This document shows, piece by piece, positions 1 to 54,786 of a DNA stretch of 54,786 bases. This stretch comes from Laspinema palackyanum D2c (GTDB lineage: Bacteria > Cyanobacteriota > Cyanobacteriia > Cyanobacteriales > Laspinemataceae). The position numbers and the translations under genes were made by a program. The notes under the pieces were generated by a model. It made no database searches, was not told the origin of the DNA, and saw nothing but the letters and a program-made list of their open reading frames with translations. How positions within the stretch are numbered: the first letter of the stretch is position 1; each line of letters opens with the position of its first letter. The stretch spans positions 1 through 54,786 of the forward strand of contig NZ_JAMXFD010000034.1 of the NCBI RefSeq assembly GCF_025370875.1. The letters are read 5' to 3'.

Positions 1-1022
1 CTGGTTAATGACCACCGTTGATCTGTCTGTGAGCCATTATCACCATTACGCCCAGATGTTTCACAGTCCCAAAGTTGAAGTGCAGCACCATTCGTATTGC
101 CGGGAGCACCAGCTACATCGATACACTTGCCAGACAATGAATTTACAATAAACCTGCCATTGTTATCAATGCCTGAGGCAGATGGACTAGAAATCGCACT
201 ATTTATTGCATTCGCCATTTGACGTTGTAGATAAGCATCGGATGGCATATCATTATGAGCAAGACGTTTTGCCTTAGTTCCATTAGATCTTGAAGGCCAG
301 GGTCGATAACCTGGACAAGTAACTTCCCAACTTTCACACGAGATTCTAAACTCAGATCCGTCTTCGTTTCGAGCCAAGCTTTGTTCTTGCTGATCACAAT
401 TTTTAGCTTGGCACCGAGATATAGATCCGTTAACAAGTCTGCTATCCACCGGGACTAAGTTCCCTGATGCAACAGCATTTTCTTGCCATCTATTAAAAAA
501 GTAATTTACATTCGATGGAACTCCACGACGAGTTACAGGTTCGCGCAAACCCCCAGCAGCTGTAGGGTCGATGACTCCCAAAAATTCAATACTTCTATTA
601 ATTCGAGGAGCCAGGCTAAGAAGAGAGTCACCCCCAAAACTATGTCCAATTAAAACTAGCGGGCGATTTCGCTCCAGTCTGTTATTGATGAAATCAGCCG
701 CTTCTCGGAGGAAAGCAGCATCATTAGAAGTGCTGCTTATTTGACCCGCACCATCTCTAAAAGTATCCCAGGGCACTAATCGAAACTCTGCTCCACGTCT
801 TTCAAGTTCTCTAAGAACTGTCCCCATATATATCCCCCGATTTTGGCGATTCCAAACACAACAGTCTTGATAACCGTTTACAAGTACAACGTATGGACGA
901 GGGGAGGATTGAGCATCAACTTTTTTTGTCGTAAATCTAGCTATTCCTAAAGGATTGATAACCAGAAAAAAGGTGAGTGAAAATGTAACAAGACTCCCTA
1001 GAATACGGCGATAAACTTTCAT
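1..1022 (-). CDS. Secreted alpha/beta hydrolase with C-terminal ricin-type lectin repeats (5' part; gene continues at 54448-54766)
   Basis: The reading frame starts at ATG 1022 and stays open to base 1. Residues 1-27 are a basic start followed by a hydrophobic stretch, a likely signal peptide. Residues 126-131 read GHSFGG, the nucleophile elbow of serine alpha/beta hydrolases (Ser128), and D152 in FLGVIDPT is a candidate acid. Several Cys (CC near 54-55 and others later) suit an exported protein. The last part starts a lectin repeat (SGKCIDVAG, LQLWDC, QRW). Bases 1-20 equal 54767-54786; joining them continues the frame to a stop at 54448 and gives a 446-residue protein with three QxW repeats. 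The likely role is an extracellular lipase- or esterase-like enzyme tethered to carbohydrate. The substrate is unknown. Confidence 0.8.
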   Translation of the reverse strand, partial: MKVYRRILGSLVTFSLTFFLVINPLGIARFTTKKVDAQSSPRPYVVLVNGYQDCCVWNRQNRGIYMGTVLRELERRGAEFRLVPWDTFRDGAGQISSTSNDAAFLREAADFINNRLERNRPLVLIGHSFGGDSLLSLAPRINRSIEFLGVIDPTAAGGLREPVTRRGVPSNVNYFFNRWQENAVASGNLVPVDSRLVNGSISRCQAKNCDQQEQSLARNEDGSEFRISCESWEVTCPGYRPWPSRSNGTKAKRLAHNDMPSDAYLQRQMANAINSAISSPSASGIDNNGRFIVNSLSGKCIDVAGAPGNTNGAALQLWDCETSGRNGDNGSQTDQRWSLT

Positions 1023-1765
1023 AAGCGTAAGACTTGAGAACTTACTTAAGCTAAACAATGTAGTAGACATTCAAGCACATCCAGCCACTTACCCCAACCT
1101 GAAGATGAAATACAGGTGACTCCTTAAAATTTATCGAACAGGGGATCTAGGTCGTGACTGTCTGAAAAAGTAGCGAACCCTGAATTTTTTAATTCTAGCT
1201 TTCTTTTTCTGATTTAGGTAAAATAGATTAAGATTTTTAAAAAACTAAACATAGACTCAAGCTTAATAATAAGTATTTTTTCTTGACCCAAAGGTAGAGC
1301 AGGTTTGTTGAATAGATAGTGGAAATGACAGGCTACTATTTTAAGGCTTTCTCTCAACTGCCCAAAGTACCCCTGTGGCAAAAATTACCTCCACTGCAAG
1401 CACCACTAACCGAGATGCAAACTACTCCCGACCTCCTTCATAGCCAATCGCCGTAAACCACTCTACTGACCCTGACCGATTCAGAGCCACCTGCCGCCAG
1501 CAAATTCGGAACTGATCGCCACTGACCAACCCGAGACAATTTGGAACCAATCGCCGCAGAGCCTCGGACTCGAAACGCACTGGCACTTATTCCAGCCTAG
1601 ATCCACTCCAAGCAAGGTGAGCGATCACCTTCGATAGTCAACCGAGCAGTCTGGATCTACTCATCATCTACAACTCAACGAGTTCCGCATAGACACAAAA
1701 GCTGGCACAAGCAGATCGCCGACCATAAACAAGATCGCTCGGCAAGCATTCCAGGCAAGCGCTAT
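1023..1765. other. Gene-poor stretch upstream of the hydrolase gene
   Basis: No convincing reading frame on either strand. The part next to the hydrolase start (1023-1300) is AT-rich and probably holds its promoter. The part from 1380 to 1760 is richer in GC and looks like decayed coding DNA with scattered GATCGCC motifs, but I could not assign it. Confidence 0.4.
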
Positions 1766-2068
1766 TCAGCTAACGATGAACTGGACCATGAGCCGGTCTC
1801 GCTGCACTCCCTGGACCTCGCCCTCCCGGACTTCCTCCTCGCAGGTGAACTGGTCAATGTACGGCGCTTCGATGCGATCGCCAATCTCATATTTGGGCGG
1901 CGGGGGAGGGGTGGGTTGAGACGAGGCGATCGCTTCTGAATCCTGAGCAGAGTCCAGAAGCGATTTGCGATGCTCATAGATTTTGTCGCCAGACCGACTA
2001 TCTGAAAGGGAGAACTCAAAAGCTGAACCCCTACCTGGTAAGGAGGTAAGGCTCCGAACGGGTTGAAG
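1766..2068 (-). pseudogene. Remnant of a small plasmid protein gene
   Basis: One minus-strand frame is open from about 2068 to a TGA at 1766-1768. It encodes a protein-like C-terminus (KYEIGDRIEAPYID, then EEEVREGEVQGV and a final MVQFIVS) after a proline run. There is no in-frame ATG. An ATG at about 2073 lies in a neighbouring frame that stops after 13 codons, which suggests a frameshift or decay. The overlapping frame on the same strand is arginine- and serine-rich and looks like a shadow. It follows the primase gene on the same strand. Function unknown. Confidence 0.35.
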
Positions 2069-2124
2069 TCATTTCAGCGATTTTGGTCAAACCTCGCAAC
2101 GTGGGTGGCAGCCACGAAGAGGAA

Positions 2125-5028
2125 TCACCCGAGGTCTAGCGGGATTTGAGTCGGTGGGTTGAACTCGCCGGTGACACGAGAGCAGATAGCCGGACCATAC
2201 AGCTTTAACAGCCGGATCAAATCCTCCAACTCCTCTCGGGTCATTGCGAATTTAGTTAGCTTCCCATAGCGCTGTTTGACAAATCCTGTTAACTGCTGAT
2301 GGCTTGCTACCCCTTGAGCAACCAGTTCTTGTACTAAAGAGTGAGCTTCCATTGCTAGATGACGTGGTGTTGGTTCAGGGCTTACCTCCTCGTCACCAAG
2401 CTCAGTGTCGGGTGGAGTGTCGGGTCGGATATCGGGTGGAGTGTCGGGTTGAAACCCCTGCCCAGTGGAGATAGTGTCGGGGATGTTGGGTTGTCCGTCC
2501 TCATATACCACTGTATTTTTGATTTTTTCATCTTGCGGGGAAGATGGGTTAACCTCTTCATTTTTTAACTCCCCTATAGTTGAAGTTAACCCGACATACC
2601 CGACACTATCCTTGCCCAGCAAGGATTCTGTACTCGACACTAACCCGACACTAGACCCAACATTAGACCCGACACTCAGCACTGTTGATGTCAATGTTTC
2701 TAGCACCGTCGGGGACTGTTCATCTTCCCTTCTCAACCGGATGCCCTGAAAATATCGACCCTTAGAGGAGCGTTTCACCTCGATATTCCAACCCAGTGAC
2801 TCGAAAAGTTCTTTGAGGGTAGGGGTGAAATTGGTAAGGTTCAGCGCTGACTTCACCCCGGCCCCTCGGCAGTAGTGATTGTAAGCACCAAATAGAGTGG
2901 ATGCTTCTGGGTTGTACGCCTCTGCCTTCCACTCGTCACAATTAGCACCCACCTGGATTTTGGCGGATGGATCTAAGATGAGATGATCATTGACCCAGGC
3001 TGGGAGTGAATCCCTGAGCTTGCTCTCCCAGAATGCAGGGGACATCGCTACATCATTTCCCCCGCCGCGCAACGTCGCCTCAATTTCCTCGGAGGAAATT
3101 GACAGCAGATAGCGGGTGAAGGCCGGTAATTCAGCCTTAAATTTTCGTTCAAGAGCTTGCACCTCTGGGCCGCCCTCGCGATCAAACGCCATTGTGATAA
3201 TCCGCCGCGATAGCCATGTTCCCTGGCTCTCCGAACCGTGAAATATCGGGTAGTTGGCGGTGACGACGTGCAAGGCAGTGGGAGCGAATTCTACCGGGTT
3301 TTGATGGAGGTGTCGCCCTCGGAGTTTCATCCCTCCGGTGCTTTTCTTGAACTCGGACAGACCACAAGAGCGGATCGCATCCTGATCATCATGGATCGCG
3401 AACCGTTTCCCTAGCAGGTCAATAATTTCATGCTTGTCCGACAGTCCGGCGATCGTGCCATTCCAGCAATTGTCTTCACCGGCGATCGCCTCAATCAGGC
3501 GCACTAAAGTGGATTTCCCTGTCCCACCTTTGCCGATGAGAAACAAAAATTTGTGCAGGTGGCTCATGCCCCGGATCCCGGCGGCGATGAAACACTCAAT
3601 CATTCGCTGCCTGTTGCGATCGCCATAGGTCACGAAGTCAAGCCATTGGGCGATCGAACCAAAGTCTCCAGCCTCCGGTGAGTGATACCGTCGGGGTAGC
3701 TGCCAAGTTAGTCGGTATCCGGGAGCGTGTTCGCCAAATGAGTTGCTCTGAAGATTAAAAACGCCGTCAACAAACGGGATAAGTTTGGGGTCTGCATCGA
3801 ATGTTTTAACCTTAAATTTGGCCCGCATCAGCCGCTCAATGGATGCTACCAGTCCGGCTCCATAGCTTTTCCCTTGACGATCTAGGCAACCCTGGATGAC
3901 TGCATGGACCTCCACCACATCGCACCGGGACCATAATCCGGGCTTCTCGACTCCGTACCACTTCCACTCGCCTGCCTGGATGTCCCATGCTAGGCGATCG
4001 CGCCATCCGTCAAACAATTCGTGTGCATAATCGCTGGCGCTTTTCTTTTGAGGCTTTTTGCCATCGTGGTTGTCAGGCAAGTTTTCGATTAGCTGGCGAG
4101 TCTCTCCCAGGGCTTGCCCGTATGCCCTGTTGAGTTTTTTAATTAGTTCCTCTCGGTTCTCCATCTCTGCCTTCACTAAGTCTGCGATATCTTGATTGTC
4201 GGGGATGTCAAGATAATCCGCCAGATCTATGACTGGGATTCCCCACCGATGGCAGATTTGGGCTATCTTCTCTGCCTTCTTTTCCCCTGTGGAATCCATG
4301 TCCCGGATCAGGGCAATCCCTGCAATCCCGGCCTTTTGGAGTCTGAGAATTGCGGCTTCTATTTCGCCCGTAGATGCACTTCCTGAAGGGGTGACCGTCA
4401 CAAACTGAAGCCAACGAGAAGCATCCGCGCATTTCTCTCCCTCAACCCAGAGAATCCATTTCCCTGTTCCTTCGGCAATTGCTTCCTCTTCCTTATAAAG
4501 GGGCCACGGCTTGTCGCCCTTTTTCGCGATAGTTTGCCCCGCTTCGTTGATGTGATAAGGGGTAAAGCGCTTTTTGTTGCCGCTGGCGGGGTCGAATCGG
4601 ATCACCCACTGGGTGTCGCTGTAAGGGTAGGTGGTATGAGTTCCCTTGCTATCCCGATGCTTCTGAGGTGGAGTCGGCTGGCACTGTAGTCGGGCTAACT
4701 CTCCCGATTCGGGGATAGGCGCGGGTTTCGCTTTTTTAGCAGGCGAGCGCTGGATGGTCTTGTGGGCTTGATCCTTCTCAAAGCGTTCTGGGGCGATGGC
4801 TTTGAGGATCTCTAGGGAGTCGCAATCCCCTGAAAAACATTTGAATTTGGTAGGCTCGGTGCGGCTGTAACTTAAGTTTTTTCCCCCGCACACCGGGCAT
4901 TCATATTTTCCTGTGGAGGTGGGCGTGAGGCGATCTGCGTATTGGCTGAGATCTACCAACTGGCGATCGCTTGAACTCTCGTAACCCGACGTGGATTGAG
5001 TAGATTCTGCTAGGATTGAGTTATTCAT
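2125..5028 (-). CDS. Plasmid primase-helicase (zinc finger, TOPRIM, SF3-type helicase)
   Basis: A 967-residue protein. A start at ATG 5028 is chosen over one 11 codons upstream because AAAGGAGG lies just ahead of it. Domains in order: a CHC2-like zinc finger (C44, C47, C64, C69); a TOPRIM region from about 190 to 280 (WVEGEK with E197, then RDMD near 243-245); a D5-type region; and an SF3-like ATPase with Walker A GKGGTGKST at 499-507. Then come a low-complexity linker (about 770-890, many PDTPPD and VGSxVG units) and a helical C-terminus. Such proteins prime and unwind DNA for phage and plasmid replication, and this is the only replication-initiator candidate in the window. The linker DNA carries the 12-bp repeat blocks listed separately. 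Confidence 0.88.
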   Translation of the reverse strand: MNNSILAESTQSTSGYESSSDRQLVDLSQYADRLTPTSTGKYECPVCGGKNLSYSRTEPTKFKCFSGDCDSLEILKAIAPERFEKDQAHKTIQRSPAKKAKPAPIPESGELARLQCQPTPPQKHRDSKGTHTTYPYSDTQWVIRFDPASGNKKRFTPYHINEAGQTIAKKGDKPWPLYKEEEAIAEGTGKWILWVEGEKCADASRWLQFVTVTPSGSASTGEIEAAILRLQKAGIAGIALIRDMDSTGEKKAEKIAQICHRWGIPVIDLADYLDIPDNQDIADLVKAEMENREELIKKLNRAYGQALGETRQLIENLPDNHDGKKPQKKSASDYAHELFDGWRDRLAWDIQAGEWKWYGVEKPGLWSRCDVVEVHAVIQGCLDRQGKSYGAGLVASIERLMRAKFKVKTFDADPKLIPFVDGVFNLQSNSFGEHAPGYRLTWQLPRRYHSPEAGDFGSIAQWLDFVTYGDRNRQRMIECFIAAGIRGMSHLHKFLFLIGKGGTGKSTLVRLIEAIAGEDNCWNGTIAGLSDKHEIIDLLGKRFAIHDDQDAIRSCGLSEFKKSTGGMKLRGRHLHQNPVEFAPTALHVVTANYPIFHGSESQGTWLSRRIITMAFDREGGPEVQALERKFKAELPAFTRYLLSISSEEIEATLRGGGNDVAMSPAFWESKLRDSLPAWVNDHLILDPSAKIQVGANCDEWKAEAYNPEASTLFGAYNHYCRGAGVKSALNLTNFTPTLKELFESLGWNIEVKRSSKGRYFQGIRLRREDEQSPTVLETLTSTVLSVGSNVGSSVGLVSSTESLLGKDSVGYVGLTSTIGELKNEEVNPSSPQDEKIKNTVVYEDGQPNIPDTISTGQGFQPDTPPDIRPDTPPDTELGDEEVSPEPTPRHLAMEAHSLVQELVAQGVASHQQLTGFVKQRYGKLTKFAMTREELEDLIRLLKLYGPAICSRVTGEFNPPTQIPLDLG
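2404..2676. repeat. Two inverted blocks of about 12-bp AGTGTCGGGT repeats inside the primase gene
   Basis: Block 1 has GTGTCGGGTNGA-like units starting at 2405, 2417, 2429 and 2441 (exact 12-bp steps) and another at 2474. Block 2 has the reverse complement, ACCCGACACT, at 2589, 2598, 2632, 2643, 2655 and 2667. The two blocks face each other across about 100 bp that is richer in A and T. The repeats encode the PDTPPD/VGSxVG linker of the primase. The arrangement resembles iterons around an AT-rich origin segment, although simple coding repeats are possible. Confidence 0.6.
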
Positions 5029-5457
5029 GGGGCCTCCTTTATGGTGGAAGGGGTCCCTCACACTTCTTCATTTCCCCTCAATCATTTCTGGCTATCTTTT
5101 AGTGCTAAGATAAACTCAGAATTTGTTTGTAATACCTGTTGGTATTTTTTGGTGGGGTGTTCTCTGCGGCGGTTGCTGGAAACAACCGGAAGCGCGGGGG
5201 ACCTCTTTTTTTTATAGATTAATTCTATCACTGAATTAGCGAAGGGTGTTAATAGCTTCGCCGTTAGTTTGGTTCAGCCGACCCTATATTTTACCGCTTC
5301 ACTCTTTGTAAGCTGTACAAGATGGCTGGCGCTCGTATCCGTTGCCAGCTATCGGGCTGAAAATTGATTCCTATTAAGAATTTATTAGAATTAAAACCTC
5401 ATAAAAACTTTAACCTCTGTTGTGTAAACCCGGTGTACCTGGCGAAACTTCAGGTTT
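5029..5457. promoter_or_regulatory. Leader and promoter region of the primase gene
   Basis: There is no gene in this 430-bp gap. The primase Shine-Dalgarno (AAAGGAGG on the minus strand) is at its edge. Further upstream is a hairpin with GGTTG/CAACC arms at about 5173-5195, and a second with GCTGGC/GCCAGC arms at about 5325-5350. These may control expression of the replication protein. No promoter boxes can be assigned with confidence. Confidence 0.35.
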
Positions 5458-5640
5458 TTACTGAGCTTTTTTGATCGCCACCGCACCCCCATCAGCCAGT
5501 TTAACCCGATCCGAGTAGACCCCATCCCGGAATAGGGCCAGAAGGTAGCGAGGGCGATCGGCTTCGGAGAATTTCGCCCAGAGGGGTGCTCGGTTCGCGG
5601 CTGTATTCGCATAAATCAGCCGATATGGGTCGAGTTGCAT
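5458..5640 (-). CDS. Small conserved-looking plasmid protein, 60 aa
   Basis: Starts at ATG 5640 with AGGAG six bases upstream (CCAGGAGCGATC). The protein has a balanced composition (RLIYANTAANRAPLWAKF, then RPRYLLALFRDG) unlike the basic shadow frame that overlaps it. No domain is recognised. It lies upstream of the primase gene on the same strand, with 430 bp between. An inverted repeat, ATTCACTC/GAGTGAAT (5655-5662 and 5683-5690), sits just upstream of its ribosome site. Confidence 0.55.
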   Translation of the reverse strand: MQLDPYRLIYANTAANRAPLWAKFSEADRPRYLLALFRDGVYSDRVKLADGGAVAIKKAQ

Positions 5641-5654
5641 GATCGCTCCTGGGG

Positions 5655-5690
5655 ATTCACTCTGAAAAATTTCAGTCCATCTGAGTGAAT
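5655..5690. promoter_or_regulatory. Inverted repeat upstream of the 60-aa gene
   Basis: ATTCACTC (5655-5662) and GAGTGAAT (5683-5690) are perfect 8-bp arms around a 20-bp centre. Its place 15 bp before the start codon suggests an operator or an mRNA hairpin. The HTH protein encoded at 6026-6268 is a possible but untested binder. Confidence 0.35.
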
Positions 5691-6025
5691 CGGGTCTCCA
5701 TCTGGTGCTTTTTGAGTGGAATAGTTGGATGTTTCATCTTTTTTACCAACTCAATGAGTTAATTACACCCTTTAGTTTAAACAACATCGCTTTAATTTCT
5801 GTTTCATAGCAACTTAGTTAATTTTATTTCGATTTAATCCGTGCATCTTTTACAGCGAATAGATTTCACTCCATGACTTAAATTATTTCTTTTCTCTGAG
5901 TAACCCCCGTACATTACTGATTGATGGTAATAATATAGCCTCGTGTATTGAATTTATCAGGGCAACGAATCGGGAGAATAGTAACCTTTTGGCGCGGGTC
6001 AGCGACGGAAGCGATCACAGGTTAG
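5691..6025. other. AT-rich intergenic stretch
   Basis: No gene seen. The sequence from about 5740 to 5950 is clearly richer in A and T than its neighbours and lies between the primase-side gene and an HTH gene. It could serve as a promoter region or a duplex-unwinding region, but nothing specific marks it. Confidence 0.3.
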
Positions 6026-6268
6026 CTAGGCGGATTCATCCGGCACGTACTCCAAAAGATCGGAGGGTGTGACTCCCAGGTAACGACACAAAGCGTTTAG
6101 TTTGTCATGATCAAGGTTGCTCGGCATGAGATCTGCATTTTTGATTTTTGATGCAGTAGCACGGGAGACCCCCATAGCTCCTGCGATCGCTATCACGCTG
6201 ACCTTTTGCCTAGCCATCAACTCCCGTAAGCGCCATCTAATCAAGGTTTTCGCTATTGCTGACATCAT
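6026..6268 (-). CDS. Cro/CI-type helix-turn-helix regulator, 80 aa
   Basis: A short protein made almost only of an HTH_XRE-like domain: RLRELMARQKVSVIAIAGAM leads into GVSRATASKIKNAD (turn and recognition helix), then LNALCRYLGVTPSDLLEY, the typical end of this fold. The start at 6268 follows a weak GGAG. Such small repressors often control plasmid copy number or neighbouring genes. The next gene, 6638-7036, is divergent, and the perfect inverted repeat GACCG-TAT-CGGTC (6565-6577) in the gap between them is a candidate operator. Confidence 0.75.
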   Translation of the reverse strand: MMSAIAKTLIRWRLRELMARQKVSVIAIAGAMGVSRATASKIKNADLMPSNLDHDKLNALCRYLGVTPSDLLEYVPDESA

Positions 6269-6637
6269 CTGCTTTATTCTCCACTATCGCGTGATTCAAG
6301 TCTATTGTCCGCTTAATTGAGATAAACGTCAAAGAAATCTTGACATATATAAAAATATCTGCTACAAGTGTAATCATTAAGGGACCGAAAGTACCCCCAG
6401 AAACTCCCGGATGCAACCCGGTTGATCAAAGTTATCTCGCGGAGATCACCTCGGAATTCCACAAAAAAACGAGACCCCATAGCCCGAAAGCTCCAGGGTC
6501 CCACCTTTAGGGGAGATCACTCCCCCCACGAACTGAACATTGACAACCGAATAATCATTTTCATGACCGTATCGGTCTAGCTGGGGTGCTACCAACACCC
6601 TGGCCGTAACGTTCAGCCTTTTATTTTTTGTTTCACC
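6269..6637. promoter_or_regulatory. Divergent intergenic region with inverted repeat 6565-6577
   Basis: This 370-bp gap separates the HTH gene from a rightward small gene. It contains the perfect inverted repeat GACCG-TAT-CGGTC at 6565-6577, about 60 bp before the ATG at 6638, and an imperfect GGGGTG/CACCCT hairpin close behind. A 63-codon minus-strand frame here has no coding character. Confidence 0.4.
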
Positions 6638-7036
6638 ATGACTAACTTATCAAATTCCGTCCCCAAGTGCCTGTCTTTCTACTGCCAGCAGGCATCCGAC
6701 AAGCTCTACCCTTACATTCAAAACGGCGCATCCCTCACTCTGGATGATGCTCTGCGGCTGGTCTCCCTTTCCGGGTATGCAGCCCTAGAAGCCAGTCGGA
6801 GTGAGGGTATGGCTGGTTTTGGGATGTCGCTGACTAACCTCGAAGGTTGTAACGAACCATTCGACGGGTTCCCAGTGGGTGAATCCCTTTGGCTAGTTTC
6901 AATGACAGTAGAAGAATGGATCGGACTCGGCACTTGGGCCTCCGCCCTCGCCTCCATCCGACTGCGAGACATGGAAAACGCCAAAGTTCGGGAGATGGTG
7001 ATGCAGTCCCGCGAATTTCAGGAGGCCCTAGCATGA
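6638..7036 (+). CDS. Hypothetical protein, 132 aa
   Basis: Opens at ATG 6638 and ends in GCATGAG, overlapping the next small start. Composition is soluble and slightly acidic, with two Cys near the start (PKCLSFYCQQASDKL) and a middle part rich in Gly and Glu (MAGFGMSLTNLEGC). Two long frames on the other strand are serine- and arginine-rich shadows. I do not recognise the family. A short membrane peptide is encoded in an overlapping ATGA unit just after it. Confidence 0.6.
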   Translation: MTNLSNSVPKCLSFYCQQASDKLYPYIQNGASLTLDDALRLVSLSGYAALEASRSEGMAGFGMSLTNLEGCNEPFDGFPVGESLWLVSMTVEEWIGLGTWASALASIRLRDMENAKVREMVMQSREFQEALA

Positions 7037-7152
7037 GTGTTTTTTTTGATGTTCTACTCACCCTCGTAGTTGCATATCTCTCATTTCTAACCTCAACTTC
7101 GAGACTGTTCGACTGTCGCTCGGACCTTCGGCGATCTCCTCGACCCCAGTGA
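7033..7152 (+). CDS. Small single-pass membrane peptide, 39 aa
   Basis: ATG at 7033 overlaps the TGA of the previous gene (ATGA), typical of translational coupling. The peptide begins MSVFFDVLLTLVVAYLSFL, one hydrophobic helix, and ends in a basic tail. It is too short for family assignment. Confidence 0.45.
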   Translation: MSVFFDVLLTLVVAYLSFLTSTSRLFDCRSDLRRSPRPQ

Positions 7153-7200
7153 CACCAGGACCCTAATTTACCTGCCCTAACGAACAACACCATTCACCCG

Positions 7201-7293
7201 GAAGTGCCTCACCGGACCTCAGAAGACCCGGTGAGGTACTTCACCTAAAAATCGGATCACCTATAGCGCGGGATAAGGGCCACCTTATCCCGC
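7201..7293 (+). terminator. Two strong consecutive hairpins
   Basis: The first has 15-nt arms (7201-7215 and 7228-7242) that pair with a single G-U. The second pairs GGGATAAGG with CCTTATCCC, extended by AGCG/CGCT with one bulge (7265-7293), and is followed by a T-rich run. Placed 50-140 bp after the small two-gene unit, they probably end its transcript. The rest of the gap to 7561 shows no gene. Confidence 0.6.
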
Positions 7294-7561
7294 TATTTTA
7301 TTTGGGCCTTGCCCCTCGCTGGATTCGAGATGGTTTGGCGGTCGGGAAATGGTCTCCTTTAGAGGTGTTTTATGTCCAACTGGACTGAACAGCCTCCAAC
7401 GTAAAAGTCAGAAGCCATCAACAATTTCTCAACTCTCCAATAACTGCCTAACACCCAAGCCACATAAAGGCTTTGCAGGTGAGGTATGGAGGTGGTCATT
7501 AATCCTAAGCTACCCCCAAAAATATCCGCTAATCATTCCCATAAAATCAGGAGATTTTTCT

Positions 7562-7897
7562 ATGTACGCAATATCCAACCGGAGCAATCAATCTCTGCAA
7601 AAGCCAAGCCAACCCGTCGGGGTCACCATGAACCCTGAAGAATTTTGTGACCGATTTTTACCGTTGCGTCATCCCGGTGACAAACTCAATGCTCGGTCTG
7701 GCCGTCGGTCGCGGTGTATCCGATTTTTGGCGGCAGTTTTAAGTCAGTTCACCGGCGAAACCATCTTAGAGTCGCGTATCGATAAATGGGGTCCCGGCCT
7801 AACCTTCTCAAATATTCCTTGCCCATTCACGGCACTTCTGGCGTTGTTGGCCCAATTCCATGCCGAGGAAATCCAAAAAATCGGCAAACGCTTCTGA
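7562..7897 (+). CDS. Hypothetical protein, 111 aa
   Basis: I start it at ATG 7562 because ATCAGGAG lies 8 nt upstream. The frame is open 71 codons further up but that part reads as low-quality sequence. The protein includes VTMNPEEFCDRFLPLRHP and a basic RSGRRSRCIRFLAAVLSQF, ending in a helical LLALLAQFHAEEIQKIGKRF. It looks like a small regulatory or DNA-associated plasmid protein, but no family is recognised. A strong terminator follows at 7921. Confidence 0.6.
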   Translation: MYAISNRSNQSLQKPSQPVGVTMNPEEFCDRFLPLRHPGDKLNARSGRRSRCIRFLAAVLSQFTGETILESRIDKWGPGLTFSNIPCPFTALLALLAQFHAEEIQKIGKRF

Positions 7898-7920
7898 GTT
7901 CTAGCGAGAATCTCGTCCAT

Positions 7921-7947
7921 CCCCTCCCAGTTGAGGGGATTTTTTTT
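7921..7947 (+). terminator. Intrinsic terminator
   Basis: CCCCTC (7921-7926) and GAGGGG (7933-7938) form a stem with a 6-nt loop, followed by A and eight T. It lies 24 bp after the 111-aa gene. It belongs to the CCCTC/GAGGG hairpin family found at several places in the window. Confidence 0.8.
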
Positions 7948-8080
7948 GCCTAAAAGTGCAGCTAAAATCACTCGTTCACAGGTTTCGCTGCCCAAATTGC
8001 GACTCCTCTCTCATTTATGTCCAAATAGAAACAGGGCGTATTAGGAATAATGATGCGCTGCGACCAAAAATCGTCCCAAT

Positions 8081-8300
8081 TTAGGCGGCAGTATTAAATG
8101 CAAAAATAGATGAATCCATGAGCTTCTAGCGTGGCAGGTGTGATCCAATCTCGAACAAGGTTGGCAACCCCTCCCTCTAAACTGGAATATCCAACCTGCA
8201 TAGCTGGCAGAAGCCGACCGATTCACCGGCACTGGATTCGTCACCGTCCCGCAAGCAAGTCAGGCATCCCTCATCCAATGAGTAACCCAACGCGCCCAGG
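8081..8300 (-). pseudogene. Decayed copy of a small double-CxxC zinc-finger-like gene
   Basis: Read leftward, the frame gives CLTCLRDGDESSAGESV, then CQLCRLDIPV, followed by an in-frame TAG, then EGLPTLFEIG and a second TAG, and ends in a TAA at 8081-8083. The same segment recurs at 53079-53278 without these two stops. Two CxxC pairs suggest zinc binding. This copy has two nonsense codons and is almost certainly dead. Confidence 0.55.
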
Positions 8301-8653
8301 CAGATTTCAAAAAAGCGATCGCCTCCGAGGGAGAAAAAGCCACCAATTCCCCCGCCGGTGAACAACCAGAAGAAGGCAGGGCGATCGTCGAAGATGGTGA
8401 TAAACCCATCAATTCCCCCCCCGGTGAACAACCAGAAGAAGGCAGGGCGATCGCCTCTGATGGTGAGCAACCCTTCGAGGGCATCGAAGGAGCGACCGAT
8501 TCCCCCGATGGTGAGCAACCCTTCGAGGGTAAGGCGATCGCTCAGTGGCGACTCGAATTCCGGGATTTTCGGGTAAGGGAAGCGCCGGACCAAAAGGTGT
8601 TTTTGAGGGGATGGCGCAACCGGGACCGGGCATTGCTGGAGAAAGTGAAGTAA
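8282..8653 (+). pseudogene. 3' part of a gene with HIP1-containing internal repeats, start missing
   Basis: The frame opens right after a TGA and runs to TAA 8651-8653 with no in-frame ATG, so the 5' end seems lost. The protein has repeats of the type GEQPEEGRAI and DGEQPFEG, several starting with GCGATCGC (AIA), then a normal-looking basic tail (QWRLEFRDFRVREAPDQKVF). A terminator starts 4 bp after the stop, which supports a real gene end. Its 5' boundary coincides with the duplicated segment described at 8081-8300. A long minus-strand frame here is mostly the hydrophobic mirror of these repeats. Confidence 0.45.
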
Positions 8654-8657
8654 TTGA

Positions 8658-8682
8658 AACCCCCTCAGTGAGGGGTTTTTTT
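8658..8682 (+). terminator. Intrinsic terminator
   Basis: ACCCCCTC and GAGGGGT form an 8/7-nt stem with a 3-nt loop, followed by a run of T. It ends the repeat-containing gene fragment just upstream. Confidence 0.8.
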
Positions 8683-8945
8683 ATGGCAATCGCAACTAAG
8701 ACCCTCACCGAGAGGGAATGGGCTTAGTCAGAGTGCATCCTAAATTGCCCCGTTTTTTGGCAGCAGCGCACTAGGAATCCGGTTGCGCCCCATCCTAATT
8801 TCTGCCTAAATTGGATCGGGGTCGGAAATCAAAAAGACTCCTCCCAATAGAGGGCGTCTGTCGGTAGCACCAGTTAGGCTGCATCATTTCTTGGGAATCA
8901 ACCTCGGGAAATTCATCCTCTGGACAAACTGCTTCCGGTTCATCT

Positions 8946-9143
8946 CTAGTTTTTGCTGCTTCTGGGTGGGTTCCTCGGGGATAGCAGTTTCTGAGCGAGT
9001 CCCAACAACCGGGTCAGCAGCACAACATCCAGGGAAGATTCCCCCGCCGCTCTCATCAGACGTTCTAGGTGGGGGTCGTAGTCAATGGCGATGAGGTTGG
9101 CATAATCCGTGTTTAGGAGGTTGAGGCAATCAGGTTGAGTCAT
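8946..9143 (-). CDS. Small hypothetical protein, 65 aa
   Basis: Starts at ATG 9143 without a clear Shine-Dalgarno. The sequence is protein-like (LLNTDYANLIAIDYDPHLER, then SLDVVLLTRLLGLAQKLL) with amphipathic helices, and ends in a Pro/Ser/Asn tail. No domain is recognised. The frame on the other strand reads as a shadow. The 260 bp upstream of this gene's stop (8683-8945) hold only short inverted fragments resembling 8067-8090. Confidence 0.5.
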   Translation of the reverse strand: MTQPDCLNLLNTDYANLIAIDYDPHLERLMRAAGESSLDVVLLTRLLGLAQKLLSPRNPPRSSKN

Positions 9144-9227
9144 GGAAACTGTTAAGGTTAAGACTTATAACAGTTCTCGATTTAATGAAATAGAGGAAAT
9201 TAGATGGGCTATAAATTTTACAATCTA

Positions 9228-9794
9228 TCAAAAGTTATTTTTTAGGTTTTGCCAATATATTTCAAGCATATAGTCGCCATGATTTGCCAATAAGTAGTTA
9301 CAATAATCTTCCCAAAATTGACTATTCCATCGTCTGATGTCTTCCTTGTAAAATTGATAAGCTGGACCTTTTTCTCCCAATCTTTCCCATAAAAAATGTT
9401 CAGGATAGTAAACTTCTGTATGTGCTGGAATATCATGTTCAGCCATTATTTCTAATAAGCTGATTCCTTCTCCTTTTAACATTCTTAGGTGTTGAATAAC
9501 ATAAGAAAGCATAGCCGGATTTGATGGGTCCGCAACTACTATAATGCAAAATCCTAAATATAAGGGGTTCTGATGCTCTCCTTCAAAGGCCCCTCGATCA
9601 TAAGCCTCAATAATAGCTTCTGCTTGGTTTTCTTCGTTGACAATATTGATCCACCATTCGGGAATGTCTTCTGTATCAAAACCATAGCGAGCCATTAGCC
9701 AAAAACTACCAACAATATGTTTTGTACAATTTTCAAGTAAAGCTATTGCTCTGAAGCAATTTGTTACACCTATACGGGGTAAAATCACACTCAT
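9228..9794 (-). CDS. Hypothetical protein, 188 aa
   Basis: ATG 9794 is preceded by GAGAGGAAAC. The protein is acidic and rich in Trp and Tyr (DIPEWWINIVNEENQ, YPEHFLWERLG, NSQFWEDYCNYLL), with a hydrophobic strand LYLGFCIIVVADPSNPAM. The local DNA is more AT-rich than its neighbours, which points to a separate origin. I do not recognise the family. It stands alone, with no operon partner. Confidence 0.6.
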   Translation of the reverse strand: MSVILPRIGVTNCFRAIALLENCTKHIVGSFWLMARYGFDTEDIPEWWINIVNEENQAEAIIEAYDRGAFEGEHQNPLYLGFCIIVVADPSNPAMLSYVIQHLRMLKGEGISLLEIMAEHDIPAHTEVYYPEHFLWERLGEKGPAYQFYKEDIRRWNSQFWEDYCNYLLANHGDYMLEIYWQNLKNNF

Positions 9795-10020
9795 TTTAGT
9801 TTCCTCTCTTCCTTCAATTTATCAACTTATTTTTGGGGAGGTAGTAAGGCTGGGTTTTTGACTATCGTACCGATCACCCGCCAGTCCGATATCCGTTTTC
9901 TCCTAAACTTTCAGCACCGGCAGTTTGGAAAACCAAACCCCTGGAAGCCGGTGCGTACTGGAGCCTGGTAGGTCGTCGTCAAAGGAGGCGATCGCATTGT
10001 TCTTCATAGCCTTAGACTGC

Positions 10021-10227
10021 TCATGCTATAGCATCCTCCTCCTCATAGAGGTATCGCTGGAAACCAATGAACATTTGGCGGATATCGCGAATACTGTCCA
10101 ATTCTTTCACAGCATCGTGAATAGCGCGATACTTGAGTTCTAGCTGTTGAGGCAATTTATCAGTATTGATTTCAGCGAGATTGATTTTCAGTTTTTGGGT
10201 GCGGGTGGATTCCGGTTTCCTCCTCAA
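10021..10227 (-). pseudogene. C-terminal fragment of a type I restriction HsdR subunit
   Basis: The 68-codon frame ends KINLAEINTDKLPQQLELKY, then AIHDAVKELDSIRDIRQMFI and GFQRYLYE. This strongly resembles the C-terminal end of EcoEI/EcoKI-class HsdR subunits (ELKY, IRxxFIGFQxxLY). There is a stop just upstream and no helicase part, so only the tail remains. It is unrelated in position to the complete hsd operon at 12-20 kb, whose HsdR belongs to another class. Confidence 0.5.
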
Positions 10228-10401
10228 CTTGCAGGTACTCTGGCGATAATTTTGGGAACAGGCGCAAAGGTCTCAAGCCAAAATTCGGCACCCCAATCTC
10301 CCCAGGCGACCAACCTCCTACCCTGGCAAGTAAACGGGTTCACCGGACCACCGGCTCCCAGACAACAAAGTTTTTTCCGGACCCTCGCGCATTTACTTTC
10401 T

Positions 10402-10454
10402 TGATTAAAGAATATATAATCTACATTCAAGAATCTATATTCAAGAATCTATAT
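10402..10454 (+). promoter_or_regulatory. Repeats upstream of parA
   Basis: Two perfect 14-bp direct repeats ATTCAAGAATCTAT (from 10425 and 10439) follow an inverted TTCTTGATT (about 10400) and AT-rich promoter-like DNA. They contain the same TCAAGAATC core as the array after the partner gene. They lie 35-90 bp before the GTG of parA, the place expected for autoregulation. Confidence 0.6.
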
Positions 10455-10488
10455 CCCCTATTCCCACCCTGAATCCCTTACCACCACC

Positions 10489-11250
10489 GTGACCCAAAAA
10501 CTCGCTGTATTCAACATGAAAGGGGGGGTTGGCAAATCCACCACCGCCTACAACTTAGCTGCCGGACTCGTCCAGTTCCGCGATCGCAAAGTGCTGCTCG
10601 TAGACATCGACCCCCAAGGCAACTCAGGAGCCGCCCTGGGTATCCCGATATGGCAGCTTGAGAAACAGTTAAAAGATGCCCTCCAACATAAAGTCCCCCT
10701 ATCCCAAATCATCATCCCCACCTCCGAAGGCGTGGACGTAGTGCCATCCAACATCCTGCTGGCCGAAGAAGAAATCCCCATATCAGGCCGCCCGGGTCGA
10801 GAACTGCTCCTGCGGAAAGTGTTGGCTTCCGTCCAGGACCAGTATGACTGGGTACTTATCGACTGCCCCCCCAACATTGGCGTCTTCTCCATCAATGCAC
10901 TCATGGCTGCCGAGGGCGCACTCATCCCAGTAGATATGAGCTACCTCGGGTTGCTGGGCATCCAGGGAATTGAGCGGGCCTTGACCTTGGTCAGAGAACA
11001 CCTGGATCACCCGATTCGGATTGCAGGCGTCTTAGCGACCCGGTTTGATGGGCGCAACAACCTCAGCAAAGAGGTATTTCAATGCTTAGGGGACCACTTT
11101 GGTCAGCAGATGTTTAAGACCGTCATCCCTGAAACCGTCAAGCTGCGGGAGGCCCCCTCTCATGGGCAGTCCATATTTGAGTACGACCCCCAAGGAGCAG
11201 GAGCTAAAGCATATCGAGCATTAATAGAAGAGGTTTGCCAATGGCAGTAA
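10489..11250 (+). CDS. parA: ParA-family partition ATPase
   Basis: A 253-residue Walker-type ATPase starting at GTG 10489. It has the deviant Walker A KGGVGKST near the N-terminus (residues 11-18), VDIDPQGN (switch I), and VLIDCPPNIG (Walker B), then a ParA-like C-terminal half (TRFDGRNNLS, FKTVIPETVKLREAPSHG). ParA proteins move plasmid copies apart by cycling on the nucleoid with a centromere-binding partner. The next gene overlaps by 10 bp and is that partner by position. It lacks an N-terminal HTH extension, so it belongs to the small type Ib-like ParA group or the ParA/Soj group. Confidence 0.9.
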   Translation: MTQKLAVFNMKGGVGKSTTAYNLAAGLVQFRDRKVLLVDIDPQGNSGAALGIPIWQLEKQLKDALQHKVPLSQIIIPTSEGVDVVPSNILLAEEEIPISGRPGRELLLRKVLASVQDQYDWVLIDCPPNIGVFSINALMAAEGALIPVDMSYLGLLGIQGIERALTLVREHLDHPIRIAGVLATRFDGRNNLSKEVFQCLGDHFGQQMFKTVIPETVKLREAPSHGQSIFEYDPQGAGAKAYRALIEEVCQWQ

Positions 11251-11633
11251 GTAAGAAAAAGCAACGAGCCGTTTTGGGCGGCAACCCGCTCAATCAAGGC
11301 ATTTTCAGCAAAACCACCTCCGACAGGGTAGAGGATAGTGAAGAAATCAAGAATCAAGATTCAACAATCAAGAATAAAGAATCAAGATTCTTGAAAAAAG
11401 CCGAGAGGGAATCCGTCAACCTGCGGCTACCCATTGAGATTAACGACTGGCTTAACGATTTGCTCAAGCAGGGGAAACGCAAGCATGGGCAGAAGATTCC
11501 CAAGGAAGTCTGGGTACAGGCAGCCCTGGAAATGTTTAAAGCAATGCCAGTTGACTGGGCAGAAATTGAGTCCGTTGAGGGCTTACAGGAGGCTCTTGAG
11601 GGTCTTGAGCTTAAATTAAAGGAGATGGAATAA
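11241..11633 (+). CDS. Probable centromere-binding partner of ParA (RHH-like)
   Basis: ATG 11241 overlaps the end of parA (CAATGGCAGTAA), so the two are translated together. The 130-residue protein has a basic disordered N-terminus (SKKKQRAVLGG), then ESVNLRLPIEINDWL followed by two helices, the pattern of a ribbon-helix-helix fold, and an acidic C-terminal helix. It has no ParB/Spo0J HTH or CTPase motif. Its own coding DNA around 11346-11395 carries several AATCAAGA units, and nine perfect 7-bp repeats follow the gene. RHH partners such as omega of pSM19035 bind 7-bp repeats, which fits well. Confidence 0.65.
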   Translation: MAVSKKKQRAVLGGNPLNQGIFSKTTSDRVEDSEEIKNQDSTIKNKESRFLKKAERESVNLRLPIEINDWLNDLLKQGKRKHGQKIPKEVWVQAALEMFKAMPVDWAEIESVEGLQEALEGLELKLKEME

Positions 11634-11673
11634 AGCCAGAACCCTTGTAGGTGGGACGTTTGCAGGAATTAAA

Positions 11674-11736
11674 GAATCAAGAATCAAGAATCAAGAATCA
11701 AGAATCAAGAATCAAGAATCAAGAATCAAGAATCAA
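11674..11736 (+). repeat. Nine perfect 7-bp tandem repeats (GAATCAA), candidate parS
   Basis: The unit GAATCAA is repeated nine times with no change, 40 bp after the partner gene. The same core occurs upstream of parA and inside the partner gene. The 7-bp period and uniform orientation match heptad centromeres bound by RHH dimers. The 320 bp that follow, to the hsdM start at 12061, contain proline-coding-like sequence but no supported gene. Confidence 0.75.
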
Positions 11737-12060
11737 GAAATCTGGGGGAGGACCAGATCTTTCAACCCCTAGCCCGATCGCCTCCCCTGCCTTCAACCCT
11801 CTTCCCCCAGGGTTAACAGAGACAACCAGCGCCGGACCCCTTCTCCAACCGCGAGACACTGTGGCCCCAGTCTCGCCGCCCCCAAAATAGGCCCTTGCAA
11901 CTTTTTTCCCCGTCCAGATGCGATAATACTCAGGGGCCTTACAGAGTCCCCAGACTCCACCCTCAACCCAAACTTGCCCTATTCAAGGATTGCGCTTTAT
12001 TTTCATCACTCCCTAACCCTCCCCTAAAACCGACTTCAATTAAAACAACAACTATCTCTA
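11737..12060. other. Intergenic region before the hsd operon
   Basis: No supported gene. A frame that reads through the heptads and on to 11890 is repetitive (KNQESRI units) and proline-rich and is not convincing. The last 60 bp before ATG 12061 are C/A-rich with no Shine-Dalgarno and probably hold the hsdM promoter. Confidence 0.4.
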
Positions 12061-14526
12061 ATGGCTATTAAAAAAACCGAACTTTATAGCTCCTTATGGG
12101 CCGGATGTGATGAACTGCGAGGCGGCATGGATGCCTCCCAGTATAAAGATTACGTCCTCACCTTACTCTTTTTAAAATACATTTCCGACAAATATGCCGG
12201 AGACCCCAATGGAATCATCTTCGTTCCTGAAGGCGCATCCTTTGATGAATTAGCCACACTCAAAGGAGACAAAGAAATCGGGGATAAAATCAACAAAGTC
12301 ATTAGTAAACTAGCCGAAGAAAATGACTTAAAAGGAGCCATAGATATTGCCGACTTCAACGATGAAGATAAACTCGGCAAAGGCAAAGAAATGATAGATC
12401 GCCTCTCCAAATTAGTCGGAATCTTTGACGGATTGGACTTAAGCGCCAACCGCGCCGAAGGAGACGACTTACTTGGCGACGCCTATGAATACCTGATGCG
12501 CCACTTTGCCACCGACTCCGGCAAAAGCAAGGGCCAGTTCTACACCCCCGCAGAAGTCTCGCGGATTTTAGCCAAAGTCGTAGGCATCACCCCAGAAACC
12601 CGGCAGGATGCTACCGTCTATGACCCCACCTGTGGATCCGGTTCCCTCCTCTTGAAAGTAGCAGATGAAGCGCCCAATGGATTAACCATTTATGGGCAGG
12701 AGATGGACAACTCCACCTGGTCCTTAGCGCGCATGAATATGTTCATGCACAACAACCCCACCGCCGACATTCGCAAAGACAACACCCTCTCCTCCCCCTA
12801 CTGGAAAAACCCGGATGGCAGCTTAAAAACCTTTGACTTTGCCGTTGCCAACCCGCCCTTTTCCTATAAATCCTGGAGTAACGGGGTCAACCTTACCAAC
12901 GACGAATTTCAGCGGTTTGAGTATGGCGTTCCCCCTGGAAAAAATGGGGACTATGCCTTTCTGCTGCACATTCTCAAATCCCTGAAAAGTACCGGCAAAG
13001 CTGCCGTAATTTTGCCGCATGGGGTGTTGTTTCGGGGGAATGCCGAGGCGCGTATCCGGCAGAATTTGGTCACCCAGGGTTATATCAAAGGCATCATCGG
13101 GTTACCGCCTAACCTGTTTTACGGCACAGGTATCCCCGCTTGTATAATCGTCATAGACAAAGCAAGCGCCCAGCAGCGCCAGGGGTTGTTCATGGTGGAT
13201 GCCAGCAAGGGGTTCATGAAAGATGGGAATAAGAACCGCCTGCGGAGTCAGGATATCCATAAAATTGTGGATGTCTTCAACAATCAAATTGAATGCCCTC
13301 GGTACAGTCGGATGGTGAGTCTGGATGAAATTGCCGCCAACGACTACAACCTCAATATCCCCCGTTATATTGACTCTAGCGAACCGGAAGACATCCACGA
13401 CCTGAGCGCCCACCTGAATGGGGGCATCCCTAACGCGGATATTGATGCTTTAGAGGATTACTGGAAGGTATTTCCCCAGATGCGGAGTGCCTTGTTTGCC
13501 CCGAGTCAGCGCCCAGGATATAGTCAGAGTTTAGTAGAAGCCAGCCAAGTCAAAGGGACGATTCTCAACCACCCAGAATTTACAGCCTTTACCCAGAAGA
13601 CTTTAGCCCTGTATCAGGATTGGCGCAAGCATCACCAGGGGAGACTCAAGGAGATTGCCATTGGAGATAAACCCAAGGTGCTGATTGAAAGCCTAGCGGA
13701 GGACCTGCTGGCGCGGTTTGCTCAAGCTGATTTGCTGGATAAGTATGACATTTATCAGCTATTGATGGACTACTGGGCGGAAACCATGCAGGATGATGTC
13801 TATTTGCTGGTGCAGGATGGCTGGAAAGTGGGAAAAGGGTTGCGGGAGTTGGTGGTTAAAAAGGGCGAGAAACTGAAAGAAACGGTAGATTTAACCATTG
13901 GGAAGAAAAAATATAAAACGGATTTAATCCCACCCGGGCTGATTGTGGCGCGATATTTTGCAGATAAGCAGCAGCATCTTGATGAGTTGCAGGCAGATTG
14001 TGATGCCATTACTCAGGAGTTGGAGGCACTGATTGAGGAGCATACCGGGGAGGAGGGGGCTTTGACGGATGCCCAAAGTGATAAGGGAAATGTGACGAAA
14101 ACGAACCTCAAAAAATTAATCGGAGAAACGACTAAGCAGCTATCTATTTTTGATGAGGATGAGTCATCCGTTGAGGGGGAACAGTTAGCTGTGCTGGAGC
14201 GATGTTTGGAGTTGTTTGACTTGGAGGCCGAGAAGAAAAAGGCGGTTAAGGACACTCAAGAGGCACTGGATAAGGCGGTGTTTGCGAAGTATCCAAAGTT
14301 GACTGAGGATGAGATTAAGGTGTTGTTGGTGGAGGATAAATGGGAAGCTACCCTAGAGGCGACAATTTCGGCAGAGATTGAGCGGATGACGCAGCAGTTG
14401 GCGAATCGGGTGAAGGATTTAGAGGAACGCTATGCGGAACCGTTGCCTCAGTTGGTGGATGAGGTTGAGGCGTTATCGGGTAAGGTAGATGAGCATTTAA
14501 GGAGGATGGGGTTAGAGTGGAATTGA
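12061..14526 (+). CDS. hsdM: Type I restriction-modification system, methyltransferase subunit
   Basis: An 821-residue N6-adenine methyltransferase subunit. The N-terminal helical HsdM_N part (LRGGMDASQYKDYVLTLLFL) is followed by GQFYTPAEVSRILAK, the SAM-binding TVYDPTCGSGSLLLK and the catalytic NPPF (VANPPFSYKSW). The C-terminal third (from about residue 560) is a long Glu/Lys-rich helical extension, making it longer than the usual 500-550. With HsdS it methylates the host site; with HsdR it cleaves unmodified DNA. It is the first gene of an operon that runs to 20869. The last 64 bp are duplicated downstream (14699-14762). Confidence 0.93.
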   Translation: MAIKKTELYSSLWAGCDELRGGMDASQYKDYVLTLLFLKYISDKYAGDPNGIIFVPEGASFDELATLKGDKEIGDKINKVISKLAEENDLKGAIDIADFNDEDKLGKGKEMIDRLSKLVGIFDGLDLSANRAEGDDLLGDAYEYLMRHFATDSGKSKGQFYTPAEVSRILAKVVGITPETRQDATVYDPTCGSGSLLLKVADEAPNGLTIYGQEMDNSTWSLARMNMFMHNNPTADIRKDNTLSSPYWKNPDGSLKTFDFAVANPPFSYKSWSNGVNLTNDEFQRFEYGVPPGKNGDYAFLLHILKSLKSTGKAAVILPHGVLFRGNAEARIRQNLVTQGYIKGIIGLPPNLFYGTGIPACIIVIDKASAQQRQGLFMVDASKGFMKDGNKNRLRSQDIHKIVDVFNNQIECPRYSRMVSLDEIAANDYNLNIPRYIDSSEPEDIHDLSAHLNGGIPNADIDALEDYWKVFPQMRSALFAPSQRPGYSQSLVEASQVKGTILNHPEFTAFTQKTLALYQDWRKHHQGRLKEIAIGDKPKVLIESLAEDLLARFAQADLLDKYDIYQLLMDYWAETMQDDVYLLVQDGWKVGKGLRELVVKKGEKLKETVDLTIGKKKYKTDLIPPGLIVARYFADKQQHLDELQADCDAITQELEALIEEHTGEEGALTDAQSDKGNVTKTNLKKLIGETTKQLSIFDEDESSVEGEQLAVLERCLELFDLEAEKKKAVKDTQEALDKAVFAKYPKLTEDEIKVLLVEDKWEATLEATISAEIERMTQQLANRVKDLEERYAEPLPQLVDEVEALSGKVDEHLRRMGLEWN

Positions 14527-14762
14527 TGATAAATAATGGGGAGCCTTCAAATCTCTTATATCTCAAAAATAGCTAAAATCTATAGACGTTTCGGGAATAT
14601 ATATAGAAAAGTGGCTTTTTCTATATATGTCGGCTCCAAATCCGACCACAAAATACATTTTATTGAGTAAAAATACTTATTGACAATAATGGGTGGAGGA
14701 GGTTGAGGCGTTGTCGAGTCGGGTGGATGAGCATTTAAGGAGGATGGGGTTGGAGTGGAATT
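14461..14762 (+). repeat. Direct repeat of the hsdM 3' end flanking a 174-bp segment with a long hairpin
   Basis: Bases 14461-14524 (the last codons of hsdM) recur at 14699-14762 with about seven changes. The segment between contains an AT-rich hairpin (ATATATAGAAAA 14599-14610, TTTTTCTATATAT 14616-14628). It may reflect a tandem duplication with later loss, or a former insertion that rebuilt the hsdM end. The second copy is not translated in a gene of its own. Confidence 0.7.
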
Positions 14763-14791
14763 AATGGATAATGGATAAAAGAGGTAGAAAG

Positions 14792-15037
14792 ATGAGTTTA
14801 GTGATTTCTGATGAGATTATAAAAGCGAGTGGTTTGTCAGAGGATGAGCTTTTGGTTGAGCTTGTTTTGCTGCTTTTTCAGCAGTTCAAGGTTAGCCTTG
14901 GAAAAGCGGCAGAATTGCTAAATATGTCTCAGATTCGCTTTCAGCGCTTGATTGCGGATAGGGGCATTTGCGTCCATTATGATGTGGCTGAATTGCGGGA
15001 AGATATCGAACATTTGACGGAAAAAGGTTGGGTGTAA
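14792..15037 (+). CDS. UPF0175-family antitoxin-like protein
   Basis: I choose ATG 14792 (AGAGG upstream) over one seven codons earlier. The 81-residue protein has a short N-terminal strand (SLVISDEIIKASGLSEDELL) followed by LFQQFKVSLGKAAELLNMS and IRFQRLIADRGI, the HTH-like core of UPF0175. These proteins are usually antitoxins for DUF3368/PIN toxins, but here the next gene is hsdS, whose ATG directly follows the stop (TAAATG). The partner toxin is missing, so it may be an orphan or have been recruited as a regulator of the operon. Confidence 0.8.
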   Translation: MSLVISDEIIKASGLSEDELLVELVLLLFQQFKVSLGKAAELLNMSQIRFQRLIADRGICVHYDVAELREDIEHLTEKGWV

Positions 15038-16390
15038 ATGAGTAATTATAAATATTCGATAAATATAAAAAAATTGCCCGAAGGATACAAGCATACGGAG
15101 GTTGGGGTAATTCCTGAAGATTGGGAATCGATTAGCATTGGAGAACTAGAACCCTATGTAACAAGTGGCTCTCGGGGGTGGGCTAAATATTACTCAAAAT
15201 TTGGTGAATTATTTATCCGAATCACGAATCTGAATAGACAATCCATTTACTTGAATCTCCAAGATATAAAACTGGTCGATTTGCCAAAAGGAGTGAGTGA
15301 GGGGAAAAGAACTAAACTACAAAATGGAGACATTTTAATCTCTATAACAGCAGATATTGGAATTATTGGTTATATAAATGATTTTATTCCCAATCCTGCA
15401 TATATAAACCAGCATATTTCTTTAGTACGGATTGAAGTAGACAATGCTGATTCCAAATATGTGGCATATTTTTTAGCTAGTGAAAATGTCCAACGTTTAT
15501 TTAGAGAAGCAACAGATCAAGGGGCAAAAGCAGGACTAAACTTAGATACAATTCGGGGATTAAAGTTAGCTTTCCCTAAGTTTCCAGAACAAAAAGCGAT
15601 CGCCCAAGCCCTATCGGACGTAGATGCCCTAATTGCCGCCCTGGATAAGCTCATCGCCAAAAAGCGCCACATCAAAACCGCCACCATGCAGCAACTCCTC
15701 ACGGGTAAGAAGCGCCTGCCGGGGTTTGGCGAGGGCAAGGGTTATAAAAAAACTGACATTGGCGTGATTCCTGAAGATTGGGAATGTGAATCTCTTATAG
15801 ACAAGATTGTAATAACTCACGGCTTTGGATTTCAAAGTCGATATTTCTGCTCACAGGGTTTATATAATTTAACTACTCCAGGTAACTTCTACGAAGAGGG
15901 GGGCTTTCGAGAAATAGGAGAAAAACAAAAATATTATGATGGACCGCTGCCAGATATTTATGTACTTCAGTCTGGCGATTTAATTGTAGCAATGACTGAA
16001 CAAGCTGAAGGTTTACTAGGAAGTGTTGCTTTTATTCCCTCATCGGGAACTTATCTTCATAACCAAAGAATAGGAAGAATTAAGCCAATTTCATCTAATA
16101 TTGCCCTGGGATTTTTATACTATCTATTCAACTTTACAAAATTTCGTTTAAAGGTAAAAGAAACGGCGGCTGGAACGAAGGTTAAACATACATCCCCAAG
16201 TAAACTTCTGGAAATTGCTGTTCCCTTACCTCCGGTTTTAGAACAAAAAGCCATCGCCCAAGTCCTCTCCGACATAGACACCGAAATCACAGCCTTAGAA
16301 AAACGCCGCACCAAAACCCAAGCCATCAAACAGGGAATGATGCAGGAACTGTTAACCGGGAGGACAAGGCTATCATTTGATAAAGCCTAA
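15038..16390 (+). CDS. hsdS: Type I restriction-modification system, specificity subunit
   Basis: 450 residues with the two-fold HsdS plan. TRD1 follows GYKHTEVGVIPEDWE; the central conserved region reads EQKAIAQALSDVDALIAALD, then KTATMQQLLTGKKRLPGF; TRD2 follows GYKKTDIGVIPEDWE; and the C-terminal conserved region reads KAIAQVLSDIDTEITALEK, then MMQELLTGRTRL. The two halves are typical coiled-coil spacers with different recognition domains, so the target is a bipartite asymmetric site that cannot be predicted from sequence alone. The TRDs are more AT-rich than the conserved parts, as is common for exchanged domains. Confidence 0.92.
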   Translation: MSNYKYSINIKKLPEGYKHTEVGVIPEDWESISIGELEPYVTSGSRGWAKYYSKFGELFIRITNLNRQSIYLNLQDIKLVDLPKGVSEGKRTKLQNGDILISITADIGIIGYINDFIPNPAYINQHISLVRIEVDNADSKYVAYFLASENVQRLFREATDQGAKAGLNLDTIRGLKLAFPKFPEQKAIAQALSDVDALIAALDKLIAKKRHIKTATMQQLLTGKKRLPGFGEGKGYKKTDIGVIPEDWECESLIDKIVITHGFGFQSRYFCSQGLYNLTTPGNFYEEGGFREIGEKQKYYDGPLPDIYVLQSGDLIVAMTEQAEGLLGSVAFIPSSGTYLHNQRIGRIKPISSNIALGFLYYLFNFTKFRLKVKETAAGTKVKHTSPSKLLEIAVPLPPVLEQKAIAQVLSDIDTEITALEKRRTKTQAIKQGMMQELLTGRTRLSFDKA

Positions 16391-16418
16391 TTTAAACCAA
16401 TAATACAGGAGCCAACAA

Positions 16419-16634
16419 ATGATTGAATCAGAGATTATCGAAAAACTGCAAGGAACATCAATCCAGGAGCGCATCCTGATTATTGAAGCAATTCTGCAAA
16501 CCGTTAAAAATGATATGCGCTCAACTTCCTCCCAACAGCATCCCTCTGAACATCACCCCCTCCGAGGGAAAGTCGTTCACTATGACAACCCCTACGAACC
16601 CGTAGCCTTAGAAGACTGGGATGCCCTCGCATGA
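16419..16634 (+). CDS. Antitoxin-like protein paired with a PIN toxin
   Basis: 71 residues, ATG 16419 with AGGAG upstream. The N-terminal helices (IIEKLQGTSIQERILIIEAI) and the acidic C-terminal tail ending YEPVALEDWDALA suit a VapB-type antitoxin whose tail fills the toxin's active site. The stop overlaps the toxin start (ATGA at 16631-16634). The pair sits between hsdS and hsdR in the same operon. Confidence 0.75.
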   Translation: MIESEIIEKLQGTSIQERILIIEAILQTVKNDMRSTSSQQHPSEHHPLRGKVVHYDNPYEPVALEDWDALA

Positions 16635-17017
16635 TTATCCTAGATACGCATATCTGGATCTGGTGGGTTGATGAACATCCTAAACTGTCTCGCCAAAACC
16701 GAGAACTCATTGAAGCAAATCAAGCCAGCGGTTTAGGAGTCAGCATCATTTCTTGCTGGGAAATTGCTAAATTAGTCGAGAAAAATAGGCTAACTTTTGA
16801 ATGTCCTTTAGAGGAATGGCTTGAACTCGCCCTAGATTACCCCGGCGTTCAATTACTCCAATTAAGCCTGCCAATCATCCTCGAATCTACTCGACTTTCT
16901 GGATTTCATGCCGACCCCTCTGACCAAATCATTGTCGCGACGGCTAGGGTTTCCGGGTTGTCACTACTTACTCAGGATCAAAAAATATTAAACTATCTCC
17001 AAAAAAACACGCCATGA
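16631..17017 (+). CDS. vapC: PIN-domain ribonuclease toxin (VapC-like)
   Basis: 128 residues. The PIN signature is clear: IILDTHIWIWWVDE (first Asp, D5), ISCWEIAKLVEKNRL (Glu) and HADPSDQIIVATARVSGL (Asp), ending LLTQDQKIL. Such toxins cut specific RNAs, often initiator tRNA or rRNA, when not bound by antitoxin. Its stop overlaps the hsdR start (ATGA), so expression of toxin and restriction subunit is coupled. This may force retention of the restriction operon. Confidence 0.88.
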   Translation: MIILDTHIWIWWVDEHPKLSRQNRELIEANQASGLGVSIISCWEIAKLVEKNRLTFECPLEEWLELALDYPGVQLLQLSLPIILESTRLSGFHADPSDQIIVATARVSGLSLLTQDQKILNYLQKNTP

Positions 17018-20000
17018 GCAACATTGGACAACTCGAACTATTCACTCAAGGCAGAATCATCCAACTCTTCCAAAACCACCTCCACTACACCTACCTCGGA
17101 AACTGGCATCACCGAAAAAATAACCGCAACATAGAACCCGAACTCCTCACCCAATGGTTAGCCAACGGAGGCATTAACAAAACCCTCATCAGCAAAACCC
17201 TGAGAGAACTTGACCAAGCAGCCGCCCTCGGAGACATCCAAAACCTCTATGATGCCAACAAAGCCGTTTATAGCCTCCTGCGCTATGGCGTCAAAGTCAA
17301 AGAAGGGGCTGGAGAACAAACCCAAACCATCTGGTTAATCGACTGGGAACACCCCGAAAACAACCACTTTGCTATAGCCGAAGAAGTCACCATTAAAGGC
17401 AAAAATTCCAAACGCCCCGATATCGTCCTCTACATCAACGGCATCGCCCTCGGAATCCTCGAACTCAAACGTTCCATCGTCTCCATCAGTGAAGGCATCC
17501 GCCAAAACCTCGACAACCAGAAAAAAGAATTTATCCGCCCCTTCTTCACCACCCTCCAACTTGTCATGGCGGGAAACGATACCCAAGGAATCCGCTACGG
17601 CACCATAGAAACCTCAGAAAAATACTATCTCGAATGGAAAGAAGAAAATCCACTTTATAACCCCAATACCCACCCAAAAAATCAAAAATATCTCCCTGAA
17701 ATCCCCTCAGAAATAGCCGAGACTCGCTTAGATAGTGACCTAATTCGCCTCTGTAACCAAACCCGCTTCTTAGAACTCCTCCACAACTTCATCATCTTTG
17801 ATAGCGGCATCAAAAAAACCTGTCGCCCTAGCCAATACTTCGGCATCAAAGCCGCCCAAAACGCCCTCCAACAGCGAGAAGGCGGCATCATCTGGCATAC
17901 CCAAGGGTCCGGGAAAAGCCTGACAATGGGATGGCTTGCCAAATGGATCCGAGAAAACCTCAACGATGCGCGGGTCCTCATCCTCACAGATCGCACCGAA
18001 CTCGACGAACAAATCGAAAGCATCTTTAAAGGAATAGACGAAGACATCTACCAAACCAAAAGCAGCGCGGACCTCATCCGCACCCTCAGCACCTCAGAAC
18101 CCTGGCTAATTTGCTCCCTCATCCAGAAATTTGGCAACCGCCAAAACGAAGCCACCGACGAACTTATACAAACCATCCAAAACCAACTCCCCAGCAACTT
18201 CACCCCCAAAGGCAACCTCTTCGTCTTCGTCGATGAATGCCACCGTACCCAGTCCGGGAAACTCCACCAAGCCATGAAAAGCATCCTCCCCGACGCCTTA
18301 TTCATCGGCTTTACCGGCACCCCCCTCCTCAAACAAGACAAGCAAAAAAGCATCGAAGTCTTCGGCAACTACATCCACACCTACAAATTTGATGAAGCCG
18401 TCACCGATGGCATCGTGCTCGACTTGCGCTATGAAGCCCGAGATATCGACCAAACTATCACCACCCAGACCAAAATTGACCAATGGTTTGAAGCAAAAAC
18501 GCGCGGATTATCCGACTTAGCCAAAACCCAACTCAAACAGAAATGGGGAACAATGCAAAAACTCCTCTCTAGCAAATCTCGCCTCGAACAAATCGTGGAC
18601 GATATCCTGCTAGACATGGAAACCAAACCCCGCCTCATGGATGGAAGAGGGAACGCCATGCTCGTTTGCGCCAGCATATACCAAGCCTGCAAAACTTACG
18701 AACTCTTCAACCAAACCCAACTCAAAGGAAAGTGCGCCATCATCACCAGCTACAAACCCTCCCCTGCCGATATCAAAGGAGAAGAAACCGGAGAGGGAAA
18801 CACCGAGAAACTGCATCAATATGAGATTTATCGCCGGATGCTGGCAGACTACTTCAACCAACCCGAAGACAAAGCCATGTCCCGGGTAGAGGAATTTGAG
18901 AAAGAAGTCAAAACCCGATTTATCAAAGAACCCGGACAAATGCGCCTGCTGATAGTCGTGGATAAACTCCTCACCGGCTTTGATGCACCCCCCGCCACCT
19001 ACCTCTACATCGACAAAACCATGAGAGATCATGGATTATTCCAAGCCATCTGCCGCGTCAACCGCCTGGATGGGGAAGACAAAGAATATGGCTATGTCGT
19101 GGATTATAAAGACCTTTTCCAACAACTAGAGGGGGCCGTTAATAACTATACCAGTGGCGCTTTTGAAGGCTATGATGCCGATGACGTAGCGGGATTATTG
19201 AGCGATCGCCTAGACAAAGCAAAAGAGCGCCTAGAAGACACCCTAGAAACCGTCAAAGCCCTCTGTGAACCCGTCCCCCGTCCCGGCAACACCTCCGACT
19301 ACCTCCATTACTTCTGCGCCACCGACACCTCCGATAAAACAGCCCTAACCAACAACGAACCGAAACGAGTCGCCCTTTACCAAGCCGTCACCGCCTTAAT
19401 TCGTGCCTATAGTAACCTCGCCAACGAAATGACAGAGGCAGGTTATACCAGCCACGAATCCCAAACCATTAAAGCCGAAGTAGAACACTACAGCAAAATG
19501 CGGGATGAGGTCAAAATTGCCAGTGGTGACTACTTAGATATGAAACTCTACGAACCCGCCATGCGCCACCTGCTGGATAGCTACATCCACGCCGAACCCA
19601 GTACCATCGTCTCCGACTTTGAAGAATTGGGATTGATTCAACTGATTGTTAAAAACGGGTTAGGCACATTAGAACAACTGCCAGCAGGCTTAAAGAACAA
19701 CCGGGAAGCGGTTGCCGAAACCATTGAGAATAACATCCGCAAAATCATCTTAGATGAGAGTCCGATTAACCCGAAATACTATGAAAATATGTCCGATTTA
19801 CTGGATGCTTTAATTGAGCAACGCCGGAACCAGGCAATGGGTTATCAGGAGTACCTAGAACAGGTCAAACAACTGGCAAAACAAATCATTCAACCCGCAG
19901 GGGAGGTGCAAGCTAACTATCCCCACTCTCTGGATACCCCCGCCAAGCGATCGCTCTACGATAACCTAGGACAAGATGAAACCTTAGCCCTGGCGGTCGA

Positions 20001-20154
20001 TAAAGCAGTCCGTTCCACCAAAAAAGAGGGATGGATTGGAAATACGATGAAAGAACGAGAAATCAAAAATGCCATTCGGGGAGTCATTCGCGACCCCGAT
20101 ATTAATCTGGGAAATATTTTAGAAATAATTAAACATCAAAATGAGTATCAGTAA
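17014..20154 (+). CDS. hsdR: Type I restriction-modification system, endonuclease/translocase subunit
   Basis: 1046 residues. The N-terminal nuclease domain has the PD-ExK core (RPDIVLYINGIALGILELKR). The SF2 motor follows with Walker A QGSGKSLTM, DECHRTQSG (motif II) and IGFTGTPLL (motif III), then later motifs (VVDKLLTGFDAP, ICRVNRLD). The C-terminal helical part should bind HsdM/HsdS. The length is normal for this class. It overlaps vapC upstream and the metalloprotease gene downstream, so the operon is intact. I see no frameshift or missing motif. Confidence 0.94.
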   Translation: MSNIGQLELFTQGRIIQLFQNHLHYTYLGNWHHRKNNRNIEPELLTQWLANGGINKTLISKTLRELDQAAALGDIQNLYDANKAVYSLLRYGVKVKEGAGEQTQTIWLIDWEHPENNHFAIAEEVTIKGKNSKRPDIVLYINGIALGILELKRSIVSISEGIRQNLDNQKKEFIRPFFTTLQLVMAGNDTQGIRYGTIETSEKYYLEWKEENPLYNPNTHPKNQKYLPEIPSEIAETRLDSDLIRLCNQTRFLELLHNFIIFDSGIKKTCRPSQYFGIKAAQNALQQREGGIIWHTQGSGKSLTMGWLAKWIRENLNDARVLILTDRTELDEQIESIFKGIDEDIYQTKSSADLIRTLSTSEPWLICSLIQKFGNRQNEATDELIQTIQNQLPSNFTPKGNLFVFVDECHRTQSGKLHQAMKSILPDALFIGFTGTPLLKQDKQKSIEVFGNYIHTYKFDEAVTDGIVLDLRYEARDIDQTITTQTKIDQWFEAKTRGLSDLAKTQLKQKWGTMQKLLSSKSRLEQIVDDILLDMETKPRLMDGRGNAMLVCASIYQACKTYELFNQTQLKGKCAIITSYKPSPADIKGEETGEGNTEKLHQYEIYRRMLADYFNQPEDKAMSRVEEFEKEVKTRFIKEPGQMRLLIVVDKLLTGFDAPPATYLYIDKTMRDHGLFQAICRVNRLDGEDKEYGYVVDYKDLFQQLEGAVNNYTSGAFEGYDADDVAGLLSDRLDKAKERLEDTLETVKALCEPVPRPGNTSDYLHYFCATDTSDKTALTNNEPKRVALYQAVTALIRAYSNLANEMTEAGYTSHESQTIKAEVEHYSKMRDEVKIASGDYLDMKLYEPAMRHLLDSYIHAEPSTIVSDFEELGLIQLIVKNGLGTLEQLPAGLKNNREAVAETIENNIRKIILDESPINPKYYENMSDLLDALIEQRRNQAMGYQEYLEQVKQLAKQIIQPAGEVQANYPHSLDTPAKRSLYDNLGQDETLALAVDKAVRSTKKEGWIGNTMKEREIKNAIRGVIRDPDINLGNILEIIKHQNEYQ

Positions 20155-20869
20155 CTTAGAAATTGAAAGCCAGATTATCATCAGGGATATTCCCATCCAA
20201 ATCGTCAGAAAACCTATCAAAAACCTCCATGTAGGGGTTTATCCGCCTCATGGTCATGTTCGGGTTGCTGCACCGTTGCATCTAACCGAGGATAACATTC
20301 GGCTGGCGGTCATTTCCCGGCTGTCCTGGATTAAGAAACAACGAGCCAACTTTGAAGCCCAACCCCGCCAGTCCAAGCGAGAAATGGTTTCTGGGGAAAG
20401 TCATTATGTATTTGGCGAGCGGTATCGGCTAGAAGTCATCGAACGTCGGGGGCGTCATGAAATGGCCTTAATTCCCCCTAAAACCCTTCAGCTATTCGTC
20501 AACCCCGGGACTTCCCCTCAAAATCGGGCTTTAGTGTTAACTGAATGGTATCGCGCTCAACTTAGAGCAAGAATCCCGGATTTGTTGGACCACTGGCAAC
20601 CGATAATCGGGCAGGACGTGGCGGAGTGGGGCATCAAAAAAATGAAGACGAAATGGGGAAGTTGTAATATAAGCCAGCATCGGATTTGGGTGAATTTAGA
20701 GTTGGCAAAAAAGCCGGTAGAATGCCTGGAGTATGTGGTGGTGCATGAGTTGGTTCATTTTTTAGAGCGCCATCATAATCAACGATTTAAAGCCTATATG
20801 GATCAATATTTACCTAATTGGCGGGAATGTCGGGACATTTTGAATCGGGAACCGTTAGGGGAGTTGTAG
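20141..20869 (+). CDS. YgjP/SprT-like zinc metalloprotease (DUF45, M48-related)
   Basis: 242 residues overlapping the hsdR end by 14 bp. The C-terminal third has KKMKTKWGSCN and YVVVHELVHFLERHHNQRF, with the HExxH zinc motif and a later His, the DUF45 signature. The N-terminal half is beta-rich (VGVYPPHGHVRVAAPLHL). DUF45 genes are frequent last genes of type I restriction operons. Their role there is unknown; turnover of HsdR, as ClpXP does in E. coli, is a possibility. The start at ATG 20141 is supported by the overlap. Confidence 0.88.
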   Translation: MSISNLEIESQIIIRDIPIQIVRKPIKNLHVGVYPPHGHVRVAAPLHLTEDNIRLAVISRLSWIKKQRANFEAQPRQSKREMVSGESHYVFGERYRLEVIERRGRHEMALIPPKTLQLFVNPGTSPQNRALVLTEWYRAQLRARIPDLLDHWQPIIGQDVAEWGIKKMKTKWGSCNISQHRIWVNLELAKKPVECLEYVVVHELVHFLERHHNQRFKAYMDQYLPNWRECRDILNREPLGEL

Positions 20870-21326
20870 GGGGAGAATTTGAGGGAAAGTTAGGGTGGGT
20901 GCAGAATGAGAGGCGATCGGTTTCCAGGAGAACCGCTAACCTTGAGAGTTGTGGGATGAACACTGAACTTAGAGGCGATCGCATCTGGGGAGGGAGAATC
21001 GCCCGCTGTTGAACCCAACTGCCCCAGTTCCGACCCGCTGGTGCAATCTTTGGGGAGACTTCAGGCGAGCGATCGTCTGTCTTGCCCGCCGTCGCTAGTC
21101 CCTCCAGAATCAGCAGCCCGTTGAGCAGTCCCTCGGTTTCCACCGGCACGATTCCGGCCAACTTCACAATCAAGCCAATCCGCTGCTGGAATTAGAGATT
21201 ATCTGGCTCAGTTCTATCTCCAGGCAGATTCCCAGACCAGAGGACTCGGGTAGATTAAGAGCATAAGAAAAACAAACCCGGGTTAACACAGGCCGCACAG
21301 GTCTATTTAAAAATCGATATAAAAGG

Positions 21327-21357
21327 CAATCCCGTCAGACTGGCTCTGGCGGGATTG
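21327..21357 (+). terminator. Hairpin terminator
   Basis: CAATCCCG (21327-21334) pairs with CGGGATTG (21350-21357), with an inner CAGA/TCTG. It is followed by TTGCGTTT, a weak T tract. It is the first good terminator after the hsd operon, although 460 bp away. Confidence 0.5.
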
Positions 21358-21700
21358 TTGCGTTTGGGCTGGCGATCGCACCAGAGTCAGTGGCAGCGGC
21401 GATAAGAATTACGGACGACAGTTATTCCGGTGGGTACGTCCAAGCCTGCCGCATTTTTTTGGGGAGATCGCAACCGTTGGAGAGAAGTAAGCCGAGATAA
21501 ACCAGTTTTTTTTTATCGGCTGGTGTCAAATATTAACAAGCTAAGTTTCCCTAAAAGTTAAGCAGGTAAAGGATTTCTGCATTTTTTTAAAAATTTGTTT
21601 CAAAGTTTTCCCATTATGAAATCCCAAATAGGGACGTTTTACTTAGATATCTAAGAAGCAGATGATATGCTTTGGAATGAGTCGGAAAGGCACTTGAAAA

Positions 21701-21801
21701 AGCAAACGGGAGAAGCGCCAACTCCTCCCAATGCTTGATGTGTCTATCTCCTGCGGGAACAGGAGTTCGACTTAAGTTATTTCGCATTCGCATCTATGCG
21801 A
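21701..21801 (+). ncRNA. Three-hairpin leader, copy 1
   Basis: Hairpin I: AGCA...TGCT around GGGAG...CTCCC (21701-21735). Hairpin II: CTCCTG/CAGGAG (21748-21765). Hairpin III: TCGCAT/ATGCGA (21788-21801). The ATG follows 13 nt later with no Shine-Dalgarno. Copies 2 and 3 keep the same order of stems with different paired bases in hairpins II and III, which supports a functional RNA fold rather than chance. Confidence 0.6.
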
Positions 21802-21814
21802 GTTTTCTATCATC

Positions 21815-22012
21815 ATGCAGCATATCAAGAAATGGCTGATTCCGCTAGGAATCGGTCTAATTACGGTCGCCGTTTATACGTGGAAAGCCCCAGACGAATT
21901 ACATCGGGCAATTCCTGACGCGGTGATAGTGACCAGCACCCTGGTTCAAATGATGGACAAAAAACAGGACCCACCCGCTGACCGTGGCGATGACAAAGAC
22001 GGCCCTAAATAG
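21815..22012 (+). CDS. Small membrane protein, 65 aa, paralog 1
   Basis: Basic start (MQHIKKW), hydrophobic segment LIPLGIGLITVAVYTW (about 8-23), then the family signature APDELHRAIPDAVIV, a second apolar stretch and a polar Pro/Asp/Lys tail. Two paralogs lie at 22556 and 23522, each behind a similar structured leader and before a terminator. The size and topology recall small holins or type I toxins, but I cannot assign a family. There is no Shine-Dalgarno. Confidence 0.7.
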   Translation: MQHIKKWLIPLGIGLITVAVYTWKAPDELHRAIPDAVIVTSTLVQMMDKKQDPPADRGDDKDGPK

Positions 22013-22039
22013 CCGATAGTCTGAAACCTTCCAGAATTT

Positions 22040-22068
22040 GGCCTCAGCCCTTGCTGGGGCCTTTTTTT
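22040..22068 (+). terminator. Intrinsic terminator after paralog 1
   Basis: GGCCTCAGC and GCTGGGGCC form a stem around a short CCTT loop, followed by seven T. Nearly the same terminator follows paralog 3, where it is present three times. Confidence 0.85.
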
Positions 22069-22440
22069 GAGGCGATCGCCTACGGGATAGCTGCGCTTAC
22101 CGCCACCGGCAAGATTCCACTGTCATCGAGGAGAGGAGAGGCGATCGCATCAAAATTGGAATCCGTTTCTCCTTGAACGGATCCGGCAATTTCGCGACTG
22201 CAATAAATCATTATGAATACGTTTTTTAAAGTTCTAGTTCCGACAGTTATAGCGGTGGGTCCCTCTAAACCTGCCCCATTTTTTAGGACCGATGGCTTGT
22301 TAAGAGGTCCCACCATTCCTGCATATACCGTTCGGTCAGAGCCTGCGAAACATAGGCTTGCCTAGACACAGGACTTGGGCCTGATTAGCATGGAGCCATT
22401 GGTGGTCAGATTCGTTAACCCCCTTACCCATATATGGAAC
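22069..22440. other. Spacer between small-gene units 1 and 2
   Basis: No convincing gene. Bases 22238-22287 repeat 21411-21462 (CGACAGTTAT, GGTGGGT, CCTGCC, T-run), so an upstream element of about 50 bp is shared by units 1 and 2. A leftward 78-codon frame covers it but has no start signal. Confidence 0.45.
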
Positions 22441-22547
22441 AAGCAAATGGGAGAAGGGCCAACTCCTCCCACTGCTTAAGGATTTTCTTACCTCTTGTTC
22501 CACCAAGAGGCAAGACTTTAAACGTTATTGCTGGTGTTTACGCCAGC
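22441..22547 (+). ncRNA. Three-hairpin leader, copy 2
   Basis: Hairpin I: AAGCA...TGCTT around GGGAG...CTCC (22441-22477). Hairpin II: CCTCTTG/CAAGAGG (22491-22510). Hairpin III: GCTGGTG/CGCCAGC (22530-22547). ATG 22556 follows 8 nt later. Stems II and III differ from copy 1 on both sides and still pair, i.e. compensatory change. Confidence 0.6.
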
Positions 22548-22555
22548 GTCATCCA

Positions 22556-22750
22556 ATGATCAAACGTAACAAAAAATGGTCCATAGCGATTGCGATCGCC
22601 GCTGGAACTTTAAGTTTTGCCGCCTATGTGTGGCACGTCCCGGAAGAATTACATCGGGCCATTTTTGATTCGGTGATAATGGCCTGCACCCTGATTCAAA
22701 CACTGGATAACAAACAGGCCCCACCCGATGAGGAGGGGAATCCTAAATAA
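22556..22750 (+). CDS. Small membrane protein, 64 aa, paralog 2
   Basis: The same plan as paralog 1: basic start (MIKRNKKW), hydrophobic SIAIAIAAGTLSFAAYVW, signature VPEELHRAIFDSVIMA, then TLIQTLDNKQAPPDEEGNPK. About half of the residues match paralog 1, with the ELHRAI core and KQxPP tail conserved. Translation must start without a Shine-Dalgarno, close behind hairpin III. Function unknown. Confidence 0.7.
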   Translation: MIKRNKKWSIAIAIAAGTLSFAAYVWHVPEELHRAIFDSVIMACTLIQTLDNKQAPPDEEGNPK

Positions 22751-22798
22751 CCTCATTTGTTGGGTATATCCAACATTTTTCCAGATAGCTTGAAATCT

Positions 22799-22824
22799 AG
22801 CCTCCCCCTTGGGGGGCTCTTTTT
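22799..22824 (+). terminator. Intrinsic terminator after paralog 2
   Basis: AGCCTCCCCC and GGGGGGCT pair around TT, followed by CTTTTT. Different in sequence from the other two terminators of the family but in the same place relative to the gene. Confidence 0.85.
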
Positions 22825-22956
22825 GGGGAAGGCAGTGGCAGAGAGCGATCTATCGTGAAATGCTTTACGGGTTAAATATTACAGGCTAGATATTAAATGT
22901 CGTAACAGAAATAAGTGTCCCTTTGTTTATTAAGTACCGTTACATCGAAAAACCCA

Positions 22957-23118
22957 ATAGTTGAAAGGCAGATTTATTAGTAACAGTGGTGTAAAAGCAC
23001 CTTGCTATCGCTATTGGAAAGACAGATTCATTAATAATAGGGGTGTAAAAGCGTCTTGACATTGCTAATCAAAGGATATACTCAGGGATAATGGTGGTGT
23101 AAAAGCACATGATATGAC
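22957..23118 (+). repeat. Three tandem 54-bp repeats with a GGTGTAAAAGC core
   Basis: GGTGTAAAAGC starts at 22988, 23042 and 23096, exactly 54 bp apart, and flanking bases also align (GAAAGRCAGATT...TTAATA). The three units lie between paralogs 2 and 3 and have no coding frame. They may be protein-binding sites such as iterons. The rest of the gap 22825-23395 is AT-rich with no gene. Confidence 0.75.
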
Positions 23119-23395
23119 TCCAAGATAATCAGAGGTGTGTTCGGGAAGCATGACCTATATACATAAAAGACTAAAAACTTTATTAATCGAGTATTGCCAC
23201 TCTTTATTGGCAAGTTGATTTAAAATTGATTAACTCATTTATTTGCCGCAATATTATCGCCTTATAATTGGCTGTCTTTGCGTCATGTGGCAACTTGGTG
23301 GACACCTTCCAAAAAAACTAGGGCGGGTGTTGAACGGTCTCCACAAACCTCGATTTCTGTGCTACCATTCGAGGAATAGGAGTTGATTTTCCCAC

Positions 23396-23512
23396 AAAGC
23401 AAAAATCGGAAGAAGTTGGCCCTTCTCCCGACTGATAATTTGGTTGCTTTTCCCCTGTTTACGCAGGAAGAAAAAGACTCCTATGTTCTTTGTGTTGTGA
23501 TTAATTCACAAC
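23396..23512 (+). ncRNA. Three-hairpin leader, copy 3
   Basis: Hairpin I: AAAGCA...TGCTTT around TCGGAAGAAG...CTTCTCCCGA (23396-23452). Hairpin II: CCTG/CAGG extended by CTTTT/AAAAG (about 23448-23476). Hairpin III: GTTGTGA/TCACAAC (23494-23512). The ATG is at 23522. It is more diverged than copies 1 and 2, yet all three stems remain. Confidence 0.55.
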
Positions 23513-23521
23513 TGTTTCTAT

Positions 23522-23674
23522 ATGAATTCTAACAAAAAATTGTCAATCGCGCTAGTGGTTGGCATCGTAATTGTGACTGCCTATGCATGGCAAGCTCCCC
23601 AAGAATTGCATCAGGTAATCCCTGATGCGGTGATAGCGGTCTGCACCGTTTTTCAAACACTGCCAAAAAAATAG
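23522..23674 (+). CDS. Small membrane protein, 50 aa, paralog 3, truncated by a nonsense codon
   Basis: MNSNKKLSIALVVGIVIVTA, then AWQAPQELHQVIPDAVIAVC and TVFQTLPKK, then TAG. In the paralogs the next codons give KQ-x-PP; here the CAG has become TAG and the frame after it still reads GPPHDQNGSK before a second stop. So the polar tail of about 11 residues is lost, while the hydrophobic core and the ELH motif are kept. Confidence 0.6.
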   Translation: MNSNKKLSIALVVGIVIVTAYAWQAPQELHQVIPDAVIAVCTVFQTLPKK

Positions 23675-23737
23675 GGGCCACCCCATGACCAAAACGGCAG
23701 TAAATAGCCGATAGGGATATAGAGCGCTCTATCATTT

Positions 23738-23932
23738 GGCCTCAGCCCTTGCTGGGGCCTTTTTTTTAGGGCGATCGCACCGGATATCCGGTATCCCTGA
23801 TACTACTCAGAATATTCTAAGTCTCAGCCCTTGCTGGGGCCTTTTTTTTAGGGCGATCGCACTCGGTGTCAGGTATCCCTGATGCTACTCAAAATATTCT
23901 GAGCCTCAGTCCTTGCTGGGGCCTTTTTCTTT
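23738..23932 (+). repeat. Three tandem 82-bp copies of a terminator unit
   Basis: The CTCAG of the stem starts at 23741, 23823 and 23905, an exact 82-bp period. Each copy has CTCAG(C/T)CCTTGCTGGGGCC plus a T-run, and the first two are followed by AGGGCGATCGCAC (HIP1). It is the paralog-3 terminator duplicated twice. Confidence 0.8.
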
Positions 23933-23963
23933 GGACCGACCGATCGCCACGGGACCCATTCAA

Positions 23964-24042
23964 ATAACTGTCACCTCTGACAGTTATCTCCGGCGGGGCG
24001 ATGGGTTGACTCAATCGAATAAGTGTCAGACCTGAGAGTTAT
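23964..24042. repeat. Two 55-bp repeats led by 24-bp palindromes ATAACTGTCA-N4-TGACAGTTAT
   Basis: A perfect palindrome at 23964-23987 (10-bp arms, 4-bp centre) recurs with small changes at 24019-24042. Both are followed by CTCCGGCGGGGCGAT and GGTTGACTC. The same palindrome with the same 4-bp centre recurs at 24738-24761 and 25167-25190. A partial third copy (ATAACTGTTAT) abuts the Tn7-like end at 24082. Confidence 0.75.
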
Positions 24043-24081
24043 CTCCGGCGGGGCGATCGGTTGACTCCATTTCCAGATAAC

Positions 24082-24457
24082 TGTTATCATTTAACAAATT
24101 ATTTGTCGCTGTTAACAGATTAGTGTCGTCCAAGGCTGACTTTAACAAACTAATGTCGTCGAGCCTTAAAAATCAATCGTTAACAAATTAATGTTGCCCA
24201 GCCATCAATCAGGTTGTCAATGCTTCTCCCACGGTTCCGACAGTTATCTGATTTCTGATTCCCCAGTTGCCGCACAGCTTACCAGAAACGACATCTAATT
24301 TGTTAAAAGCATAAAAGACGACATTTAATTTGTTAAGCCCTATTTGGGGTTGCTAGAGTGTAAAAACAGCCTAAACCCTTATGCACAGAGGAATTCAGGC
24401 TCTTGACTTCGGCGACATTAATTTGTTAAGACGACATTTAATTTGGCAACCGACACA
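24082..24457. mobile_element. 376-bp remnant with Tn7/CAST-type ends (TnsB-like binding sites)
   Basis: Four direct sites of the form TTAACAAATTAATGTCGTC lie at 24091, 24111, 24141 and 24180, and four inverted sites (GACGACATTTAATTTGTTAA type) at 24289, 24317, 24411 and 24430. The outermost two sites at each end are about 20 bp apart, and both ends start TGT plus five bases. This closely resembles the terminal TnsB-site arrays of cyanobacterial CAST (type V-K) and related Tn7-like elements. No transposition gene lies inside, and I see no 5-bp target duplication (flanks ATAAC and CTGCT). It is best read as a mini-element or deletion remnant. Confidence 0.65.
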
Positions 24458-24472
24458 CTGCTAGACCGAGTT

Positions 24473-24667
24473 ATGGGGTCCTTTTGTGCAGAAGATGTGT
24501 TTATAGCGTGGAAACATATCCAGTCTGCATTAGTAGCAACCCAGAAAGATGATGTAGACCTGTTTTTAGATCAAGCAGCACTATGGGAAAGAAATATCAA
24601 AGAACAGCGAGAAGAAAAGCTGTTTAACGAAATCTCTCAGCGTCTTTCATCGTCCGAGGAGTCGTAA
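24473..24667 (+). CDS. Small hypothetical protein, 64 aa
   Basis: The frame extends upstream into the transposon-like end, so I use ATG 24473 just outside it. The protein is acidic and helical (AEDVFIAWKHIQSALVATQ, then DDVDLFLDQAALWERNIKEQ). No Shine-Dalgarno is clear and no family is recognised. Confidence 0.45.
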   Translation: MGSFCAEDVFIAWKHIQSALVATQKDDVDLFLDQAALWERNIKEQREEKLFNEISQRLSSSEES

Positions 24668-24737
24668 ACATCCAACTGAAACTGACGGGTTGAAACTTTG
24701 CCAGTGCTGATGAGGCGATCGCCACCGAACCAACCCG

Positions 24738-24761
24738 ATAAGTGTCGGACCTGACAGTTAT
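24738..24761. promoter_or_regulatory. Palindrome ATAAGTGTCG-N4-TGACAGTTAT
   Basis: Third full member of the 24-bp palindrome family. It lies between the 64-aa gene and the 3' end of the HNH gene, so it is not an obvious promoter site. Confidence 0.6.
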
Positions 24762-24789
24762 TGACAAACCTCGCCCAACCCAGAATCCA

Positions 24790-25077
24790 CTAAAACTCAA
24801 ACGATAACTGACCTGGCGGCACGTTCGACTGTTGCCGAGTGTGATAGCCCAGGTGACAACTGGTGCAGAGTGCAATCAGATTCTCGGGGCGGTTGTCCTC
24901 GGGCATCCGGTTATGGTGATGAACCGTCAAGGTGATTTTGGTCCGTTCGGATTTGGTCAGACCCGTGATGTCGTCACCAGGACGCAAACATTGGCGATCG
25001 CATTTGGCACAGCGCCACCCGGCTTGTTCTTTGATAGTTAGGGCAATAGTCCGCCAGTCTTTGGAATATCGTGACAT
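24790..25077 (-). CDS. HNH endonuclease, 95 aa
   Basis: I start at ATG 25077 (a GTG seven codons upstream is possible). The sequence has WRCAKCDRQCLRPGDD, then TLTVHHHNRMPEDNRPENLI and ALCTSCHLGYHTR: paired CxxC zinc ligands and the HHH/N/H order of the HNH beta-beta-alpha-metal fold. Free-standing proteins of this size occur in cyanobacterial plasmids and phages as nicking or restriction-like enzymes. It has no clear operon partner. Confidence 0.85.
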   Translation of the reverse strand: MSRYSKDWRTIALTIKEQAGWRCAKCDRQCLRPGDDITGLTKSERTKITLTVHHHNRMPEDNRPENLIALCTSCHLGYHTRQQSNVPPGQLSFEF

Positions 25078-25166
25078 CTTTGATGGTGGGGGAGCCACGC
25101 GGTTTTTACTATTTTATCCGAAGCTCCATCCTTAACCCTCCGCCCGATCACACTGGCGCGAGTCAG

Positions 25167-25190
25167 ATAACTGTTAGAGCTAACAATTAT
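25167..25190. promoter_or_regulatory. Palindrome ATAACTGTTA-N4-TAACAATTAT
   Basis: Fourth full member of the 24-bp palindrome family, in the 240-bp gap between the divergent HNH gene and the AbiE operon. It lies about 60 bp before the AbiE operator, where it could affect either promoter. Confidence 0.6.
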
Positions 25191-25252
25191 TTTTATTACC
25201 CTGTAACGACCTCGGTGAAGTTACCCTAGCTCCACCATGACATCCCTAGATG

Positions 25253-25296
25253 TGACAAACTGTCGGTATAATATTAAAACTACCGACAGTTTGTCA
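25253..25296 (+). promoter_or_regulatory. Operator/promoter of the AbiE-type operon
   Basis: Perfect 16-bp inverted arms TGACAAACTGTCGGTA (25253-25268) and TACCGACAGTTTGTCA (25281-25296) around 12 AT-rich bases. A TATAAT at 25266-25271 lies inside. AbiEi antitoxins are known to bind inverted repeats in their own promoter and repress it, so this is very likely the autoregulatory site. Confidence 0.85.
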
Positions 25297-25337
25297 CAGT
25301 TGTTGGGATATTGGAGTACGCAGGGGTGAAGCTCAAA

Positions 25338-25943
25338 ATGGAAAAGCAATCTAGCTCAAGGCAGGTGCTGCAACTTGCCCGAGATAACCAGCTTATTCGC
25401 TCCCGCGACCTGAGAGAGCGCGGGATCCATCCGGAGTCTTTGCGGCGACTTGAACAGCAGGGGACGCTCGTCAGGGCAGGGCGTGGAATTTACACGCTCT
25501 GTAAGAATGACTTAACCGAACATCAAAGCCAGATTGAAGCCTGTGCGCGGGTTCCTCATGGGATAATTTGTCTGCTTTCTGCACTTCGGTTTCATCGACT
25601 CACAACCCAGGCCCCTTTTGAAGTTTGGATGGCGATCGCCAACAAAGCACGTCCTCCTAAAGACGATATTCTCCCTTTGCGGATTGTTTATATGTCAGGC
25701 AAGGCTTTTAGTGAAGGCATAGAGGAGCATGACTGTGCGGGGCTGCCTGTGAAAGTGTACAGCGTTGCCAAGACAGTCGCGGATTGTTTTAAATACCGCC
25801 ACAAACTTGGGATGGACGTAGCGCTTGAAGCTCTACGGGAATCCTGGAATGGCAATCGCTGCACAATAGATGAACTCTGGCATTATGCTCAAATCTGTCG
25901 CGTAGCTCGCGTTATCTATCCCTACCTAGAATCACTAACATGA
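25338..25943 (+). CDS. abiEi: AbiEi-type antitoxin (winged-helix regulator)
   Basis: I use ATG 25338; TTG and GTG starts exist up to 9 codons upstream. The 201-residue protein has the N-terminal winged helix (VLQLARDNQLIRSRDLRERG, then LVRAGRGIYTL) and the AbiEi C-terminal part (SVAKTVADCFKYRHKLGMDV). It represses its operon through the inverted repeat upstream and counters the nucleotidyltransferase encoded next, which overlaps by 4 bp (ATGA). AbiE gives phage abortive infection or plasmid stability in known hosts. It looks intact. Confidence 0.9.
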   Translation: MEKQSSSRQVLQLARDNQLIRSRDLRERGIHPESLRRLEQQGTLVRAGRGIYTLCKNDLTEHQSQIEACARVPHGIICLLSALRFHRLTTQAPFEVWMAIANKARPPKDDILPLRIVYMSGKAFSEGIEEHDCAGLPVKVYSVAKTVADCFKYRHKLGMDVALEALRESWNGNRCTIDELWHYAQICRVARVIYPYLESLT

Positions 25944-26846
25944 GGAACCTAGCTGCCTCTGTTCATCAGAAGCTCTTAAATTTTTCTAAGGAGCAAAAGG
26001 ATGACTTCCAATCAGTTCTAACCCGGTATGCTTTGGAGCGGTTTTTGTACCGTTTGAGCCAATCGCCCTATCAAAATCAATACATCCTTAAAGGGGCATT
26101 ACTTTTTTCGATTTGGAGCGACCAAACGCATCGACCGACGCGAGACTTGGATTTACTAGGTTATGGCAAGGCAGAAATTTCTCATTTAGAGCAAGTCTTC
26201 CGAGAGATTTGTCTGACTCAGGTAGAGCCAGATGGTCTTGCATTTAAGGCGGATGAGGTAGCCGGTTCAAGAATCAAAGAAAACCAGCAGTATGAAGGGG
26301 TAAGAATTAGGTTTCGGGCGTTTTTGTCGGGGACTAATACTCGCACCGACCGTAACTATTGACATTGGCTTTGGAGATGCGGTGACGCCCAAAGCAATGG
26401 AGGTAGAATTTCCGACAATTTTAGAACAATTTCCAGCGCCATGTCTGCGGGCTTACCCTCCGGAAACGGTGATAGCTGAGAAATTTCAAGCAATGGTTAA
26501 GTTAAGCATAGCCAATACTCGCCTGAAAGATTTTTATGATATCTGGTTTCTTTGTAACAAGTTTGAGTTTAAAGGACAAGAAATTAGTTCGGCTATTCAG
26601 GCTACGTTTGAACGGCGCAATACACCGCTCCCTCAAATATCTCCTTCTGCTCTGACCCTTGAATTCGGTCAACTAAAACAAAAGTCGTGGGAGGCTTTTC
26701 TTTCCAAAAACAAGCTCAATACAAACGGGGCCAGCTTTACTAATGTACTTTCAAAGTTAGAAAATTTTCTGATGCCGCCATGTTTAGCGGCAGCCAGGGG
26801 GGAAGTATTTAACAAGACTTGGCGTCAATCCGGTTATTGGGAGTAA
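25940..26846 (+). pseudogene. abiEii: AbiEii-type nucleotidyltransferase toxin, split by a 4-bp duplication
   Basis: The first frame (25940-26362) has the nucleotidyltransferase core (YILKGALLF, then RPTRDLDLLGYG with the DxD pair near 69-71) and stops early. The rest (TIDIGFGDAVTPKAMEVEF, then PPETVIAEKFQAMVKL and LKDFYDIWFL) is in another frame to 26846. ACCG is tandemly duplicated at 26345-26352. Removing one copy restores the frame as RTVTIDIGFGD. The toxin is thus probably inactive, although slippage at the duplication could restore it. The antitoxin remains intact. Confidence 0.85.
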
Positions 26847-26946
26847 GGTTATTTCAGTATCTCCTATAGCGCGTCTTTTCGCGTTCTGACATAAGAAGAG
26901 GCATTCGCTTACCCCGATAGAAATCATCAATAACCCCAACTCGCCA

Positions 26947-27402
26947 TCACCGCTCCACCTGGTGGAACAACTCGCCCCGTTTCTCCCACCGGATCAAAGC
27001 TGGGTCCCGACTGCGGCTCCATTTTTTGAAATCCTCGATGCCCTGGCTTACCGCTTCGTCAACTTCTGCGGGCTTCACCTTCAACCGTTCCGCCAGTTCT
27101 GCCGTGGTCAGTGCCTTTGGCTTGATGGGTTCGCTCATCACCGGAAGAAGGCTCCGTCCCCTGCCGCCTCTGCCCCCGGAACTGAGCACCGCTTCCACCA
27201 CCGCCACCCGTTGCTGCAACTGAGTCAGTTGTGCTTTGAGCGAATCTATCTCAGGATTCTGCTGTCTGCCATCAAAGAACTCGCGCAGAATCTGCACCAG
27301 GGCCGCACTCTCGCCCAAGTTTTCCTCATCCATATATTGCCGGAGCCGGTTGTGGTACTCCACCGGCAAATAGCCCACAATCCGTTTCGTTGATGCTGCC
27401 AT
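26947..27402 (-). CDS. Plasmid protein with RHH-like N-terminus and coiled coil, 151 aa
   Basis: Starts at ATG 27402. Residues 5-45 (KRIVGYLPVEYHNRLRQYMD, then ESAALVQILREFF) fit a ribbon-helix-helix pattern. A coiled coil follows (SLKAQLTQLQQRVAVVEAVL), then a Gly/Arg linker and a small HTH-like part (TTAELAERLKVKPAEVDEAV). This build suits a DNA-binding regulator or partition accessory. No Shine-Dalgarno. The other frames over it are shadows. Confidence 0.65.
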   Translation of the reverse strand: MAASTKRIVGYLPVEYHNRLRQYMDEENLGESAALVQILREFFDGRQQNPEIDSLKAQLTQLQQRVAVVEAVLSSGGRGGRGRSLLPVMSEPIKPKALTTAELAERLKVKPAEVDEAVSQGIEDFKKWSRSRDPALIRWEKRGELFHQVER

Positions 27403-27733
27403 GCTTTAACCGTGCTGTAGTCGTGCCTTGATATTCCATCATACCGCTCGGACGGGGGCATTCAGTCAGTGTTGTCCCAGTGCTACTGACAGCACGAACG
27501 CTCTGAGGGGCCTCAATGGAGTTGGCGGCCAGGTTTCCAGGAAGACCGCACTCGTTGAAAGGTCTTTCATCCCCATGACACAAGGGATTGAGTGTAAACT
27601 CCCTCAAAACGATATGGTTAGCCAATGATAATTGAGAAGTGTAGTTCCACAGAGTCTTGTTAAGTTTTAAGCGCCACTTCACTCCTGACGTTCCCCCTTT
27701 GCTTACAATTTAGGAATCAGTTGGCGGTGAGTC
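27403..27733. other. Region between divergent DNA-binding and integrase genes
   Basis: 330 bp without a gene. It should hold both promoters. The segment 27495-27575 is GC-rich with short direct repeats and might contain a recombination site for the adjacent integrase, but I cannot define one. Confidence 0.35.
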
Positions 27734-28690
27734 ATGGACGACCTGCAACAGTTTATTGAAGAGGGAGAGCCGTTGCGGTTGCTTGAGCCAGTCCCCCTCA
27801 CGCAACAACCGGCTGCGGTTTATTTAGCTAGTCTGGGCAAAACTTCACAAGTCACCATGCGGCAAGCACTTGACCATATTGCCGCACTGCTCACCAATGG
27901 CTCATGCGATGCGCTCACCCTAGACTGGTCAAAGTTGCGCTACCACCACACCGCTGCGGTTCGTTCGGCTTTGTTGGCTCGGTTGGCTCCCGCTACTGTC
28001 GCCAAGATGCTCTGTGCTCTGCGCCGAACGCTTCAAGAAGCGTGGCGGCTGGGGTTAATGTCCCAGGAAGACTATGCCCGGGCTGCGGATTTGCCACGCA
28101 TTGATGTTCCTAAAAAAAACTTGAAAGGTCGGGCGATTGCCTCGGATGAACTCGCGGCGATGCTCCATGAGTGCCAAAAGTCTGACACTCCGCTCAACCT
28201 GCGCGATGCCGCCTTGATTGTCCTCCTGCGCGGTACGGGCATCAGGCGGGAGGAACTGGTTAACCTGCAATTGAAACATTACCATCCTGATACTGGGATT
28301 ATCGAAGTGATTGCAGGGAAGCGGGACAAGGATAGGATAGTTTACTTGGCTGATAAGTTGGTCCCGGTTGTGGAGAGTTGGTTGCAAGTTAGAGGGCGCG
28401 AACCTGGGCCGTTGCTTTGTCCGGTCAACCGATTTGGGAGAGTCCAACTCAAGGCGCTGACTCCGGATACGGTGTACAAAGTCGTGCGGAAGTTGGCGGA
28501 CTCTGCTCAAATCGAGCGCTGTTCCCCCCATGATTTTAGGCGCACGTTCTGCACCGACCTCCTTGCTGCCGATGTCGATCCCTTCACGGTGCAGCAACTG
28601 GCCGGTCATTCCTCGCCTTCGACGACTACAAGGTACGACCGGCGAGGGGAAGAGACCAAACGGGCGGCAGTGCAGAAGTTGGAGTTTTGA
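27734..28690 (+). CDS. Tyrosine recombinase/integrase
   Basis: 318 residues from ATG 27734. A SAM-like core-binding domain (about 25-110) precedes the catalytic domain. Visible are the first Arg (LLRGTGIRREELVNLQL), the Lys strand (IIEVIAGKRDKDRIVYL), HxxR (SPHDFRRTFCTDLL) and the His with Tyr nucleophile (LAGHSSPSTTTRYDRR). All catalytic residues are present. Small XerD-like enzymes of this kind resolve plasmid dimers or move cassettes. Its target site is not evident. Confidence 0.92.
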   Translation: MDDLQQFIEEGEPLRLLEPVPLTQQPAAVYLASLGKTSQVTMRQALDHIAALLTNGSCDALTLDWSKLRYHHTAAVRSALLARLAPATVAKMLCALRRTLQEAWRLGLMSQEDYARAADLPRIDVPKKNLKGRAIASDELAAMLHECQKSDTPLNLRDAALIVLLRGTGIRREELVNLQLKHYHPDTGIIEVIAGKRDKDRIVYLADKLVPVVESWLQVRGREPGPLLCPVNRFGRVQLKALTPDTVYKVVRKLADSAQIERCSPHDFRRTFCTDLLAADVDPFTVQQLAGHSSPSTTTRYDRRGEETKRAAVQKLEF

Positions 28691-28784
28691 GCCGGTCGTT
28701 GCGGTTGAGTAGCGGGTTCATTGACTTGGGAATAAACCTGGCAAATTTAGTTATCATGTCAGCAAAGAAAAACCAGCATTAACA

Positions 28785-29786
28785 ATGAGTGATAAAGCCC
28801 AACTCAAACCCACACCAGCCGATTTAGAAACTGCCGAAACAACTGAAGCGCCAGCGGATTTAAAAACGACTGAAACCATTGAAGCACCAGCCGATTTAGA
28901 AATTGCCGAAACAACTCAACCGTCAACCGAATTAGAAACTACCGAAACAACTGAACAGGAACCCGAACATAAGGGCGCATTTTTTCAAGCCGTCGGCATC
29001 CTCCCCGGTGAAGTTAGCTTTGAGGAGGGGAGTATTATGGCAAAAGTGACGGTGGGGGGTAAGGAATATCGACTCTTGTTCAAGCCCAGGTTGATGTCGG
29101 CAATGGTTGCCTTAAAACTGGAGATAAAACAGTCGGGAAGTACCACACAACGGCTCATTGTTTATCCCAAGGTGATGCACTTCCCGAAACAGGAGCAACC
29201 CCATCAGCTTGCTTTTCAGTTGGTCGGTTTTGAGAAAGATGCAGCCTCGGGAGCCATCTCCATGCAGCTAGAAGATTTTGAGTTTAAGCTCTCTGGATTG
29301 TGGCAGTTCATCCCGGTTTGTCGCGTCCCGGTTATCTCGGTGTTCCGCAATTTTGACGAAACCATCCACCAGAATTTGAAAAAATTAGATGAAGCAGTTG
29401 CGGCTAAGAAAAAGGTCAATTTTATGAAGGCGGCCCATATTCCGGTGATATGGAAAGACGCGCCCTTTAAGCCATTCCGGTTTAATCCTAAACTTGAAAA
29501 AGAGGAACAAGGTCGTCCCCTATTCCTGCAACTCAAGGCGAAGTTTATCCCGGCGAAAAATGGGTTTGAGTTTGTGGCCTTACTCGCACCCCCGTTAGAG
29601 AAAGCGCCCAAGTTTTTCAAGGCATCCAACGAAGATAAAGCGACCGTCCAAAAGCAGAAAAAAAAGAACGCCAAGCCCTCTAAGAGCAATGCCACTCCCT
29701 CTAAGGCCAAGGAAAAACAGGCCAAACAGAGCAAGCCAAAGCCAAAACCACGCCCGGTTAAAGCCCAACCAGAATCTGCGGAGTAA
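28785..29786 (+). CDS. Hypothetical cyanobacterial plasmid protein, 333 aa
   Basis: ATG 28785. The N-terminal 60 residues are four imperfect 13-17-residue repeats (PADLETAETTEA type), probably disordered and acidic. A globular, beta-rich middle follows (VTVGGKEYRLLFKPRLMSAM, QLVGFEKDAASGAISMQLED). The C-terminal 50 residues are almost pure Lys, Ser, Ala and Pro, a likely nucleic-acid-binding tail. I do not recognise the family. The acidic-core-basic layout suggests a DNA- or RNA-associated protein. Confidence 0.65.
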   Translation: MSDKAQLKPTPADLETAETTEAPADLKTTETIEAPADLEIAETTQPSTELETTETTEQEPEHKGAFFQAVGILPGEVSFEEGSIMAKVTVGGKEYRLLFKPRLMSAMVALKLEIKQSGSTTQRLIVYPKVMHFPKQEQPHQLAFQLVGFEKDAASGAISMQLEDFEFKLSGLWQFIPVCRVPVISVFRNFDETIHQNLKKLDEAVAAKKKVNFMKAAHIPVIWKDAPFKPFRFNPKLEKEEQGRPLFLQLKAKFIPAKNGFEFVALLAPPLEKAPKFFKASNEDKATVQKQKKKNAKPSKSNATPSKAKEKQAKQSKPKPKPRPVKAQPESAE

Positions 29787-29861
29787 CATGATGCGCTGGT
29801 GGAAGCTGTGAACTTGGCCTGCTAAAGGTTCGAGGCAAGGGCATTATTGTTGGCATCCGGT

Positions 29862-31010
29862 TCACTCGGGTTCTGGCGCTTCCACCTCGGGATAAAGTTC
29901 GCGATATTTTTGCCAGTTTTCCCGGTAGAATTTGCGTCCTTCTTCGGTGATGCCTAGATAGGATTTCAAGTCTTTGTTAAACTCCCGAACCAGCCCACTC
30001 CTGCCATAACGCATCTTGTCATCCCAAGCCCGCAGCCGTAGCCAACAATGCTGCCAACTATGGCCGCCATAGTCCCCTGAGCGTTCCCCATCTGCCCTCA
30101 ATCCTTCATTCCCAGCTTGCCACGCGGCCACCAGCGCCTTCCACTGATAATCCCTCAGCGTCCGAGGTGGCAGTTTTTTCGGAGACTGAACGCCCAAACC
30201 CGCACGAACCACGGCCCGACCCAACCGAGTCAGTTTGCATTTGAACCAGTCTTTCACTGGATAGCAGTAGTCAATTTCGATGAGTTTGCGAGTGGCGAGT
30301 GCCTTGAAGGTGCTGCCGGTCCCCGGGTCAACCACGTCCGCTGTTTTGAGTTTCTGCCTGAGTTGGGACGAATTCCCAAACAACTCCAAATATTCAATCC
30401 AGCGCCATTCATCAGCCGGTCTGGGACGACCACCGCTATTCCATGCACCGCGTTCGGACTCCTCCCGGTTCTGGTCAATCTCGAAAATCTGCTGGAGATA
30501 GGTCTGCTGTCGATCATTCAACTCATCCCAGATTTTTTCGTGCTTCGAGCGCGGTTTGGCTGGCTCGGGTTCGGGGACTGGCTCGGGTTCGCGGACTGGC
30601 TCGGGTTTGGGTTCGTTCTGCTGCTTGATGTTGGCGATCGCCGAGGCTAATTCCGCCAGGAACTGGTTCAACTTAGCCGACCAATCTTCCCCGGTCGTGC
30701 CGATTGCCTCGAACGCCAGGGGTGCGAACTCCTCTATCAGTTGCGATCGCCCAGTTTTACCCGAGAGCAATCCCTCGCGAGACTCCAGCATCGATGGTGG
30801 CGTTTCCCGTTGCGATCGCCCAGTGTCACCTGAGATTAATCCAGGACGAGACTCCAGCATTGATGGCGGTTCTTCGGGATTCCCCCCAGACTCGATAAAC
30901 TCACGGTAGCGATCGCACAGTTGCATCACCTGAGATTCCACTGGCACCGGCACCCTCATCAATTTGGTTTGGTAGGGCGCTATCTTGCCCCGTCCTCCTT
31001 TCGGTTTCAT
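29862..31010 (-). CDS. Hypothetical plasmid protein with internal repeats, 382 aa
   Basis: ATG 31010, no clear Shine-Dalgarno. The start KLMRVPVPVESQVMQLCDRY is typical of cyanobacterial plasmid proteins. Two about 27-residue repeats follow (PPSMLESRPGLISGDTGRSQ and a second copy), both with a HIP1-like GCGATCGC in the DNA. Then come a PEPVPEPEP linker and a C-terminal half rich in Trp and Arg (WRWIEYLELFGNSSQLRQK, LGRAVVRAGLGV) that resembles winged helices. Function unknown; DNA binding is plausible. Confidence 0.6.
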   Translation of the reverse strand: MKPKGGRGKIAPYQTKLMRVPVPVESQVMQLCDRYREFIESGGNPEEPPSMLESRPGLISGDTGRSQRETPPSMLESREGLLSGKTGRSQLIEEFAPLAFEAIGTTGEDWSAKLNQFLAELASAIANIKQQNEPKPEPVREPEPVPEPEPAKPRSKHEKIWDELNDRQQTYLQQIFEIDQNREESERGAWNSGGRPRPADEWRWIEYLELFGNSSQLRQKLKTADVVDPGTGSTFKALATRKLIEIDYCYPVKDWFKCKLTRLGRAVVRAGLGVQSPKKLPPRTLRDYQWKALVAAWQAGNEGLRADGERSGDYGGHSWQHCWLRLRAWDDKMRYGRSGLVREFNKDLKSYLGITEEGRKFYRENWQKYRELYPEVEAPEPE

Positions 31011-31198
31011 CGCTCAACTCAGTAACTCTGGCTCTATTCTAAAACTTGTTAACAGGTTTTATGAGACTGATTGGCTGGATTGAGTTAGCCCCTCGTTGCG
31101 GTGGCCCCCACCTCATCCCTGACTGCATCCTCCCCCAGGACTGAAAACCGGGGTATCCAGGGTGGTTGTTGAACCCAGAAACCGGATTGATTGGCGGA

Positions 31199-34100
31199 TC
31201 ACATCTCCTCTAACCAGGTTTCAATCGCTGATATCAGGTTAGGTTGATTGGGGGGAAAGCCTTTTAAGGGCGGGTCTAGGGGTTCGTCGGTGAGGAAGGC
31301 GATCGCTATTACCCCCGTCAGGTTTTCGCAAAAGGTGATAAGTGCTGGGGTCGGTTGAATCGGTTCCAAAAATGTTTGTCCGTCGCTACGGTGATGTTTC
31401 GCGAGCAGGATGGCTCGGTGGGGGAGGAGGTTCCGGCGTTTTAGGCTGCTGAGATCTCGCCGCAGTTTAGCGGGGGTGGCGGGTTCCGGGGGGTCTTCGT
31501 CGGGACAAGTGATTTCCCAAATCAGTTCGCTGAGGGTGAGGGCGATTTCTCCTTCTCGGGTTTCGTTGGCAAGGAGGGCAGCGTGGAGGCAATAAATCGG
31601 CAGGTGTTCCAGGTATTTGCAGGTGAGGGGAGAGCCGAAAGATTGTTCTCCATTATGGGTGTTTTGTTCCGTGACTTCGGGATGGGGGATAGTGGTGGGA
31701 GGATGCCAGGCTTGGTAAAATTCTGGATAGGGGAGAATTTGGGTGCAGTGCCATAAAACTTCATAAAAACACAGATATATATCGGTATTTTGTTGAGCAT
31801 TCATAGCAACAGAGATGCAGTTTTTCAAAGCTAAAATGGCTGCCTTTGCTGAAATGGCTCCCTTTAAGAGGTTCCTATGGAGTATTTTTCGTAAACTCCG
31901 AGTTGCTCCAAGACGGATTGGTTTATCAGAGATTGTGCAAATCAAATTGAGCAGCGTGTTAATAACTTCTTGGTAACTGAGCTCAATGTATTGCAATGCT
32001 TGAACTACTTCCTGAACAATCTCTAAATTCTGCGGGCGGTTCACAATAAGGCTAATTAGAAAATTAATCCCTTCATAGCTATTCTTTCCTATTCGCCCCA
32101 AGCTACGAATTGCTTGATTACGAATTTTATTATCAGTAGAAGGTTCCTTAATTAATTTTATTAAAAATTTAATAATTACTTCTGGATCTTCAGGATGAGT
32201 ATAGCCCAAGTTTTTTACTGCATTCAATTTTTTGTTATTGTTATCACTGAAGCGTACTTCGTCAATTAGCGACTCAATGACTTGAGGATTTCCCGGGTTA
32301 AATTTTCCAGATTTTACGGATTCTTGAAACGAGGTAGTTTCAATGGTGATTGAGACAGCTTGTGCTTGGGGGTGGTTTGGCTCTATTTTATGTAAACTTT
32401 GCGCTGCTATACTCCTTACCAGCATATTAGAATGATTACACAAAGAAGTAAGCAAACTAATCTTTTCTTGCTTGTTATTGCTAATACGGGCCAGCGCTAT
32501 CACCGCTTGCATAAGAATGCCAGGGACGTAACTTCGCTCAATCAGGCTCATCAAAGCAGCGCTCGCTTTAGAATGCCCTGGTACTATTTTCCCCAGGGTT
32601 GTAGCAACTTCAATACGAGTGTATTCATTCAAACTGGCAAGCAAATCAACCAGAGAATCGACAACTATTGAACGATGCGTCTGTGGTATTATTGCCTTTG
32701 CTGCTTCTGTAATCTGAGGTGGAACGTTTGTTTGCTGTTCCCTACATTCAATATTGAAATAACCAAACCCCCACTTCACTACCTGCTGAACAATCTCAGC
32801 CGCGAGACAAGGGGAACAATCCTTAAATTCATTGATTCCTGCCGCAGCTAAAAAATAGGCTTGATATCCATAAAATTTTCCAACTCCATCTTGAAACTCA
32901 ACCAACGCACGAATAAATGCCTCTTTTTCCTTATCCTTATCCTTATCCTTATCCTTAATATCCTCACGTCCCAACCACAACAAAATCACCTGCTTCCACT
33001 GCGGTTCAAAAATCCGATACGGCTTCCCCTCCACCGGACAATCAACATGATTCCGAGGCAAAAAATCATCCCAATCCTCCACCGCCAACGCCGCAAAATA
33101 CTCCTGAAACGTCGCATGATAAAACACATAAACCCGTTTGTGGGGATTTTTAGCCGCCACCTCTAGCTCATTCAACCAGCCTAATTTTAACGCAGTATCT
33201 AACAGCGAATTATCATCGAGTTCCACCAAATATTCACAGATCAACTGATGAGTTAAGCGAAATGGATTTCCTTCTCTATCGAGAGATGCTTTTGCTAAGT
33301 TTCCTAATGCTGCATTTAAATGTTCCCTTTCCTTATCTTTAACTGGGGTAAAATTCTTTTCTTCGTTCCACTTATAAATATAGTTGACAAACTCCAGATA
33401 CAACTCCGCCATTGTATCTGGTAAATCTCCCGCCCGCCCTTGCCAAATCGAGACTAATAACGTTAACCGCAGGGGATTGCGGCATAAATCCTTAATCCGT
33501 TCCTTCCCCGTAGCTTGCAACTCTGACCACAAGGATTTGGCTAACTTGACATCCTCTCCCGCTTCAACCAAACCCCGAAACCACCGCCGGATAAACTCCT
33601 GCATTTGTTCATCCTGAAATGGTTGGGTGAGATAGGTTTGAAACGCCCAGAACTGGCTGGGGTTCGCTTGCCACAAATTCAAGCGACAGGTGACAATCAT
33701 CCGAGCATCCGTCACCCAACCTCGCAATTTTAAAGCCTGTTGGTCCGTCTGGCTCATCTCATCCAAGCCATCCAACAGTAACCAGACTGCACCCCCTTTA
33801 AATTTCTGCTCCCAGTCAGCTTTAATTTCCTCTCTCGACTGTCCCAATGCCTCTTTAAGCCATTTTTCTTCTAAATACTCTCCTAGAGATTGACCACCCA
33901 ATTCTGCGAGGGATACCCAAATGACTAAATCATCGGTTTCCTGTAATAACCAAAAGGCTAATTTCTGGAGTAAGGTGGTTTTCCCCACCCCCGGTTCTCC
34001 AATAATGGCAATCTTTTTTTTCTCAGTCTCGGTGCGTTTACCAATGACTTCTTGGAGAAACTTTCGGTAAGCCAACGGTTTCTCGACCGTTTCTTCCTGC

Positions 34101-34468
34101 CGGGTGGACAAGTCTAACCCCCGTTCTCGGTCAGTGTCTTGAGGGTGTTGTTCCTTCTGACTTGATTTCCGTTTCACCAGGGCTAAATCGACAAATAAAT
34201 CCTCGTCGATTAAGTTGCGATTCCCATAAACCCGACCTATAACCGTATTGCTGGTTAATTGCATTTGCTCTTCCAACATCTGACGGCAAATGTCACGGTC
34301 AATCTGGCGTTGCTGGGATAGTGGTCCTCCATTATTGTTTATAATTTTAACATCGATGTAGTAGCTGTCGGAGCTATTCTTTTGAATACCATAATTATCA
34401 CCAGCAACATTCCCTTGCTGACCCTGGTTCCCTTGACTCCCGATATTCTGATGATTTGGCTCTGACAT
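31199..34468 (-). CDS. NACHT/STAND ATPase with HEAT-like repeats, possible immune sensor
   Basis: 1089 residues. The N-terminus carries a Gly/Asn/Gln-rich stretch with NVAGDNYGIQ (20-29). A NACHT domain follows: Walker A GEPGVGKTT (157-165) and Walker B LLLDGLDE (230-237), then YLVELDD and FYHATFQEYFAALAVEDW, typical of the NACHT C-terminal helical part. From about 600 to 880 there are HEAT/PBS-lyase-like repeats (VVDSLVDLLASLNEYTRIEV, NQAIRSLGRIGKNSYEG), the likely sensor. A KDKDKDKDK run lies near residue 510. STAND NTPases of this build act in bacterial anti-phage defence. A small gene 3 bp upstream encodes a protein with the same short motif. Confidence 0.88.
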   Translation of the reverse strand: MSEPNHQNIGSQGNQGQQGNVAGDNYGIQKNSSDSYYIDVKIINNNGGPLSQQRQIDRDICRQMLEEQMQLTSNTVIGRVYGNRNLIDEDLFVDLALVKRKSSQKEQHPQDTDRERGLDLSTRQEETVEKPLAYRKFLQEVIGKRTETEKKKIAIIGEPGVGKTTLLQKLAFWLLQETDDLVIWVSLAELGGQSLGEYLEEKWLKEALGQSREEIKADWEQKFKGGAVWLLLDGLDEMSQTDQQALKLRGWVTDARMIVTCRLNLWQANPSQFWAFQTYLTQPFQDEQMQEFIRRWFRGLVEAGEDVKLAKSLWSELQATGKERIKDLCRNPLRLTLLVSIWQGRAGDLPDTMAELYLEFVNYIYKWNEEKNFTPVKDKEREHLNAALGNLAKASLDREGNPFRLTHQLICEYLVELDDNSLLDTALKLGWLNELEVAAKNPHKRVYVFYHATFQEYFAALAVEDWDDFLPRNHVDCPVEGKPYRIFEPQWKQVILLWLGREDIKDKDKDKDKEKEAFIRALVEFQDGVGKFYGYQAYFLAAAGINEFKDCSPCLAAEIVQQVVKWGFGYFNIECREQQTNVPPQITEAAKAIIPQTHRSIVVDSLVDLLASLNEYTRIEVATTLGKIVPGHSKASAALMSLIERSYVPGILMQAVIALARISNNKQEKISLLTSLCNHSNMLVRSIAAQSLHKIEPNHPQAQAVSITIETTSFQESVKSGKFNPGNPQVIESLIDEVRFSDNNNKKLNAVKNLGYTHPEDPEVIIKFLIKLIKEPSTDNKIRNQAIRSLGRIGKNSYEGINFLISLIVNRPQNLEIVQEVVQALQYIELSYQEVINTLLNLICTISDKPIRLGATRSLRKILHRNLLKGAISAKAAILALKNCISVAMNAQQNTDIYLCFYEVLWHCTQILPYPEFYQAWHPPTTIPHPEVTEQNTHNGEQSFGSPLTCKYLEHLPIYCLHAALLANETREGEIALTLSELIWEITCPDEDPPEPATPAKLRRDLSSLKRRNLLPHRAILLAKHHRSDGQTFLEPIQPTPALITFCENLTGVIAIAFLTDEPLDPPLKGFPPNQPNLISAIETWLEEM

Positions 34469-34471
34469 AGA

Positions 34472-34834
34472 CTAATCTTTCTCTTTTGTCCAACCCTCAA
34501 TCGCCCCAGCAACGATCGCCCCCACTGGATTTTGCTTGAGTCCTGCCACCAGTCCACCCCGAGCCGCCCGGATTGCTCGTTCCTTAAAGGTTGGCTTCTC
34601 CTCAATTTTGGCAAGGACTGTTCCCGCGAGTCTCATCTGTTCACTGGTGGTGGTTGCCTGAGTCACGTCTAAACTGGAAAGCAAGGTTTGAATCTCTTGT
34701 ACTGTAGCCTGAAGTTCAGGATCCGAGGTGCTACTCTGAATCCCTTGGTTGACTCCCGCCACATTATTTTGAATCCCTTGATTATCCACACTGCCCACAG
34801 GAGCGTTGAACTGTTGCTTTTTCCCTTCTGTCAT
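34472..34834 (-). CDS. Small partner of the NACHT protein with a shared N-terminal motif, 120 aa
   Basis: ATG 34834 with GAGGAAAC upstream; the stop is 3 bp before the NACHT start, so they form an operon. The N-terminus has two related units, VGSVDNQGIQ (13-22) and NNVAGVNQGIQ (23-33), the second almost the same as NVAGDNYGIQ of the NACHT protein. A helical middle and a small apolar end (LVAGLKQNPVGAIVAGAI, 95-112) follow. Short shared motifs of this type link bacterial NLR-like sensors to effectors through amyloid-like assembly. A role as effector or adaptor is my inference. Confidence 0.6.
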   Translation of the reverse strand: MTEGKKQQFNAPVGSVDNQGIQNNVAGVNQGIQSSTSDPELQATVQEIQTLLSSLDVTQATTTSEQMRLAGTVLAKIEEKPTFKERAIRAARGGLVAGLKQNPVGAIVAGAIEGWTKEKD

Positions 34835-35070
34835 GATGTTTCCTCATTAATTGAACTGAGTCGCTCTTGCTCTTTTTGGGGTTTGGTGGGGAGGGTGATG
34901 ACGGCGGAGATTCCCTGACCCACCGCTTTGGTTCAATCCTGATTTTCTAAGGAGACTCCCTCATCCCCTCTGCCAAGGCTAGGCTACCCAAGACGCAGCT
35001 ACCACCGACGATGAGTTTTAGGAGCGAGCGCCTTACATCCCTCAATTATTCCCTCACACTTGAGATTATT

Positions 35071-35283
35071 CTAACTGAGGCGCAATTTCCTGTGGCTATT
35101 TTCATGGACACGCCGACGTTGAGGGGTTTTTTGCCCGATAAGGGATTGCTGTTCTGGCAATCGCAGTCTGGTTTGTAAGGTTTCCAGAACGGTGGCGAGG
35201 TTATTTTGCCACAGTTGGGATGGCCTCAGCCATAAACTGGGAAACACGCGGATGCACAGAATTCCCTGGTCATCCGGCGAGTT
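35071..35283 (-). pseudogene. C-terminal fragment of a Uma2-family endonuclease-like gene
   Basis: The leftward frame reads SPDDQGILCIRVFPSLWLRP, then QLWQNNLATVLETLQTRL, ending at TAG 35071-35073. This resembles the C-terminal part of Uma2 proteins (the RVFPGLWL and VLATLQ region). There is no start or catalytic part upstream, so it is a remnant. Confidence 0.4.
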
Positions 35284-35525
35284 AGAAAACTAACAAAACT
35301 TAAACCCTGAACATTCCGGCGATTCCCCCGCGATATTTCCCACGCTTCCCCTAACCCACTACCCCTCCAAGTTGCCCCAGCATTCCCCAGGCTTGGACCT
35401 GACCCACCACCCCTTAAAGTTGCCCCAGTTTAACCGAGTCTCCCGCAAGGCTCTCGTCAATTTTCCCCGGTCATTCCTCCACAACTCCCTGCTCCTGACT
35501 CAACCCCCTCTATCGTTTCAATGTT

Positions 35526-35905
35526 GACATTCTTTAATTACTGATTCCCAATGATTTTTCCCTCCTAGAGAGGGATTTTGCTGATTTTCCCTAAATTTGT
35601 GGTTCTGTCTGTCCCCACAGTGTAGGTACAACGTAGACACGAATATTAAGGTTTATTACAATTGTCGTTGATACAGATTAGTCTACAGATGTTGCTATTT
35701 CCGCTTAAAATCCCTCTCAGAGAGGGAGTTTTTCAGCCAAATCTTGCCTATCCCGCGCTGGCTCAGTTATCCCAGGTTGGCCTACACTTGGCCCTCGGGT
35801 TTTTTCATCTCCTTCGGCAGAGCAATGGTATGTCATTGTGCCTACAGATTTTTTGGGGTATTTTCCAATTTCCAGGCATCCCTCAAACACATGACTTAAA
35901 AAGTT
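35526..35905 (+). repeat. Copy A of a 350-bp intergenic direct repeat
   Basis: Matches 36466-36830 over most of its length: GTTTATTACAATT, GATACA, ATGTTGCT, a CCCTCTC/GAGAGGG hairpin with T-run, CCAAATCT, and AGAGCAATGGTATGTCATTG near the end, which itself forms a CAATG/CATTG hairpin. Frames in the two copies are not conserved, so it is unlikely to be coding. Confidence 0.65.
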
Positions 35906-36067
35906 TACCCCCATTTGACAATTTTAGAGCCAATATGTTATGCCAAAAACACCGATGCTTCAAGGAAAAGACAGGTCTGTTTAGTCTCTAGTTTGCAGCT
36001 ACAATTGAGCCAAATAACTTAATAATTGTTGTACCCCCCAACGTAGCAAAGCATCGCTGAGAACAGA

Positions 36068-36212
36068 CGGAATCCCCCGGTTGCCGAGCACACCCCCGGT
36101 CTGGATGAAGGAATCCCCTGTTGGCGATCGCACCTGGGGCTGAATGAGGGAATCCTCGGTTAGCCATCGCACCCCCGGCCTGAATGAAGGAATCCCCGGT
36201 TGCAAAGCGCAT
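36068..36212 (+). repeat. Tandem 39-40-bp repeats, about 3.7 units
   Basis: Units begin GGAATCCCCGGTTG and end with CTGAATGAA-like sequence; they start near 36070, 36110, 36150 and 36189. One unit has GGCGATCGCAC (HIP1). No coding function is apparent. Confidence 0.7.
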
Positions 36213-36465
36213 CCTTCAACTCACTCGCGTTCATCACAGTGAGGCCCATTGGAGCTTTTAGGGTTTTGGAGAACCATTACCGAAGCTATTTTCTCCTTGA
36301 CCACCGTTCCAAATACTCGGGTCAAAAATAATCCCCAAACAGCCAGAAAAGGCGCTATAGCTAACCTCTCTCTCAACCATCTTGTAGCCACGGTTCCTCT
36401 AAAACCCCTTTGAATTATTTTTATTCCTCCCAAAACAGTTCCCTTGCTCCCACTCAATTACCCCA

Positions 36466-36830
36466 CGGTTTCAAGGCTGATATTGTTAAATTACTAATGG
36501 ATGATTAGTTTTTCCTCGGTAGAGAGGGATTTTTGTGATTTTCCCTGTGGCTGTCATCCCCATTGTTTCGACAATGTAGGCACAATTATTACAGTTTATT
36601 ACAATTTGCGTCGATACAAACTAGCTTACAAATGTTGCTATCCCCTCGAAAAATTCCTCGGGGGGGAGGGATTTTTTAGGCCAAATCTAGTCTATCCCGC
36701 CCAGGTCTGTTTATTCGAGCTTGGCCTACAATTAGCCTGCGGTTTTCTTAGCTTCCCTCGGTAGAGCAATGGTATGTCATTGTGTCCACAGTTTTTTTAG
36801 GGTGCTATCAATTACCGACGCACCTTGACC
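36466..36830 (+). repeat. Copy B of the 350-bp intergenic direct repeat
   Basis: Second copy of 35526-35905. Conserved blocks are kept in order while the hairpin arms differ (CCTCG/CGGGG instead of CCCTCTC/GAGAGGG). It ends about 280 bp before the relaxase start, so a transfer-origin role is possible. The rest of the 34835-37111 gap holds the repeats listed, a Uma2 remnant, and a leftward 78-codon frame (36221-36457) with one hydrophobic segment that I do not call. Confidence 0.6.
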
Positions 36831-37111
36831 AACCCTCATGCAGGAATTCTCGGTTTATTTGACGATTCCACCCAGAAATGCTACGCCTCAATTCCCCACT
36901 ATTCCTGGATTAAATCATCACCCCATTTTTAGTCTTGTTCCCACAATTAGGCAGAAGTTTATAAAGGTTACGTCGGAACAATTGTAGGAGTATTGGTTGT
37001 GAAGGAAGTTCTGCGTCTCTATCAAAACTTACTGAAAATCTTTCCCAAGTTAGAGTGCTCTACCCTTACCACTTTTTACACTGAAAAATAGGGTCAACCA
37101 TCCTAGCCATC

Positions 37112-38644
37112 ATGATTGGGAAAGTTACCAAAGGAAATGATTTCACCGGCCTCCTGAGCTATGTCCTCGACAAGCCTGGGGCCAAATATATTGGGGCCAG
37201 TCGGCTAGTGGGTGAGCACTCCCATCAATGGGCAGCCCAATTCACGCGGGTTGCTGCCAAACGACGCCGGACGGAATACCCAGTGGCCCACTACAGCTTT
37301 AGCCCCCATCCCAATCAGCCGATGGCGGACGAGACTGCCTATCGGTATGCCCAAAAGTTTTGTCAGCGCATGGGCCATGAGAATTGTCAGTGGTTACTCG
37401 TCCGCCATACAGATACCAAAACCGAAAAGGGCCAAGACCGGGACCATTTTCATCTGGTGGTGAATCGCGTGACGATAGATGGGACTCGCACGGTCAGCAG
37501 CTTCAATGACTGGTATCGCTCCCAGGCGGCTCACCGAGCGCTGATTGAAGAGTTTGATTTACATCGGGTCCCCTCAGTCTGGGAGACCGATCGCCGCAAT
37601 CCCTCCACCGGCCAAATCAGAAGAGTCCGTCGCCAAAACCGAGAGTACGCCAAAGGGTCACGCTCAACACCCGCCGACCCGATTATCTTGACTGAACTCC
37701 AGGACCGGATTGATAAATTCTGCCAGGACCGACTCAGATTACCAGAGTTGGTGAGACGACTGCGAGCGGATGGGGTCAACGTTCGGATTCAACCGGCTTC
37801 AAATGGAGGGCTGGCAATTTCTTACCAACTTGGCTCGGTTGCTGCTGCGGGAAGTTCGTTGGGTCGCGCCTATACAGTGCAAGGATTACAGCAGCGACGG
37901 GGTGTCTCTTATCAGCCGGGATATGACAACCCGGTTCTCAAGCTGCTTTTAAAAGAACAGTGGTATGAGCGGGCCTCTTTTTCTAACCCGGGCGATCGCC
38001 AAGGAACCCGACAAAAACCCAGATCAACCGAACCGACTCCAGGCGATCGCCAAGAACCCCAACAAAACCCTGAGCCAACCGCACGGGAGTTATCCCCCAC
38101 GTCACCAGGACCAACTCCAGGCGATCGCCACCGAACCGAACAAAACCCCGACTCAACCGCACCTCCGTTATCCCCGGCGTCGTCAGGACCGACTCCAGGC
38201 GATCGCCAACTTCCCCCCAAAAACCCCCCATCAACCGGACCTGAATTATCCCCGGCGTCAGCATCAACGACTCAATCCAAACCGGACATTTTGAATGAGG
38301 AGGAATATCGGCAATGGTCCCGCCAGGTTGCCCCCATCCTCGATGCTTATCTCCAGCACCGGGGTGTTCCGATTATCCAAGGTCACCGCTTCCGGACTTA
38401 CAAGCGGGGTAAGTACCTTGTCTTGGAATATCGAGATGGCTCGGACACTCTGCTCTTATGCCGACCGACTGGTAACGGGTCCTGGGAGACTCCCCAACAG
38501 TTTCCGGTCAAGATCAACCGCGAGGACGCCAAATATATTGTTGAACAGTCCATCCCGCTGATGCAGCAAGATATCAGGCAACGTCAACAACGTTCTCAGA
38601 ATAAGAAGCGCTCTCGTTCTAACCAACTGGATCTCTCGGATTGA
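37112..38644 (+). CDS. Relaxase/mobilization nuclease
   Basis: 510 residues. The N-terminus MIGKVTKGNDFTGLLSYVLD includes a candidate nucleophile Tyr17. The metal motif is DHFHLVVNRV (H112, H114), with a preceding acidic and His segment (VRHTDTKTEKGQDRD). These features match the PF03432 relaxase fold. The enzyme would nick oriT and pilot the strand; no type IV secretion genes are present, so the plasmid would be mobilised by others. Residues about 290-390 are four Pro-rich repeats, each starting GDR (GGCGATCGCCA in DNA), then a conserved C-terminal domain. No accessory mob gene is seen. Confidence 0.9.
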   Translation: MIGKVTKGNDFTGLLSYVLDKPGAKYIGASRLVGEHSHQWAAQFTRVAAKRRRTEYPVAHYSFSPHPNQPMADETAYRYAQKFCQRMGHENCQWLLVRHTDTKTEKGQDRDHFHLVVNRVTIDGTRTVSSFNDWYRSQAAHRALIEEFDLHRVPSVWETDRRNPSTGQIRRVRRQNREYAKGSRSTPADPIILTELQDRIDKFCQDRLRLPELVRRLRADGVNVRIQPASNGGLAISYQLGSVAAAGSSLGRAYTVQGLQQRRGVSYQPGYDNPVLKLLLKEQWYERASFSNPGDRQGTRQKPRSTEPTPGDRQEPQQNPEPTARELSPTSPGPTPGDRHRTEQNPDSTAPPLSPASSGPTPGDRQLPPKNPPSTGPELSPASASTTQSKPDILNEEEYRQWSRQVAPILDAYLQHRGVPIIQGHRFRTYKRGKYLVLEYRDGSDTLLLCRPTGNGSWETPQQFPVKINREDAKYIVEQSIPLMQQDIRQRQQRSQNKKRSRSNQLDLSD

Positions 38645-38741
38645 GGCGCTCGCGGCATAGTGTTCTGATACCCTGCCCAGTCTCCTTGAGGCGATCTCAC
38701 CGAGAGCATCAAAACCCAGCCACCGGGTTACCGAGTACCTG

Positions 38742-39095
38742 GTCTAGTTTTGGTCTACAGTGTTGTCTACTAACAGGCCAGGTAATTGTAAGCGCCCACC
38801 TCAACTCCAAAGGATGATCCGGGTCTATCCCTCGTCTACAATTTTGTCTACTGGAGGGAGCCAGCCTGGGTCTATTTCCCGTCTATAACCTTGTCTACTT
38901 CATGGCCGTTCCCCGCCTAATTTTTCGTCTATAACCTTGTCTAGTTAAGGGAGTCAATCCAAGTCTAGCCTCTGTCTATCCCCTGCCTAGACTACTATGG
39001 GTCACAGGGGTCAATACGGGTCTAACTGCCGTCTACAATCCTGTCTAATTTAGGGAGCCAACAAAAGTCTAGTTTTCATCTATAGCTTTGTCTAC
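38742..39095 (+). repeat. Iteron array: 18 GTCTA sites in phased triplets
   Basis: GTCTA occurs at 38742, 38753, 38765, 38823, 38834, 38846, 38870, 38881, 38893, 38927, 38939, 38963, 38974, 39020, 39031, 39043, 39067 and 39090, all in one orientation. Nearly all spacings are multiples of about 11.5 bp (11, 12, 23-24, 34, 46, 58), so the sites lie on nearly the same DNA face. Triplets recur, several followed by GGGAGYCA. The array lies between the relaxase and the RHH gene. Confidence 0.85.
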
Positions 39096-39102
39096 AAAAT
39101 CT

Positions 39103-40137
39103 CTAACCCTTCGACTCAACGGGATAGTAGCGCTCTTTTTGATAGCTCCAGGCGATCGCTTCCGGGTCCTGTTGGCTGGTCCATTTGGCAAAGGCGTTCG
39201 TGCCTTTTTTCTTGCGGTTGGTGGTGATGCTCGATGGGCTGACCGACAGCCTTGAGGCCAACTCCCGGCCACTGAGTCCTTGAGTAGTGAAGTCCAACGA
39301 TTGGTCTACTCCGAGCTCAGATTCTGGGGACCGGCTGCGATCTCGAACGGTTGCTTTCTCTAACCCCAACTCTCCCGAGGTTGCCAATTCCTCCCCATCA
39401 ACCGAGTCTCCCGCCGCCTCTACTCCAAGCTCAGATTCTGGGGAAGCGTGGCGATCGCCCCCGGCTACTTCCTCTAACCCCAACTCTCCCGAGGTTGCCT
39501 GAACCTCGCCCTCAACCGCATCATCCCCGGAGTCTCCCGCAGCCTCTACTCCATCCTCAGATTCTGGGGAGCCGTTGCGATCGCCCCCGGTTACTTCCGC
39601 TAACCCCGAGTCTCCCGAGGTTGCCAATTCCTCCCCATTAACCGCATCATCAAGCGCATCATCACCCGAGTCTACCGGCGCGTCTACTGGTGCGTCTACA
39701 CCCACCCGGGCAACCTCATCTACCGGCGCATCAACCAAGTCTACTGGCGAGTCTACTGGTAGGTCTACATCCACCGGGGCAACCGAGTCTACCTCCCCGT
39801 CTCCCCCGTCTAGCGGTGCGTCTACATTTTTATCTACATTACGAGAAGACAGCCTGATTTCCAATGCTTTCAACCGTTCCTCTAGGGTGCGAGTCACCGA
39901 ATGTATCGCCTGAGCAACCGCAGCGTCTACAAGGGATTGAAGGGAGGCCGTCGTCTGAGGGGATGGCGGTTCTATTCCCAGGTACGCCTCAATCGCTTGG
40001 ACGATAAATTCGCTGCGACTCCTATCCTGCCGGGCCTGATCAATCTGGGCCAACAGTTGGGGAGTGGTCCGGACATTCACCTGGGCGCGTCCCGATTTGG
40101 ATGATTTCGCCTCGGCTTTTTTGGAGGGTCGGCTCAT
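39103..40137 (-). CDS. RHH DNA-binding protein with VDAPVD repeats and C-terminal HTH; candidate centromere/iteron binder
   Basis: 344 residues, ATG 40137 with AGAGGAAAA upstream. Residues about 17-55 (QVNVRTTPQLLAQIDQARQD, then SRSEFIVQAIEAYLG) are a ribbon-helix-helix domain. A helix follows, then a long acidic repetitive part: VDAPVD units (about 100-160) encoded by GTAGAC repeats in 12-bp steps, and ELGLEEVxGGDRxxSPESE units. The C-terminus has an HTH (LSGRELASRLSVSPSSITTN). The gene is surrounded by and contains the GTCTA/TAGAC motif, so it probably binds it. ParR/parC is the best known parallel. Confidence 0.7.
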   Translation of the reverse strand: MSRPSKKAEAKSSKSGRAQVNVRTTPQLLAQIDQARQDRSRSEFIVQAIEAYLGIEPPSPQTTASLQSLVDAAVAQAIHSVTRTLEERLKALEIRLSSRNVDKNVDAPLDGGDGEVDSVAPVDVDLPVDSPVDLVDAPVDEVARVGVDAPVDAPVDSGDDALDDAVNGEELATSGDSGLAEVTGGDRNGSPESEDGVEAAGDSGDDAVEGEVQATSGELGLEEVAGGDRHASPESELGVEAAGDSVDGEELATSGELGLEKATVRDRSRSPESELGVDQSLDFTTQGLSGRELASRLSVSPSSITTNRKKKGTNAFAKWTSQQDPEAIAWSYQKERYYPVESKG

Positions 40138-40159
40138 GTTTTTTCCTCTATCTTGAAAA

Positions 40160-40280
40160 GTCTACACTGAATCTATCATCAGTCTACAGTGAATCTATAA
40201 CCCGTCTACAATCAATTGATAATTAGTCTACAGTGAATCTACCCTCAGTCTATAATCAGTCTACAACCAATCCGGCATCA
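40160..40280. promoter_or_regulatory. Eleven 11-bp repeats upstream of the RHH gene
   Basis: From 40160 every 11 bp a unit of the form (G/A)TCTAYARTSA begins: 40160, 40171, 40182, 40193, 40204, 40215 (degenerate), 40226, 40237, 40248, 40259 and 40270 (degenerate). The array ends 23 bp before the RHH start codon (40137), so it probably overlaps the promoter and serves autoregulation. Further single sites occur at 40370-40420 and about 40802-40830. Confidence 0.85.
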
Positions 40281-40391
40281 CTCCCCTAGAATTTTTCACT
40301 CCACTCTACTCCTCCGGCTGTAACCTTTGATTTAGTTGGGGATTGAGGCGTCACCTCCCCTTCAAGTGTAGACAAACAAGTAGACTACTAT

Positions 40392-40676
40392 TCAATCCTG
40401 TAGACGTTCGTTTTCTTCTTCCAACTCGGTGAGCCGTAACCGGAGTTCCGCCAGCGCCACCCCGATTTTCTCCTCCACAGAATTGATGCGGTGGTTGAGC
40501 CGATTAGCCTCGGTTAAATCCAAATCCTCATCGCAAAGGGGTAATCCCTTGACGAGGCACTGGCGGATGAAAATGGAAATTTGCTCCGTGGCGGTGGTCC
40601 CCTCATTCTGGCAAAGGGCCACAAAAGGTTGCCATTCTTCTGGATCCATCCGAAGTGAAATCGGTTTGCGGTTCAT
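40392..40676 (-). CDS. Small RHH/coiled-coil protein, 94 aa
   Basis: ATG 40676. The start RKPISLRMDPEEWQPFVALC is a ribbon-helix-helix-like strand and helix. The second half is a coiled coil (RINSVEEKIGVALAELRLRL, then TELEEENERLQD). It lies upstream of the larger RHH gene on the same strand, with the 11-bp array between them, so it may be a second partition or copy-control protein. No family name can be given. Confidence 0.65.
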   Translation of the reverse strand: MNRKPISLRMDPEEWQPFVALCQNEGTTATEQISIFIRQCLVKGLPLCDEDLDLTEANRLNHRINSVEEKIGVALAELRLRLTELEEENERLQD

Positions 40677-40904
40677 AGCTTGTCGTTCCCCACGTCTATA
40701 CGGTTAGCATACAACGCCAATACACTGTTGCCAATACAAACGTATGACAAAAAGGGGGATTGCCGATACAGGGCCTTGGATGACTAGGGTCCTTTGAGGG
40801 GGCGTCTACTTGATTTAGGGTAGACTGGTGTAAATAAGGGAACACTTGTTTACACTCAAGCCCCCCTAACCGTTAACAAGGACCCACTACGCGAGGGAAT
40901 CAAC

Positions 40905-41636
40905 ATGGCCCCTAAAGGTTTTGATAACAGCACTGTCATTTATATTCGGGTATCCACGGATGAGCAAGCTAAAGAAGGGGTCTCTATCCCGGCACAGGTA
41001 GAAAAACTGGAGGCCTATTGTAAACAAGCGGGACTCCGAATTGTTCAGGTCGTTATTGATGATGGGGTCAGCGCAGGGAAATTCCTCTCAACTCGTCCCG
41101 GTGGGAGCCAGTTGGTTGAGTTGGTCCGGTCGCGCCAGGTCAAAAATATTGTGGCGGTGAAACTTGACCGACTGTTCCGGAGTGCCGCCGATGCCCTCAC
41201 CAGCGTTGACAATTGGGACAAGCTAGGGGCATCCCTGCACCTGTTGGATTTTAACGGAATGAGCTTGGATACGTCCAGCCCGATGGGGAGGATGATGCTG
41301 ACGATGATCGCCGGTTTTGCCGAACTCGAAAGAAATCTCTGTAAACAACGGACTAAAGACGCTATCCAGCACAAGAAAAACTGTAAACAAGTTTACTCCC
41401 GCCCTGTCTATGGTTACGTCACTGATGAGTTTGGACAAATGGTAGAGGACCCTTCTGAGCAGGAAGCGATCTGCATCATGAAGGCCATGAAGGCAGCCGG
41501 GTCAAGTTTGAGGGCAATCTGTGCCCAGTTAACCGAGTTAGGGTTCCAAACTAAACGGGGAGGGAAAATCTGGTACGCGGCAACGGTTAAGGGCATCCTG
41601 GAGAATTCTCTACATCAGGAGGTTGCAGCATCATGA
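40905..41636 (+). CDS. Serine recombinase (resolvase family)
   Basis: 243 residues, ATG 40905 with GAGGG upstream. IYIRVSTDEQAKEGVSIPAQ holds the catalytic Ser; KLDRLFRSAADAL and GRMMLTMIAGFAELERNL are the conserved Arg and dimer segments. After the catalytic domain comes a short recombinase-type domain (RPVYGYVTDEFGQMVEDP), then an end near 243, shorter than large integrases. A plasmid resolvase role is likely. Its res site could be in the gap 40677-40904, which has GTCTA sites but no obvious paired repeats. Confidence 0.9.
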   Translation: MAPKGFDNSTVIYIRVSTDEQAKEGVSIPAQVEKLEAYCKQAGLRIVQVVIDDGVSAGKFLSTRPGGSQLVELVRSRQVKNIVAVKLDRLFRSAADALTSVDNWDKLGASLHLLDFNGMSLDTSSPMGRMMLTMIAGFAELERNLCKQRTKDAIQHKKNCKQVYSRPVYGYVTDEFGQMVEDPSEQEAICIMKAMKAAGSSLRAICAQLTELGFQTKRGGKIWYAATVKGILENSLHQEVAAS

Positions 41637-42574
41637 TCATCAGGCTAGAAGATAGAGTCCTGGAGTTAGTAGAGACCCATAGGTGACTTAAACAGACTAT
41701 GCCGAATGACCACCCATTGCCCGAATGTTATCCCGTGGAATTTTTATCAAGTGAGCGAGATTTATCAGCAACGCCGCTAGACCTGGGGTAAGCCTTGAGG
41801 AGAAAATCCCTCCCAATGAGGGGATTTTTCATCAATCCATTCCCCCTCCGCTAAAAAATTCCCTCACTGAGAGGGTGTTTTTGAGGCAGCCTAAGAAGAA
41901 ATCCCTACCCACCGAGAGTAAATTCCCCAAGCCCACTCCCCTTACAAGAATAGGTTTTTTACATTTAACTGTACCTCTTGTCCCCTCTCCTTGGCAAGGG
42001 GAGGGCCTCAGATGGGAGCCTGCCTGTTTGGGTGAGGGCTAGTGCAACATATTATACTACATTTTGAGTGTGGAATGTGGGCTTAATAGCATACTCATGG
42101 AGTACAATCATGATGTTTAGATAGGAAGATGGAGCAAATAATCGTCATATACCCTCGGTAATTCACCTGAACAAAACAACTTACTCAAATTACGCTTGCA
42201 TCTGACCGGCTGGGGAAAATTCATCAAGATATTGAGCAGTACAAGTTTGTCATCCCTGAATAGATAAGCTGTACCAACTTGCATTGATAGTAATAGTATG
42301 CTTTACAATTTCGGTAGCTCGATTGATGGAAAGTAATCAGAATCGTCATAATATCGCTCAAACACAAACGGCGCAACCGTTTGCGGCGTCACAGTCTACG
42401 TCCTAGCAACTGGCGTTCCCAATGGAGTTTCAAGATTCGGCAGAAGTCATCGACGGAACCGAACAAATCTCCTACACTCAGCATGGGGCAAACAGATCTG
42501 TGAAAATTCAGCACTTTCAGCCTATCTAGTTGGCTCCTGTTTTATCCCGAACTGACGTTGTTTAGGAGTACCAA
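41637..42574. other. Gene-free region before the lasso cluster, with terminators and a solo IS/MITE end
   Basis: Two or three CCCTC/GAGGG hairpins with T-runs (41804-41829, 41858-41885) follow the resolvase. At 42048-42081 a sequence nearly equals the end of the MITE at 48158 in inverted orientation (TACTACATTTTGAGTGTGGA type). From 42300 there are short frames (26 and 36 codons) that do not resemble precursors. The lasso promoter must lie in this region. Confidence 0.5.
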
Positions 42575-43051
42575 ATGTTCTGGTTGAAGTTATTAATTCG
42601 TAAAGCTTACACTTTTCAACAGCTTGACAGGAACGAGCGCGTGCTGTTACTCCAAGCTTTAGTATTGCTGCCGGTAGTGGCGTTATTGCTGAAAATCTGG
42701 GGACTGAAGCACACCCAAGCTACTCTAGCAAGGCTAGCAGCTATGCCAATGATACGAAGAGAAAGCCAAAGCAGCGAGCGCTTGCCTCAAATTACGAGTG
42801 CAGTTCGCATGGTACGAACTGCTGTCAAGTATTACGGTTCTTGGGCTAACTGCTTGAAAAAGTCTCTAGTCTTATGGTATTTGTTACGTTGTCAGGGGAT
42901 TGAACCCGAATTGCGAATTGGGGTACGAAAAGAAGCGGGTAAGTTTGAGGCTCATGCTTGGGTAGAGTATGAGGGAATAGTTTTAAACGATACAGCGGAT
43001 GTGCGCTCACGCTTTGTGATGTTTGATCGCCCTATAAAAGCACTACCCTAA
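42575..43051 (+). CDS. Lasso peptide biosynthesis B2 protein (leader protease)
   Basis: 158 residues, ATG 42575 with TTAGGAGTACCAA upstream. An apolar helix (LLLQALVLLPVVALLLKIWG) precedes the transglutaminase-like protease domain with Cys93 (WANCLKKSLVLWYLL), His127 (EAHAWVEYEG) and Asp139 (VLND), the catalytic triad of B2 proteins. It cuts the leader from the precursor once the B1 protein has bound it. It is the first gene of the cluster, and the ABC gene once followed directly before the IS insertion at 43084. Confidence 0.9.
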   Translation: MFWLKLLIRKAYTFQQLDRNERVLLLQALVLLPVVALLLKIWGLKHTQATLARLAAMPMIRRESQSSERLPQITSAVRMVRTAVKYYGSWANCLKKSLVLWYLLRCQGIEPELRIGVRKEAGKFEAHAWVEYEGIVLNDTADVRSRFVMFDRPIKALP

Positions 43052-43103
43052 TCGCTCCTGGCGATCAACAAGCAACATTTCATCCCACATTCCCCAGGTT
43101 GAT

Positions 43104-43346
43104 TTAAAGTTGAACTCCATTAGCCGTAAGCAGGTGAATAGACTGAAAACATTGAAAAATCCATCTTAAAGTAGGAGTGGCGGTGGGTTTACCTAACTGA
43201 TTCTTAATCGATTTTTTGGCTTGAGCTAGGGCTGACCTTAATTCTCTTTCCCCTAAGCTGTACACTAATAAGCAGAGTCCCATTACCATAGCTAGTGCCG
43301 CAACTCGTTGAGTATTTTTTAGAAAAACATTATCTGTAAAAAACAT
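43104..43346 (-). pseudogene. IS1634-like transposase, C-terminal fragment
   Basis: Ends RVAALAMVMGLCLLVYSLGE, then QLGKPTATPTLRWIFQCFQS, the conserved C-terminus of DUF4277-containing IS1634 transposases. It begins abruptly inside the element, and the central catalytic part is missing. It pairs with 43937-44389. Confidence 0.75.
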
Positions 43347-43444
43347 AGGGTATTTTTAAAATCGAACAATTTTAAAAAACATTCGCCTAGCTGTAATCGA
43401 GTTCCATTCGCTTTTTCAGTTGAATCAGCCTCTACGCTACCTCC

Positions 43445-43984
43445 TTCATAGATGAAACCCGAATTGGACGCAAGACGCAAACGGGTCGGATGATTACCGC
43501 AAGGGGTGTCAAACCGATTGCAAAAGTCCAATGGCCGCGAGAAGCTTGAAGGCTATATGGGATAGTTGAACCCTATTCCGGGTGGCACTTTACCCAAGAG
43601 TACGACTCGCTCAACAGTACAAACTTTCAAGCCTTTATTGATGCAATCTCTGAACAACTAGGTGATACCATTGCGGTGATTCAACTAGATGGGGCATCCG
43701 CCCATAGAGCTAAAGCCTTGGAATGGCCTGAGAATTTAATTCCAGTGTTTCAACCGCCTCACAGTCCCGAACTGAATCCGATTGAGAGGCTATGGGAATT
43801 CCTCAAGAGCCTATGAAAAGGAGAGAACTTTGCCTCGCTCCAGGAGTTACGCCAGCGTGTGACTAAAGAACTAGAAATGCTTACCTCAGAACAGATCCAA
43901 TTTTTAACATCTTACAACTTTATCCTCGATACGTTATTAGCTACTAAGTTTGATCCGGTTGGGTTTCATCTTGTGCCAGCTTAA
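43445..43984 (+). pseudogene. IS630-family transposase fragment nested in the IS1634 element
   Basis: The frame gives FIDETRIGRKTQTGRMITAR, then GWHFTQEYDSLNSTNFQAFI, VIQLDGASAHRAKALEWPEN, and HSPELNPIERLWEFLKSL: the DDE core of IS630 transposases. There is a TGA at 43547 and another after EFLKSL, and no N-terminus. It lies on the opposite strand between the two IS1634 pieces. Confidence 0.75.
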
Positions 43985-44389
43985 ATTTAATTGATATAAG
44001 TGTAAGGTATCAGTGTTGACTCCTTCTGTTTTACTCGCCGCTAGAGCAATCTTTACAAACAGTTGGGTTAGTCCTGCTTCATGGAGGGGATCAAGCACTC
44101 TCCCAAGTTGGTCATCATTCAGGTGTTCTGGACGGACCCCTTCTCCCAAGAGGTGTTCTGTCGCTTTTCCCACAAAGAACTGGTCAAATAAGTACATTGG
44201 GACACTGACTAAGCCCAACCCATTGATAATCATAGCTTTGACTGCTATTCCCGCGCTGACGAGTTCTAACGGGTGGCTTCCTAGTTCGCGATTGAGGGTG
44301 TCTACCAGTAATAGGCGATCAATGATGCCTGCCACTATACCCAAGTGGTCAATGTCTTGTACACTAATGTCAGATGCTATCCCTGTCAT
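43937..44389 (-). pseudogene. IS1634-like transposase, N-terminal fragment (DUF4277)
   Basis: Starts MTGIASDISVQDIDHLGIVA and continues GVRPEHLNDDQLGRVLDPLH, then EGVNTDTLHL, typical of the N-terminal DUF4277 of this family. After TDTLHL the sequence no longer fits, at the junction with the nested IS630 fragment. The start is 32 bp inside the right inverted repeat. Confidence 0.75.
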
Positions 44390-44440
44390 CGTTAAAAAAA
44401 TATTCTGACTGTCCTATTTTACCTGCGGAACGTGGGTTTC

Positions 44441-46243
44441 ATGCCTAGATTTCAACTTCAGTTGCTTCAAAATATCAAACGAGCAACCCAATTAGTTTGG
44501 CAAAGCGCCCCTGGCTGGACGATTGCTAGTCTGGTGCTGCTTCTGGTTCAGGGTGTATTACCCTTGCTCTCTCTGTATCTGATGAAATTGCTCGTCGATA
44601 CCGTCACAGTGGGAATAGCTGAGCCTGACAAAACAATAATTTTCAGGCAGATTCTCTTATTAATCACCTTAGTAGGCATTGCCACCCTTGTAAGCGACTT
44701 CTGCCGCTCCCTAGGCAACTTTACCACTGAAGCACAATCTCAAGTCGTGACGGATTACGTCCACGATATGCTTCATGCTAAATCGATTGAAGTTGACTTA
44801 GAGTATTACGAAAACGCCCAATATTACAATGCCCTACACCGCGCTCAACAAGAAGCAGCCTTTCGTCCGCCTCGCATCCTTACCAGCTTAATTCAAGTCG
44901 CTCAAAATGCGGTTTCCTTAGTTGCGATTGCGGGTTTATTATTATCCTTACATTGGAGTATTGGTGCAATATTATTTGCGGCTGCCGTTCCTGGGTTGCT
45001 GGTGCGCCTCAAACATACGGGAAAGCTTTTTCAGTCGCAGCGCGGTTGGACAAGTTTAGAAAGAATTGCTTATTACTTTCATTGGATGCTCACCCACGAT
45101 ACCTATGCCAAAGAAGTCCGCTTATTTGACTTAGGTTCTTTATTTCGCACCCGCTATCGCCACTTACGCCAGGAAATTCGCCAACAAAAACTAATCTTGG
45201 CGCGTCAGCGTTCCATGACAGAACTCGCCACGCAGGCTTCTGCCACTTTAGCTATTTTTGCTGCTTGCGGTTTTATCGCCTTCCAAACCGTGCAAGGTGC
45301 AATCACGTTAGGGGGACTGGTGATGTATTACCAGGCATTTCAGCGGGGACAGGGATTTTTGCGAGAAATGTTGAGCAGTGTTGCCAGTTTGTATGAAAAT
45401 AGCTTGTTTTTATCGAATCTGTATGAGTTTCTCGACTTAAAACGCGCGATCTCAGAACCTCTTCATCCCCAACCCATGCCGAAACCGTTACAAATCGGTA
45501 TTGAGTTTCACAATGTTGGGTTTCACTATCCTCACAGCAGTCGCGCCCTATTAGAGAATATTAACTTAACGATTAAAGCTGGGAATATAGTGGCTTTAGT
45601 TGGGGAAAATGGAGCCGGAAAGACCACTTTAATTAAGCTTTTGTGCCGGCTTTACGAGCCAACGAAAGGAAAAATTACCTTCGATAACATCGATTTGCGC
45701 CAACTGACAACAACAGATTTGCGGCGGGAAATTAGCGTTGTCTTTCAAGATTACGTTCATTATAATCTCACAGCACGGGAAAATATTGGGTTCGGTAATA
45801 TTGATTTGTTAAGCGATGACAAGCAAATTGTAGCAGCCGCCCAAGCCGCTGGAGCAGAAGTGGCGATCGCTAAACTGCCTCGCGGTTACGATACCACCCT
45901 GGGAACCCAATTTGACCAAGGGGAAGAACTAAGTATTGGTGAATGGCAGAAGGTCGCGCTTGCGAGAGCTTTTTTGCGCCAATCCCAGATTATCATTTTA
46001 GATGAGCCAACTAGCGCCCTAGATGCTCAAGCTGAATTCGAGGTTTTTGAACAATTTCGCCAACTGACTCGCGGCAAAACCGCTATTTTGATTAGTCATC
46101 GTCTTTCAACCGTGAAAATGGCAGATCGCATCTTTGTTTTAAAAAATGGGAGCATTGTAGAAAGTGGCTCTCATTGGGAATTATTAGAATTAGGTGGAAC
46201 TTACACCCGCTTGTTTGAAATGCAAGCCAAAAATTATCAATAA
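44441..46243 (+). CDS. Lasso peptide ABC exporter (fused TMD-NBD)
   Basis: 600 residues from ATG 44441; a GTG three codons upstream lies in the IS end and is unlikely. The N-terminal half has about six membrane segments (SLVLLLVQGVLPLLSLYLM, NAVSLVAIAGLLLSLHWSIG). The ATPase half has Walker A GENGAGKTT (about 390), LSIGEWQKVALARAFL (signature) and IIILDEPTSALDAQ. It should export the mature lasso peptide and give self-immunity. The IS inserted exactly upstream, so the native ribosome site may be lost; it is now led by the IS end. Confidence 0.9.
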   Translation: MPRFQLQLLQNIKRATQLVWQSAPGWTIASLVLLLVQGVLPLLSLYLMKLLVDTVTVGIAEPDKTIIFRQILLLITLVGIATLVSDFCRSLGNFTTEAQSQVVTDYVHDMLHAKSIEVDLEYYENAQYYNALHRAQQEAAFRPPRILTSLIQVAQNAVSLVAIAGLLLSLHWSIGAILFAAAVPGLLVRLKHTGKLFQSQRGWTSLERIAYYFHWMLTHDTYAKEVRLFDLGSLFRTRYRHLRQEIRQQKLILARQRSMTELATQASATLAIFAACGFIAFQTVQGAITLGGLVMYYQAFQRGQGFLREMLSSVASLYENSLFLSNLYEFLDLKRAISEPLHPQPMPKPLQIGIEFHNVGFHYPHSSRALLENINLTIKAGNIVALVGENGAGKTTLIKLLCRLYEPTKGKITFDNIDLRQLTTTDLRREISVVFQDYVHYNLTARENIGFGNIDLLSDDKQIVAAAQAAGAEVAIAKLPRGYDTTLGTQFDQGEELSIGEWQKVALARAFLRQSQIIILDEPTSALDAQAEFEVFEQFRQLTRGKTAILISHRLSTVKMADRIFVLKNGSIVESGSHWELLELGGTYTRLFEMQAKNYQ

Positions 46244-46261
46244 CAGAATTGGGGATTATAC

Positions 46262-47470
46262 ATGACTGTTTTAACAGAATCAATCGCCTTCCAAGACTCA
46301 ACTCAATTTCCACTAGAAATTGATCTGCTGCTTTGCTGTTGCCGTACTCAGATGTCGGCTGAATATGCTGCTAGAATTCATCAATTAGTTCAACAAAACA
46401 TTAATTGGAATTACTTAGTTAATACTGCCCGCCGACATGAAGTCATCCCTCTACTTTACTGGCAGCTTAAGAATGTTTGTCCAGAAGCTGTTCCTCAAGA
46501 TATCCTTAACAAGCTTCGCAGCGCCTTTAGTGCCAATGCTAAAAAAAACTTAGCGATAACAGTAGATTTAGTAAAAATTTTAAATCTTTTTCAGAATCAT
46601 AACATTCCAGTTATTGCATTAAAAGGACCTGTTTTAGCCTGTTATGCCTACAACAACCTGGGTTTGCGAACTTTTGTAGATTTAGATATTTTAGTCCCAG
46701 AAGAGTTTGCTTTAGCAGCGATAGATTTGTTAACCGAGCACGGCTATGAACGGATGTATAAGTTTAAAGATTTCCAGATCCCAAGGTATATCAAGTTGAG
46801 AAATGAGCTGGCGTTCGTCTTTGAAAGTAAAAATTTTTCTATCGATTTACACTGGGCTTTAATGCCAGAGCCTTTGCGTTCTGTTTCTAAGCTTTTAAGC
46901 TATGAGAATCAAGAAATTTATATCGGCAGCAATAAATTTAAAATTCCAACTCTTTCGGCAGAAAGCTTGCTGTTATTTCTTTGTATCCATTCTACTAAAC
47001 ACAGTTGGTCGTCCTTAAAATTTGTTTGCGATTTAGCGGAAGTGATTCGCTCTAAGCCCGAACTAGATTGGAAATTGATAGAGTCACAGGCAGAAAGTCT
47101 GGGAACTAAAAATATTCTGTTTTTAGGTCTTTATCTTTGTCAAGAGTTGCTAGGTACAGTGCTGCCTAAAGAAATTTCTCAAAAACTTGAGGCAAATCCA
47201 CAGCTTAAAATCTGGATTTCTCAAATTAAACAACAACTTTTTGAAGCGGAAGGAAGAATTAATTTTTTCAAAAAACATAGGATTTATCTGCAAACATTAT
47301 CTTGGAAAAATAAGCTTTCGTTCTATTTTAATACTTTAGTCACTCCTACCCCTTACGAGTTAATCATGGTATCCCTTCCGGATTGGTTATTTCCTCTATA
47401 TTATTTACTGCGCCCGATTCGGATGTTCGTTAAGTACAGCAATCGCCTAATCAGTGGAAGTGGTGCCTAA
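46262..47470 (+). CDS. Nucleotidyltransferase-family protein (NTP_transf_5) of the lasso cluster
   Basis: 402 residues, 18 bp after the exporter. The segment VIALKGPVLACYAYNNLGLR, then FVDLDILVPEEFALAAIDLL has the GP...R..xDxD pattern of this nucleotidyltransferase family, followed by SIDLHWALMP and an apolar C-terminus (WLFPLYYLLRPIRM). Members accompany HPr-kinase-like genes in lasso clusters. In the pseudomycoidin pathway such an enzyme adds sugars to the phosphorylated C-terminus. The same role here is inferred, not seen. Confidence 0.82.
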   Translation: MTVLTESIAFQDSTQFPLEIDLLLCCCRTQMSAEYAARIHQLVQQNINWNYLVNTARRHEVIPLLYWQLKNVCPEAVPQDILNKLRSAFSANAKKNLAITVDLVKILNLFQNHNIPVIALKGPVLACYAYNNLGLRTFVDLDILVPEEFALAAIDLLTEHGYERMYKFKDFQIPRYIKLRNELAFVFESKNFSIDLHWALMPEPLRSVSKLLSYENQEIYIGSNKFKIPTLSAESLLLFLCIHSTKHSWSSLKFVCDLAEVIRSKPELDWKLIESQAESLGTKNILFLGLYLCQELLGTVLPKEISQKLEANPQLKIWISQIKQQLFEAEGRINFFKKHRIYLQTLSWKNKLSFYFNTLVTPTPYELIMVSLPDWLFPLYYLLRPIRMFVKYSNRLISGSGA

Positions 47471-47595
47471 GTTTTGGTTTAGAACTCATCCCTATTTCCA
47501 CTTGAAATCTTATGGAAATATTGTGGCAGCGTTAAACAAATCTAATCCAGAAGTTTGTGCCATCGCATCGTACTATTGTTTTTAGCAATAAATTC

Positions 47596-47622
47596 CCCTT
47601 CTACTTTATATTGAAGGGTCTT
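47596..47622 (+). terminator. Terminator after the exporter/nucleotidyltransferase unit
   Basis: CCCTTC and GAAGGG pair around an 11-nt AT-rich loop and are followed by TCTTT. It lies 126 bp after the nucleotidyltransferase gene and before the convergent precursor gene. Confidence 0.5.
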
Positions 47623-47733
47623 TCAATCGACAACTTCCTCGGCTCTCCTGAAAAAACGCCAACATTGAGCTAAACTTTGATGCGTTTGTCCTGTGATTAC
47701 TACTTTTCCTCTGATTAAAGTGATAAAAAAGCG

Positions 47734-47913
47734 TTAGCTTGCGCTTATAATAGGCGGGCCACCATCAAACCCAGGGCCAGGGTTGTTTAAGGTATTCTCA
47801 ACGGCAGATAATTTAGTTAAGGTGGGAGTTGACCAGGGTTCTTTTACCTGGTTACTTTGAGTCGAATTGGAAGGTTGTTTGGATGGGTCTGTCGTGGAAA
47901 AATTGGAGTTCAT
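47734..47913 (-). CDS. Lasso peptide precursor, 59 aa
   Basis: A short gene on the strand opposite its neighbours, too small for standard gene calls. Leader residues 27-41 read WSTPTLTKLSAVENT, matching the lasso leader pattern (aromatic-x-x-P-x-L ... T at position -2). After T41-L42 the predicted core is NNPGPGFDGGPPIISAS (43-59): Asn1 would close onto Asp8 to give an 8-residue ring, leaving a 9-residue loop and tail. The last residue is Ser, the known target of the HPr-kinase-like lasso kinases, one of which is encoded at 50733-51623. No Shine-Dalgarno is evident. TTGACT lies about 70 bp upstream as a possible -35. Confidence 0.82.
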   Translation of the reverse strand: MNSNFSTTDPSKQPSNSTQSNQVKEPWSTPTLTKLSAVENTLNNPGPGFDGGPPIISAS

Positions 47914-48157
47914 GGGTTTTATCTGTAAGGCTAGATCTTTGGGTGTTACAATTTATCTTACCTTAATAAGTCAATAGATAAATCTAAGTAGGTGAACATA
48001 AATAAACATAAAAAGAACCTAACACACCAACATCCTTCCCTAGTAGGTAAGGAGAAAATCAACTCAAATCACCTTCCCTACTCGACGCGGGGAGGGAAGG
48101 AGAGGTCAACTGATGGAGCCTAGGATTCTACGTTTAATTGGGTCTACCTACTTATAA

Positions 48158-48352
48158 CCCACATTCCGCACTTCAAAATGTAGTATATTATGCTAAGCAT
48201 TCAAAGCTTTTTACGAAAAAAGCTTTGAATGCCGTGATAAGTAAAAATACATACTACATTAACTATTGAGATTAAATTTCAACTATAGAAGCTGTGATCC
48301 ACTTTTTCCGTTAAAACACATCTTGTAGTATGCTTGAAGTGCGGAATATGGG
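48158..48352. mobile_element. 195-bp MITE related to the IS1634-like element
   Basis: Ends CCCACATTCCGCACTTCA and its inverted copy (one mismatch) match the IS1634 end at 43084 in the outer bases. The flanks are TTATAA on both sides (48152-48157, 48353-48358), a 6-bp duplication as for the IS. Inside is a perfect hairpin (GCATTCAAAGCTTTTT around ACG, 48197-48232) and no gene. It lies between the precursor and the B1 gene. Confidence 0.8.
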
Positions 48353-48424
48353 TTATAACATAGTTGAACAACTAAAGTCAAGTAAAACCTTGGCTGGATT
48401 GCGTAAAAAATTCAGGTTTTAACA

Positions 48425-48739
48425 ATGTCCGAACCCTTACAGACTTCTTCTGGTAAACAGTCTAATCTAAGCCTAGCAACGGTTGTGGTTCAAAACCCTG
48501 ACCTGTTGGATTGCGAACTGGATGAAGATTTGGTATTGATGAGTATTGAGAATGAAGCCTATTACGGGATGAATGGGATAGGTAAGCGCATTTGGTGGGC
48601 TATGGCCACCCCAGTTTCCGTGCAAGCCCTCTGCGAGCAGCTACAGCAACAGTTTGAGGTAGATCCTTTAGCCTGTGAGAACGAGGTAATGAATTATCTC
48701 AATACCCTGCTTGTAGAAGGGTTGATTCACGAAGTCTAA
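48425..48739 (+). CDS. Lasso peptide biosynthesis B1 protein (PqqD-like RRE)
   Basis: 104 residues with the PqqD fold: LDEDLVLMSIENEAYYGMNG, then IGKRIWWAMATPVSVQALCE and EVMNYLNTLLVEGLI. The protein binds the precursor leader and delivers it to B2 and the cyclase. A separate B1 and B2, rather than a fused B protein, is usual for cyanobacterial and Gram-positive clusters. The cyclase gene follows after 51 bp on the same strand. Confidence 0.9.
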   Translation: MSEPLQTSSGKQSNLSLATVVVQNPDLLDCELDEDLVLMSIENEAYYGMNGIGKRIWWAMATPVSVQALCEQLQQQFEVDPLACENEVMNYLNTLLVEGLIHEV

Positions 48740-48790
48740 AAAAACTATCAACAGCCTCTAAGAGAACACAAGAGCTAGGATTTATCAAGG

Positions 48791-50704
48791 ATGAGCGCAC
48801 TCGTTGGCTTTTTTCACCGCAATGGGGCACCTGCCCAACCGCACGGGTTAGATTGGATGATGAGAGCCGTTGCTCACCGAGGTGTGGACTCTAGCGGAAC
48901 CTGGTGCGAGGGTTCGGTAGCCTTTGGACATCAGATGATGTGGATTACCCCAGAATCGCAGGAGGAAAAACTGCCCCTGGTGAATCAACGGGGAGATTTA
49001 GTCATTACGGCAGATGCCCGAATTGATAATCGCCAGGAGTTGTGCGTTCGCCTCAACATTTCCCCCGCAGAAGCCAAACACCTGCCCGATAGTGCCTTTA
49101 TTTTGGCAGCTTATGAAAAATGGGGGATAGATTGCCCTAAATTTTTACTGGGGGACTTTGCTTTCGCTTTGTGGGATTCTCGCGAACAACGATTGATCTG
49201 CGTGCGAGATCCAATGGGAGTGAAAATATTGCATTATTATCAAACTCCTGAGATTTTTGCTTTTTCAACAGAAGCAAAAGGTATTCTTGCTTTACCTGGT
49301 GTTGTTAAGCAGCTTAACGAAAACAAGCTCGCTGACTGGTTAATTGGCAACTTTAATAATCAGTTGAATCCAGAGGCCACCTTCTTTCAAAATATTCATT
49401 ATGTGCGTCCTGCCCATACATTGGTAATAGAGGCAGAGCGAATTGTAGCTTACGAATACTGGCAACCAAACTCTTGGCAACCATTGCCTTATAAACATGA
49501 CGAGGAATATCTAGAAGCCTTTAGGGAATTATTTGCCGATGCATTAAAGTGTCGCTTACGAAGTGCCTACCCGATAGGTGTGTTGCTCAGTGGCGGATTA
49601 GACTCCTCTGCGATCGCTTGTGTTGCAGCCTCTCAACTGCGCGAGCAAGGCAAAGAATTGATTCCGGTGGCGGGAATACTGCCAGAAAATTACCAGGGAA
49701 TCGCATCAGATGAACGGGAATTTGTCGAGGCGGTTTGCCAACAGGAAAATCTTCAGCCGCTTTATGTTTCAGCAGCTGGAAAAAGTCCTTATAAGGATTT
49801 AGATCGCCATTTTTTCTACGAAGAAAGCCCTATTGTCTGGTTTTATTATTTGCATGATGCGTTGCAAGCAGCCCTCGCCCAACAACAGGTTCGTACTGTT
49901 TTTCATGGCATAGGGGCAGAACTCGGCCCATCTTCTCACGGCAAGGGCTATCTGCCCGATCTCTTTAAAAATCTACACTGGCTAACTTTAGGGCAAGAGA
50001 TTGCCGCCGTCGCACAACTACAAAACCGTAAGTGGTGGCGCGTCTTCGGTGGAGATGTTGTTCTACCGTTGTTCTCGATTCAAAGAAAACCTTATCTTTT
50101 AAATCAAATTAGCCCGATTAATCCCGATTTCGCTCGTGAGTTGGGGTTAGGAAACCAACTGCGTCGTGGAACCTATCTCCAGGATTCATTCCCAGTTTCT
50201 ATGTTAGAGCGCGAGATTTATGCAATTAAGGCAGTTCAAGGTGCAACATCCGAAATTTGGTATCACCATCACTTAACCTGGGCTTTGCCGTATTATGATA
50301 TTCGTCTGCTTGCTTTTTGTTTAGCGGTGCCTGCCCATCTCAAGTTTAAAAACGGTTGGAACCGGAACTTAATTCGGCTCGGTATGGAGGGCATTTTACC
50401 CAAAAAAGTACAATGGCGACCCGATAAGGTAGCATTCTCTCCCGATTATCACTCACGTTTGTGGAAGTTTGGACAAGAAGGAATTCTCCTGCTAGACGAA
50501 ATCGAGCGTGATTCGCTAGCTTATCATTACTTAGACATTCCAAAGATTCGCCAGATGCTTTATGAATATACCCAATCTCCAGATCCAACTTATCAGAAGC
50601 CCATTCTTAAGCCTCTAACTTTGCAGTTATTTATACACGGAGGCGTGATTGCCAGCCAGTTCTTAAATTGGTTTGAGAAGTTGACTCCTTCCGTAGATTT
50701 ATAA
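48791..50704 (+). CDS. Lasso cyclase (asparagine synthetase-like)
   Basis: 637 residues. The N-terminal glutaminase-like domain (AHRGVDSSGTWCEGS near 28) lacks a Cys at residue 2, so it does not use glutamine, as is normal in lasso cyclases. The synthetase domain has SGGLDSS (267-273), which activates the ring Asp as acyl-AMP. It then joins that side chain to the N-terminal amine of the core. The length and motifs are complete. Its 3' end converges with the kinase gene 28 bp away. Confidence 0.93.
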   Translation: MSALVGFFHRNGAPAQPHGLDWMMRAVAHRGVDSSGTWCEGSVAFGHQMMWITPESQEEKLPLVNQRGDLVITADARIDNRQELCVRLNISPAEAKHLPDSAFILAAYEKWGIDCPKFLLGDFAFALWDSREQRLICVRDPMGVKILHYYQTPEIFAFSTEAKGILALPGVVKQLNENKLADWLIGNFNNQLNPEATFFQNIHYVRPAHTLVIEAERIVAYEYWQPNSWQPLPYKHDEEYLEAFRELFADALKCRLRSAYPIGVLLSGGLDSSAIACVAASQLREQGKELIPVAGILPENYQGIASDEREFVEAVCQQENLQPLYVSAAGKSPYKDLDRHFFYEESPIVWFYYLHDALQAALAQQQVRTVFHGIGAELGPSSHGKGYLPDLFKNLHWLTLGQEIAAVAQLQNRKWWRVFGGDVVLPLFSIQRKPYLLNQISPINPDFARELGLGNQLRRGTYLQDSFPVSMLEREIYAIKAVQGATSEIWYHHHLTWALPYYDIRLLAFCLAVPAHLKFKNGWNRNLIRLGMEGILPKKVQWRPDKVAFSPDYHSRLWKFGQEGILLLDEIERDSLAYHYLDIPKIRQMLYEYTQSPDPTYQKPILKPLTLQLFIHGGVIASQFLNWFEKLTPSVDL

Positions 50705-50732
50705 GCCCCTCGCCACGAAACCAATCATCAAT

Positions 50733-51623
50733 TCATATATTTATATCTTCGTCCACTCGGTTTGCCAATTCGTCTAGCAAAAACAGATGCTGTGGGCGAA
50801 CGATGCGCGTGATTCGGGTTGTCTTAGCCACGAGTGTCGTTATTTGAAAGTGTAACAAATGTAAATTTAAACCGCGCAGCCATTCCTTACGATAATAATG
50901 CTGGTACAACGATGTAAACCTGTGCATATCCTCGACAGCCTCAAGTTGGATATCTTGCCCCTGATGGGATTCAAGCACGTAGATAGCATAAAGCGGCACG
51001 GATTGGCGACAAAAGCAATCTACTCTTTGAATATATTTGTCTAGGTTGGGACGCACGCGCGGCAGATCTGAGAAAGAATAGTTAAGTTTAGCGACTGCCT
51101 CAGCCCACAGTCGGGTGCTAGGGTAGCCTGGAATGACTAAGGGATATCCCTCCTCATCCAAGACAATCGCTGTTTTATCATCGGCGAGCATTGAGTAGCC
51201 TCGTTGTAGCATCGCTGCTAACAGTGTAGATTTGCCTCTGCCAGAATACCCCGTAAATAACACCGCCCCTCGCGCCGTTTGGATGGCGCTAGCATGGAGA
51301 ACTAGGATTTTTCGCTGGTTCAACAATGCCCCTACTGCCGAACCCAATAAAAAGGCACGCACGTCTGTTTCTACACTACCCGCTGCCGGTTCAATCCAGA
51401 TTTCGCAGCCGTCGCAAACCAAATACCGCGCCACATCTTTAACATTCAGTAGCAATTTGCCAGGGTTCGCCTGCCAACTTACACCTTCATCGCGTGGGTT
51501 AGATAATGCAGTGGGAACATCCCCATACTGAATGAGGACGTCTGGCTTGGAGTTGTCATCTGGTAGGAACTCTGGCAAGGGTATGACAGATTGCCATTGG
51601 AGATTGTAAGCGAGGTAATTCAT
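50733..51623 (-). CDS. HPr-kinase-like lasso peptide kinase
   Basis: 296 residues. Walker A GYSGRGKST (125-133) is preceded by LHASAI (H110) and followed by MLADDKTAIV (148-150), the order seen in HprK-type serine kinases. Members in lasso clusters (for example that of paeninodin) phosphorylate the C-terminal Ser of the precursor. The precursor here ends in Ser. The gene faces the cyclase and is probably transcribed from its own promoter to the right. Confidence 0.88.
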   Translation of the reverse strand: MNYLAYNLQWQSVIPLPEFLPDDNSKPDVLIQYGDVPTALSNPRDEGVSWQANPGKLLLNVKDVARYLVCDGCEIWIEPAAGSVETDVRAFLLGSAVGALLNQRKILVLHASAIQTARGAVLFTGYSGRGKSTLLAAMLQRGYSMLADDKTAIVLDEEGYPLVIPGYPSTRLWAEAVAKLNYSFSDLPRVRPNLDKYIQRVDCFCRQSVPLYAIYVLESHQGQDIQLEAVEDMHRFTSLYQHYYRKEWLRGLNLHLLHFQITTLVAKTTRITRIVRPQHLFLLDELANRVDEDINI

Positions 51624-51877
51624 CAGTGAGGGCTGGATAATGAGAATATGGATTAGGGTAAATCTTTATGCAATTTCCGCCTTGTAAATCTAATCATATC
51701 CGTAAAAATGGTAAACACCTAGTGCAGGGTTGCGAAAGAACATGAGCAGTTATAATGGAATGAGCGCCCAGCCACCCTATGCCGTTGGCTTGCCGTTAAC
51801 GTTGTCTCCTGCCTACGCAACCGATAATGCCTACTCCAAAAGCCAAAACCTGCACAACATCTACCCGTCAACGCTAG

Positions 51878-52012
51878 ATTTTAGAGGAGATCGCCGCTCG
51901 GGTCACCAATACCCATCAATTAGTGAGTTGGGCACAATTAGTTCTGTATGCGGCAGCATCCATGAATAACACTGACATTAGCAAAAAGTTAAACAATCTG
52001 TCGGGCCCTAGT
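51878..52012 (+). pseudogene. N-terminal fragment of an IS630-type transposase
   Basis: The frame reads LEEIAARVTNTHQLVSWAQL, then VLYAAASMNNTDISKKLN, the homeodomain-like N-terminus of IS630 transposases, and then runs in frame into the yhaV remnant. There is no start and no DDE part. The preceding 250 bp after the kinase gene have a 79-codon frame (51730-51969) without recognisable features. Confidence 0.55.
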
Positions 52013-52018
52013 CCAAAA

Positions 52019-52510
52019 ATGGCATACTCGTTGATTAATTTATGGAATATCTTCGCCCATCCTCTTTTTCTAGCGCAGGTTGAGCAGCTTCTGACATAAG
52101 TTAAAAATTGGTGTCAGAAGGACCCTTTAAGTTATCGAAAAAAAAATCCGATCAAAGGTTTAGCTGCAATTGCTAAGTTGGCATTTGATGTCATCCCTCA
52201 AGATCCAACTCTCCATGAGTATCGCCAAGGGTCTACTCTCGGAGATGAATATAAGCATTGGTTCCGCGCTAAGTTTTTTCAACAGTACCGATTATTTTTT
52301 CGATATCACCAAGACAGCAAAATCCTAGTTTTTGTTTGGGTCAATGATGAGAACTCAAAACGGGCATATCAGAGTAAGACAGATGCTTATCGAGTTTTTC
52401 AGAAAATGCTGAACAGCGGTTATCCACCGGATGACTGGGATGACTTAATGGCTGAGGTTCAAGAAGAAAGTGAGCGGTTGAAAGAGATAGCCAATTTAGA
52501 GATGCCTTGA
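52019..52510 (+). pseudogene. yhaV: YhaV-family toxin gene with an in-frame stop
   Basis: From ATG 52019 the frame reads SLINLWNIFAHPLFLAQVEQ, then TAA at 52097-52099, then continues in the same frame DPLSYRKKNPIKGLAAIAKL, IPQDPTLHEYRQGSTLGDEY and HWFRAKFFQQYRLFFRYH to 52510. This is a full YhaV RNase toxin apart from one nonsense codon near residue 27. A truncated start at ATG 52178 remains open. No PrlF-type antitoxin gene precedes it; an IS630 fragment sits there instead. Loss of the antitoxin would favour loss of the toxin. Confidence 0.85.
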
Positions 52511-52738
52511 TTTGAGATACTTTAGGCGATTCTTGTCTGGCAACAACTAGCTAATATCTCGCCATAATTCCGGAAGTTTCTTCGGGAATGACTTTATCTA
52601 TTTAGAGTAAAATTAACTAAATGGAAGAAGAGTAGGTTTATACCATAAAAAGGTTATCCCAGGGGGAAGCGGAATTAATTCTATTCGCTACCCGGTTGAA
52701 TTGGTGGTCGATAACCCTAAATTGGAGGAGATTTGGTC

Positions 52739-53074
52739 ATGGATAAGTTAGCACATTACCGACAAATTATCAAGCAAATTTTGCAGGAACACGCCCAACT
52801 TTCGGGGGATGCGAACACTATAAAAACCCAGCTTATTTTTGATAGTGAAAATGACCCTTATCAGCTAAATTATGTAGGGTGGCAGGGAAATAAACGGGTA
52901 TTTGGTCCGGTGATGCACTTTGATATTGAAGAGGGTAAAATTTGGATTCAGTATAACGGGACTGAAGACTCGGTGGCTGAACAATTAGTGAAAATGGGGA
53001 TACCCAATTCTGATATTGTAATTGGGTTTCACTCCCCTTTTAAACGACAATTCACTAAATACTCAGTCGGATAA
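52739..53074 (+). CDS. xisI: XisI-family protein
   Basis: 111 residues from ATG 52739 (GGAGGAGATTTGGTC upstream). The sequence MDKLAHYRQIIKQILQEHAQ, then WQGNKRVFGPVMHFDIEEGK and WIQYNGTEDSVAEQLVKMGI, DIVIGFHSPFKRQFTKY is the standard XisI family. It was named for control of fdxN-element excision in heterocystous cyanobacteria but is widespread without that element. XisI genes usually follow xisH; no xisH is visible in the 230 bp upstream, so it is an orphan. Confidence 0.92.
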   Translation: MDKLAHYRQIIKQILQEHAQLSGDANTIKTQLIFDSENDPYQLNYVGWQGNKRVFGPVMHFDIEEGKIWIQYNGTEDSVAEQLVKMGIPNSDIVIGFHSPFKRQFTKYSVG

Positions 53075-53078
53075 TTAT

Positions 53079-53278
53079 CTATTCCAAACATCCAGGCAAA
53101 GTAGATGAATCCATGAGCTTCTGGCGTGGCCGGTTCGCTCCAATCTCAAACAAGGTTGGCAGTCCCTCGCTCCAAACTGGAATATCCAACTTGCATAGCT
53201 CGCAGGAGCTGACTGATTCGCCGGGCCTGGATTCGTTACCATCCTGCAAGCACATCAGACATTCCTCATGCAATAAGT
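53079..53278 (-). pseudogene. Double-CxxC small gene interrupted by the IS630 element (second copy)
   Basis: The leftward frame reads CLMCLQDGNESRPGESVSSC, then ELCKLDIPVWSEGLPTLFEI, ending at TAG 53079-53081. It matches the segment at 8081-8278 but lacks that copy's two stops. Its upstream part is cut off by the IS at 53280; beyond the IS only ACCCAACGCGCCCAGG continues the match. Two CxxC pairs suggest a zinc finger. Function unknown. Confidence 0.6.
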
Positions 53279-53279
53279 A

Positions 53280-54372
53280 AGCAGTCATGCAAAATTAATT
53301 GCATATTCTTTTCCCAGATTATCGAGGACATTAGTCACATAATCAACTAAATTTTGCCAGCTTTTATAAGCTTCTATTTTAATCCATTCATATTTGAGAA
53401 ATTTCCATAAAATTTCAATTAAATTTAGTTCAGGTGAATACGGAGGCAACCAAAATAGCTCCAGGTTCTTGGTCTTCCATTCTTCTAGTTTTCCTAGAAC
53501 TGCGTTACTGGTGTGAATTGAGGCTTGGTCCATTACTACGACAGTTTTTTGGGTTAAGTTTTCACTAAATTTATCTAAAAACTTAATCAGTTTTTCGCTG
53601 TTTAGATTTCCAGAATATGTTTCATACTTTAATTCATTCCGTCGATTCATTACTCCCAATACATTCAACCTTTTACTGGAAGAACTTGGAAGAATAATCT
53701 TCGCTGCTTTATCTTGCCATCCGTAAGGTAGTGAAGGCGTCAAAGACATCCCTGATTCATCTAAAAAATGCAAGTCGATTTCTTTATTCTTATCTAACTC
53801 TTTTAATTCTTTTAGTTTTTCCAGTTTGAACTCATATTCCCATTCAAAGGGACTTCCAGCCAATCCTCTTTTCATTCTTCTCCAGGTCATACCTAACTTT
53901 TTTAATATTCTTTTTATCGTGTCTTTGCTGACTTTAATTCCCCATTCGTCTTGAACTTGGTTTATGACCCTTTTTAAGTCTTTTGGTTCTGCTTTTACCC
54001 ACTCCTTAACTTGCTGTTTTTGGGGAGGTGTTAACTTGGTTTTTCTTCCTCTTCCAGGTTGGTCATACAACCCGGTTAATTTGTTTTGCTCCCAGCGTTG
54101 AAACCAATATTGTAAAGTTCGACGACTTATTTTGAAAATTTCTAATAACTTTTCCATTTTAAAGCCTCTATAACTTAAAAGAATGCAATGAGCTCTTTGC
54201 CTAACTTTATGATGCTGGCTATTGTGATAAATTCTTTCTAGCATTTTTTCAGTTTCGGGATATAAATTTATAAATTTCATAGATTATTCTCCTTGTCTAT
54301 AGCATATTTATGTCTAAATTACTGATTTTACCTCAAAATTATAAAATATGCAATTTATTTTGCATGACCGCT
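53280..54372 (-). mobile_element. Complete IS630-family insertion sequence, 1093 bp
   Basis: Ends are inverted repeats of about 28 bp (AGCAGTCATGCAAAATTAAT at the left, AGCGGTCATGCAAAATAAAT read inward from the right), flanked by TA on both sides (53278-53279, 54373-54374). The empty-site sequence is visible at 8271-8300 (GAGTAACCCAACGCGCCCAG), which shows insertion at TA as known for the IS630/Tc1 group. It contains one intact transposase gene. Confidence 0.92.
53285..54280 (-). CDS. IS630-family transposase
   Basis: 331 residues in one frame. The N-terminal HTH reads EIFKISRRTLQYWFQRWEQN; a second HTH part is VSKDTIKRILKKLGMTWRR. The DDE domain has LHFLDESGMSLTPSLPYGW (first D), VVVMDQASIHTS (second D) and LPPYSPELNLIEILWKFLK (E). 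The reading frame and motifs are intact, so the element may be active. The 3' end reaches into the left inverted repeat. Confidence 0.95.
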   Translation of the reverse strand: MKFINLYPETEKMLERIYHNSQHHKVRQRAHCILLSYRGFKMEKLLEIFKISRRTLQYWFQRWEQNKLTGLYDQPGRGRKTKLTPPQKQQVKEWVKAEPKDLKRVINQVQDEWGIKVSKDTIKRILKKLGMTWRRMKRGLAGSPFEWEYEFKLEKLKELKELDKNKEIDLHFLDESGMSLTPSLPYGWQDKAAKIILPSSSSKRLNVLGVMNRRNELKYETYSGNLNSEKLIKFLDKFSENLTQKTVVVMDQASIHTSNAVLGKLEEWKTKNLELFWLPPYSPELNLIEILWKFLKYEWIKIEAYKSWQNLVDYVTNVLDNLGKEYAINFA

Positions 54373-54447
54373 TAACCCAACGCGCCCAGGATGTTTGCTA
54401 GTTTGCTCTAACTGAGGGCTGGACTGCTTGCGGTAAGGCAGGGCTTT

Positions 54448-54786
54448 TTACTGTAAGCGCCAGCGTTGATCTGTCTGTGAGCCATTATCACCATTACGCC
54501 CAGATGTTTCACAGTCCCAAAGTAGGAGTCTAGCACCATTCGTATTGCCAGGAGCACCAGCTACATCGATGCACTTGCCAGACAAAGTATTCCTGATAAA
54601 TCCATCACTGGTTAATGACCACCGTTGATCTGTCTGTGAGCCATTATCACCATTACGCCCAGATGTTTCACAGTCCCAAAGTTGGAGTCCAGCACCATTC
54701 GTATTGCCGGGAGCACCAGCTACATCGATGCACTTGCCAGACAAAGTATTCCTGATAAATCCATCACTGGTTAATGACCACCGTTG
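54448..54786 (-). CDS. Ricin-type beta-trefoil lectin repeats, 3' end of the hydrolase gene that wraps to 1-1022
   Basis: The minus strand enters from the right edge in frame and ends at a stop at 54448. It encodes two nearly identical 53-residue repeats, each with SGKCIDVAGAPGNTNGA, LWDCETSGRNGDNG and the QRW signature of ricin-B folds. A beta-trefoil needs three such repeats, and the third lies at the left edge. The repeats are almost identical as DNA (159-bp period), so they were amplified recently or are kept alike by gene conversion. That is also why an assembler could miscount them. Bases 54767-54786 duplicate bases 1-20. Confidence 0.8.
   Translation of the reverse strand, partial: QRWSLTSDGFIRNTLSGKCIDVAGAPGNTNGAGLQLWDCETSGRNGDNGSQTDQRWSLTSDGFIRNTLSGKCIDVAGAPGNTNGARLLLWDCETSGRNGDNGSQTDQRWRLQ

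Follow-up and report, generated by a model that had tools for sequence, protein, structure and literature searches.

Whether a 59-codon open reading frame antisense to its neighbours is the true precursor gene of a lasso-peptide cluster, and how it came to lie on that strand, is the question raised by this locus of Laspinema palackyanum D2c. The window, i.e. the whole 54,786-nucleotide stretch analysed, holds a complete but shuffled cyanobacterial lasso-peptide gene set on a plasmid; the peptide type is otherwise already known. Our main reading, to which we assign a probability of about 0.7, is that a complete and probably working cluster is carried as cargo by a circular mobilizable plasmid, with the opposite-strand precursor derived by inversion.

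Gene set and plasmid setting

The six proteins and the precursor described by the sequence-only reading were located in the list of open reading frames at the coordinates it had given; all seven frames are open, and the family matches agree with its view of a lasso cluster having all its parts. The features referred to below are:

37112–41636, plus strand: plasmid mobilisation region (relaxase 37112–38644, resolvase 40905–41636)
42575–43051, plus strand: B2 leader peptidase, transglutaminase-like (NF033537, 99.6 bits, cut-off 33)
43104–44389, no strand assigned: remnants of both ends of a DUF4277-type insertion element, middle missing
44432–46243, plus strand: ABC exporter
46262–47470, plus strand: NTP_transf_5 nucleotidyltransferase (PF14907, E 5e-61)
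47729–47746, minus strand: weak terminator-like hairpin and T-run overlapping the precursor stop codon
47734–47913, minus strand: precursor gene A, 59 codons
48152–48358, no strand assigned: MITE-like element with 25-nt inverted ends, 96% complementary
48425–48739, plus strand: B1, PqqD-like leader-binding protein (PF05402, E 2e-14)
48791–50704, plus strand: lasso macrolactam cyclase, asparagine-synthetase-like (NF033535)
50733–51623, minus strand: HprK-like kinase (HprK_rel_A)

B1 and the cyclase score slightly below the cut-offs of their lasso models (75.6 bits against 80 for NF033536, and 513 against 525 for NF033535, respectively), and the kinase scores well below that of HprK_rel_A (37 bits, E 1.7e-9; cut-off 200 bits). 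B2 retains its active-site Cys and His (C96 and H130, in stop-to-stop frame numbering); genes for B1, B2 and a cyclase with active-site residues present are those of a lasso cluster, the threaded product being a prediction. In an alignment of 45 cyclases, that of the window deviates at two of the columns conserved in 95% or more of the sequences, with Val for Leu in one and Glu for Asp in the other. Searches with the cyclase found relatives at seven loci in genome contigs (best 33% identity) and in four plasmid records (29–39% identity). An Rfam scan of 42000–52000 matched nothing.

Relaxase, resolvase and ParA (partition) genes are present in the window, and the mobilisation region falls in a 36.1–41.4 kb stretch, parts of which match pOSCIL6304.02 at 84.6%. 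An identical 159-base repeat at both contig ends suggests circularity, and the window as a whole has the appearance of a complete, circular, mobilizable plasmid. The DUF4277-type relics, which contain an IS630-like piece (judged by eye), lie in the 1.4 kb between B2 and the exporter. The MITE-like element lies between the precursor and B1; a related end relic is located at 42048–42081, and a search of the genome at E 1e-5 found no further copy beyond this contig.

The opposite-strand precursor

The precursor comprises a leader of 42 codons (47788–47913, minus strand) and a 17-residue core, NNPGPGFDGGPPIISAS (47737–47787, minus strand). It faces B1 head-to-head and the nucleotidyltransferase tail-to-tail, overlapping neither. 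The peptide has a [YW]xxPxL leader, the expected Thr at position -2, and an Asp/Glu within core positions 7–9, consistent with the Asn1–Asp8 ring predicted earlier. The sequence-only reading had regarded Asn1 as unusual; in the cyanobacterial setting it is not, as locus L091 also predicts an Asn1–Asp8 ring and position 1 varies widely.

The leader signature, W..P.L.K[IL][AS], does not contain the Gly found in most other precursors. This Gly is present in 39 of 43 precursor placements, being absent solely from the window and from L035, L099 and L103, the same clusters whose B1, cyclase and kinase are sister to those of the window (support 0.975, 0.994 and 0.996, respectively). These three clusters come from one genus, with cyclases 85–94% identical to that of L099, and therefore count as one lineage.

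It is very improbable that the frame arose by chance, with the true precursor elsewhere or lost, even though the usual precursor place after the cyclase offers just 28 bases before the kinase stop. The strict and looser precursor patterns that we used were composed after the frame had been seen. The strict pattern matches one frame in the whole window, at 47734–47913, but it also gave 83 matches in 400 dinucleotide-shuffled windows (77 with at least one) and is therefore weak by itself at that scale. Within the 954-base gap between the nucleotidyltransferase and B1, it occurred in just 16 of 10,000 shuffles, and the looser pattern in 69 of 3,000. Judged from the sequences, homology is the stronger support: against ten of the 42 other precursor placements the peptide scores 6.2–7.9 s.d. 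above its own shuffles, and its leader signature is clade-specific. The frame is thus very probably a genuine lasso precursor, as had been proposed. The highest values are against L036 (7.9) and, third best, L045 (7.3), compared with 6.2–6.4 against the sister precursors, so that a hybrid origin of the precursor, or its membership of the B2 lineage, is possible.

Neither Pfam nor NCBIfam has a model that matches the peptide, and no close homologue was found; a search of 99 relatives gave, besides the window, two weak matches (E 0.006 and 0.098). The former (G415, L033/L050) has a similar leader with B1-like and nucleotidyltransferase matches next to it, in a 16-kb region with no cyclase match; the latter is L034. 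A consensus scan of 47400–48500 detected no promoter-like site (mean 2.4 in shuffles). The terminator-like hairpin equals chance expectation (one observed, mean 1.0 in shuffles), with similar sites near 35 of 820 random positions; such a site follows the precursor in five of 43 cyanobacterial placements, including the window, and is not a general feature.

Gene order and mosaic ancestry

The arrangement in the window is exceptional, because the precursor lies downstream on the cyclase's strand in all 33 of the other cyanobacterial regions in which a cyclase and a precursor were both recognised. These are 33 of 40 fetched regions; the seven left out are six with no recognisable precursor (L044, L046, L048, L049, L052 and L053) and L050, which has a precursor-like frame and no cyclase. 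The precursor described here would escape genome mining that looks only downstream of the cyclase and on its strand. All three sister clusters have the order kinase–B1–B2–cyclase–precursor on a single strand; an opposite-strand precursor considered for the sister cluster of G213 was rejected, as it lies on the cyclase's strand there. Tailoring genes are common, with kinase matches in 32 and nucleotidyltransferase matches in 22 of the 33 other regions (within the fetched stretch). This commonness, together with the plasmid setting, the mosaic ancestry, the insertion relics and the Gly-less leader, had been overlooked in the sequence-only reading.

The flipping of neighbouring genes most likely explains the opposite-strand precursor. 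The ancestor would have had the order of the sister lineage, and a single inversion of its B1-to-cyclase segment, with B2 lost there, would give precursor (minus), B1 (plus), cyclase (plus) and kinase (minus). The lost B2 would have been replaced from another lineage, and the exporter and nucleotidyltransferase placed on the other side. Among the repeats listed, none is an inverted repeat linking both supposed breakpoints. The nearest relative found for B2 is that of L045 (55% identity; sister in the tree, support 0.927), the exporter is 78% identical and sister to that of L092 (0.979), and the nucleotidyltransferase, with a G+C content of 36.6%, groups weakly (0.205 and 0.683). Read from these trees and base composition, the cluster is a mosaic with a foreign B2 and a low-GC nucleotidyltransferase.

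Two other histories bear on the same evidence. In one, precursor, B2, exporter and nucleotidyltransferase, resembling those of L045, L036 and L092, would have been joined at the MITE to the B1–cyclase–kinase of another lineage, with no inversion. The tree positions of B2 and the exporter, the peptide's scores against L036 and L045, and the MITE exactly at the join, with its related end relic, are in keeping with such a fusion, but we regard it as unlikely, as the absence of Gly from its leader links the precursor with the lineage of the window's B1, cyclase and kinase, and B2, exporter and weakly grouping nucleotidyltransferase do not all indicate one relative. Moreover, the exporter may be native, because its next group out includes L099 and L103 (0.804). 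The other history is decay: with insertion relics separating B2 from the exporter, the cluster could be a remnant broken by insertion elements, its genes intact only through the recency of these events, and yielding no product. The further relic between precursor and B1, the shuffled orientations, the lack of a promoter-like site near the precursor and the two cyclase deviations would all suit this account, yet it is improbable given seven open frames, retention of the active-site residues examined, and a leader that still matches the B1 clade. The locus provides an instance from nature of recombination among lasso modules (leader peptidase, leader-binding protein, cyclase and tailoring enzymes) on a mobile element, and is relevant to the question whether a B2 can serve a foreign B1–cyclase pair.

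Predicted pathway and relation to known systems

The kinase retains the His-Lys-Asp-Asp residues that are the motif of HprK-like lasso kinases in the relevant passages of a review (PMC9266682), and the core, as noted previously, ends in Ser; by analogy, these features fit paeninodin-type phosphorylation. A C-terminal Ser occurs in 16 of 43 placements (8.8% Ser over the preceding 24 residues), including all three sister precursors; 27 of 43 are not Ser-terminal, though kinases are nearly always present. Sequence searches of solved structures matched the kinase to HPr kinases only (E 0.008), and the nucleotidyltransferase to unrelated entries only (E at least 0.11). The latter, a candidate pseudomycoidin-type component of the cluster, keeps its active site (D140/D142, unchanged in all 20 aligned sequences). 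About half of the protein has a predicted fold that matches MenT1, LnuA and ANT(2'')-Ia, a fold like that of genuine Pol-beta-type enzymes. The sugar addition earlier envisaged after phosphorylation is therefore unproven: a hexose on the phosphate is one reading and a nucleotidyl group the other, in line with the review's passages on PsmN, which leave both a glycosyltransferase and a nucleotidyltransferase possible (PMC9266682). Given the predicted fold, a mass measurement could decide directly whether the phosphoserine bears a sugar or a nucleotide. The computed [M+H]+ values are 1578.755 for the lasso, 1658.721 for its phosphorylated form, 1820.774 with one hexose in addition and, with a nucleotide in place of the hexose, 1987.774 (AMP), 2003.768 (GMP), 1964.746 (UMP) or 1963.762 (CMP).

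In the outlined pathway, B1 would bind the W..P.L leader, the kinase would phosphorylate the C-terminal Ser of the precursor, as in paeninodin, and B2 would cleave after Leu42 (Thr at -2). The cyclase would close the ring around the tail by linking the amine of Asn1 with the side chain of Asp8. Next, the nucleotidyltransferase would modify the phosphate, adding either a nucleotidyl group or, as has been reported for pseudomycoidin, a hexose, and the ABC protein would export the product. A bolder, doubtful proposal is a distinct, plasmid-spread lasso subclass, in which the leader would have lost a Gly that all other cyanobacterial precursors examined retain, and B1 would have changed in step; insertion elements would swap B2, nucleotidyltransferase and exporter and re-orient the precursor, the B2 of one lineage would serve the B1–cyclase of another, and the product would be an Asn1 lasso with a terminal phosphoserine that is nucleotidylated, not glycosylated.

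The closest systems, L099 (G425), L103 (G456) and L035 (G213), belong to one cyanobacterial genus in the same order as the window's host. They share with the window the B1/cyclase/kinase clade, the Gly-less W..P.L.K leader and a Ser-terminal precursor, but have the precursor just downstream on the cyclase strand, their own B2 between B1 and cyclase, and predicted rings of Ser1–Glu9 (L035, L099) or Gly1–Glu9 (L103).

Microcin J25 has a fused B protein. Its precursor gene is transcribed divergently from the B-C-D genes, hence a precedent for an opposite-strand precursor exists; as the source describes a four-gene system, this would include neither kinase nor nucleotidyltransferase (PMC13361873). 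Paeninodin, a phosphorylated lasso peptide from Paenibacillus, resembles the window in its split B1/B2, the W of its leader motif, its His-Lys-Asp-Asp kinase and its terminal Ser, whereas the review's passages on it mention no nucleotidyltransferase for paeninodin itself (PMC9266682). Pseudomycoidin, from Bacillus pseudomycoides and thus of a different phylum, shares with the window the kinase, the nucleotidyltransferase and the terminal Ser, described as the target in the passages on this peptide (PMC9266682, PMC8498205).

The precursor gene and its leader

The lasso-peptide cluster at 42575-51623 holds the gene set assigned to it by the sequence-only reading, with ORFs found at the positions given there: B2, an ABC exporter, an NTP_transf_5 protein (the nucleotidyltransferase), a PqqD-like B1, a lasso cyclase and an HprK-like kinase. 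The cyclase and B1 narrowly miss their lasso models (513 bits against a cut-off of 525, and 75.6 bits against 80, respectively). The precursor is as easily missed as that reading had said, and it is very probably real:
47734-47913, minus strand, precursor ORF of 59 codons

It had been described as antisense to its neighbours; it does lie on the opposite strand, but overlaps neither: it stands head-to-head with B1, whose start is 511 bases from its own, and 263 bases separate it from the nucleotidyltransferase, to which it is tail-to-tail. A Pfam and NCBIfam profile search of the precursor gave no match.

The leader signature is the best evidence that the precursor is genuine. In 39 of 43 placements (one precursor in one region, the window's included; one peptide is counted in two regions), Gly occupies position 10 of the [YWF]xxPx[LIVMF] block. 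The four Gly-less blocks are those of the window (WSTPTLTKLS) and of the clusters L035 and L099 (both WLAPELNKIA) and L103 (WLAPELNKIS). In midpoint-rooted FastTree gene trees, the window is sister to exactly these three for B1 (support 0.975), cyclase (0.994) and kinase (0.996). Since the three come from one genus, the cyclases of the other two being 94% and 85% identical to that of L099, the Gly-less leader represents two lineages rather than four independent cases. For Bacillota, the account in PMC13381572 has leader W versus Y determining RRE choice.

A strict precursor pattern (a [YWF]xxPxL block followed by 6-11 residues, a Thr at -2, an acidic residue at core position 8-9, a core of 13-30 residues and an upstream start codon), designed like a looser version only after the ORF was known, matched this ORF alone in the whole window. 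Whole-window shuffles gave 83 strict matches over 400 shuffles; shuffling of the 954-base gap alone gave the strict pattern in 16 of 10,000 and the looser one in 69 of 3,000. When the whole peptide was aligned with the 42 other placements, ten gave scores 6.2-7.9 s.d. above those of its shuffled versions. The precursor's stop codon is overlapped by a terminator-like hairpin on the same strand; this is weak evidence, as a shuffled copy of the region is expected to hold one such site and one lies near 35 of 820 random positions. A search for a promoter-like site near the precursor found none.

Strand and gene order

The comparison set comprised 40 regions of cyanobacterial genomes, each taken around a match to a cyclase or a precursor, and both strands were searched alike. 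In all 33 regions with both a cyclase and a recognisable precursor, the precursor is downstream of the nearest cyclase and on its strand, at a distance of at most 1.2 kb and mostly at most 0.4 kb; only in the window is it opposite and upstream. The three sister clusters share the order kinase, B1, B2, cyclase, precursor. Inversion of the B1-to-cyclase part of this order would give precursor(-), B1(+), cyclase(+), kinase(-), as in the window, where B2 is absent from between B1 and cyclase. We infer from these gene orders that one inversion plus B2 loss would explain the opposite-strand precursor.

The stretches L035 and L036 overlap on a single contig (G213 contig 36) and have two different cyclases, forming two adjacent lasso clusters; across both, a single B1/B2 pair and a single exporter were matched, and in the first cluster the kinase match is divided between two overlapping ORFs. 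In L050 (genome G415), a lasso-like precursor (7595-7756, minus strand) lies beside B1-like and nucleotidyltransferase matches in a region with no cyclase match; its product is perhaps a linear modified peptide.

Core peptide and tailoring

The predicted core is NNPGPGFDGGPPIISAS, with an Asn1-Asp8 ring. Thr at -2 with an acid at 7-9 is readable in 32 of the 42 other placements, some of which allow several readings, spurious ones among them, and in none of the remaining 10. Asn1 had been called unusual, which does not hold among these precursors, as L091 likewise gives Asn1-Asp8 and position 1 varies widely (G, A, S, Q, K, R, E and others). In the L036 and L045 precursors the acid preceding their common GG lies 11 residues past the usual Thr-Leu cut; L045 has a further Asp at 8, while L036, counted from that cut, lacks an acid at 7-9 and may therefore depart from the standard in its cut site or ring. 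The L089 and L092 precursors carry an ESIETTxPAKRC stretch and lack a convincing Thr(-2)-ring reading.

The window cyclase retains the SGGxDS motif and deviates at two columns in which at least 95% of 45 cyclases agree; the kinase retains His-Lys-Asp-Asp, residues conserved in 32-33 of 33. Ser is terminal in 16 of the 43 placements, against a Ser share of 8.8% over the preceding 24 residues, a comparison of related sequences that gives no true probability. As 27 of the 43 lack terminal Ser despite a kinase match in 32 of the 33 other regions, the kinase alone does not predict it. Phosphorylation is likely. The nucleotidyltransferase model (mean pLDDT 87.6) resembles the Pol-beta-type enzymes MenT1, LnuA and ANT(2'')-Ia, with TM-scores of 0.61-0.70 by target length and 0.28-0.34 by query length, about half of the protein being covered; K121, G122, D140 and D142 are invariant in 20 of 20 aligned sequences. 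For PsmN of the pseudomycoidin pathway, PMC9266682 describes hexoses appearing in E. coli with true nucleotidylation also possible, so that, given the Pol-beta-type match, the second step may add either a nucleotide or a hexose. Further literature drawn on comprises PMC7533575, PMC8498205 and PMC5067487.

Mosaic make-up and plasmid setting

B2 is closest to that of L045 (55% identity; sister, support 0.927) and the exporter to that of L092 (78%; sister, 0.979), with L036, L099 and L103 as the next group out (0.804). The nucleotidyltransferase is closest to those of L092 and L089 (50% and 42%; weak support, 0.205 and 0.683), and its gene has 36.6% G+C versus 44.8-48.0% in the other cluster genes. 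L089 and L092 have two nucleotidyltransferase genes per cluster. Mobile-element sequences lie as follows:
between B2 and exporter: DUF4277-type element, both ends, with related copies elsewhere in the genome
between these two ends: IS630-like piece, judged by eye
between precursor and B1: MITE-like element, 207 bases
upstream of B2: end relic related to the MITE-like element

The contig encodes ParA, a relaxase, a resolvase and a D5/primase-like protein, and parts of 36.1-41.4 kb show an 84.6% match to pOSCIL6304.02, a mobilizable plasmid of Oscillatoria acuminata (four pieces, 16% of the 24.8-kb query). A 159-base repeat has two copies at the right end (54460-54786) and matches the left end (1-143) over 143 bases at 96.5%, which suggests a circular plasmid broken within a repeat array; the window is probably a whole circular plasmid. 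No cyclase was found at E 1e-80 in the genomes searched, 7 from the same genus and 6 more from the family, as expected of plasmid cargo. Type I restriction-modification genes and a large NACHT protein are also present (12061-20154 and 31199-34468).

The cluster is a rearranged, plasmid-borne lasso cluster of already known type, most notable for its leader signature, likely inversion and mosaic make-up. Cyanobacterial plasmids, including mobilizable ones, are already described in PMC8600333 as bearing natural-product clusters, and the divergent precursor gene of microcin J25, as presented in PMC13361873, is a precedent for the arrangement seen here.
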